From Gammaproteobacteria bacterium (GTDB lineage: Bacteria > Pseudomonadota > Gammaproteobacteria > Steroidobacterales > Steroidobacteraceae): a stretch of 37,044 bases of DNA. Location: NCBI GenBank assembly GCA_030040795.1, contig JASHTA010000453.1, positions 1 through 37,044 of the forward strand, in the 5' to 3' direction. This document shows, one piece after another, positions 1 to 37,044 of this stretch; positions within the stretch are counted from its first letter, which is position 1; every line of letters starts with the position of its first letter. A program made the translations under genes and the position numbers. The notes beneath the pieces are model-generated. The model ran no database searches. It was given only the letters and a program-made list of their open reading frames with translations, and was not told where the DNA came from.

Positions 1-1838
1 ATGAGAGCTGGCCGATCGGTCCGGCACCGGCGCGGAAGAGCTATCTCAACGGACGCGCCATGCTCGACGTGGCGCGGAAATGTGGCGCGGATGCGATTCA
101 TCCCGGATACGGCTTTCTCTCGGAGAGCGCCGAGTTCGCAACGGCCTGCGCGACCGCCGGCATCGTCTTTGTCGGACCTTCGCCGGCAGCGATTGCCGCG
201 ATGGGAGAGAAGGCGGCGGCGAAGGAGCGCATGCGTCGCGCAGGCATCCCGGTGCTGGCGGGCTACCACGGTGAGGATCAGGCGCTCGCCGCGCTCGAGC
301 GCCGCGGGCGCAAGCTCGGGTTTCCGCTCATCGTCAAGCCGAGCGGCGGCGGCGGCGGAAAGGGCATGCGGATCGTGCAAAAGGCGGAGGAGCTGCGCGG
401 GGCGCTCGAGGCGTCGCGCCGCATCGCGGAGAATGCGTTTGGCGACGAACGGCTGCTGCTCGAGCGCTATCTGCCTGCTGCACGACACGTAGAGGTGCAG
501 GTGCTGGCGGACCAGCGCGGATCGGTGTTGCACCTCCTCGAGCGGGACTGCTCGATTCAGCGCCGGCACCAGAAGCTGATCGAGGAAGCGCCGGCGCCCG
601 GCCTCGATGAGCGGCTGCGCTCCGCCATGGCGAATGCGGCGTGCGCGGTCGCGCGCGAGGTCGCGTACACCGGCGCGGGAACCGTCGAGTTTCTACTCGA
701 TGGAGCAGATTTTTATTTCATGGAGATGAATACCCGATTGCAAGTCGAGCACGGAGTGACCGAGGCCGTGACGGGGCTCGACCTCGTCGAGTGGCAGCTT
801 CGGATCGCCGCGGGCGAGCCGCTTGCGCTCGCGCAGGAGGAGATTGCCGCACAGGGCCATGCCATCGAAGTGCGTGTGTGCGCGGAGGACCCTGCGCAGG
901 ACTTTCTTCCGGGCTCGGGGCGCTTGCGGCTCGCGGCCTGGCCGCGCGCGGACGCCGCCGTGAGGGTGGATGCCGGATTCGACACCGGCGATGTCGTTCC
1001 TCCCGATTACGACTCGCTCCTCGCGAAAATCATCGTCCACGGCCCCACGCGCGCCGCAGCCATTGCGCGCCTGCGCGATGCGCTCGAGGAGACGCGCATT
1101 GCCGGCGTGCCGACGAACGTCGAGTGGCTCGCGGCCGCGCTCGAGATTCCGGCGTTTCGGTCCGGAGCGTTCAGCACGGAGTTCGTCGCGCACCATCACA
1201 CCTCGCTCATCGCGCGCTCGGACGACGGCATGCTTGTGCCATTTGCCGCAGCGGCCGAGGCTTTTACCCTGCAAGGCGCGGGTGCGCCGGCCTCGCCGTG
1301 GACCTTGGCCGACGGATTTCGCCTGGGTGAGGCCGCGCCGATCGAGGTGCGGCTGCTCGCGCCGGCTGGCGGCACGAGCGCCGAGGTGTGGGTCCGCGGC
1401 CGGTCGAGCGTGGAGGTGCTCGCGAACGGAGTCGCCCTGAGCATCGAGAGGGTGCCGACCGACGGCAAGCTTCTCGAGATGAGGTCTGAAGTGCGCGGAG
1501 GATTTGCGCAGGCGCTCGTGGTGTCGGATCGGATCGATGTTTGGCAAGGCAGCCGCCACGTGGAATTCCGCGTCGTGAATGTGGATTCCGCCGGCTCGGC
1601 GGCACGCCATCCGGTCGGTAGCCTGGCGACGGCCTTGCCCGGCGTGGTCGTTGCCGTGAATGTCGCCGACGGGGAACGCGTCTCGGCCGGTCAGCCCCTG
1701 CTCGTCGTCGAAGCGATGAAAATGGAGCATGCGATCTGCGCGCCGCGGGCCGGCGCCGTCGCCGCGGTGCACGTCCGGGTGGGTGATCGGGTGAAGGAAG
1801 GGGATACGCTCGTGACCCTGGAGCCCCCGACGCAATAA
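1..1838 (+). CDS. Acyl-CoA carboxylase, biotin-containing alpha subunit (3-methylcrotonyl-CoA carboxylase type), 5' partial
   Basis: The reading frame is open from the first bases (codons begin at base 3) and already shows biotin-carboxylase sequence (RKSYLNGRAMLD, then DAIHPGYGFLSE), so the start lies outside the window and about 50 residues are missing. Visible parts in order are the ATP-grasp biotin carboxylase domain (glycine-rich loop KPSGGGGGKGM; EMNTRLQVEH near the substrate site; C-terminal lobe to about residue 430), a linker, and a C-terminal biotinyl domain with EAMKMEH (biotinylated Lys573 of the partial protein). The visible 611 residues plus the missing part give about 660, the usual MccA length. 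The family carboxylates biotin with ATP and bicarbonate for transfer to an acyl-CoA by a beta subunit, here possibly in leucine or isoprenoid breakdown. Propionyl- or geranyl-CoA carboxylase is possible, because the beta subunit is not in view. Confidence 0.9.
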   Translation, partial: ESWPIGPAPARKSYLNGRAMLDVARKCGADAIHPGYGFLSESAEFATACATAGIVFVGPSPAAIAAMGEKAAAKERMRRAGIPVLAGYHGEDQALAALERRGRKLGFPLIVKPSGGGGGKGMRIVQKAEELRGALEASRRIAENAFGDERLLLERYLPAARHVEVQVLADQRGSVLHLLERDCSIQRRHQKLIEEAPAPGLDERLRSAMANAACAVAREVAYTGAGTVEFLLDGADFYFMEMNTRLQVEHGVTEAVTGLDLVEWQLRIAAGEPLALAQEEIAAQGHAIEVRVCAEDPAQDFLPGSGRLRLAAWPRADAAVRVDAGFDTGDVVPPDYDSLLAKIIVHGPTRAAAIARLRDALEETRIAGVPTNVEWLAAALEIPAFRSGAFSTEFVAHHHTSLIARSDDGMLVPFAAAAEAFTLQGAGAPASPWTLADGFRLGEAAPIEVRLLAPAGGTSAEVWVRGRSSVEVLANGVALSIERVPTDGKLLEMRSEVRGGFAQALVVSDRIDVWQGSRHVEFRVVNVDSAGSAARHPVGSLATALPGVVVAVNVADGERVSAGQPLLVVEAMKMEHAICAPRAGAVAAVHVRVGDRVKEGDTLVTLEPPTQ

Positions 1839-1969
1839 TCCCGGCCGCGGGTCGAGCTGCCCGTAGGAGCCTGTGGGGGAGGTCCGCAGGGGCGAGGGGC
1901 TATCCCTGGGCCCCACTTTGCGCATAATCGTCTCTCGCTCCTCGCGAGCGGCAGGCATCGAGGCGAGCA

Positions 1970-3442
1970 TTGAGCCAAGTCATTCCAATCGACGATCTCG
2001 TGGACGAGCAGAGGATCGGCTGGTTCAACATCAACCTGCTGGTCTGGTCCTTCCTCGCGATGTTTGCCGACGGATACGACATCGGAGCGCTGTCCTTCGC
2101 GCAGCCCGCGCTCGAGAGGCTGTGGCACGTGCCGAAGGCCGCATTCGGGCCGGCATCCAGCGCGAGCCTCTTCGGCATCCTGCTCGGCGCGCCGCTCCTC
2201 GGATTCATCGGCGACCGGTACGGCCGCAAGGCCGCGATCATTCTCGGAAGCGTCATCTACGGGGTGACCTCGATCGCCGTCATCTGGACGCACAACATCG
2301 ATCAGGTGATCGGGCTGCGCTTTTTGACCGGCATCGGCCTCGGTGGCCTGATGCCGAACACCATCGCCCTCAACTCCGAGCTGGCGCCGAAGCGCTTGCG
2401 CGCAACGCTCATCACGCTCATGTTCGTCGGCATCACGCTCGGCAGCAGCGCCCCGGGGCTCACCGCCTATGCGCTGATGCCGCGTTTCGGATGGAGGGTG
2501 CTGTTCCTCATCGGCGGGCTCGTTCCGCTCACCGTCGCCGCGTGCCTCGTGCGCGCGCTGCCGGAGTCGGTCAAATTTCTCGCGCTGCGCGCCGATCGGT
2601 ACCGGCAGCTGCTTGCAACCGCGCGCGACCCGCAGAGCGTGGACCGCTTGACGCGCCTTGCTCGCGACAATGAGCTGCAGCTCCTCGATACGGCGCGCAA
2701 GATGAGGCGGGATTTGCGCCTCGCGGAGGCGGTCAGATTCGAGCTTCCCGCCGCTGTCGACACGGCTGCCGATGCGGTGGGCTTGCGGAAACTCTTCACC
2801 GGTGGGCTCGCCTGGATCACGCCGCTGCTGTGGCTGTGCTTTTGCACCGCGCTGATGTCCAACTACTTTCTCAACTCCTTCCTGCCGCTCATCTTTCGCG
2901 ACAGTGGGCTGCCGGCCGGAAAGGCCGCGCTCGCCGCGACTCTCTATCACGTCGGCGGAACCGTCGGCGGATTGCTCGTGAGCGTGCTGCTCGATCGCTT
3001 CGGCTTCGTCGTGACCGCGATACTGTTCGTGGCCGCGGCGCCCGCGATCTGGGCGTTAGGCCTCGTTCAAACAACATTCATCGCGCTGGCGCCTTTTGCG
3101 GGCGCCTCCGGTTTCGCCGTTCTCGGCGCGCAGTTCGGCAACAACGCGGCTGCCGGGCTTCTGTATCCCACCGCCGTGCGCTCGAAGGGCGTCGGTTGGG
3201 CGCTGGGGATCGGGCGCTTCGGCGCCATCGTCGGGCCGCTGCTCGGTGGCGTGCTCCTTGGCATGAACCTCCCTCTGCGGCAGCTCTTTCTCGCTGCCGC
3301 GGCACCGATGCTGGTCGGCGCGGTTGCGGCGGTCGTGCTGGTGCGGCTGTGCTATGCTCGTCTCGGTGGCTTGCGCCTGGGGGACGTTCCTGTCAGCGCA
3401 GAGCCGCAAGTTCGCGGAGCCGGTGCACCAATACCGGACTGA
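1970..3442 (+). CDS. MFS transporter, aromatic acid:H+ symporter (AAHS) type
   Basis: This 490-residue inner-membrane protein has about 12 hydrophobic segments. Near the N-terminus it has the AAHS-like DGYDIG stretch in the first helix, and the MFS loop signature GDRYGRKAA follows between helices 2 and 3. The family imports 4-hydroxybenzoate, protocatechuate, vanillate and similar aromatic acids with protons; the substrate cannot be read from the sequence. The start is a TTG preceded closely by GGCGAG. It is preferred because the next ATG (about 2060) would remove a normal AAHS N-terminal segment. A loop of about 90 residues in the middle of the protein is longer than usual between helices 6 and 7. 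The gene follows the carboxylase by 131 bp and ends 4 bp before the next gene, so coupling to that gene is likely. Confidence 0.85.
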   Translation: MSQVIPIDDLVDEQRIGWFNINLLVWSFLAMFADGYDIGALSFAQPALERLWHVPKAAFGPASSASLFGILLGAPLLGFIGDRYGRKAAIILGSVIYGVTSIAVIWTHNIDQVIGLRFLTGIGLGGLMPNTIALNSELAPKRLRATLITLMFVGITLGSSAPGLTAYALMPRFGWRVLFLIGGLVPLTVAACLVRALPESVKFLALRADRYRQLLATARDPQSVDRLTRLARDNELQLLDTARKMRRDLRLAEAVRFELPAAVDTAADAVGLRKLFTGGLAWITPLLWLCFCTALMSNYFLNSFLPLIFRDSGLPAGKAALAATLYHVGGTVGGLLVSVLLDRFGFVVTAILFVAAAPAIWALGLVQTTFIALAPFAGASGFAVLGAQFGNNAAAGLLYPTAVRSKGVGWALGIGRFGAIVGPLLGGVLLGMNLPLRQLFLAAAAPMLVGAVAAVVLVRLCYARLGGLRLGDVPVSAEPQVRGAGAPIPD

Positions 3443-3446
3443 TCGT

Positions 3447-3998
3447 ATGGAAACCGCCGCGATTGCCCGCCGCCGCCGGCCCTTCCTCGCGCCGATCTGG
3501 CTGACGGTGCTGCTGCTCGTGATCGCAGTCGTCGTTGCGCTCGAGGTGTACCAGGCGGCCGCGACGACTACCGTCGTCGTGGTGCGGCCTGCCGAGAGCG
3601 CTCTCGGGAGCATCCAGGACGCGCCGCTGGTTCCTGAAGGAGAACAGCGCGCCGAGCGCCTGGCGGAACTCTTCGGAGGTACCGCGGCACCGGGGCGCAT
3701 AGCGGCCATTTACGTGGCGGCGACGCGGCAGACGCAGCAGACGGCGGCGCCTCTTGCTGCTCGGCTCGGCCTTCATCCGATCGTCGTTCCCGCGGCGGAT
3801 GTGGATGGAACCGTGGCGCGCGCGCTGAACGATTATCGGGGCGAGACGGTGATGATCGTCTCCGGCGCGATGGACCGCGTCGTCGAGGCGCTGAGCGGGA
3901 GCAAATCCGGCGCGCCCGCGGCCAACGACTACGGGAACATCTACATCGTGAGCGTGCCGATGTTGGGGAGTGCCGGCGTCGTGCAGCTGCACTATTGA
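3447..3998 (+). CDS. Membrane-anchored histidine-phosphatase-like protein lacking catalytic histidines
   Basis: A basic N-terminus and one hydrophobic helix (about residues 14-34) are followed by a domain of about 145 residues with the histidine phosphatase (phosphoglycerate-mutase-like) layout: VVVVRPAES near residues 43-51, LVPEGEQRAERLAELF, IAAIYVAATRQTQQTAAPLA, and a late TVMIVSGAMD strand. In active members the first motif is RHG/RHA and the late strand carries GHS. Here His is replaced by Pro48 in the first motif and by Gly140 in the second, while Arg47 and Arg94 are kept. It therefore looks like a non-catalytic paralogue, perhaps a periplasmic binding or scaffold protein; that role is inference. 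The start ATG lies 4 bp after the MFS stop, so translation is probably coupled. Confidence 0.7.
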   Translation: METAAIARRRRPFLAPIWLTVLLLVIAVVVALEVYQAAATTTVVVVRPAESALGSIQDAPLVPEGEQRAERLAELFGGTAAPGRIAAIYVAATRQTQQTAAPLAARLGLHPIVVPAADVDGTVARALNDYRGETVMIVSGAMDRVVEALSGSKSGAPAANDYGNIYIVSVPMLGSAGVVQLHY

Positions 3999-4028
3999 AC
4001 GGGCTGCTGAACCCGCTACTGAACCGGC

Positions 4029-4487
4029 TTAGCGGCCGCCGGCCGCGGCGAGCTGGGCGCGGATGAACGTCTCGTGTCTTCCGATGCGGAAGTCCGCGAG
4101 GACGGCATCGCGAATGACGCGCTCCCCGTCGATGAGGAATGTCGCCCGCCGCAGACCCATACCAAACGGCCCCGCCACGCCGTACAGGCGCGCGACGGAC
4201 TTGTCGGGATCCGACAGCAGCGTGAACGGCAGGCCGTACTTGAGGCGAAAATTCCGATGGCTCTGCGGCGTCTGGGGGCTCACACCCGCGACGGTGAGCC
4301 CCGATCGCGCGACATCGCCGTGCATGTCTCGAATTGCGCAGGCCTCCCGCGTGCAGCCCGGCGTGAAATCGGCCGGGTAGAAGTAGAGGATGAGCGCACC
4401 CGTGCCGAGCAGGCTGGAGAGGGAGACCGGCTTGCCATCCTGATCGGGCAGCGTGAATTCGGGCGCACGAGCTCCCCGGCGCAGCAT
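4029..4487 (-). CDS. bcp: Peroxiredoxin, BCP/PrxQ type
   Basis: This 152-residue thioredoxin-fold protein matches the usual size of bacterioferritin comigratory protein. The motif FYPADFTPGCTREAC places the peroxidatic Cys45 and a resolving Cys50 five residues apart, as in atypical two-cysteine PrxQ enzymes. The downstream GLPFTLLSDPDKSVARLYGV and the RATFLID strand are also typical. The family reduces hydrogen peroxide and organic hydroperoxides in the cytoplasm using thioredoxin. It converges on the phosphatase-like gene with 30 bp between the stops, and diverges from tRNA-Ala. Confidence 0.92.
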   Translation of the reverse strand: MLRRGARAPEFTLPDQDGKPVSLSSLLGTGALILYFYPADFTPGCTREACAIRDMHGDVARSGLTVAGVSPQTPQSHRNFRLKYGLPFTLLSDPDKSVARLYGVAGPFGMGLRRATFLIDGERVIRDAVLADFRIGRHETFIRAQLAAAGGR

Positions 4488-4551
4488 GACTGTCGGCTCC
4501 GAGCGAATGAGCGCTGATCATAGCCTCGGCGGTGCGAGCTTGTCAGGAGGT

Positions 4552-4579
4552 TTGCCCCTCGGGCGGCCGATGCTAGAAT
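4552..4579 (+). promoter_or_regulatory. Probable sigma-70 promoter of tRNA-Ala
   Basis: A -35 element TTGCCC (4552-4557), a 16-bp spacer and a -10 element TAGAAT (4574-4579) lie 43 bp upstream of the tRNA. A GC-rich discriminator (CGCGCGCC) follows, a feature of stringently controlled stable-RNA promoters. The call is based on motif match only. Confidence 0.55.
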
Positions 4580-4622
4580 CGCGCGCCTCTTCGCCGGTCC
4601 TGGTCGGCCAGGCGGCTCGTGT

Positions 4623-4698
<76 letters not shown>

Positions 4699-4736
4699 TT
4701 CAACCCTCCGGTGCTATCCAAGCGCGCAACTTCGCC

Positions 4737-5543
4737 ATGACCGCATCTTCGCGTCGCTTCGAGAGCACGGTTCCGTACTACGCGCGCTATCGACTCGGCT
4801 ATCCGACTCGGCTCATCGAGCGGGTCATCACGCTCGTGGGACTCAGGCCGGGCGATGCGGTCTTGGACCTCGGGACGGGCCCTGGACTCCTTGCGGTCCC
4901 GTTCGCGGCCGCCGGCTTCCGAGTGACTGCCGCGGATCCGGAGCCTGCGATGCTCAAGGTGGCCGGGGAGGCGGCGAGCGATGCGGGCGTGGCCTTGGAG
5001 TTATGGCTCGGGGGATCTAACGAGCTGACTCCCGGAATGGGCCCCTATCGCTTGGTCACCATGGGTCGATCGTTCCATTGGATGGATCGTGCCAGCACGC
5101 TCGCCCTGCTGGATCAGCTTGTAACCCCGGACGGGGCGGTAGCGCTCTTCCATGACGATGCTCCTAAGACGGCCGAAAACGCTTGGCGCGAGGTGCTGCG
5201 CGAGGTTTCGGACCGCTACGGCCGAGGCGCCGAATCCCACGTGGCGGCCTTCCATGCGCCCGATTATCGCACTCACGTGTCCTACCTCCTTGACTCGGCG
5301 TTTTGCTTGCTCGATGGCGTAAGCGTCGTGATCCGCCATTCGATCTCGATCGATGAGATCGTCGGCCGTGCATTCTCAATGTCCACGTGCTCGCGCGAGA
5401 AGCTCGGCGACCGCGCCGCCGCATTCGAGGCTGAGCTGCGCGCAGCGCTGGGTGAACGTTCCCCGAGCGGCATGTTCGTGGAGATCGCGGAGCTCATCGC
5501 GCTGGTCGCGACTCGGCCGAGAGAGGCCTTTACTGCTCGCTGA
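4737..5543 (+). CDS. Class I SAM-dependent methyltransferase
   Basis: This 268-residue cytoplasmic protein has a Rossmann-type methyltransferase fold. Motif I is VLDLGTGPG (residues 42-50). An acidic residue follows strand 2 (TAADPEPAML), and SFHWMD is the later motif common in the ubiquinone/menaquinone-biosynthesis-like (Methyltransf_11/25) group. The substrate is unknown. The last few codons and the TGA stop lie inside a 97-bp direct repeat (5531-5627) that matches the 3' end of an ABC permease gene in antisense, so the present C-terminus (AFTAR) was probably created by the rearrangement that produced the repeat. Confidence 0.85.
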   Translation: MTASSRRFESTVPYYARYRLGYPTRLIERVITLVGLRPGDAVLDLGTGPGLLAVPFAAAGFRVTAADPEPAMLKVAGEAASDAGVALELWLGGSNELTPGMGPYRLVTMGRSFHWMDRASTLALLDQLVTPDGAVALFHDDAPKTAENAWREVLREVSDRYGRGAESHVAAFHAPDYRTHVSYLLDSAFCLLDGVSVVIRHSISIDEIVGRAFSMSTCSREKLGDRAAAFEAELRAALGERSPSGMFVEIAELIALVATRPREAFTAR

Positions 5544-5627
5544 GAGCCCGGCTCACGGGCATGCGGCCTGCGTGGATCGCGGGCAATAGCCCGCCGAGCA
5601 GGCCGATCGCCAGAGCTCCTGACATCG
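5530..5627 (-). pseudogene. Detached 3' fragment of the neighbouring ABC permease gene
   Basis: Read on the minus strand this fragment encodes the same tail as the permease at 6519-7691 (LLPAIHAGRMPVSRALSEQ then stop; the permease has Arg in place of the His). It has no start and is cut off at about 5628, where it meets the VapBC upstream region. It is a remnant and not a gene. Confidence 0.85.
5531..5627. repeat. 97-bp direct repeat, copy 1 (left of vapBC)
   Basis: This copy aligns without gaps to 6520-6616 with three mismatches (5573, 5620 and 5621). It overlaps the end of the methyltransferase gene by 13 bp and supplies that gene's stop codon. Confidence 0.95.
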
Positions 5628-5641
5628 ACTGTCTTCCAGAC

Positions 5642-5671
5642 TTGACCCGTATATCAGGGATGCGGGACAAT
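5642..5671 (+). promoter_or_regulatory. Probable vapBC promoter
   Basis: TTGACC (5642-5647) and GACAAT (5666-5671) are separated by 18 bp, close to sigma-70 spacing, and lie about 30 bp before the antitoxin ATG. The stretch is more AT-rich than its surroundings and lies just inside the left direct repeat, so the operon carries its own promoter. Autorepression by the antitoxin would be normal for the family but no clear operator palindrome was recognised. Confidence 0.45.
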
Positions 5672-5700
5672 AAGAGGCGTAAAAGCATATTGCTGTATTT

Positions 5701-5970
5701 ATGCGAACTACCTTCGATCTCCCGGATGATCTCATGAAGCGCGCCAAGATCGTGGCCGTAAGGCGCGGTTCGACGCTCCGAGATCTCGTTGCCGAAGCCC
5801 TGAGAAAGCTGCTGTCGGACCAGGGTTCGCCGGAGCGGAGGCGGATGAATGACGCTCCCATCAAGCTGCCGGCTGGACACACGATTCCGGTTCGGTCCAA
5901 TGCCGAAATCGCCCGGCTGTTCGAGCAGGAAGACGTGGCGCATCTGAATGACGTGTATCGCGGACGCTAA
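5701..5970 (+). CDS. vapB: VapB-family ribbon-helix-helix antitoxin
   Basis: This 89-residue protein starts RTTFDLPDDLMKRAK, the usual ribbon-helix-helix DNA-binding strand and first helix, followed by a second helix (STLRDLVAEALRKLL). The acidic C-terminal half (NAEIARLFEQEDVAHLND) fits the toxin-binding tail of VapB antitoxins. The family dimerises, binds its own promoter and neutralises the partner PIN nuclease. The gene overlaps the toxin gene by 23 bp, which suggests translational coupling. The ribosome-binding site is weak; a purine run (AAGAGG) lies 23 bp upstream, and an AT-rich leader directly precedes the ATG. Confidence 0.88.
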   Translation: MRTTFDLPDDLMKRAKIVAVRRGSTLRDLVAEALRKLLSDQGSPERRRMNDAPIKLPAGHTIPVRSNAEIARLFEQEDVAHLNDVYRGR

Positions 5971-6388
5971 CGTCCTATTCCCGCTGCTGGTTCGGGGACA
6001 CTCGGCGCACGAGGTGGCTATGGAGTGGTGGCAAAAGCAGTCGGACAGAACTGTGGGTACTTGCCTTCTCACACGTCTTGCGGTGTTGCGCCTGTTGAGC
6101 AACCGGGTTGCCATGAACGGCGATCCGGTCAAGCCGGAAGAAGGCTTGGCGGCTTGGCGACAGCTTTCGGATGATCCGCGATCGACCCCTATCGATTCCG
6201 AGCCCACGACTCATGAGCGTCGCTTCGCCTCGCTGGTCACAGGGCGCCAACCGACGCCTAATCTTTGGACGGATGCGTGGCTCGCGGCCCTGGCGTTGTC
6301 ATTGGATTATGAGGTGACGACCTTCGATCGTGGATTCAGGTCTTTTCGTGGCCTGCGCGTGAGGCTCCTGACGCTGCCGGATCGGTGA
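5948..6388 (+). CDS. vapC: VapC-family PIN-domain toxin
   Basis: This 146-residue PIN-domain protein begins MTCIADANVLFPLLV, where Asp6 is the first metal ligand. Further acidic positions typical of the fold appear late in the protein (LWTDAWLAALAL and TTFDRGFRSF). VapC toxins are magnesium-dependent ribonucleases, commonly cutting tRNA or rRNA loops; the target of this one is unknown. It overlaps the antitoxin gene by 23 bp. The two-gene unit is bracketed by direct repeats of an unrelated gene's 3' end, which suggests acquisition as a cassette. A 131-bp stretch after the toxin (6389-6519) has no recognised content. Confidence 0.9.
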   Translation: MTCIADANVLFPLLVRGHSAHEVAMEWWQKQSDRTVGTCLLTRLAVLRLLSNRVAMNGDPVKPEEGLAAWRQLSDDPRSTPIDSEPTTHERRFASLVTGRQPTPNLWTDAWLAALALSLDYEVTTFDRGFRSFRGLRVRLLTLPDR

Positions 6389-6518
6389 TGCGCACTCTCG
6401 ACAGCCGCTCATGTGGCAGAGAATGTCATGTCCATGGCGCGCGTTTGCATGCGCATCTCTTGTACTTGCAACACACCTGGGGGTTTGAACTGGCTGGCTC
6501 GAAGATCCTTTCTCCCGG

Positions 6519-7691
6519 CTACTGCTCGCTGAGAGCCCGGCTCACGGGCATGCGGCCTGCGCGGATCGCGGGCAATAGCCCGCCGAGCAGGCCGATCGCC
6601 AGAGCTCCCAACATCGCCTCGAGCATCAGACGGGCCGGGACCACGAACTGGAACGCGAACTGCGTATCGCCCAGGAAGTTCGTGTTCGCCTGCAAGTTGT
6701 TCAACGCCAGATAGATGATCCCCGCGCCGAGAACACTCCCCGCCAAGGCGAGCAGCACCGACTCGCCGACGACCGCTGCGCCAACCGGGATGGCCCCGTA
6801 GCCGATCGCTCTTGCCGTTCCGATCTCCCGTACACGCGTGGCGATGGCACCGTACATCGTGTTGAGAGCGCCGAAGATCGCGCCGATGCCCATGATGATG
6901 AGCAGCGGCACGCTGAAGAATCTCACCGTACCCAGCAGGTCGCGCGCCCTGCGCTGGTAGTACTGCGATTCGGGCAGTGCGTAGACGCCCAGGTTGGGAG
7001 CTGCCTTCAGTGCGGCCTGAAAGCGCGCCACAGCATCCTTGCCTGAGAGCTTCACGCGCACGCTGTGCACGCCGGGTCCCAGACGAAATGCCGCCTGCAG
7101 GACAGGCAGATCGGCCCACAGCTCCGACTCGATGGCACCACCTCCATCTTCGAAGACCCCGACGATCGGCCAATCCGAATCCGCCAGACGCAATTTGTCG
7201 CCGACTTCCAGGCCCGCAAATTGCCGTTGGCTGCTGCGGCCGACCAGCAACTCGAATTGTCCTGGGATGAGGGCTCTGCCGGCGATGACCTTCAGGCCGC
7301 TACGGATTCTGAAAGCGGCAGGGGTCACGCCCCGAACCGAAAGATCCACGTAATCCCCCTGGCTGATGCGCTTGACGCTGACTGGACGAGAGCTCTCGGC
7401 CGAGACGATCGCGCGCGGGTCGGCAGTCGTCGCAAGTCCCTCCACGGCGGCAGTCGTATCCCTGTCCAGATTGCTTTGGTCCTCGGAGTCCTGACCGGTC
7501 TTGAGAACCACGAGAATCCCATCGTTCGAGCTTGCCATCAGCAATGATCGAAAGCTTGCGGCGATGGAGAACAAGCCGACGAAAACCGCCACGATGCACG
7601 CGACGCCAAATGCATCGATGGCCGCGCTCGCCCACCGTTGCGGCAAGGTGAGCAGGTTCAGCCGCAAGAGCGTCCACATCTGTCCGATCAT
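6519..7691 (-). CDS. ABC transporter permease, MacB/FtsX type (second of pair)
   Basis: This 390-residue inner-membrane protein has an N-terminal helix (about residues 24-46), a large periplasmic domain, and three C-terminal helices with the FtsX signature region (RVREIGTARAIGYG after the second helix). It ends GRMPVSRALSEQ. The ATG at 7691 overlaps the stop of the upstream permease (ATGA), so the two are translationally coupled and probably form a heterodimer. MacB-like systems work with a cytoplasmic ATPase and often a membrane-fusion protein to export lipids, peptides or drugs; neither partner is in the window. The last 97 bp are duplicated at 5531-5627 on the far side of vapBC. Confidence 0.85.
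   Translation of the reverse strand: MIGQMWTLLRLNLLTLPQRWASAAIDAFGVACIVAVFVGLFSIAASFRSLLMASSNDGILVVLKTGQDSEDQSNLDRDTTAAVEGLATTADPRAIVSAESSRPVSVKRISQGDYVDLSVRGVTPAAFRIRSGLKVIAGRALIPGQFELLVGRSSQRQFAGLEVGDKLRLADSDWPIVGVFEDGGGAIESELWADLPVLQAAFRLGPGVHSVRVKLSGKDAVARFQAALKAAPNLGVYALPESQYYQRRARDLLGTVRFFSVPLLIIMGIGAIFGALNTMYGAIATRVREIGTARAIGYGAIPVGAAVVGESVLLALAGSVLGAGIIYLALNNLQANTNFLGDTQFAFQFVVPARLMLEAMLGALAIGLLGGLLPAIRAGRMPVSRALSEQ
6520..6616. repeat. 97-bp direct repeat, copy 2 (right of vapBC, inside permease gene)
   Basis: This is the native copy: it is the 3' end of the permease coding region on the minus strand, including all but one base of its stop codon. It matches 5531-5627 at 94 of 97 positions. 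The 989-bp spacing covers exactly one repeat plus the vapBC cassette. Confidence 0.95.
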
Positions 7692-8845
7692 CGCCGCTCG
7701 GTCCTGATGGCTTCGATGACCGTCAGGCGCGCAGCGCGTCGGGCCGGAAACCAACCGACCAGGCATCCGCTCACCACCATCAGCGCGACGCCGGCCACGA
7801 GTTGTGTGCTCGATAGCCGGATGTTTCCGAGCTGCCTCTGTGCCACGTGAACGAGCCAAAAGGCCGCCAGCAGCCCGAGGCCGCCTCCTGCAAGCAGCAA
7901 CACGTTGGCCTCTGTCATCACGAGCCACCAGATCCGCCGCGGCCCGAAGCCGAGGGCCTTCAACGTGCCGATTTCACGGGTGCGCTCGCGGAAGCTCTGC
8001 GTCATGCTGTTGCCGGTCGCGAGCAGCATCGTCAGGAAGACCGCCGCGAGGATCAGATAAGCGATGAGGGTGATGTTGCCGATACGCCTGAAGTAATCGC
8101 GCCGCACGCCGTCCTGGGTCCCCGACGAGGTCTCGGCGCCGGAGTTCATGAACAGCTGATCCACCGAGTGAGCAAATCGGGAGGGGTCCACGCCGTTTCT
8201 CAGGATTGCGACCATGAAATCGATGGTGCCCCGCTCGGTGGCCCGACTCTCGTCGAGGTACGTGTAGTGATAAAAGAGCTGCTCGTGGCCCTCGGCGGGG
8301 TCACGGTAGCGCCAGATGCCGCGGATCGTCACGTAGAAGACATGCGTGCCGTCCAGCTTGGTGATGCCGGGCATCGTGATCGGCACCACGTCGCCGAGCT
8401 TCCAGCCGTACTTCTTCGCGATGAACTCATTTGCGAGGGCGCCCTGGCGGTCGGCGCGAAAGGCTCGCACCTGCTGCAAGTCCCAGACAAAGCGGCCTGT
8501 CGGATCCGGCGCGTGGGGAAAATCCTCATCGATGGCCATGGGGTCCAGCGGGTTCTTCGGGTCCCGGTAGTACCCGCCCCGCTCGACCGCGAAATCCACT
8601 TCGTCGTCTCTCAATCCAGGAAGGCGGTGGACCTTCTCCACGTCGCTCAGCGGGAGCGTGTCGGTGTACTTCGGATCGATGAAGATATGCACGTTGTCGG
8701 AGAACCGGTATCCGCCGCGGAAGAAGACCGCTACCGCGGACAGCGCGCCGAACAGCATGAACGCGCTGATGATCGACACGGCCAGAAACAGCAGCCGTGT
8801 CTTGTCGCGCATGATGTTCGCGAGGACAAATCCCAGGTATCTCAC
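7688..8845 (-). CDS. ABC transporter permease, MacB/FtsX type (first of pair)
   Basis: This 385-residue protein has the same plan as its neighbour: an N-terminal helix (SRLL-type membrane entry, about residues 16-38), a periplasmic domain of about 210 residues, then three helices with the FtsX motif RTREIGTLKALGFG. A GTG at 8845 is chosen as start because it follows AAAGGGG at good spacing and gives the normal cytoplasmic lead-in (RYLGFVLANIMRDKTR); the open frame extends 14 codons further without homology-like sequence. The 151 bp upstream contain no ATPase gene, only AT-richer DNA with a weak promoter-like pair (CTGCAA, 17 bp, TATCCT on the minus strand). Confidence 0.83.
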   Translation of the reverse strand: MRYLGFVLANIMRDKTRLLFLAVSIISAFMLFGALSAVAVFFRGGYRFSDNVHIFIDPKYTDTLPLSDVEKVHRLPGLRDDEVDFAVERGGYYRDPKNPLDPMAIDEDFPHAPDPTGRFVWDLQQVRAFRADRQGALANEFIAKKYGWKLGDVVPITMPGITKLDGTHVFYVTIRGIWRYRDPAEGHEQLFYHYTYLDESRATERGTIDFMVAILRNGVDPSRFAHSVDQLFMNSGAETSSGTQDGVRRDYFRRIGNITLIAYLILAAVFLTMLLATGNSMTQSFRERTREIGTLKALGFGPRRIWWLVMTEANVLLLAGGGLGLLAAFWLVHVAQRQLGNIRLSSTQLVAGVALMVVSGCLVGWFPARRAARLTVIEAIRTERR

Positions 8846-8996
8846 CGGGCCCCTTTCTGCATCCCCCGCGGGACAGGCACACCACAACTCTTGTTCCGAT
8901 TTGGATTTAGGATAGTACCCAGGGGTTTAAGTTGCAGATTCGCTGTTGTTTTTGACCCCGGGCCTCCTCTTGCGGGGGCGTACCGACCGGCAAGTC

Positions 8997-9830
8997 TCAC
9001 GCTTTCCAGGCCATGTAGGCCGCCATCGCGGTCACGATCGTAATGAGGACTGCGCGCAGCACGGTGGGACTGACGCAGTTGGCGGCGCGAGCGCCGGCAT
9101 CCGTTCCGGCCCAGAGGCCGACGATTACTGCGGCGAGGATCGGCCAGGACGGCAGGAGTCCCTCCCGCCAATACACGTAGGCAGCGGGCAAGGTCGTCGG
9201 AATGATCGATAGGAGGAGACTCAGCATCTGTGCCTGGTGTTGAGGCACTTTCAATGCGGCAGTGAGGCCGGCGACGATCGCAAGACCGCCGCCGATTCCG
9301 AGGTATCCTGAGGACAAGCCCGCGAGCAAGCCAACGGTGAGCAGGGCAGGCCCGCGAATGCTTTCGGCCCCGGAAGCGGTAGCAGTGGACCCCGGCACTC
9401 CCCGGGCTATTGCACGACGGATGATCAACGCGTCGAGAGCGCCCAGGTAGACGACGTAGCTCCACTGCAGGATCGAGCTCGAGACATGCGCCGCGCCGAT
9501 CGCGCCCGCAGCGCCGCCGACCAGAAAACCCGAAGCGAGCCACGGCAGCCGGGTCCTGCCGCAGCGGCCTCCCTGCGCTTGGTAACGCCTGACGGCCGTA
9601 AAGCCGGTCGGAGGGATCTGGGCGGCGAGCGAGATACCCTGACTGACGTGCTGCTCGACCCCAAGCAGCAGCGTCGACAGTACCACCAAGGCCCCTCCGG
9701 GGCTGACGCCGCAGAGACCCGAGGTCAGACCTCCGATCAGCCCCACGCAGGCGGCAAGGAGCAGCGCCGACGGATGGGACGAAGCGGTCGAGGCGGACTC
9801 GAGCAACAGGGGAGTAGACAGAAGGGTCAT
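8997..9830 (-). CDS. TauE/SafE-family sulfite/anion exporter
   Basis: This 277-residue protein has about eight hydrophobic segments and the family's repeated glycine-rich halves: GLIGGLTSGLCGVSPGGALV near the N-terminus and LAGLSSGYLGIGGGLAIV in the second half. Members move sulfite, organosulfonates or related anions across the inner membrane; the substrate here is unknown. It diverges from a TetR regulator with only 47 bp between the start codons, and a perfect palindrome lies there, so TetR control is likely. The ATG follows AGGA with almost no spacer, an unusually tight ribosome-binding site. Confidence 0.87.
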   Translation of the reverse strand: MTLLSTPLLLESASTASSHPSALLLAACVGLIGGLTSGLCGVSPGGALVVLSTLLLGVEQHVSQGISLAAQIPPTGFTAVRRYQAQGGRCGRTRLPWLASGFLVGGAAGAIGAAHVSSSILQWSYVVYLGALDALIIRRAIARGVPGSTATASGAESIRGPALLTVGLLAGLSSGYLGIGGGLAIVAGLTAALKVPQHQAQMLSLLLSIIPTTLPAAYVYWREGLLPSWPILAAVIVGLWAGTDAGARAANCVSPTVLRAVLITIVTAMAAYMAWKA

Positions 9831-9844
9831 TCCTGTTAATAATG

Positions 9845-9858
9845 ACTGACTAGTCAGT
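9845..9858. promoter_or_regulatory. Perfect 14-bp palindrome, probable TetR operator
   Basis: ACTGACTAGTCAGT is fully self-complementary and sits between the divergent TauE and TetR genes, 15 bp from the TauE start and 20 bp from the TetR start. Short symmetrical sites around a central CTAG are common for TetR-family repressors. The sequence shows the symmetry and location; binding by the adjacent TetR is inference. Confidence 0.7.
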
Positions 9859-9877
9859 TTTTATCAAGGGGGCTCCA

Positions 9878-10492
9878 ATGCCCAAGATCAATGCGCAGCA
9901 GCGCGAAGCGCGCCGCGACCGGCTACTGGCGGCGGCTCTCAAGTGCTTTTCGCGCGATGGGTTCCATCAGACGACGACGGCGGATATCGTTCGCGAGTCG
10001 GGAGTGAGCCAGGGAACGCTCTACCTCTATTTCAAGAGCAAGGACGACCTCATCGCCGCGCTGGCGGACGACCGTCACCAGCACGAGGCGGCCCTGAACG
10101 CGCTTGCAGAGCACGAAGAGGACCCTTTGAAGAGTATCCTCGCGCTGGTGAGGCTGTATGCAGAGCGGCTCTCGGACATCTCCCAGAGCGATGCCCTGAG
10201 GGTCGGCCTACAAGGCTGGGCCGAAGCGCTGCGAAACGAGCGCGTCAGGATCGGCGTATTGGACGGTGTCTCGCTTGCGCGCACGGCGCTGGTTCGCGTC
10301 ATCCGGCGAGGGCAAAGAACGGGTGTGTTCAGGAGGGATCTCGATGCTGAGGCCATGGCGAGCCTGCTCGTGGCGATCTTTCAAGGCTTCGTCTTGCGGG
10401 CCGTGTGGGAGCCGAGGCGGGATCTCGAGCCGTGCTTCAAGCTGGTGAGCGAGCTCGTGCGCAATACGCTGATCCACGCGAGGCCGGATTGA
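9878..10492 (+). CDS. TetR-family transcriptional regulator
   Basis: This 204-residue protein carries the TetR helix-turn-helix at residues 28-60 (TTTADIVRESGVSQGTLYLYF, then KSKDDLIAAL). The helical C-terminal ligand domain is of the kind found in AcrR-like repressors. The start is supported by AAGGGGG 6 bp upstream. It probably represses itself and the divergent TauE exporter through the palindrome between them; the inducer is unknown. Confidence 0.92.
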   Translation: MPKINAQQREARRDRLLAAALKCFSRDGFHQTTTADIVRESGVSQGTLYLYFKSKDDLIAALADDRHQHEAALNALAEHEEDPLKSILALVRLYAERLSDISQSDALRVGLQGWAEALRNERVRIGVLDGVSLARTALVRVIRRGQRTGVFRRDLDAEAMASLLVAIFQGFVLRAVWEPRRDLEPCFKLVSELVRNTLIHARPD

Positions 10493-10525
10493 GGGAGCAG
10501 TCGACTATTCACGAGGTGAATCAGC

Positions 10526-11062
10526 ATGGATCCTAAACTCGTCACCCCGCTTATGGTCGCCGCCCTGGTGGCCTGGGGAGTCTTTCGGCGCGTGCGGCGG
10601 ACCTTCGGCCGCCAACGGGTCAACCCCGGTCGGATTTGGTTCCGTATGGGCGTGCTCGCACTGGCCGGAGCGGTCGTTTTCGCAACGAGCGCGGCGCGGA
10701 ACACCGACTTGCTGGGCGCCGTGATCGCCGGTATCACCTGTGGTGCGGCGTTCGCGCTTGTCGGGCTGCGGTACACGCAGTTCGAAGCGACGCCGGAAGG
10801 CCATTTCTATATCCCGCACACCTACATCGGCCTGGCGGTGACCGCCTTGTTCCTCGGCCGCCTGCTGTACCGGTTCCTTTATCTCTCCTCCGGCGCACAC
10901 GCGATGACCGGTGCGAACCAGGATCTCGCCTCGTATCAAAGAAATCCGCTGACTATCGGGATCTCTGCGGCGTTCATTGGCTATTACGTGGTCTTTTATG
11001 CAGGCGTGCTCGTCAAGACCCGAGCACTGGCGCTACCGATCAGAGCGGGTACTACCGAGTAG
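10526..11062 (+). CDS. Small inner-membrane protein, DUF1453/CcdC-like
   Basis: This 178-residue protein has about five hydrophobic segments (roughly residues 8-22, 42-58, 64-82, 100-118 and 148-165). A basic loop (RRVRRTFGRQR) and a conserved-looking stretch GLRYTQFEATPEG then PHTYIGLAVTALFLGR resemble the DUF1453 family of uncharacterised proteins, some of which are labelled CcdC. The family match is from memory of its pattern and is moderate. It begins 33 bp after the TetR gene in the same direction and may be co-transcribed with it. The function is unknown. Confidence 0.6.
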   Translation: MDPKLVTPLMVAALVAWGVFRRVRRTFGRQRVNPGRIWFRMGVLALAGAVVFATSAARNTDLLGAVIAGITCGAAFALVGLRYTQFEATPEGHFYIPHTYIGLAVTALFLGRLLYRFLYLSSGAHAMTGANQDLASYQRNPLTIGISAAFIGYYVVFYAGVLVKTRALALPIRAGTTE

Positions 11063-11097
11063 GCTCACGTCGAAGCGTACTGAGATGAGGGTTGTCC

Positions 11098-12303
11098 ATG
11101 AAGATTGCGGAGTTGAAGACATACGTGGTCGATCCTCATGGCTTCGGGGGCAGAAATTGGGTGTTTGTCGCTCTGACGACCGACGAGGGAATCAAGGGGG
11201 TCGGCGAGGCGTTCGAGATCCCGTTCAACCCTCATGCGGTCGCGAAGCTCATCGAGTCGATCGGGCAGCGGTTCGTGATCGGCTCCGATCCATTCAATAT
11301 CGAGTCCATGTGGAGGAGGATTTACGCGAGCGGCTACGATCAGCACCCGGACCTGACCAAGGTGGCGATCATCAGCGCGTTCGAGATCGCCTGTTGGGAC
11401 ATCATCGGCAAGGCGACTGGCCAGCCCATCTATAACCTGCTCGGTGGCCGGTATCACGAGAAGATCCGGACGTATACCTACATCTACCCGGATCCGTCGC
11501 AGCCGAGGCAGGGTTACATGCGAGGCGAGCCCCACGCCTTCGGCGAGCGCGCCGCGCATTACCTCAAGGAGGGCTTTACCGCCCTGAAGTTCGATCCCGT
11601 GGGTGTCGCGTCCGTGCACGCTCCCTTCCAGCTCACGCCGGCGACTTTGATGCGCGCCGAAGCGATCACCAAGGCGGTTCGAGAAGCTGTCGGAGACAGG
11701 TGCGACATCATCATCGGGACCCATGGTCAGATGACCACCTCCAGCGCGATTCGTCTGGCCAAGCGATTGGAGAAATACGATCCGCTCTGGTTCGAGGAGC
11801 CCACGCCGCCGGAAAACAAGGAGGAAATGGCTAGGGTCGCTCAGTCGACCAGCATACCCGTCGCTTCCGGGGAGAGACTTTCCACCAAATACGAGTTTCG
11901 CGAGTTGCTCGAGAGGCAAGCCGCGAGCATCGTGCAGCCGGCCGTGGCCCGTGTCGGCGGAATCCTCGAGGCGAAGAAGATTGCGAGCATGGCCGAGACG
12001 CACTATGCGCAGCTCGCACCGCACGTCTACTCAGGACCCATCGAGGCCATGGCGAGCATCCATGTCGCCGCATCCTGCCCCAATTTTCTCATCACCGAAG
12101 GCATCGAGAAGTGGTCTGGCTTCTATGATCGGATCCTGACGGAGCCGTTTCGGTGGGAACGCGGCTACATCATCCCGCCCGAGAAGCCCGGGCTCGGCAT
12201 CGAGCTGCGGGAGGATGTGCTCCTGGCGAACGCCTATCGAGGTAGCGACCCCGCGATAGACATCTCTTACAAGAGTACTGACGACGACTACCCGAGCTAT
12301 TGA
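11098..12303 (+). CDS. Enolase-superfamily (mandelate racemase/galactonate-dehydratase-like) enzyme
   Basis: This 401-residue protein has an N-terminal capping domain and a C-terminal barrel. Visible barrel residues are Lys164 in ALKFDP, FEEP (Glu233/Glu234), SGERL (Glu259), His309 in LAPHVYSGP and ITEGIE near 332-337. The superfamily abstracts a proton next to a carboxylate held by magnesium, often dehydrating sugar acids. The position where the first metal-binding Asp of the superfamily is expected reads IIIGTHGQ (Gly207-Thr208-His209), so the canonical ligand appears to be absent or replaced. The ATG at 11098 is chosen over a TTG two codons earlier because GATGAGG precedes it by 7 bp. The substrate is unknown and no sugar-acid genes flank it. 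Confidence 0.83.
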   Translation: MKIAELKTYVVDPHGFGGRNWVFVALTTDEGIKGVGEAFEIPFNPHAVAKLIESIGQRFVIGSDPFNIESMWRRIYASGYDQHPDLTKVAIISAFEIACWDIIGKATGQPIYNLLGGRYHEKIRTYTYIYPDPSQPRQGYMRGEPHAFGERAAHYLKEGFTALKFDPVGVASVHAPFQLTPATLMRAEAITKAVREAVGDRCDIIIGTHGQMTTSSAIRLAKRLEKYDPLWFEEPTPPENKEEMARVAQSTSIPVASGERLSTKYEFRELLERQAASIVQPAVARVGGILEAKKIASMAETHYAQLAPHVYSGPIEAMASIHVAASCPNFLITEGIEKWSGFYDRILTEPFRWERGYIIPPEKPGLGIELREDVLLANAYRGSDPAIDISYKSTDDDYPSY

Positions 12304-12335
12304 AGCGAGCCGCAGCACTGCAAACCCGCCGCTGC

Positions 12336-12602
12336 CTACCGCAGTTGGCTGTCCTTGCTCCCGCGCCGGTTGTATCCACTGAAGGATCCGGCAGTGCGAT
12401 CTGCCGCGTCTTGGCACGCCACACACAGGCGCACGCCCGGCATCGCGATACGGCGCGCCTCCGGAATCGTGGCGCCGCACTGCTCGCACTGTGTGCGGGC
12501 AGGGCCCTGGGGCAGCCGGCTCTGGACGCGCGAGATGCCGTCCTGCACTGTCGCGTCGATCTGGTCCTGAACCGCACCGTCACCTGCCCAGCCCGTCGCC
12601 AT
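12336..12602 (-). CDS. ybiI: DksA/TraR-family C4 zinc-finger protein (YbiI-like)
   Basis: At 88 residues it has the same length as Escherichia coli YbiI and shares its features: an MATGWA start, a C4 zinc finger with Cys39, Cys42, Cys60 and Cys63 (CEQCG...IPEARR...PGVRLCVACQ), and the C-terminal YNRRGSKDSQLR. DksA/TraR proteins can bind in the RNA polymerase secondary channel, but YbiI itself is poorly characterised. The gene converges on the enolase-superfamily gene and diverges from the small membrane-protein gene. Confidence 0.92.
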   Translation of the reverse strand: MATGWAGDGAVQDQIDATVQDGISRVQSRLPQGPARTQCEQCGATIPEARRIAMPGVRLCVACQDAADRTAGSFSGYNRRGSKDSQLR

Positions 12603-12695
12603 CTCTCGCTCCGTATTCGCCGCTTCCGTATCTCATGATTCTATCCCTGAACGGGGATCCCGCCGAGCGGCTTGCAGGGAGTATGATTCCGCCCA

Positions 12696-12890
12696 ATGGA
12701 GAAACGAAGCCATGGCATCAGCCACGCCGCGCTCCGCTGGGTACCTCTGTTAGCGGCCGTCATCGGAGCCGTGACGCTGTCGGCCGTGCTCTGGGAGCGG
12801 GCTCCCAGGTTCGCCGGTGCGGCCGACACGGTTCTGGTCCTCATGGTGCTGACGACCCTGCTGCGAGAGCAGTTCAAGCGCTCGAGGTGA
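12696..12890 (+). CDS. Short membrane protein of unknown function
   Basis: This 64-residue protein has two hydrophobic stretches (about residues 13-31 and 43-55) and a basic tail ending REQFKRSR. No family was recognised. It lies 10 bp upstream of the DUF1614 gene in the same direction, and its codon pattern and membrane character suggest a real partner. The ribosome-binding site is weak. Confidence 0.5.
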   Translation: MEKRSHGISHAALRWVPLLAAVIGAVTLSAVLWERAPRFAGAADTVLVLMVLTTLLREQFKRSR

Positions 12891-12900
12891 CCGACGACGC

Positions 12901-13677
12901 GTGCTGGCTGTCCCGGGCTGGAGCGCCCTGAGCGGGATCATGTATCCCTCCAACCTGCAGTATTTCCCGGTCGCCTGGCCGTTTCTGCTCGTTCTGCTCG
13001 CTCTGTTCGGGGTAGCGGTCGCTGTTGTCGCGACGGGTCTCGTGAGGTTCGCCTCGGCGAGCATGGGAATCAGCGCCGGATCCATGCTCACGGTGCTCCT
13101 GCTCGCGCTGCTCGGCAGCTACATCAATATCCCCGTCGCCTACTTGCCTGAGCGTACCGTCAGGGTAGCGGAGACCATTACCTTTTTCGGCGTGCCGTAC
13201 GTGGTCCCCGTGATCCGGGAGTGGCCGTCCACAGTCATCGCCGTGAACGTCGGAGGCGCAGTGATTCCGGTGCTGCTCTCTTTGTATCTCATCGCGAAGA
13301 ACGGGCTGTATGCGCTCGGCTTGGTCGGGATCGCGATCGTGACGGTCGTGTCCCATCTCGTTGCTCGGCCAGTTGCCGGACTCGGCGTCGCGGAACCGGT
13401 TTTCATACCGCCGGTCGTGACGGCGGTGGTCGCTGTCGGCTTGTCACGCCGTTATGCCGCGCCGCTCGCCTACGTGAGCGGTAGCCTCGGGACGCTGGTC
13501 GGCGCGGATCTGCTGAACCTGGGCGAGATTCAGGGACTCGGCGCGCCGATCGCCTCGATCGGGGGCGCCGGGACTTTCGATGGGATCTTCGTGACCGGAC
13601 TGCTCGCCGTGGTGTACGCCGGGCTCGGCATGCACCTTGGCGCCGAGCGCCGCTCGGCACGCGCGTGGTGGCGCTGA
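12901..13677 (+). CDS. DUF1614-family integral membrane protein
   Basis: This 258-residue protein consists almost entirely of hydrophobic segments (about seven). It has the DUF1614 pattern of a glycine/alanine-rich membrane core with SYINIPV after the second helix, and a late GTLVGADLLNLGEI and IGGAGTFDGIFVTGLLAVV. Function is unknown for the family. A GTG at 12901, preceded by GAGG at 10-13 bp, is used here. An ATG at 12940 (MYPSNLQYFP) would remove 13 residues and fits the usual N-terminus equally well. Confidence 0.75.
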   Translation: MLAVPGWSALSGIMYPSNLQYFPVAWPFLLVLLALFGVAVAVVATGLVRFASASMGISAGSMLTVLLLALLGSYINIPVAYLPERTVRVAETITFFGVPYVVPVIREWPSTVIAVNVGGAVIPVLLSLYLIAKNGLYALGLVGIAIVTVVSHLVARPVAGLGVAEPVFIPPVVTAVVAVGLSRRYAAPLAYVSGSLGTLVGADLLNLGEIQGLGAPIASIGGAGTFDGIFVTGLLAVVYAGLGMHLGAERRSARAWWR

Positions 13678-13955
13678 TCGGGGGCGTGGCAGGCACTGAC
13701 CGGCGGCGAGTGGCCGGCGCCGAGTTCCCTTGTCTTGGCGGCCTGCTCGATGATAAAAGGGACGGGCGAACTCGATGACGAGGACAGACCCCTCGGAGAG
13801 GTTCCCCCGAAACCGAAGCCCGCACGGGCAGGCGCGAGTAGAGGGAAACGCAGAGCGCGGCGACACAGCGCGAATGGAGCGCCGGCCCCTGGCCGGAAGC
13901 TGGATGGCACCGCCGCGCACAGCGGCTCCAGCAGGCACCGTCGAGAGGTGTTTGC
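13678..13955 (+). other. Long GC-rich leader region before the aspartyl-tRNA synthetase gene
   Basis: No convincing gene lies in these 278 bp. A promoter-like pair TTGTCT (13730-13735) and GATAAA (13752-13757) with a 16-bp spacer would give a transcript with about 190 nt of leader. That leader has several GC-rich inverted segments but no riboswitch class was recognised. GAGAGGTG at 13943-13950 is the ribosome-binding site of the synthetase gene. Confidence 0.4.
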
Positions 13956-15260
13956 ATGGCCACTCAGGCGACTCCGCGCGTCTTCATCGAGACCCTCGGC
14001 GAGTCTGCATCTACCGAAGTCGTGCTGAAGGGTTGGGTCTACCGGCTGCGGATTCTCGGCAAGACCGCCTTTCTGATCCTGCGTGACTGCACCGGTGAGG
14101 CGCAGTGCGTCCTCGCGGCAGAAGCGTTGAGGAAGCATCGGCTCAAGGCCGAGGATGTGGTGGAGGTCCGTGGGACGCCTCGGCCGGAGTCTCGGGCGAA
14201 GGCGGGCTGTGAAGTGCACGTATCGGCCATCCGGGTGCTCAATCGTGCCGCGTCTAATCTTCCGTTCCTTTCCTCTCACGGACTGGAATCGGTCGGCCTC
14301 GAGACCGTGCTCCAGTATCGTCCCCTGGCGCTACGGACCGATTCTGTCGGCGATATTTTCCGGGTGCAGGCCGCACTCCTCGCGGCATTCCGCCAAGCGC
14401 TCGATCGCAGGCACTTCACCGAGATCGTCACGTCCAAGATCGTCGGCGGTGGAACGGAAGGCGGAACGAACCTGTTCGCGATCGACTATTTCGACCGCGT
14501 GGCGTATCTCGCCCAGAGCCCGCAGTTCTACAAGGAGCACGGGGTCGCCGGCTTCGAGCGAGTGTACGAGACCGGCCACGTTTATCGGGCGGAGCCCCAT
14601 GCCTCCAGCCGACATTTGACGGAATACTACTCGCTCGACCTGGAGGTCGGCTTCATCGACGGGCCGGAGGAAGTGATCCAGCTCGAGCGGGAGCTGCTAA
14701 CGGAGATGTTCGAGATGCTCAACAGCCGGTTCGGTCCGGCACTGCTCAAATATCGCTCGGAGCGGCTGCCGTCCATGCTCGATGTCCCGTGCTGGGAATT
14801 CGCAGAGTGCCTGGAGAGGCTTCGCGAGGCGTTCGGTCGTTCCGATTTGACCGAAGATCTCGACCCGCAAGCGGAGCGGCAGCTGTGCGAGCTCGCGCGC
14901 GAATCGGCCGGCATTCCCGCTGTATTTGTGCTCGGATTTCCCTTGTCTGCGCGGCCTTTCTACACGGCACCTCGCGGCATTGCGGGCGCGGCAAACAGCT
15001 TCGACCTCCTGTTCGAGGGAATCGAGATTACAACAGGTGGACAGCGGCTCCATCGGCGGCAGGATCTCGAGGCGGCCCTGCGCGCCCGTTCCATCGATCC
15101 AATAGGCTTCGAGAGCCATCTCGCGATCTTTGATCTCGGCATGCCACCCCACGGCGGACTTGCGATCGGGTTGGAGCGTCTGACGTGCCAGGCGATGGGC
15201 CTGCCCAATGTGCGGCAGGCGGCCCTTTATCCGCGCGACCGATACCGCCTCGCGCCGTAG
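13956..15260 (+). CDS. aspS: Archaeal-type aspartyl-tRNA synthetase (aspartate--tRNA(Asn) ligase type)
   Basis: At 434 residues it matches the short archaeal/eukaryal AspRS form and not the bacterial form of about 590 residues, because the GAD insertion is absent. An N-terminal OB-fold anticodon domain (about residues 20-105; KGWVYRLRILGK) precedes a class II catalytic core with GTEGG (166-170), YLAQSPQFYKEH, motif 2 (VYRAEPHASSRHLTEYYSLD) and motif 3 (GLERL, Arg408). All ATP-binding arginines expected are present, so it should be active. It charges tRNA-Asp with aspartate and, if non-discriminating, also tRNA-Asn for later amidation. The position that tunes this in archaeal enzymes (after GWV) is Tyr29, neither Trp nor His, so specificity is open. 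It is probably a second AspRS beside the housekeeping one; self-protection against an AspRS inhibitor is another possibility. Confidence 0.88.
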   Translation: MATQATPRVFIETLGESASTEVVLKGWVYRLRILGKTAFLILRDCTGEAQCVLAAEALRKHRLKAEDVVEVRGTPRPESRAKAGCEVHVSAIRVLNRAASNLPFLSSHGLESVGLETVLQYRPLALRTDSVGDIFRVQAALLAAFRQALDRRHFTEIVTSKIVGGGTEGGTNLFAIDYFDRVAYLAQSPQFYKEHGVAGFERVYETGHVYRAEPHASSRHLTEYYSLDLEVGFIDGPEEVIQLERELLTEMFEMLNSRFGPALLKYRSERLPSMLDVPCWEFAECLERLREAFGRSDLTEDLDPQAERQLCELARESAGIPAVFVLGFPLSARPFYTAPRGIAGAANSFDLLFEGIEITTGGQRLHRRQDLEAALRARSIDPIGFESHLAIFDLGMPPHGGLAIGLERLTCQAMGLPNVRQAALYPRDRYRLAP

Positions 15261-15354
15261 TGGGGCGGTGGAACTTGCCTCGCATGTCTTGGTCAATCGA
15301 GAGGGCACGGTGAGCCGTCGAGACTCGATCGAATTCTGTCCGCGGGAGGGCAGC

Positions 15355-15975
15355 ATGAGAAACGGTGCGATCGCCCTGGCATGCGCTGTCCTGCTGGCGT
15401 TCGCGGCAGATCCGCTGATTTCGGGGGCCGCTCAAACGGGTACGGCAAAGGGCGGTGCGGCCGCGGGCGCTGCGGTGCAGGCTGCCGGCGAGCCGGCGGC
15501 CTGGATTACCCGCGATGTCGAACTCAATCTCAAAGATCTGCCCAAAACCTATTCATGTGATGACCTCTGGTACAAGCTCCGCGGGATCTTACTTGCGATC
15601 GGTGCGCGCGAGTACATGGCGATCACGCCATATTCCTGCGGTCACGGCGCTGCGAACGACGGCCGTTCGCCCACCCTGGAGCTGAAATTTCAAACACTGC
15701 GGGCGCTCAGCGCGGCGCAAGCACGGTGGGCCGATACCGAAGCGGTCACGCGGATCGTGCGGCTCGGTCCCGGCGAGCCCAAGATTCTCGACTCGGGGGA
15801 CTGCGCGCTGCTCGAGCAGGTTGAGGACACCGTGTTCTCGTATCTCGATATGCCCGTCGTCGAGAAAAACTTCGACTGCTCGGCGCCAAGCGGCTCGTCG
15901 CCGCGTGGCGCGACTCGCTTCGCCCTATCGGTCCGCGTGCTCCTGCAGAAGTCCGGTCACTCGTCATCGACCTGA
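15355..15975 (+). CDS. Secreted cysteine-containing protein of unknown function
   Basis: This 206-residue protein has a typical signal peptide (basic MRNG, hydrophobic core to about residue 20, likely cleavage near SGAAQT). The mature part has an alanine/glycine-rich spacer and a compact domain with four cysteines (YSCDDLWYKL, PYSCGHG, GDCALLEQ, NFDCSAPS) that could form two disulfides in the periplasm. No family was recognised. The ATG at 15355 is chosen because GGGAGG precedes it; the frame extends upstream without secretion features. It lies 192 bp before the conjugation cluster in the same direction, but is not obviously part of it. Confidence 0.7.
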   Translation: MRNGAIALACAVLLAFAADPLISGAAQTGTAKGGAAAGAAVQAAGEPAAWITRDVELNLKDLPKTYSCDDLWYKLRGILLAIGAREYMAITPYSCGHGAANDGRSPTLELKFQTLRALSAAQARWADTEAVTRIVRLGPGEPKILDSGDCALLEQVEDTVFSYLDMPVVEKNFDCSAPSGSSPRGATRFALSVRVLLQKSGHSSST

Positions 15976-16074
15976 TTCGTCACTTTCTCGCCGACTCGGG
16001 GTAACGGAAAGCTCGACGGTTTTCGTAGGGCTCTTCACGACGTCCTCTTTCGGACTCGCCGCGGCTACCGCACG

Positions 16075-16105
16075 CGCATTTCGATAAATTTACGCTCGAA
16101 ATGCG
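16075..16105. promoter_or_regulatory. Inverted repeat upstream of the VirB operon
   Basis: CGCATTTCG and CGAAATGCG form perfect 9-bp arms around a 13-nt AT-rich centre, 63 bp before virB2. No T-run follows, so it is less likely to be an intrinsic terminator. An operator for the conjugation operon or part of a transfer origin are both possible. Confidence 0.5.
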
Positions 16106-16167
16106 GCTGGTCATCGGCCGCGCCTTCTGGTGGCATTGCGCTCCCCAAAGCCATCCTGGAAGCCGCC

Positions 16168-16473
16168 ATGAATCAAGCCCGCTGCCTCGCGATTCGCCGC
16201 GTCGCGCTCCACGTCGGACTACTCGCTATCGCAACATTGCCCGGCCTTGCCGGCGCTCAATCCTCTCCCTTTCTCACGGGCGCCACCGCGCTGCAATCGA
16301 ACATACTCGCGTGGCTCACGCCGATCGCGGTCATTCTGGTCATGGTGCTCGGCGCCATGGCGATGGCGAATCGGATGTCGTGGGGATGGTGCCTCGGCGC
16401 GATCCTGGGTATCGCCCTCGCGTTTGGCGCATCTCAGATCGTCTCCTGGGTTCGCGGCATGTTCGGTGTTTGA
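16168..16473 (+). CDS. virB2: VirB2-type pilin of type IV secretion system
   Basis: This 101-residue protein has a long signal sequence (cleavage expected after GLAGA, about residue 30) and then two hydrophobic helices separated by a short hydrophilic loop (MANRMSWGW). This is the VirB2/TrbC pilin plan. It would be the major pilus subunit, inserted in the inner membrane before assembly. It is the first gene of the co-directional cluster and is followed by virB3 after 7 bp. Confidence 0.82.
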   Translation: MNQARCLAIRRVALHVGLLAIATLPGLAGAQSSPFLTGATALQSNILAWLTPIAVILVMVLGAMAMANRMSWGWCLGAILGIALAFGASQIVSWVRGMFGV

Positions 16474-16480
16474 GACGGCA

Positions 16481-16879
16481 ATGAGCGGGCGTAACACGGG
16501 ACTTGCCGCCGATCCGCTGTTCGTCGCGGCAACGCGGCCGCCCATGCGGTGGGGCGTCACGTATTCGGCACTCCTATTCAACCTGGTTTTCACCATGGAA
16601 GTGTTTCTGGTCACGCGGAACCTTCTGACGCTCCTGATCGCGGCGCCGATCCACGGCGTTGGAATGCTGCTGTGCGCGCGCGATGCTCGTTTCTTCGATC
16701 TGCTGCTGTTGTGGGGGCGGACTCAAATGCCGGCGCTGCTCGGAAACCGCGGCTACTGGCGGGCGAGCAGTTACAGTCCGCTCGCGCTCGCTTTGCGCAC
16801 GGCCAGTCGCCGGAATCGGCGACGCCCAGAGTGCTGGCTCGGTCCATACGCGAAGGCGGGTGGCTCATGGCAGCGCTGA
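16481..16879 (+). CDS. virB3: VirB3-type T4SS inner-membrane protein
   Basis: The 132-residue protein opens with the VirB3 hallmark DPLFVAATRPPMRWGV, followed by paired hydrophobic segments (about residues 26-60) and RDARFFDLLLLW. VirB3 links the pilus machinery to the VirB4 ATPase. The tail of about 45 residues beyond the usual VirB3 end is basic. The gene overlaps virB4 by 13 bp, a close pairing that is fused into one protein in some systems. Confidence 0.85.
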   Translation: MSGRNTGLAADPLFVAATRPPMRWGVTYSALLFNLVFTMEVFLVTRNLLTLLIAAPIHGVGMLLCARDARFFDLLLLWGRTQMPALLGNRGYWRASSYSPLALALRTASRRNRRRPECWLGPYAKAGGSWQR

Positions 16880-19350
16880 GCCGCGCGGCGCAGATCCGGC
16901 GCGAGTCGGAGCTCGCACAGCGCATTCCCTACGCGGCGCACGTTGCAGAGAAGGTCGTCCGGACGACACTCGGCGATTACGTGCAGATTTTGCGCCTGTC
17001 CGGTGCGAGCTTCGAGAGCGCGGATGACGTTGAGCTCAACGGCTGGCACGAGCGCCTGAACGTGTTGTGGCGCAATGTGGCGAGCCCGCAGATCGCGCTG
17101 TGGACTCATCTGGTACGGAGGAGGGAAGGCATCTCGGCGGGCGCGGGCGGCGGGGCGGGCTTCGCGCGCGAGCTTGCAGAGAAATACCAAGGAAGGTTGG
17201 CGGGCGAGACGCTCATGGTCAACGAGCTTTACGTTTCCGCGGTGTACCGGCCGGTATCCGGCGCGGCTTCCGGCTGGATCTCGAAGCTTCTGTCCAAGAC
17301 GCAGCGGAGCGCATTCGAGCTCGAGCTGCGGGATGCGCTCGATGCATGCGAAAAGCTCGCGCAGACGCTGTGCGCTTCTCTCGAGCGGTACGAGCCCGAG
17401 CCGCTCGGAATATTCCGAGCTGGCGGTCGCGTCCAGTCGCGCCTTCTCGAGCTGCTGTCGTTTCTCGTCAGCGGTGAGACGGGACCGGTGCCGTTGCCGC
17501 GTGCGCCGCTCTACAGAGCTCTCGGTACGACTCGACTGTTCTTTGGAAACGAGGCGATCGAGTACCGCGGCGCGGCTCACACGCGGCTCGGGGCGATGCT
17601 CGGCATCAAGGAGTATGCAACACCGAGCGTGGTCGGCATGTATGACCGGCTGTTGTCGGCGCCGTTCCCGTTCGTCCTCACTCAATCCTTTGCCTTCCTC
17701 ACCAAGGCTGCCAGCCAGGGACTGCTGCAACGGCAGTCCAATCGCATGGCGAACGCGGGGGATTTTGCGATCTCGCAGGCGCGAGAGCTGAAGGACGCCC
17801 TGGATGCGCTGACGAGCAACGATTTCGTGATGGGTGACCACCATTTCTCGCTTCAGGTCCTGACGGACATGAGCGACGGCGGAAGCGGCGGTGGGGATGG
17901 CCAAGTCATCAGGTCTCTCAACGATCGCGTAGCCCTCGCGCGCAGCCTGCTCGCCGACACGGGAATGACTGTCGCGCGCGAGGATCTTGCGCTCGAGGCG
18001 GCGTTCTGGGCGCAGCTGCCCGGAAACTTTCCGATGCGCCCCCGCAAGGCCGCGATCACTTCGCGCAACTTCTGCGCGATGGCTCCGCTCCACAACCATC
18101 CCTGCGGACGCGCGGCCGGGAATCACTGGGGCGATGCGCTCGCGCTGCTGATCACGAGCGCACGCTCGCCGTACTATTTCTCGCTGCACGCGAGCGATCC
18201 GTCGGCTGCAGACGGCGGCAGCCGCAAGGATACCGGACACAGCTTCATCTGCGGGCCGACCGGCTCCGGCAAGACGGTGCTCATCGGCTTTCTTCTCGCG
18301 ATGCTCAGCCGGCAGGGCGTGACGCAGGTGGTCTTCGACAAGGACTGTGGGCTCGAGATCCTCGTGCGGGCGCTGGATGGGGAATACCTTCCGCTTCGCA
18401 ACGGCGTGCGGACGGGATTCAATCCGCTGCAGCTTCCCCGTACGGCGAACGACGAGGAATTCCTGAAAGTATGGCTCGGCGCCCTAGTACGGCCGCCGGG
18501 CGGCCGGCCGTTGAGTGTCCGGGAGCAGGGGGACCTCGACCAGGCATTGCGAGGAACACTCGCCCTCGAGCCCCGGGAGCGCCGCCTGTCGCGCCTCGTG
18601 GAGTTTCTCGATCCGACGGATCTCGAGGGGGTGCACGCGCGTCTGGCCCGCTGGTGCGAGGCGCGGCGAGGCGATTACGCCTGGGTGTTCGACAACATCG
18701 AGGATACGGTGGTCCCGAGGCTCGACGGGCGTCCGGTGATCGGTTTTGACGTCACGGATTTCCTGGAGAATGAGGTCACGAGGCCGCCGGTCATCCTCTA
18801 TCTGTTCCATCTCGTCCGTCGGCTGCTCGATGGGCGGCGCCTCGTATGCTGGATGGACGAGTTCTGGCGACTGCTCGCCGACCCGGCCTTCGAGCGCTTT
18901 GCCAAGGACGGACCGAAGACCTGGCGCAAATTGAACGCCGTCATGTGCCTCGCGACCCAAAGCGCGAGCGACGTGCTGCAAAGTCCGATCAGCCGCACGA
19001 TCGTCGAGCAGACGCCGACGAAGATCTTCTTTCCGAGCGTCGACGCGAATGAGGAGGACTACGTTGGCGGCCTTGGACTGACGGAGCGGGAATTCAAGCT
19101 GGTGAGGCAGCAGCTCCTGCCGGGCTCGCGGTCTTTTCTCGTGAAGCAGGGTCATCACAGCGTGGTCTGCCAGCTCGATCTTAAGGGTTTCGACGCGGAG
19201 CTCGCAGTGATTTCGGGACGGATGGAGGAGGTCGAGCGTATGCGTCGAATCATCGAAGAAGTCGGTTCCACCGCGGCGCAGTGGCTGCCACGGTTTCTCG
19301 CACCGCTGGCGGCTGCCCGATCGTCCGGCTCCCAGCGCTCTCATCCGTGA
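16867..19350 (+). CDS. virB4: VirB4/CagE-family T4SS ATPase
   Basis: This 827-residue protein is the normal length for VirB4. The N-terminal CagE/TrbE domain (to about residue 400) precedes a RecA-like ATPase domain. Walker A is GPTGSGKT (463-470) and Walker B is LVCWMDEFWRLL with Asp664/Glu665. An ATQSASD stretch follows, as in VirB4 sensor regions. It powers pilus assembly and substrate transfer at the cytoplasmic face of the inner membrane. The start at 16867 is the ATG overlapping the end of virB3; the open frame further upstream is virB3 DNA in another frame. Confidence 0.95.
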   Translation: MAALSRAAQIRRESELAQRIPYAAHVAEKVVRTTLGDYVQILRLSGASFESADDVELNGWHERLNVLWRNVASPQIALWTHLVRRREGISAGAGGGAGFARELAEKYQGRLAGETLMVNELYVSAVYRPVSGAASGWISKLLSKTQRSAFELELRDALDACEKLAQTLCASLERYEPEPLGIFRAGGRVQSRLLELLSFLVSGETGPVPLPRAPLYRALGTTRLFFGNEAIEYRGAAHTRLGAMLGIKEYATPSVVGMYDRLLSAPFPFVLTQSFAFLTKAASQGLLQRQSNRMANAGDFAISQARELKDALDALTSNDFVMGDHHFSLQVLTDMSDGGSGGGDGQVIRSLNDRVALARSLLADTGMTVAREDLALEAAFWAQLPGNFPMRPRKAAITSRNFCAMAPLHNHPCGRAAGNHWGDALALLITSARSPYYFSLHASDPSAADGGSRKDTGHSFICGPTGSGKTVLIGFLLAMLSRQGVTQVVFDKDCGLEILVRALDGEYLPLRNGVRTGFNPLQLPRTANDEEFLKVWLGALVRPPGGRPLSVREQGDLDQALRGTLALEPRERRLSRLVEFLDPTDLEGVHARLARWCEARRGDYAWVFDNIEDTVVPRLDGRPVIGFDVTDFLENEVTRPPVILYLFHLVRRLLDGRRLVCWMDEFWRLLADPAFERFAKDGPKTWRKLNAVMCLATQSASDVLQSPISRTIVEQTPTKIFFPSVDANEEDYVGGLGLTEREFKLVRQQLLPGSRSFLVKQGHHSVVCQLDLKGFDAELAVISGRMEEVERMRRIIEEVGSTAAQWLPRFLAPLAAARSSGSQRSHP

Positions 19351-19380
19351 GCTCTCTTGATATCCACGAGGGTCGCCGTC

Positions 19381-20097
19381 ATGCCTCCGAAGTTCTCAGT
19401 CTATCTGCGTGCCATGGGTTTGCTGCTGCTCCTCGGGGTCGCTCCTGCTGCGCGCGCGCAATGGGCGGTGGTCGATGTGGGCGCCATCGCTCAGCTCATC
19501 CAGGAGGTCGAGCTGACGGAACAGGCGCTTGCGACCGCGCAGGGACAGCTGCAGCAGGTCGAGCAGACCTACCGCGCGATGACCGGCGACCGGGGCATGC
19601 AGTCGCTGCTGAGCGGAACGGTACGCAATTACCTGCCGACCAGCTCGAGTGAGCTGCAGGCCGCGCTCGGCCAAAGCGGCACATCTTATGGTGCGCTTGC
19701 GACACTCATGCAGAGCGCTATCGCCACAAATACGGTGCTGACGCCGCAGCAGCTTGCAGTCCTTCCGGCCGATGCCGCCGGTTTCCTGCAAGCCGCTCGA
19801 CGCACGACCGCGCTGTTGCAGGCGATCGAAGGAGACGCGCTCGCCAACTCGAGCGGTCGGTTCGCCTCGCTGCAACAGCTGATCGACGCGATCGGTACCG
19901 ACACCGACCAGAAGGGCAGTCTCGATCTCAATGCCCGAATCTCCGCTGAGCAGGGCATGTTGCAGAACGAGCAGACCAAGCTGCAAGTGCTCTTTCAAGC
20001 GCTCGTCGCTCAGCAGTGGTCCGATCGGCAGCGAGAGCGCGAGCAGGTCGTCGCCGACCACGGCGACTTCAGCACGCGCTTCGCGCCCACGCCGTAG
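19381..20097 (+). CDS. virB5: VirB5-type minor pilin / T4SS periplasmic protein
   Basis: This 238-residue protein has a clear signal peptide (MPPKFSVYLRAMGLLLLLG, cleavage after ARA about residue 26). A mostly helical, glutamine-rich mature part follows (ELTEQALATAQGQLQQVEQTYRAM), as in VirB5/TrbJ proteins, which sit at the pilus tip. ATG 19381 is preferred over an upstream TTG at 19357 because GAGGG precedes it and the signal peptide then starts normally. It lies between virB4 and virB6 as in classical VirB order. Confidence 0.8.
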   Translation: MPPKFSVYLRAMGLLLLLGVAPAARAQWAVVDVGAIAQLIQEVELTEQALATAQGQLQQVEQTYRAMTGDRGMQSLLSGTVRNYLPTSSSELQAALGQSGTSYGALATLMQSAIATNTVLTPQQLAVLPADAAGFLQAARRTTALLQAIEGDALANSSGRFASLQQLIDAIGTDTDQKGSLDLNARISAEQGMLQNEQTKLQVLFQALVAQQWSDRQREREQVVADHGDFSTRFAPTP

Positions 20098-20111
20098 CGG
20101 AAGGGGGCGAG

Positions 20112-21020
20112 ATGGGATTCTTCGAGACATTCTGGAGCTGGCTCAATACGCAGCTCTCGAGCTATATCGGCCAAAACACGGCAACGGTCGCGGAGACCCT
20201 CGAGCCCGCGGTGGTCACGCTAGCGACGATATACGTGATGGTCTGGGGTTATCTGCAGCTCACCGGCCGAGTCGAGGAGCCGGTCACGACGGGACTCAGG
20301 CGCATCGTGATTCTCGTGGTGGTTATCGGGGGTGCCTTGCATCTCTGGCTCTACAACACGGTCATCGTCGATACCTTCTATAACGCACCCGTGGCGCTCG
20401 CGGGAGCGGTCGTCGGCACGGCGAATCCGGTCGCAACGGTCGACTCGATCTGGGAGAGCGGAGGACAGGTCGCGGGCTTCCTCTGGAGCAAGGGCGGTGT
20501 CTTCGGCGGAGACGTGGGTTTCTACGTCGCAGGCGCAATGGTCTGGCTGCTGATGGGGCTGCTCTGCGTATACACGATGTTCCTGATCGCGCTCTCGAGC
20601 ATCGCCTCCGCGGTATTGCTCGCTCTCGGACCGCTCTTCATCGTCATGTTGCTGTTCGACTCCACGCGCAGGTACTTCGAGGCGTGGATCGCCCAGCTTG
20701 CCGCCTACGCCCTGATCACCATTCTCACCGTTCTCGTCGGGGCGCTGCTCTTGCAGCTCGTAAGTGCCTATGCGCAGCAGACTGCCGCGCGCGGGTCGGC
20801 GATCGTCACCGTCGATGCTCTCAACATGGTTCTCGTCGCCATGGTGGTGTTCCTGCTGATGCGGCAGGTCATGCCCATCGCCGCCGGCCTCGCCGGGGGT
20901 GTCGCGCCGAGCACCTTTGGCGTCGTCAGCCGAACGATTGGATGGGGCCTGGGTCGCGGACGCTCAATGGTCTCCGGCGCCGGAGCTCAAACGGTCAATT
21001 CTTGGATCGGTGCGCGTTAG
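20112..21020 (+). CDS. virB6: VirB6/TrbL-type polytopic T4SS protein
   Basis: The 302-residue protein has about six hydrophobic helices, with the conserved central segment SSIASAVLLALGPLFI typical of VirB6/TrbL and a glycine-rich C-terminus. VirB6 forms part of the inner-membrane channel. The start follows AAGGGGGCGAG and lies 14 bp after virB5. Confidence 0.87.
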   Translation: MGFFETFWSWLNTQLSSYIGQNTATVAETLEPAVVTLATIYVMVWGYLQLTGRVEEPVTTGLRRIVILVVVIGGALHLWLYNTVIVDTFYNAPVALAGAVVGTANPVATVDSIWESGGQVAGFLWSKGGVFGGDVGFYVAGAMVWLLMGLLCVYTMFLIALSSIASAVLLALGPLFIVMLLFDSTRRYFEAWIAQLAAYALITILTVLVGALLLQLVSAYAQQTAARGSAIVTVDALNMVLVAMVVFLLMRQVMPIAAGLAGGVAPSTFGVVSRTIGWGLGRGRSMVSGAGAQTVNSWIGAR

Positions 21021-21049
21021 ACGCCTCGTCCACGCCTGAAGGAGAGGTC

Positions 21050-21223
21050 ATGAGGGTGCTGATTCTGCTGGTTTCGTTTGGGCTCGTGAGCGCCTGTGCC
21101 GCGCCGCATGCGGTGAAGGTTCATTGCGATCGGCACTTGGTACCGATCAACACATGGGCCGCCCCGAAGGCCAGCCAATCTTCGGTCACCGGACAGAGCG
21201 CGCCGCGGAGCGTGGTGCAGTGA
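21050..21223 (+). CDS. Short lipoprotein, VirB7-like by position
   Basis: This 57-residue protein has a lipobox (LVSAC, lipidated Cys16) after a short hydrophobic signal, and a small mature part of about 42 residues. VirB7 proteins are short outer-membrane lipoproteins that anchor VirB9. The position between VirB6 and VirB8/VirB9 and the size support that role, but sequence similarity is too short to prove it. GGAGAGG precedes the ATG. Its stop overlaps the GTG start of virB8 (GTGA). Confidence 0.75.
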   Translation: MRVLILLVSFGLVSACAAPHAVKVHCDRHLVPINTWAAPKASQSSVTGQSAPRSVVQ

Positions 21224-21969
21224 GCGTGGATCCCGACCTCGAGGCGTACTGGCGAGAGGCCGCCGCGTGGGATTTCGACCGCGTGGCCCAGCTCCGGCGC
21301 GGCGAGCAGAATGCCTGGCGCGCCGCAGCGGTGGCGGGTCTCTGCGCGCTGCTCTGCGCTTGCGCGCTCGTACTTCTCGTCCCGCTCAAACAGCTCGTGC
21401 CGTTCATCGTGCGCGTGGACAACACGACGGGGATCGTCGATGTGGTGCCGGCGATGACGCGTGCCATCGATCCGGGGCAGGCCGTCACGCGTTACTTACT
21501 GACGCACTACGTGACCGTCTGCGAGCGATTCAATTTCGCGACGGCCGAAAGCGACTACATGGAGTGCGGCGCATTCCACTCTGCGAAGCGCAACGAGGAG
21601 TGGTATGCACTGTGGAACCCGGCCAATGCGTCATCGCCGCTGAACCGTTACAAGGACGGCACGACCATTCGTGCGAGCGTCGAATCGGTGAGCTTCTTTC
21701 GCCGTGCGAGCGGAATCACGGATCTCGCCCAGGTGCGATACATCAAGCGGCTGCGGCACGGGGGCGGCGGAGAGGAGGAGGTGACGCACTGGATCGCAAC
21801 CATCCAGTACGCCTACGCCCGGCCGTCGAACGACATTCGGATCCGGAGCCTCAATCCGCTCGGATTCAAGATCCTCGACTTTAGTACGGAGCCCGAGGTG
21901 ATCGGGGAACAGGCGACCGGCGCGGGGAGCGCTGCATCGAGCCCAGTCGGTGAGGGAGTGCACAGATGA
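21220..21969 (+). CDS. virB8: VirB8-type T4SS assembly protein
   Basis: This 249-residue bitopic protein has a short cytoplasmic N-terminus with EAYWREAAAWDFDR, one membrane helix (about residues 34-56), and a periplasmic NTF2-like domain starting PFIVRVDNTTG, as in VirB8/TrbF. The GTG at 21220 overlaps the lipoprotein stop and is chosen because the sequence upstream in this frame lacks family character. The stop overlaps virB9 (ATGA). Confidence 0.9.
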   Translation: MSVDPDLEAYWREAAAWDFDRVAQLRRGEQNAWRAAAVAGLCALLCACALVLLVPLKQLVPFIVRVDNTTGIVDVVPAMTRAIDPGQAVTRYLLTHYVTVCERFNFATAESDYMECGAFHSAKRNEEWYALWNPANASSPLNRYKDGTTIRASVESVSFFRRASGITDLAQVRYIKRLRHGGGGEEEVTHWIATIQYAYARPSNDIRIRSLNPLGFKILDFSTEPEVIGEQATGAGSAASSPVGEGVHR

Positions 21970-22802
21970 GAGCGGAACAGCGTGCCGGGTGGATTCGCGT
22001 TCTCTCTTGTGGCCTGCTTGCGCTCGCCGGGTGGCAGACGCCGATGTCGCAAGCGGAGGTCTACCCGTCGAGGAGCTCGGGTGATGCGCGAATCCGCACT
22101 GCGATCTACGATGCGGATGAGGTCTATCGGCTCCACGGATTCGTCGGCTTCCAGATCGAGCTGGATTTCGCGCCGGGCGAATCGTTCGTTGGGCTCGCAT
22201 CGGGCGACATCGAAGCCTTGTCTTTCGTTGCCCAAGGGAACCATCTGTTCCTCAAGCCGCGAGTTCCGTCGGTGGGCACCAATGTCACCGTTCTAACGTC
22301 GCTCCGCCAGTACCATCTCTACTACACGGCGACCGCGGCACAACCTGATCAATCGGACCCCGATCTCGTCTATGCGGTGAGATTCGAGTACCCCTCTGCC
22401 GCGCAATCCAAGGCGGACGCCGCACGTGTTGCGATCGAGAAGCGGCTGGATGCGGCGTCGCGCACACGCCCGCAGAATCTCGACTATTGGTACTGCGGCG
22501 ATCCGGCGCTGCGGCCGGTGGAGGCCTCCGACGACGGCGTGCACACGCGTTTGAAGTTCGGCGCACAGGCGGAGCTGCCGGCAGTCTTCGTGCGCAACGA
22601 CGACGGGAGCGAATCGCTGCTCAACTTCGACATCGAGGGGGGCGTGATGGTGATCCACCGCGTCGCACGTCGATTCGTTCTGCGGCGCGGCGCCCTGACG
22701 GGCTGCATCGTCAATAAGGGGTACGGCGGAACGGGTGCGCGCCTGGACTCGGGCACGGTGTCGCCGGATGTGGAACGGGTGCGTAAAGGAGCGGCGCCAT
22801 GA
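21966..22802 (+). CDS. virB9: VirB9/TrbG-type outer-membrane complex protein
   Basis: This 278-residue secreted protein has a signal peptide ending near SQAEVYPS. It is followed by the VirB9 N-terminal pattern (RIRTAIYDADEVYRLHGFVGFQIELDFAPGE in broken form) and a C-terminal lobe with NLDYWYCGD, FRNDDGSE-like and GGVMVIHRVARRFVLRRG sequence. VirB9 with VirB7 and VirB10 forms the ring-shaped core across the periplasm. The gene is joined to virB8 and virB10 by 4-bp ATGA overlaps. Confidence 0.93.
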   Translation: MRAEQRAGWIRVLSCGLLALAGWQTPMSQAEVYPSRSSGDARIRTAIYDADEVYRLHGFVGFQIELDFAPGESFVGLASGDIEALSFVAQGNHLFLKPRVPSVGTNVTVLTSLRQYHLYYTATAAQPDQSDPDLVYAVRFEYPSAAQSKADAARVAIEKRLDAASRTRPQNLDYWYCGDPALRPVEASDDGVHTRLKFGAQAELPAVFVRNDDGSESLLNFDIEGGVMVIHRVARRFVLRRGALTGCIVNKGYGGTGARLDSGTVSPDVERVRKGAAP

Positions 22803-24190
22803 GCCTGCTCGGGAGGCTCGGGCCTGGCGGAGCGTTGGATCCGCCGCAGACGGGCGGCTCTCAAACGGTAGCAGGAGAGCGGAGCGACGCAGTCGTTCAT
22901 CGGGTCCGCTCGCTGGAATCGCGGATCGGCAACATCTTGGCGCTCGGGCTGATATGCGCACTCGGGTTTGGGCTGCTCGTGTGGTACTACAGCACCGCGC
23001 TGAGGAGACCCGTCCGCGCGGCTCGGAGCGCACAGGCGCTCACGGCGAGTCGGGCACAGAGTGAGATGCCGCTGCCGCCTCTCGGATCCATCCCGCTCGA
23101 GGGACCTCCCATCCTCAGTGGACATCGGAATGTTCCGCCCCAGGCGGCGGTATCCCCGCAGGCCGCACCCGCAGAGCAGCCGCCGGTGCGCCCGTCACCC
23201 GTGATGCCGCAACCGCCCGCGCTGTCGATGCCGCAGCTGCCGCCGGTTCCAGCATTGCCACCGCCGCTCGCTTCCTTGCCGTCAATGGTTGGACCCGGGC
23301 CGATGATTCCGCTCGCTTTGACGGGCACCCCTTCGTACAGCTGGCGTGCTCCGTCGCCAGGCTTGTCGCGAAGTCCTCCGGCACTGAGTCCGCATCAGCG
23401 GACCTTCGAGAGGCTGCTATCAGGGCCCGTCTTCGCCGCACAGTCGGGCGCCGTCGAGTCGTCCGGTCCGCAGACCGCGACGGGTGAAGCCCCTGTGGTC
23501 GCCGGTCCGGAAACCTCAGTGTCTGCCACGGCGCCTGCGCCGAGCAGCGAATCGCGGTCCGACGGCCTCGCTCAGTTGCTCACCCCTTCGGCAACGCCAG
23601 CAGCCTCCGCCCGCGTGCTGCCCACGCGCAGCCTGCTGCTTCCGAAGGGCGCCTTTATCGACTGCACGCTCGAAACGGCGATCGACTCGACACTGCCCGG
23701 TATGACGACGTGCATCACTGCGACCGACACCTTCGGCGCGGATGGCAAGGTGGTTCTGCTCGAGCGCGGATCGAAGCTGATCGGCGAGACACGCGGCGAG
23801 GTCCAGCAGGGCAGCGCCCGGGTATTCGTACTTTGGACGGAGGCGCGTACGCCTACGGGGGTGGTGATTCCACTCGCATCGCCCGGCACGGACGAGCTCG
23901 GCCGCTCAGGCCTTCAGGGCGAGGTCAATCGGCACTTCTGGCAGCGTTTTGGAGCGGCAATCCTCGTCTCGATCATCGATGCCGGCGCCGAGGCTGCCGT
24001 GCAGTCGGGAAACGGCACGGTCATCTACGATCCGACCACGACGCAGGACGTGACGAGCGAGGTGCTGAAGCAAACGCTGAACATTCCGCCGACGGTCGTC
24101 AAGAGCCAGGGAGATCGGATCCAGGTGCTCGTCGCGCGCGACCTCGACTTTCGATCGGTCTATGAGCTCCGCGCCTCGGCTGAGCGGTAG
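22799..24190 (+). CDS. virB10: VirB10/TrbI-type T4SS core protein
   Basis: This 463-residue protein has a cytoplasmic N-terminus, one membrane helix (about residues 44-64), a long proline-rich periplasmic linker (about 95-190) and a C-terminal TrbI beta-barrel domain beginning near SLLLPKGAFIDCTLETAID, with VVLLERGSKLIGE and FWQRFGAAILVSIIDAGAE. It spans both membranes and senses energy from the ATPases. It overlaps virB9 by 4 bp and virB11 by 29 bp. Confidence 0.95.
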   Translation: MSLLGRLGPGGALDPPQTGGSQTVAGERSDAVVHRVRSLESRIGNILALGLICALGFGLLVWYYSTALRRPVRAARSAQALTASRAQSEMPLPPLGSIPLEGPPILSGHRNVPPQAAVSPQAAPAEQPPVRPSPVMPQPPALSMPQLPPVPALPPPLASLPSMVGPGPMIPLALTGTPSYSWRAPSPGLSRSPPALSPHQRTFERLLSGPVFAAQSGAVESSGPQTATGEAPVVAGPETSVSATAPAPSSESRSDGLAQLLTPSATPAASARVLPTRSLLLPKGAFIDCTLETAIDSTLPGMTTCITATDTFGADGKVVLLERGSKLIGETRGEVQQGSARVFVLWTEARTPTGVVIPLASPGTDELGRSGLQGEVNRHFWQRFGAAILVSIIDAGAEAAVQSGNGTVIYDPTTTQDVTSEVLKQTLNIPPTVVKSQGDRIQVLVARDLDFRSVYELRASAER

Positions 24191-25223
24191 CCCGTCCGCC
24201 GCGGACCCCCGTGCGGGGAATACCTCGGCCCTCGAGCTGACTCTGCGCCCGTTGCGGCCGCTGCTTGCCGACTGCGATGTGACCGAGCTGTGCATCAATC
24301 GGCCGGGCGAGGTCTTCATCGAGACGCGCGCGGGCTGGGGGCGCAAGCCTTTGGAGTTCGCGGACTTTGACTGGTGCCTGCGCCTCTCGAAGCTGGTCGC
24401 GAATTTCAGCTGCCAGCGCATCGACGAGCAGGCACCGCTGCTCTCCGCGTCTCTTCCGGACGGCGAGCGCATTCAGATCGTCATACCGCCCGCGACGACG
24501 AGTCAGACCGTCGCGGTCACGATACGGCGGCCGTCCGCGGAGCTGTGGTCTCTCGAGGATCTCGCGCTGCGCGGCATCTTTCGGTCCACGCAGCGCGCGA
24601 GCGGCTCGCTCGACGAGGTCGAGACGGAGCTGTTGCGTTTGCTCGAGGCTCGTGACTACGAGCGCTTCATGCGCCTTGCCGTTCGAAGCCGCAAGAATAT
24701 CCTGGTCTCGGGCCCCACGGGCTCGGGCAAGACGACCTGGACCAAGGCACTCATCCAAGAAATTCCCGCCGACGAGCGCCTGATCACGATCGAGGATGCT
24801 CGCGAGCTCGTCCTCGATCGCCATCCGAATCACGTGCGGCTGTTCTATAGCAAGGACGGCCAGGGGCTCGCGCGGGTCACTCCCAAGCAGCTGCTCGAGT
24901 GCTGTCTGCGCATGAAGCCGGACCGCGTGCTGCTTGCCGAGCTGCGCTCCGAGGAAGCGTTCGACTACCTCCGCAACGTCAACTCGGGACATCCGGGCTC
25001 CATAACGAGTGTGCACGCCGCATCGGCGGAGCTCGCCTTTGAGCAGCTGGTGCTGCTTGTCAAGCAAAGCCGCGCGGGATCGGAGCTCGCGCGGCGGGAT
25101 ATCAAGAGCCTGCTCTACATGCTCGTCGACATCGTGATTCAGTTCGGCGTCGAGCGTCACGAGCGCTTCATCAAGGAGATCTGGTACGAGCCGGAGCGCA
25201 AGCGCCGAGGCCGCAGTCCCTGA
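24162..25223 (+). CDS. virB11: VirB11-type T4SS hexameric ATPase
   Basis: The 353-residue protein has a two-domain VirB11 plan. The N-terminal part (DVTELCINRPGEVFIE) is followed by a RecA-like ATPase with Walker A GPTGSGKT (184-191), LITIEDARELVL (Asp box), the Walker B-like DRVLLAELRSEEAFDYL and GHPGSITSVHAAS (His box). It sits at the cytoplasmic base of the channel and cooperates with VirB4 and VirD4. Confidence 0.95.
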   Translation: MSSAPRLSGSPSAADPRAGNTSALELTLRPLRPLLADCDVTELCINRPGEVFIETRAGWGRKPLEFADFDWCLRLSKLVANFSCQRIDEQAPLLSASLPDGERIQIVIPPATTSQTVAVTIRRPSAELWSLEDLALRGIFRSTQRASGSLDEVETELLRLLEARDYERFMRLAVRSRKNILVSGPTGSGKTTWTKALIQEIPADERLITIEDARELVLDRHPNHVRLFYSKDGQGLARVTPKQLLECCLRMKPDRVLLAELRSEEAFDYLRNVNSGHPGSITSVHAASAELAFEQLVLLVKQSRAGSELARRDIKSLLYMLVDIVIQFGVERHERFIKEIWYEPERKRRGRSP

Positions 25224-25241
25224 GGCCGGGACGCAACGCAC

Positions 25242-25736
25242 GTGGATGAGGCGACAACACAGGCAGGTCTTCTGATGGAGGCGGCGCAGCAGCATCAGCA
25301 ACAGGCGCAGATTGCCATCGAGCGGCTGACCGCCATGGCGCAGGGGCTCGATCAGGTCGTGCGTCAGGAGATTCGCAGCGCCTTTGCGGAGGAGTTCCAG
25401 ACGCTCGGTGTCGCGAGCCGCCACGCCGCGGAAGCCCTGCACTCGGTGAGGCGAGCCGCGAGTGTGCGTTTGGCGCTCTGGGCCATTGCGGTGATTGCCG
25501 CATGCTCTGCGATTCCGGCGGCCATCGCGTGGACCGTGCTGCCGTCGCGCGCAGAGGTCGCGCAAGCGCGGCAGGAGCGCGACGAGCTCGCGGCAACCGT
25601 GGCGCGCCTGCGGGAGCAGGGCGGCGCGATCGATCTGCGGCGGTGCGGCTCGGCGGGCCGGCTCTGCGTGCGAGTCGAGCGCTCGGGTCCCGCGTACGGT
25701 ACACACGCGGACTACCTCGTCGTAGCGGGCTACTGA
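25242..25736 (+). CDS. Membrane/coiled-coil protein of conjugation operon, function unknown
   Basis: This 164-residue protein has a glutamine-rich helical N-terminus (EAAQQHQQQAQIAIE), one membrane helix (about residues 72-97), a heptad-like segment (RAEVAQARQERDELAATVARL) and a small C-terminal domain with two cysteines (RRCGSAGRLCVRV). No family was recognised. Its place between VirB11 and the coupling protein, with 1 bp to the next start, suggests a role with the relaxosome or coupling protein. The start could be the GTG used here or the ATG at 25275. Confidence 0.75.
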   Translation: MDEATTQAGLLMEAAQQHQQQAQIAIERLTAMAQGLDQVVRQEIRSAFAEEFQTLGVASRHAAEALHSVRRAASVRLALWAIAVIAACSAIPAAIAWTVLPSRAEVAQARQERDELAATVARLREQGGAIDLRRCGSAGRLCVRVERSGPAYGTHADYLVVAGY

Positions 25737-25737
25737 C

Positions 25738-27162
25738 GTGCTCGAGCCATCCGTGATGCTGCGAGGAGGATCGGGATGGCCTACCGTGGTCGCGAGTATC
25801 CTCGGCGCACTCGGAATGATGGTCGCGCTCGTGCGCAACGGCGCGAGCGCAGAGGAGCACCGGCGTGGAGCGGTCGTTCGAACTCCTCGGCTGAGGAGGC
25901 GCTTCGCGAGGCCAGGGCGGAAAGTCGCGGGCTGGATGCCACTGATGCTGGGTGGGGTCGTTCTCCGTCCGGAGGATGAGCCGAAGCACTTCAAGCTCGT
26001 CGGCACCACGGGCACCGGCAAGACGACGGCCATCTGCGCGCTTCTCAGCGGGGCTTTGGCGCGTGGCGATCGCGCCGTCATCACAGACCCGGACGGCACT
26101 TATCTCCGGCGCTTCTACGACCGGTATCGCGGCGATGTGATCCTCAATCCATTCGAGCCGCACTCCGCTAGGTGGGATCCGTTCTCCGAAACCCGCAATC
26201 CCTATGACTACGAGGCGCTCGCTCGGGGGCTGATCGCCGAGAGCGATGACACCTCGGGGCGCGAGTGGCGGGCCTATGCGCGCACGTTTGTCTCGGCGGT
26301 GATGCGGCGATGTAGCGAGTCTGGCGTTCGCGATGTCGCGGACCTGTGGCGCCTGCTGGGCGTCGCTGGAACCGACGAGATGCGGCAAATGCTCGCTGGG
26401 ACGCCGGCGCAACCGTTTCTCGATCCGGACAACGCACGGATGTTCGGCTCCATCCGTTCGATTGCCGTGTCGGCGACCGCGGCGCTCGAGCACGTCGCGG
26501 CGCAGCGAGGCACGCCGCTATCGGTTCGCGATTGGGTCGGCCGAGGACGCGGCGTGCTGTTCATTCCATATCGAGCGGGCCAGATCGCGGCCCTGCGCAC
26601 GATCATCGCGACGTGGACTCGGCTCGCCATCTTCGAGGCCATGAACGAGTCCCGAAGCGAGGACCGGCGGCTGTGGTTCGTCGTGGACGAGCTCGATGCG
26701 CTCGGTGCGATCGATGGATTGAAGGACGCTCTGGCTCGGCTCCGGAAGTTCGGCGGCCGATGCGTGCTCGGCTTCCAGTCGATCGCTCAGGTCTCGAGCA
26801 CCTATGGGGCTGGCGACGCCCAGACCATTGTCGAGAACTGCGGCAATACGCTCATTCTGCGCTGCTCGGGAGGCGAGCACGGCGGTACCTCGTACTTCGC
26901 GTCACGCCTCATCGGCGACCGCGAGATCCTGCGGCGGCAGATCTCCCGCGGCCGGGATCGCGGTGGGCTGTTCTCGCCTGGCGGCCCGCGCCGTTCCACT
27001 CACGTGAGCGAGCAGCTCGCCACCGAGCCCGCAGTGATGCCATCGGAGCTGGAGCAGCTTCCGGACCTCATGGGATTTCTGAAGACCGCCTCCTCGCCGC
27101 ACTGGGTGCGGATTCGCCTTGCGCAGGACTCCCGTCGATGGCGATCTACTACCTTGGCATGA
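25738..27162 (+). CDS. virD4: VirD4/TraD-type coupling protein (T4CP)
   Basis: The 474-residue protein has one short N-terminal membrane segment (about residues 14-34) and a P-loop DNA-translocase domain. Walker A is GTTGTGKT (89-96), Walker B is LWFVVDELDALG and the downstream GFQSIAQ region is typical of TraD/TrwB. Coupling proteins receive the relaxase-DNA complex and pump DNA into the channel. At 474 residues it resembles the compact TrwB-like form. It starts at a GTG 1 bp after the preceding stop and overlaps the relaxase gene by 25 bp. Confidence 0.93.
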   Translation: MLEPSVMLRGGSGWPTVVASILGALGMMVALVRNGASAEEHRRGAVVRTPRLRRRFARPGRKVAGWMPLMLGGVVLRPEDEPKHFKLVGTTGTGKTTAICALLSGALARGDRAVITDPDGTYLRRFYDRYRGDVILNPFEPHSARWDPFSETRNPYDYEALARGLIAESDDTSGREWRAYARTFVSAVMRRCSESGVRDVADLWRLLGVAGTDEMRQMLAGTPAQPFLDPDNARMFGSIRSIAVSATAALEHVAAQRGTPLSVRDWVGRGRGVLFIPYRAGQIAALRTIIATWTRLAIFEAMNESRSEDRRLWFVVDELDALGAIDGLKDALARLRKFGGRCVLGFQSIAQVSSTYGAGDAQTIVENCGNTLILRCSGGEHGGTSYFASRLIGDREILRRQISRGRDRGGLFSPGGPRRSTHVSEQLATEPAVMPSELEQLPDLMGFLKTASSPHWVRIRLAQDSRRWRSTTLA

Positions 27163-28214
27163 GGACCTTCGGCCGCGCCCGCGGCAAGCGCGGCAGCCGA
27201 GCGACGAGCGGCGCCGCCTATCGTTCGGGCGAGCGCATCCGGGACGATCGCAGTGGCGCCGTGTACGACTACCGGAACCGCCGGGATGTGCTTCACAAGG
27301 AGATTCTCCTGCCCTCGCGGTTTTCCGCCGTTGGGTCCGATCTCGATTGGGCACGTGACCGCTCCGCGTTGTGGAACGCCGCGGAGACCGTGGAACGATA
27401 CAAGAATGCCCGGGTGGCGCGCGAGTTCACGGTTGCGTTGCCCCACGAGCTCAGCCCTGAGAGGCGAGCGGCGCTCGCCCGGCGGTTCGGGCAGGAGATC
27501 TCCGATCGCTACGGAAACGCCGTCGATCTCGCCATCCACGCTCCTCGAGGAGATCCACGAAACTTTCATGCCCATCTGTTCACGACCACCCGCGAAGTGA
27601 CGCCGCAGGGCCTCGGACCGAAAACCACGCTCGAGCTCTCCGGCACGGAGCGCCATCGCCGCGGCCTATCCCGGTGGGCCGAAGAGCTGGCATACCTTCA
27701 TGAGCGCTGGGCCACGCTGGCGAACGAGACCTTGAAAGAGGCTCACATCGAGTCGCGCCTTGCGGCCATCAGCCGTACCGAGGCGCTGAGCCGCGCAGCG
27801 GTGCCCCGGTTGCCGCTTGCGGCCTATCACATGGAGCGGCGCGGCCTGCGTAGCTTCGTCGCCGAGCGCATTCGGGAGCGGCACCGCGCCGAGCTCGCGC
27901 GGCAGGTTGGCCTTTCACAGGCGACCCACCGCGAAGAGGCGCACAAAGGTTCAATATCCCAGGCGAACGATCGGGCCAGTGATCGGGCGAGTGGTCGAGT
28001 GAGCGATCGGACGAACGATCGCGCGAGCGAGGCGGCTCGCAAATGGGCCGCGGACCGCGGCACCGCGCGGTGGGGGCCTGTGAAGTCAACCGAAGACCTG
28101 CGGCGTGAGGCCGTGCGCAACTGGCTCGAGCACCGACAGCCGACACATCGGGAGGAGGCGCCGGAGCGGGAACGGACAAGGACGCCATCGCATGATTACG
28201 ATCTGGGACTGTAG
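27138..28214 (+). CDS. MobA/MobL-family relaxase (MOBQ type)
   Basis: This 358-residue protein has the MobA/MobL N-terminal signature MAIYYLGM with candidate catalytic tyrosines Tyr4/Tyr5, a GAAYRSGERI motif, and the metal-binding three-histidine motif (His134, His144, His146 in LAIHAPRGDPRNFHAHL). Such enzymes nick the transfer origin and stay bound to the 5' end during conjugation. No helicase or primase domain is attached, so it is a minimal form. The C-terminus is hydrophilic and contains a 12-bp tandem repeat. It overlaps virD4 by 25 bp in a different frame; ATG 27138 is the first Met giving the proper N-terminus. Confidence 0.92.
   Translation: MAIYYLGMRTFGRARGKRGSRATSGAAYRSGERIRDDRSGAVYDYRNRRDVLHKEILLPSRFSAVGSDLDWARDRSALWNAAETVERYKNARVAREFTVALPHELSPERRAALARRFGQEISDRYGNAVDLAIHAPRGDPRNFHAHLFTTTREVTPQGLGPKTTLELSGTERHRRGLSRWAEELAYLHERWATLANETLKEAHIESRLAAISRTEALSRAAVPRLPLAAYHMERRGLRSFVAERIRERHRAELARQVGLSQATHREEAHKGSISQANDRASDRASGRVSDRTNDRASEAARKWAADRGTARWGPVKSTEDLRREAVRNWLEHRQPTHREEAPERERTRTPSHDYDLGL
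27963..28022 (+). repeat. Five tandem 12-bp imperfect repeats in the relaxase gene
   Basis: Units such as GCGAACGATCGG, GCCAGTGATCGG and GTGAGCGATCGG repeat every 12 bp, encoding four-residue units like ANDR, ASDR, ASGR, VSDR and TNDR. They form a low-complexity linker in the relaxase C-terminal region. Confidence 0.85.
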
Positions 28215-28223
28215 GGGGCAACA

Positions 28224-28652
28224 ATGAAGGATGACGAGATCTCCAGCGAATTCTCGATCGTTTCCGACGAGGGGTACGTAGTCGGTACCCGGGTGCATTG
28301 CTGGAGATGCCGCGCGGTCATTGAGGTGATTTGCATTTACTGCGCGGCTGGCGATATCTGCGGCGACCGCTATGAGGATTTCACCGTGTCGAACATCACG
28401 GCGGTCGATGAGGCATTGCGGGGGCAGCTCGAGCGGTGGCCGCTCTTTCGCTTTGCGTACAGCAAGACTGCAGGCGGACGATACCTTGCCAACCACTGCC
28501 CGCACTGCCGAGCGCTGCAGGGCGACTACTTTCTCCATTGCGAGCCCAGCGGAGCATTCTTCAGCCTGAAGGGCGCGCCGCCGGGTTCCGTCGTGCTCAC
28601 TCCGCTCAGTGGCCGGATACGCTTGAGTGGAGACGAGGGCTTCGAGCCGTAG
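28224..28652 (+). CDS. Zinc-ribbon-like protein of unknown function
   Basis: This 142-residue soluble protein contains several paired cysteines: HCWRCRAV, ICIYCAAGDIC, then HCPHCRALQGDYFLHC. Together these could bind two zinc ions in ribbon folds. No family was recognised. It starts 9 bp after the relaxase stop and closes the conjugation operon, so it may be a regulator or accessory DNA-binding protein of transfer. The start ATG follows AGGGGG. Confidence 0.75.
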   Translation: MKDDEISSEFSIVSDEGYVVGTRVHCWRCRAVIEVICIYCAAGDICGDRYEDFTVSNITAVDEALRGQLERWPLFRFAYSKTAGGRYLANHCPHCRALQGDYFLHCEPSGAFFSLKGAPPGSVVLTPLSGRIRLSGDEGFEP

Positions 28653-28713
28653 CCGAGCGTCCGAGTATTCCGGCCGCAAGGGCGGGCGAGCTACGGTAAA
28701 CTGCACGGGCGGC

Positions 28714-28789
28714 GCCCCCGTAGCTCAGTGGATAGAGCGACCGCCTCCTAAGCGGTAGGTCGTCGGTTCAACTCCGGCCGGGGGCGCCA
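28714..28789 (+). tRNA. tRNA-Arg(CCT)
   Basis: The 76-nt cloverleaf has a perfect acceptor stem GCCCCCG/CGGGGGC, D-arm GCTC/GAGC, anticodon stem ACCGC/GCGGT with loop CTCCTAA (anticodon CCT, reads AGG), T-arm GTCGG/CCGGC with loop TTCAACT, discriminator G and encoded CCA. It directly borders the conjugation cluster (61 bp after the zinc-ribbon gene). tRNA genes are frequent integration sites, but no integrase or second copy of its 3' end was seen in the window. Confidence 0.97.
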
Positions 28790-28834
28790 ATGAAATTACG
28801 AAAATAATACAGTAAATTCAGGAATGTCCCGCGG

Positions 28835-30694
28835 TCATCGCCCTCGGATGGGGACGCTGCGATCGCGGCAGAATGATGCGCCGACTCCGGAGCCTCGGAA
28901 GCTCAAAGGACCTCCTGCCTCGTGCTTGTATCGCGCTAGCACGTCGGGACAGACGATATCGGGCTTCTCGAGATCTCCGCCGCAGTGGAAATTGGCCGCG
29001 TCGTCGCTGCTACCCGTGCCGTTGTAAATCGCGGTCTGTGGATAGGGACAGATCGGGCGCGTGCGTCCCGAGGCGGGAGCCGCAGATCCTCCCGCCGCCA
29101 AGAGCCATGCGGGAGCGGTGCCATGCTCGACCCACTTCACCAGAGCTCCGAAGGGGTCGACGGGAACCGGCCCCGTACTGCCGAATCCGCAATGACCGAC
29201 GCCAGGGGCGCGGAACAGCCGGTAGAAGCGCTGCAGCTCCTCAAAGTCCGGCTCGTCCGTCCGGCTGTAACGCAACGCCATTGCCCGGTAGTAGTTGATC
29301 ACGCCCCGCGGATAGATGAACTGGTCATTCGAGCCGACGAAGGTGATGAGCTTGCCGCCGTGAGCACGGAAGGCATCGAGCGGGGCGACCGTGTCGGTGA
29401 CATCGGCGATGTTGCGGGAGCCGTTCTGAGCGACCTTGGCATACCCGGCGAGCGAGACCGTCCGCCAGTCGAAGCTGCGATCGTGCTCGTCCCAGTGAAA
29501 CTGAGTTACACCGAGCGCGAAGGGTATCGCGCCGTCGAGGACGCGGAAGTCGCTGCCTCGGTCGAGGCCGAACCAGATCCTCTCGTGGCGCTCGTTCCGC
29601 GGTCCATCCCAGATGAGATCGATCGCGTTCGCCTCCGCGGGCGTGAGACAGTTGCTCGCTGGCGCCCTCGGACCACCGCAAATGTTGGTCCGCGCATCGA
29701 AATGGCATCCGCGAGGATCGTCGATGATGCCGTCCGTAACTCCGTCTGCGGCGTCGCAGGCGGCCACGGCCGAAACGCGAGTCTGATCGAGCTTGGCCGC
29801 CGAGATCGGTCCGCCGACGAGCTGCTTCATGACGATCTGGCCCCACATCTGCGCCGTTTGGAAACGGGTCCAGTAGATCGCTGGGGCATCTGCGAGGATG
29901 CCGTCGAGCTGATCGCCGAACTCCTGCGCGAGCAGGTATCCTTGTCGCCCGCCGGTCGAACAGCCGTTCCAGTAGTTGTATACGGGACGGACGCCGTAGT
30001 AGATGAGCGCGATCTTCTTCGACCAGAGGACCTGCTGTTCGATGGCGGTGCGGATGAAGTCCTGGATGAATTGCAGGTTGTAGGTTCCGTTCGGGTTGAC
30101 AGCGGGCTCGCAGTTTCCGCCGGCATGTCCGAGATCCGTCCCGGAGCCTACATATCCCTTGTCCACCGCGGGCGTCACGCCGAGATTTCCCGCGCAGCCG
30201 CCGCCTCCGAGACCCTCGGTGCGACCATTCCAGGCGCCCTGGGCGCCGCCGCTCCCACCGTCGCCGGCATTGAGCGGCAGACCGACGACGATGCGGATAT
30301 TCTGGCCGGGGCTGGTGCCGTAGACCAGGCTCACCTTGCAGTAGGAGCTATCGTGTCCCGCCGCGGGGACCACGACGCTCGTTGCGGATTTGATCGAGGG
30401 GTTGCCCGCGATTCCGTTCGCCGGGTCGGTGGCGAGCATCGCGCACCGCGGTGCAGTGGCCGGGCTTGGGACGGCTGCGGCAGAGGATGGCGCGGCGTGG
30501 ACGCCAACCAGAGCCGCGAGCAGCGCGGCTGCGTATCGTATTGGAGATTGAAGCGCGCCTGAAACGAGGGATCTTTCGGTATCGGACTTTCTCAGCGGCT
30601 CGAGGTGCCCGTCCTCGATCTCGTCGACTCGTGCGCGCAGGATTGCGCGCAGTAGATTGCCTCTCGGCTTGTAGTGGTGGTCGTAGGGAATCAT
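28835..30694 (-). CDS. Tannase/feruloyl esterase family protein
   Basis: This 619-residue secreted alpha/beta-hydrolase carries the family CS-D-HC catalytic arrangement: Cys245-Ser246 in NGCSTGGRQG, Asp457 in GSNDQF and His501-Cys502 in GVGHCGF, with the two cysteines expected to form a disulfide joining Ser and His. Extra cysteines (such as FDARTNICGG) fit the lid and calcium-site region. The family splits ester bonds of gallate, ferulate or other aromatic acids, which fits the aromatic-acid transporter elsewhere in the window. A hydrophobic export segment (about residues 52-74) is preceded by an unusual hydrophilic stretch of about 50 residues. The ATG at 30694 has a weak ribosome-binding site, and no better start was found nearer the signal. 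Confidence 0.88.
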   Translation of the reverse strand: MIPYDHHYKPRGNLLRAILRARVDEIEDGHLEPLRKSDTERSLVSGALQSPIRYAAALLAALVGVHAAPSSAAAVPSPATAPRCAMLATDPANGIAGNPSIKSATSVVVPAAGHDSSYCKVSLVYGTSPGQNIRIVVGLPLNAGDGGSGGAQGAWNGRTEGLGGGGCAGNLGVTPAVDKGYVGSGTDLGHAGGNCEPAVNPNGTYNLQFIQDFIRTAIEQQVLWSKKIALIYYGVRPVYNYWNGCSTGGRQGYLLAQEFGDQLDGILADAPAIYWTRFQTAQMWGQIVMKQLVGGPISAAKLDQTRVSAVAACDAADGVTDGIIDDPRGCHFDARTNICGGPRAPASNCLTPAEANAIDLIWDGPRNERHERIWFGLDRGSDFRVLDGAIPFALGVTQFHWDEHDRSFDWRTVSLAGYAKVAQNGSRNIADVTDTVAPLDAFRAHGGKLITFVGSNDQFIYPRGVINYYRAMALRYSRTDEPDFEELQRFYRLFRAPGVGHCGFGSTGPVPVDPFGALVKWVEHGTAPAWLLAAGGSAAPASGRTRPICPYPQTAIYNGTGSSDDAANFHCGGDLEKPDIVCPDVLARYKHEAGGPLSFRGSGVGASFCRDRSVPIRGR

Positions 30695-30903
30695 TATGGC
30701 GGCATCCGCGCGGACCTTCCCGCTGGAAGCATATCATCTAGGATGGCACCGAAGCCGGCCGCGGATTGCCGAAGGCGGGGTCGGAACCGAGGAGATTCTC
30801 GTTGACTTGGCGCTCACGTTCCCCTCGGTCCCGAAGGCCGACTTTCGTCATGCGAGCGCGCAGCTGCGCGACCGGCGCCGCCGCTCCCCATACTTGCGGG
30901 TCG

Positions 30904-31458
30904 TTACGTTTTCGACGGCCGCTTGGCGAGCTTTCTCTGCAGCGTCCGGCGCTGCATTCCGAGAGTCCGCGCGGTCTTCGAGACATTGCCCTCGTGGTCG
31001 GCGAGCACTCTTTGGATGTACTCCCACTCCAGACGGCGGACGGAGGGGCGCTCGAGAGGCCGGTCCCGGAGCGCGTGAGACCGGCCGCCCCTCAGCGCCT
31101 CGAGTATCTCCGTCACCCCGACGGGTTTCGCCAGGTAATCGCTCGCGCCCCTCTTGATCGCCTGGACCGCGGTGGCGACGCTCGCATAGCCGGTGAGCAC
31201 GAGAATGCGGATCCCAGGATGCCGGTCCACCAGCGGCGGCACGAGCTCGAGGCCCGATTCCCTGTCGAGCCGCAGGTCCACGATCGCCGCTTGCAGCGGC
31301 CCGACCGCGCTCACCTCAAGAGCCTCTCGAACCGACGCCGCCGTTTCCACGAGATATCCGTGCTTGCCGAGAGCGCGCGCAAGCAGTCCGGCCGCCGTGG
31401 GATCGTCCTCCACGATCAACAGGCGATCGCCGGCCGGGGCCTCTTCAGTCGAGGCCAT
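30904..31458 (-). CDS. regA: RegA/ActR/PrrA-family response regulator
   Basis: This 184-residue protein has a receiver domain (acidic pair Asp18/Asp19, phosphorylated Asp61 in IVDLRLD, Thr89, Lys111) and a Fis-type helix-turn-helix (about residues 143-177; NVSKTARTLGMQRRTLQRKL). That C-terminus is nearly diagnostic of the RegA/ActR/PrrA/RoxR group. It regulates respiration, redox and energy genes in response to its kinase RegB. Its start overlaps the regB end by 14 bp. The 209 bp downstream toward the esterase have no recognised gene. Confidence 0.93.
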   Translation of the reverse strand: MASTEEAPAGDRLLIVEDDPTAAGLLARALGKHGYLVETAASVREALEVSAVGPLQAAIVDLRLDRESGLELVPPLVDRHPGIRILVLTGYASVATAVQAIKRGASDYLAKPVGVTEILEALRGGRSHALRDRPLERPSVRRLEWEYIQRVLADHEGNVSKTARTLGMQRRTLQRKLAKRPSKT

Positions 31459-32731
31459 TCGCCGCCTCGCTCGCCTGCGCAGGCATGAAGATCGTCGTGC
31501 GCGTGCCGCCTCCGGGACGTGTTGCGAGAGTCAGATCGCCGTTGAGGCGGTTCAAGTTGGCGTGCGAGAGCACGAGGCCGAGGCCGAACCCCTTCGCCTT
31601 CGTCGTGAAGATGGCCTTTCCGGCGCGTTGCTGCACGTCGGCGCCCAAGCCCGGCCCTTCATCGTCGATGCAGAGCCGAACGCCCCGCTCATCCCCCGAT
31701 ACCGCCACCTTTACGACGACGGAGCCCATCGAGGCGCTCGCCTCGCCGGCATTGTCGAGCAAGTTCGTCAGGGCCTGCGCAAAACCGGCGTCTACGATCA
31801 CGTGCGGATCGCCCGCGAGCGCCTGCCACTCCACCTCGAGCCGGATCGCGGGCCGCACGATGCTCCAGCTGTCGAGGACCCCCTGCAGCACGCCGCGCAC
31901 CGGTGCGGCATGCCGCTCGAGAATGCGCGGCCGGCCGGCGGCCTGCAGGAGCGTCGTGAGCTTGTCCTTGCAAACCCGGATCTGCTTCTCGAGCAGAGAT
32001 AGATTGTTGCCGAATTCCTCATCTATCTTCCTCGCCGCTCGCAGCTCGGATGCGAGTATCGCCATCGATTGAAGCGGTGTGCTCAGCTCGTGGGCCGTGC
32101 CGGCCGCGAGCACGCCCATCGCGTTCAGGTGCTCCTGCTGCATCATCTCCTCGCGCAGAGCTGCCATCGCGCTCTCCCGCCGGCGCATCTCGGACGCCAT
32201 GATGGACAGCGCCGCCGCGAGCAGCAGGGCGCTGATCGCGAACGTCACGTGCATGCCCGCCACGTGCAGGTCGAAGGCGCTCTCGAGATTCATGCGCATG
32301 AAGGTGAGCGTCGTGAAGCGGTCTATGAGCCACACGTAGCATCCGAGGCACGCCGCGGTGATGATCGCGGTGTATCGCCACGCGAGGCCACCCGCCGACA
32401 GCGCGACAGGCAGAAGATAGAGCGATGCGAAGGGATTGGTGGTGCCGCCGCTCAGGCAAAGCAGCGCGGTGAGCTCGGCGATGTCGATGAGAAGCTGGAA
32501 GGCGACCTCCACCTCCGTGGCCGGTACCTTCGTGCGCAACCGTAGCCCGGTCAGCACCACGGTCGCGGCAAGCCCCGCTATGACGCCCGCCATGACGGCG
32601 ATCGGCAGCTCGATCCCGAGCCATCGGTGAATCACCGCGATCGTGATGGATTGCCCGACGATGGCGAACGTCCGCAGCCAGAGCAGCAGTTGCAGGAATT
32701 TACGGGGCGATGCGATCAGCTGCAGCTGCAT
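31445..32731 (-). CDS. regB: RegB/PrrB/ActS-type redox sensor histidine kinase
   Basis: This 428-residue kinase has about six membrane helices, with the quinone-sensing GGxxNPF motif (GGTTNPF, residues 95-101). The phospho-acceptor His214 lies in the RegB-type box AHELSTPLQS, and Cys254 (IRVCKDKL) stands where RegB has its redox-active cysteine. An HATPase domain follows (LTNLLDNAGEAS, DDEGPGLG, KGFGLGL). It autophosphorylates in response to quinone/oxygen state and passes phosphate to RegA, encoded immediately downstream in the same operon. Confidence 0.94.
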   Translation of the reverse strand: MQLQLIASPRKFLQLLLWLRTFAIVGQSITIAVIHRWLGIELPIAVMAGVIAGLAATVVLTGLRLRTKVPATEVEVAFQLLIDIAELTALLCLSGGTTNPFASLYLLPVALSAGGLAWRYTAIITAACLGCYVWLIDRFTTLTFMRMNLESAFDLHVAGMHVTFAISALLLAAALSIMASEMRRRESAMAALREEMMQQEHLNAMGVLAAGTAHELSTPLQSMAILASELRAARKIDEEFGNNLSLLEKQIRVCKDKLTTLLQAAGRPRILERHAAPVRGVLQGVLDSWSIVRPAIRLEVEWQALAGDPHVIVDAGFAQALTNLLDNAGEASASMGSVVVKVAVSGDERGVRLCIDDEGPGLGADVQQRAGKAIFTTKAKGFGLGLVLSHANLNRLNGDLTLATRPGGGTRTTIFMPAQASEAANGLD

Positions 32732-32794
32732 GTCTGCTCATCTCGGGACGGTATGCAAGATCCGCGGGTGCAAGAGCGAGCGCCGCAATTCCAC

Positions 32795-32815
32795 GCTGCG
32801 TCAATATGACGCAGC
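32795..32815. promoter_or_regulatory. Perfect inverted repeat matching a RegA/PrrA binding site
   Basis: Nine-bp arms (GCTGCGTCA / TGACGCAGC) surround a 3-bp centre. Inside lie GCGTC (32798-32802), five bases and GACGC (32808-32812), which fits the published-style RegA/PrrA pattern GCGNC-N5-GNCGC. It lies between the divergent regB and TonB-dependent receptor genes. Binding by the adjacent RegA is inference. Confidence 0.65.
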
Positions 32816-32842
32816 TTCCGTGACGGCCCCTGTCGCTAGAAT
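32815..32842 (+). promoter_or_regulatory. Probable promoter of the TonB-dependent receptor gene
   Basis: A good -10 element TAGAAT (32837-32842) has only a poor -35 match (CTTCCG, 32815-32820). The RegA-like inverted repeat overlaps this -35 region by one base, the layout expected for an activator-dependent promoter. The leader to the ATG would be about 130 nt. Confidence 0.45.
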
Positions 32843-32976
32843 ATCTCCAATTCGGCTCGAGATCTCGCATCACTCACGGCGGCAGCCTCTTGCGGGGGCC
32901 GGCGTCCTGCGTCCTGCGCGATCTCAACCGGCGAACTGCGGTCAGACGGTCTCGAGAGGGTTGGGGTCCACCGCTC

Positions 32977-35211
32977 ATGAAAGCTCGTCATGCGGCACGC
33001 CTGTTGCTGATCGCGGCGGTCTTTGCGGCCTCCGCGGCGGTCCGCGCTCAAGAGGCCAGCTCGTCCGCCGATCTCGAGAGCGTCGTGGTGACGGCCACTC
33101 GATCGGATACGACGCTCGAGAACATGCCGCTCTCCACAACGATCATCTCGCGGCAGCAGATCGAGGCGTCCCCGGCGACCACAGTGGATCAGTTGCTGCG
33201 CCAAGTGCCCGGGCTGCTCGTGCCCGGATCGCCGTTCTATACCACCGATCCGACGGGCTTCAACATCACCCTGCGCGGCTTGAGCAAGAACGTGCTGGTA
33301 CTGGTCGACGGCGTGCCGATCATGGACCCGTTCTACTCGACCATTCAGTGGTTCCGCGTGCCGCTCGGCGACATCGACCACATCGAGATCGTGCGCGGAG
33401 GCGGCTCCGCCTTGTGGGGCAACCTCGCCGTCGTCGGCGTGATCAACATCATCACCAAGCGCCCCCGGACGGACGACGGTGACGTCTCGTTCACCGGTGC
33501 CAGCCTGGGCACGTACACCGCTGCGGTGAACAAGAATGAGGAGGTCAACGAGGCGCTGAGCTTCGATCTGTCGGCCGACACCTTCCAGAGCAAGGGATAC
33601 GACAATGCTCCGGAGAGCCTGCGTGCGGCATTCTGGCCCGGGCGGGACAACTCGGCATCGAGCAGCCAGAACGTGCGGCTCGGCGCCTACTTCCAGCCGA
33701 CCGATGATCTCAGCGGCTTTCTGCGTGCGGGCTACCACGTGCAGGACGAGGACATCGGCGGCTACGCTTACGGAGCGAACGATCAGAAGGGGCCGGACTT
33801 CCAGGGCGGCTTGACGGAGAGATTCGACGCTGCGAGCCGCCTGGCGGCGACGATCTACGGACAGGACGTGAATTTCACCAAGTACAACGGCGCGGGATGC
33901 TACGAGGCGGCCACTTTCGCGTGCGGGGCATACGTATCTGGCGCCGGCGCGTCGATCGCGCAGCAAGCCGGCCAGGTGCTGCAATACGCCACCTCGTACG
34001 ATGAGAACCCGTACCGCGAGCGCGGTGCCTCGCTGGTTTACTCGCACGAGTTCGCGGGCATGCTGAGCGATGCCGAATTCGGCGTCGACTACCGAGGGCT
34101 CGTGGCCGAGGACTCTCAACAGGCGTTCCGGGCTCCGACCGTCGCGCTACCGGAGGTGCTGCGCGTCCAGCGCACGAACTACGGCGCGGGCACTCAAACC
34201 TTCCTCGGCGTGTTCACCCAGTTCAAGCTGCAGCCGCTCCAACGGCTGGACATCACCTTGAGCGCTCGCGAGGACCGCTACGTGAGCGACGACGGTGCGG
34301 CGATCCAGACCGATTATTCGAACGTGGCGGCGCCCGTTGCTGGCGCCCCGCTCGGGGGCCCGGTTCCGAGCAACAGCACAACCCGGTTCGATCCAAGCCT
34401 CTCGGTGCTGTATCGGGCGACCGGCGAGCTGAGCTTTCGCGCCGCGGCATACGAGGGATTCCGCGCACCCGGCTTGAACAACATGTATCGCACGTACGGC
34501 AGCAGCTCCATCTCGATCGCGAATCCCCTGCTTGGTCCGGAGACCCTGGTCGGCGAGGAAGCCGGCTTGGACTGGCGGCGCGGTGATTTCGACATCAGCG
34601 TGACGGGGTTCGAGGAGAACGTGAAGAATCTCGTCGCCACCTACTACATCGAGCCCGGAGCGGTGATCCCCGCGGCGGTCCTCGCGATCTGCGGCGCCGG
34701 CTACACCGGCGTCGCAAATACCTACTGCCCGGGCACGGTGACCTTCTACACGAACGGGCAGAACGAGCGTTCAAAGGGCGTCGAGCTGGAGGGCGGATGG
34801 AAGATCTCGAGCACGCTCCAGCTCGAGTCCTACGTCACCGAGACGAGCGCCTACTATACGTGGACCGACACGGGCGATCCGACCGGCCAGCAGCTGCCCT
34901 TGGTGCCCCGCTACGTCGGAGGCGGCAGCCTTACCTGGAACACGCTTGACACCTGGACACAATTCCTCGACGTTCGCTATAACGGCGCCATGACGCTCGG
35001 CAGCCTCACTCAGGCGCCGCTGTTTCGCCAGGGCGGCTACACGGTGCTCGACTTCAGCAGCACGTACAAGTTCGGTCATGGCCTGAGCGTGAGCGCCTCC
35101 ATCCAGAACATCCTGAACAAGGTGTACACGGACAGCAGCGCGAGCAACCTGCAAGGCGTGACGATCGCCATGCCGCGCGCGATCAGCGTCACGCTGCGGC
35201 ACAGCTTCTGA
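32977..35211 (+). CDS. TonB-dependent outer-membrane receptor
   Basis: This 744-residue receptor has a signal peptide (MKARHAARLLLIAAVFAAS, cleavage near VRAQ), a TonB-box-like LESVVVTATR, a plug domain (TVDQLLRQVPGL, RGLSKNVLVLVDGVPI, IEIVRGGGSALWG, GVINIITKRP) and a 22-strand-type barrel ending in the outer-membrane signature SVTLRHSF. It imports a metal complex or other ligand using TonB energy. The ligand is not readable, but the following PepSY protein suggests iron-siderophore or copper handling. ATG 32977 is chosen because it begins the signal peptide; the frame extends 29 codons upstream without such features. Confidence 0.93.
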   Translation: MKARHAARLLLIAAVFAASAAVRAQEASSSADLESVVVTATRSDTTLENMPLSTTIISRQQIEASPATTVDQLLRQVPGLLVPGSPFYTTDPTGFNITLRGLSKNVLVLVDGVPIMDPFYSTIQWFRVPLGDIDHIEIVRGGGSALWGNLAVVGVINIITKRPRTDDGDVSFTGASLGTYTAAVNKNEEVNEALSFDLSADTFQSKGYDNAPESLRAAFWPGRDNSASSSQNVRLGAYFQPTDDLSGFLRAGYHVQDEDIGGYAYGANDQKGPDFQGGLTERFDAASRLAATIYGQDVNFTKYNGAGCYEAATFACGAYVSGAGASIAQQAGQVLQYATSYDENPYRERGASLVYSHEFAGMLSDAEFGVDYRGLVAEDSQQAFRAPTVALPEVLRVQRTNYGAGTQTFLGVFTQFKLQPLQRLDITLSAREDRYVSDDGAAIQTDYSNVAAPVAGAPLGGPVPSNSTTRFDPSLSVLYRATGELSFRAAAYEGFRAPGLNNMYRTYGSSSISIANPLLGPETLVGEEAGLDWRRGDFDISVTGFEENVKNLVATYYIEPGAVIPAAVLAICGAGYTGVANTYCPGTVTFYTNGQNERSKGVELEGGWKISSTLQLESYVTETSAYYTWTDTGDPTGQQLPLVPRYVGGGSLTWNTLDTWTQFLDVRYNGAMTLGSLTQAPLFRQGGYTVLDFSSTYKFGHGLSVSASIQNILNKVYTDSSASNLQGVTIAMPRAISVTLRHSF

Positions 35212-35274
35212 TGTGGGCTCGTGCGCTCGGCTCCCGGCAGCAGCAACTCGAGCGGTGTCCCGAAGGTTAATGAC

Positions 35275-36801
35275 ATGGACACGCCCACAGCCGACCCGCG
35301 CACGCCGTGGCTGAACTTCAGGACCATCTGGCGGTGGCATTTCTATGCCGGTTTGTTTTGCATTCCCTTCATCTGGTGGCTCGCGCTGACCGGCTCCATC
35401 TACCTCTTCAAGCCTCAGCTGGAAGCGTGGCTCGATCGCCCCTACGCGCATCTGGCCCCCGCCGGGGCACGGGCTACACCCCAAGCGGAGGTCGAGGCTG
35501 CACTCGCGGCAGAGCCGGGCTACGTACTCGACGCGTATCAGCTGCCCCGCGAGCCGGGCGATGCGGCGCAGATCTTGGTCGGTCGCGGCAGTGACGAGAT
35601 TCGACTGTGGATCGACCCGCGGCTGCCCACCCCGCGCGTTCTGAAGGCCGTCCCCGAAGACGAGCGTCTGATGCAGGTCATTTTTCATCTGCACGGGGAG
35701 CTACTGCTCGGAGATCGCGGCTCGATGATCGTCGAGCTCGCGGGCTCTTGGGCGATGGTGATGATCATCACCGGCCTGTACCTCTGGTGGCCGCGCGACG
35801 CGCAAGGATTCGCCGGCGTGCTGTACCCCCGCCTGGGGCGTGGCCGGCGGGTGTTCTGGCGGGATATCCACGCGGTCGCCGGCATCTGGGTTTCCGTCAC
35901 CGCGTTGCTCATGCTGGCGAGCGGCCTTCCATGGGCGAAGAGCTGGGGCGGCGATCTCAAGGAGATCCGTCATCTCGCAGAGCATGGCGTCGTACACCAG
36001 GACTGGTCCACGGGACTCAGCTCCGAGCTCGCTCAACGCGCGGCGCTGAGCGCCGGGAGCCTGGCGGGCGCGAGCAGGCGTGCGCCTGAGGAATCCACCG
36101 GTACGTCCGGGACGGCCGGCGTGTCCGGGATGGCCGGCATGTCTGATATGCCCGGCATGAGCGCAGGTCGCGGTTCCCCCGGCCATCTATCGAATGGACA
36201 TCGCTCAGGCCACCGAAGCCGTTCGCAACGCGCTGTACCGCCGGGCGCCTATTCCGAAATCGACCGGATGGTCCCCGTCGTCGCGAGACTCGGTCTCGCT
36301 TACCCCGTCTTGATCACGCCGCCGATGGAGCCGGGTGGCCCGTGGGGCGCGCGCTCCGACGCCCAGGATCGCCCGCTTCGCGTGAACCTGACCCTGAACG
36401 CACAGACTGGGGCCGTGCTGAGTCGCACGGGTTTCAACCAAAGGGACTGGGTGGACCGCGTGGTGAGCGTCGGCATCGCCGCGCACGAGGGGCAGCTGTT
36501 CGGCTGGCCGAATCAGCTGATGAACCTGCTTACCGCCTCGGGCTTGTTCACCGCGAGCTTGAGCGCGGTGATCCTGTGGTGGCGCAGGCGGCCGCAAGGC
36601 GTGCTCGGCGCTCCGCTGCCTACCGCGCCGCTGCGTTTTTCCGCCGGGCTGCTCGCGATCCTCCTCGTCCTCGGCGTGTTGCTGCCGCTGCTCGGCGCAT
36701 CGCTGATCGCGGTGCTCCTCGTCGAGCGGCTCGTCTTCAGGCGCGTTCCCGGCATCCGAACGTGGCTGGGGTTGCGCGAGCCCGCCCCGCTTCAAAGATA
36801 G
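35275..36801 (+). CDS. PepSY-associated inner-membrane protein with Met/His-rich insert
   Basis: This 508-residue protein has the PepSY-TM plan: a first membrane helix after TIWRWHFYAGLFCIPFIWWLA in broken form, a periplasmic PepSY part, a central helix (MVMIITGLYLWWPR), WRDIHAVAGIWVS, a second periplasmic part and C-terminal helices with ILWWRRRPQG. Such proteins often accompany TonB receptors and act in ferric-siderophore reduction or metal uptake. Between helices lies a low-complexity insert with Met286, Met289, Met292 and Met295 (MxxM spacing), followed by several histidines (GHLSNGHRSGH), which could bind copper. It starts 63 bp after the receptor gene, probably in the same operon. Confidence 0.87.
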   Translation: MDTPTADPRTPWLNFRTIWRWHFYAGLFCIPFIWWLALTGSIYLFKPQLEAWLDRPYAHLAPAGARATPQAEVEAALAAEPGYVLDAYQLPREPGDAAQILVGRGSDEIRLWIDPRLPTPRVLKAVPEDERLMQVIFHLHGELLLGDRGSMIVELAGSWAMVMIITGLYLWWPRDAQGFAGVLYPRLGRGRRVFWRDIHAVAGIWVSVTALLMLASGLPWAKSWGGDLKEIRHLAEHGVVHQDWSTGLSSELAQRAALSAGSLAGASRRAPEESTGTSGTAGVSGMAGMSDMPGMSAGRGSPGHLSNGHRSGHRSRSQRAVPPGAYSEIDRMVPVVARLGLAYPVLITPPMEPGGPWGARSDAQDRPLRVNLTLNAQTGAVLSRTGFNQRDWVDRVVSVGIAAHEGQLFGWPNQLMNLLTASGLFTASLSAVILWWRRRPQGVLGAPLPTAPLRFSAGLLAILLVLGVLLPLLGASLIAVLLVERLVFRRVPGIRTWLGLREPAPLQR

Positions 36802-36802
36802 C

Positions 36803-37044
36803 TCCTTAGGAGAAGCGCTTGAGCGTCCGCAAGCGCACCAGGCGAACGCTCATGGCCAGCATCATGCTGGTCGCTACCCCGCCATCGCGCTCGACCACGA
36901 TCAGCGCAACACGCTGAATCTCGGGTCCAACGTGAACCTGACGGGACAGTTCTTCACCGGTTCCAACCTGTCGGTCAATTCGGGACGTTCCAACGGGTTC
37001 GCGGAGCGGCCGACCTACGAGCCGAGCCGCCTGCCGAGCTACGT
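36803..37044 (+). pseudogene. Start-less fragment resembling a TonB-dependent receptor barrel
   Basis: One frame stays open to the window edge and encodes ALDHDQRNTLNLGSNVN, TGQFFTGSNLSVNSG and RPTYEPSRLPSY, which has the alternating strand-and-turn look of the late barrel of TonB-dependent receptors (compare the common DHDQRHTL turn). The frame abuts the PepSY stop, lacks a plausible start codon, signal peptide and plug. It is most likely a 5'-truncated remnant, though a frameshifted or right-extending gene cannot be excluded. Confidence 0.45.
36815..36836 (+). terminator. Hairpin after the PepSY gene
   Basis: GCGCTTG and CAAGCGC pair with an 8-nt loop, 14 bp after the PepSY stop. No T-run follows, so it is at best a weak or factor-dependent terminator, and it lies inside the receptor-like fragment frame. 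Confidence 0.3.

Follow-up and report, generated by a model that had tools for sequence, protein, structure and literature searches.

A complete VirB/VirD4-type gene cluster beside tRNA-Arg(CCT)

We analyzed a stretch of 37,044 nucleotides (hereafter the window), which is an entire contig of a 565-contig draft genome (completeness 77%) from an uncultured soil member of the Steroidobacteraceae. Fourteen intact genes, from virB2 to a zinc-ribbon gene, lie on the + strand between positions 16168 and 28652, and tRNA-Arg(CCT) stands beyond them on the same strand (28714..28789). The cluster starts with the pilin gene virB2 (16168..16473; PF04956, 1.2e-14), virB3 (16481..16879; PF05101, 2e-23), the ATPase gene virB4 (16867..19350; TIGR00929, 711 bits, above cut-off), virB5, whose start codon is inferred (19381..20097; PF07996, 4e-35), and virB6 (20112..21020; PF04610, 7e-38). 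A virB7-like gene follows (21050..21223), recognized from its sequence as encoding a lipoprotein of 57 aa with the lipobox LVSAC and conserved at the same place in 2 congeneric genomes (G001 and G002). Its stop is overlapped by virB8, for which a GTG start is inferred (21220..21969; PF04335, 9e-44), and virB9 (21966..22802; PF03524, 1e-46), virB10 (22799..24190; PF03743, 1e-50) and the ATPase gene virB11 (24162..25223; TIGR02788, 389 bits, above cut-off) complete the channel. The remaining genes are orfX (25242..25736), a coupling ATPase of the TraD/TrwB type named here D4b (25738..27162; PF10412, TrwB_AAD_bind, 2e-96; Walker A GTTGTGKT), a relaxase gene (27138..28214) and the zinc-ribbon gene (28224..28652), the last being found in G001 and G003 and not in G002.

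VirB4 is thus accompanied by VirB3, B5, B6, B8, B9, B10 and B11, and a coupling protein and a relaxase are co-localized with the VirB genes, as defined for MPF_T (VirB/VirD4) systems. These family matches bear out what a reading of the sequence only had proposed for the cluster, namely VirB2-B6, a B7-like lipoprotein, B8-B11, a coupling protein, a relaxase and a zinc-ribbon protein, abutting tRNA-Arg(CCT). The same reading had described the genes as co-directional and intact, with no evident decay, in agreement with the lack of internal stops and with the purifying selection described below. It had also noted that VirB1, integrase, partition and replication genes are lacking in the 37 kb, and indeed none of these families was recognized among the window ORFs that were scanned. 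The other window genes with Pfam matches are ordinary chromosomal genes, coding for biotin carboxylase, MFS, peroxiredoxin, methyltransferase, FtsX/MacB, TauE, TetR, an enolase-superfamily enzyme, AspRS, tannase, a two-component pair, a TonB receptor and a PepSY protein.

Upstream of virB2, a non-coding block (TTCTGGTGGCATTGCGC.CCC; 16125..16145, + strand) is conserved in all 4 species of the genus with 0 to 1 mismatch, N position aside. This block, the sole yield of the oriT search, is a candidate leader or promoter element, or possibly an oriT. An antisense ORF over virB2, present in several relatives, was dismissed as an artefact.

A MobA/MobL relaxase and its probable accessory protein

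The relaxase probably starts at 27138 (MAIYYLG..., 358 aa), so that the coupling-protein gene and the relaxase gene overlap. It belongs to the MobA/MobL family (PF03389, 3e-44), with an N-terminal catalytic tyrosine and an H-x9-HxH triad; over 59 alignment rows, some of which come from the same genome, Tyr28, His134, His144 and His146 each show a conservation of at least 95%. On these features, the relaxase module looks functional. Its earlier assignment as a MOBQ relaxase holds for the family and the catalytic residues, but the NCBIfam MobQ model gave 176.6 bits, below its cut-off of 200, and the label "MOBQ-like" is therefore based on PF03389 alone.

The product of orfX had been considered an unknown membrane protein. 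It has a coiled coil, a hydrophobic segment and an MbeB-type C-terminal domain, and so is not wholly unknown. In tblastn searches it matched a plasmid MbeB-family protein (4e-8) and, on a mobilizable plasmid of Pseudomonas, the gene that follows a MobA/MobL relaxase (7e-4); hhalign gave 98%. The matching region is the last 50 to 67 residues, and no match to Pfam MbeB_N was obtained. A structure model (mean pLDDT 76, pTM 0.30) shows two helices, the first of them long, and a beta hairpin. Taken together, OrfX is probably a mobilization accessory protein. Moreover, in many relatives a gene for SSB precedes virB2, and in some a phosphoribosyltransferase-like gene, with matches under the Pfam cut-offs, comes after the relaxase.

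The cluster occupies one site in the genus and appears to be under purifying selection

All 4 species that represent the genus in our search set carry the cluster. We examined the AspRS side in 3 species and the tRNA-Arg side in 4, and the neighbouring genes are the same ones. On the left, orf15355 adjoins virB2 in G001, G002 and G003 and adjoins AspRS in G001 and G002, where the AspRS orthologues are 83% to 87% identical; the left junction of G001 and G002 was pieced together from 2 contigs each because the contigs break within orf15355. On the right, tRNA-Arg(CCT) lies 3' of the cluster in all 4 congeners, and the sequence beyond it differs among all of them. VirB4 matches at 86% were obtained both with G001 (contig C196) and with the soil MAG contig JASHSR010000238.1.

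We compared the genes pairwise within the genus by the Nei-Gojobori method. Results showed dN/dS ratios, rough because dS reaches 1.4, of 0.08 to 0.31 for the whole cluster: 0.08 to 0.27 for the VirB genes, 0.16 to 0.22 for D4b, 0.26 to 0.27 for the relaxase and 0.30 to 0.31 for orfX. For comparison, the flanking AspRS and DUF1614 genes gave 0.11 to 0.14. These ratios indicate that the cluster is under purifying selection. Where VirB4 of relatives had been flagged for in-frame TGA, the stops lay at the C-terminal end in the 6 loci checked.

The flanking AspRS (13956..15260, + strand; PRK05159, 458 bits, above cut-off), outside the T4SS, is of the archaeal, non-discriminating type, an aspartate-tRNA(Asn) ligase, and a search of the family found close orthologues only in this genus. 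A separate synthetase ORF of 605 aa, 34% identical to it, is encoded elsewhere in the genome (G000, contig C534).

Relatives carry 2 paralogous coupling proteins

Twenty-one relatives carry 2 coupling proteins, D4a and D4b, mostly with orfX between them. In the coupling-protein tree, D4a and D4b form separate clades (support 99/96 and 99/99), the gene of the window falling into the D4b clade; therefore, the pair stems from a single duplication older than the split of these genera. As judged from this tree, the window's genus retained D4b only and lost one coupling protein. IncA/IncC plasmids resemble this arrangement in having 2 coupling proteins of the same group, TrwB/TraD, in one replicon (PMC9709138), but here they are paralogues from one old duplication, kept within one cluster in the 21 relatives and in most of them around orfX. 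No description of tandem coupling proteins within one operon was found in the open-access literature.

T4SSs of the bacteria-killing X-T4SS kind, as in Xanthomonadales, carry toxic effectors with the recruitment domain XVIPCD. The cluster could similarly serve protein delivery, its relaxase being a leftover. The loss of one coupling protein in the window's genus would fit such a role, as would the lack of an integrase, a situation more typical of relaxase-less protein exporters (PMC3158045). However, the relaxase keeps its catalytic residues over the 59 rows and has a dN/dS of 0.26 to 0.27, and an MbeB-like accessory gene, together with the SSB gene in relatives, belongs to the cluster, which makes protein delivery unlikely.

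Patchy distribution over the Steroidobacteraceae

Among the 217 family genomes, which are draft assemblies and mostly MAGs, VirB4 was found in 93 and the relaxase in 99, each in 13 of the 25 genera. In G169, a single-contig genome of 3.47 Mb, the cluster is chromosomal. Members of genus g3 share flanks with one another, as do those of g7, and about 32 of the 58 species of g2, as counted by hand, have the same PAP2-like gene no more than about 2.5 kb from the relaxase. Between genera the site differs, and presence is patchy over the family; the cluster therefore moved at deep time. In the trees of VirB4 and of the coupling proteins, members of one genus mostly fall together, and VirB4 identity correlates with RecA identity (Spearman 0.38, over 210 non-independent pairs). 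Conflicts in the trees (G082 outside g3, G014 beside G169) suggest occasional horizontal exchange. As a species marker, rpoB was dropped, since identities near 0.5 point to faulty extraction. Five contigs of T4SS-less g2 genomes (L152, L153, L156, L157 and L162) stop at or near the T4SS junction; such genomes are unusable as empty sites because a true absence would look the same as an assembly break.

Two genomes contain a relaxase and a zinc-ribbon gene with no T4SS within the stretch read (L050 of G137 and L052 of G136), and others have several MobA/MobL relaxases or VirB4 copies each (G050, G028 and G063). Outside the family, the nearest VirB4 proteins in a plasmid collection are 53% to 59% identical and belong to VirB/VirD4 (MPF_T) systems of Variovorax and Methylomonas replicons, which share the VirB2-B11 order. 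These systems are borne by plasmids or large replicons, and in Variovorax RA8 a tyrosine recombinase and ParAB adjoin the copy, whereas the cluster here is chromosomal; moreover, D4b, orfX and the relaxase gave no tblastn match in the Variovorax and Methylomonas loci.

These replicon-borne relatives, the multiple MobA/MobL relaxases of some family members and the 2 relaxase–zinc-ribbon pairs would be expected if the cluster descended from an old ICE or plasmid and, as its fixed remnant, now acted in trans as a transfer helper for mobilizable elements. A helper, however, would find its own conserved relaxase superfluous, and no mobilizable element was matched to the cluster in this analysis; we regard this origin and role as very improbable.

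The element integrated at tRNA-Arg is a different one, on the far side of the tRNA

We looked for the borders of a mobile element at tRNA-Arg. In G001, a tyrosine integrase gene starts immediately 3' of the tRNA and is oriented away from the T4SS. In addition, contig C41 of the G001 bin starts with 164 bases identical to window positions 28628-28791, continues with a similar integrase and carries the tRNA 3' end again 3.66 kb further on. Therefore, in a very close strain a small element lies 3' of this tRNA, the integration site of an integrase element unrelated to the T4SS. The small element spans positions 1-3824 of this contig (L261), and the ORFs just before the second 3' end resemble, on reading their sequences, a toxin-antitoxin pair of the HigBA kind.

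The T4SS, by contrast, lies 5' of the tRNA. In the window, the 5' and 3' ends of the tRNA are present in one copy each, with no repeat around the T4SS, and G000, G002 and G003 have a single exact copy of the 3' end; a copy with one mismatch is found on a separate contig, C538 of G000, where no tRNA was called. Considering that another element uses the 3' side and that the ends are unduplicated around the T4SS, tRNA-Arg does not delimit an element that includes the T4SS. No E. coli-type dif site was matched in the window. A tyrosine-recombinase profile, built in this analysis from few sequences, was matched in 32 related loci (1.06 Mb) only by the integrase of G001, which lies beyond the tRNA; the resolvase family PF00239 had no match near any of these loci, and none of the PF00589 matches listed placed an integrase within the cluster. 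An integrase is present within 60 genes in 87% of the ICEs of Proteobacteria (PMC3158045), a loose comparison because the loci here span 4 to 57 kb. Neither a recombinase within the element nor duplicated att ends with variable presence at the site, as an ICE should have, was found.

An active ICE at tRNA-Arg, with its integrase outside the contig, would account for the adjacent tRNA, for its use as an integration site in related strains (by sequence) and for the full set of conjugation genes, but the position of the integrating element on the opposite side, the single tRNA ends, the left border conserved in G001, G002 and G003 and the lack of recombinases in related loci leave it little probability.

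A probable resident conjugation-type T4SS

The sequence-only reading had left 2 options, an integrative element with recombination genes elsewhere or a stripped chromosomal transfer system. The first is not supported, given the unduplicated tRNA ends and the different element on the other side of the tRNA, and the second is favoured by the same site in 4 of 4 congeners, by purifying selection and by the 32 loci with no recombinase nearby apart from the G001 integrase. According to the same reading, relatives with the same cluster at the same site and no mobile borders would speak for a resident system, and this is the case for the genus. With intact genes, conserved catalytic residues, purifying selection, a fixed site in the genus and no recombinase found nearby, the cluster is probably a resident, vertically inherited conjugation-type T4SS and not an ICE.

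From the genes we infer an oriT, DNA transfer, a substrate and a benefit. In such a resident system, the MobA/MobL relaxase would nick a putative oriT via Tyr28, assisted by the MbeB-like membrane protein OrfX. D4b, the TraD/TrwB-type ATPase, would then feed the complex of relaxase and ssDNA into the VirB2-B11 channel, and the channel would deliver this complex into another cell or release it outside. Because there is no excision system, the candidate substrates are chromosomal DNA, in Hfr-like transfer or ssDNA export, and mobilizable elements in trans.

In their relaxase family and in the C-terminal domain of OrfX, these genes resemble the RSF1010/ColE1-type mobilization modules (MobA/MobL with MbeB/MobB), but here a full T4SS is attached, the location is chromosomal and OrfX has no Pfam MbeB_N match. 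The T4SS of the gonococcal genetic island (PMC4207684) offers a possible model for the way the cluster works; that system is of the MPF_F type with a MOBH relaxase and dif sites on its flanks, whereas ours is of the VirB type, with a MobA/MobL relaxase and no match to the E. coli dif.

More tentatively, the cluster may be an ancestral trait of the Steroidobacteraceae, a domesticated conjugation machine with 2 paralogous coupling ATPases around an MbeB-like protein, serving chromosome-to-chromosome DNA exchange or ssDNA export, of which the window's genus would have a reduced, single-coupling-protein form. Conjugation systems are usually regarded as a property of mobile elements, and plasmids use such machines to move DNA from cell to cell. 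A complete, relaxase-bearing system that purifying selection keeps at fixed sites throughout genera would give common soil bacteria a route of gene exchange owned by the host. Moreover, the tandem coupling proteins of the relatives allow the selectivity of the 2 ATPases to be compared in a natural setting.
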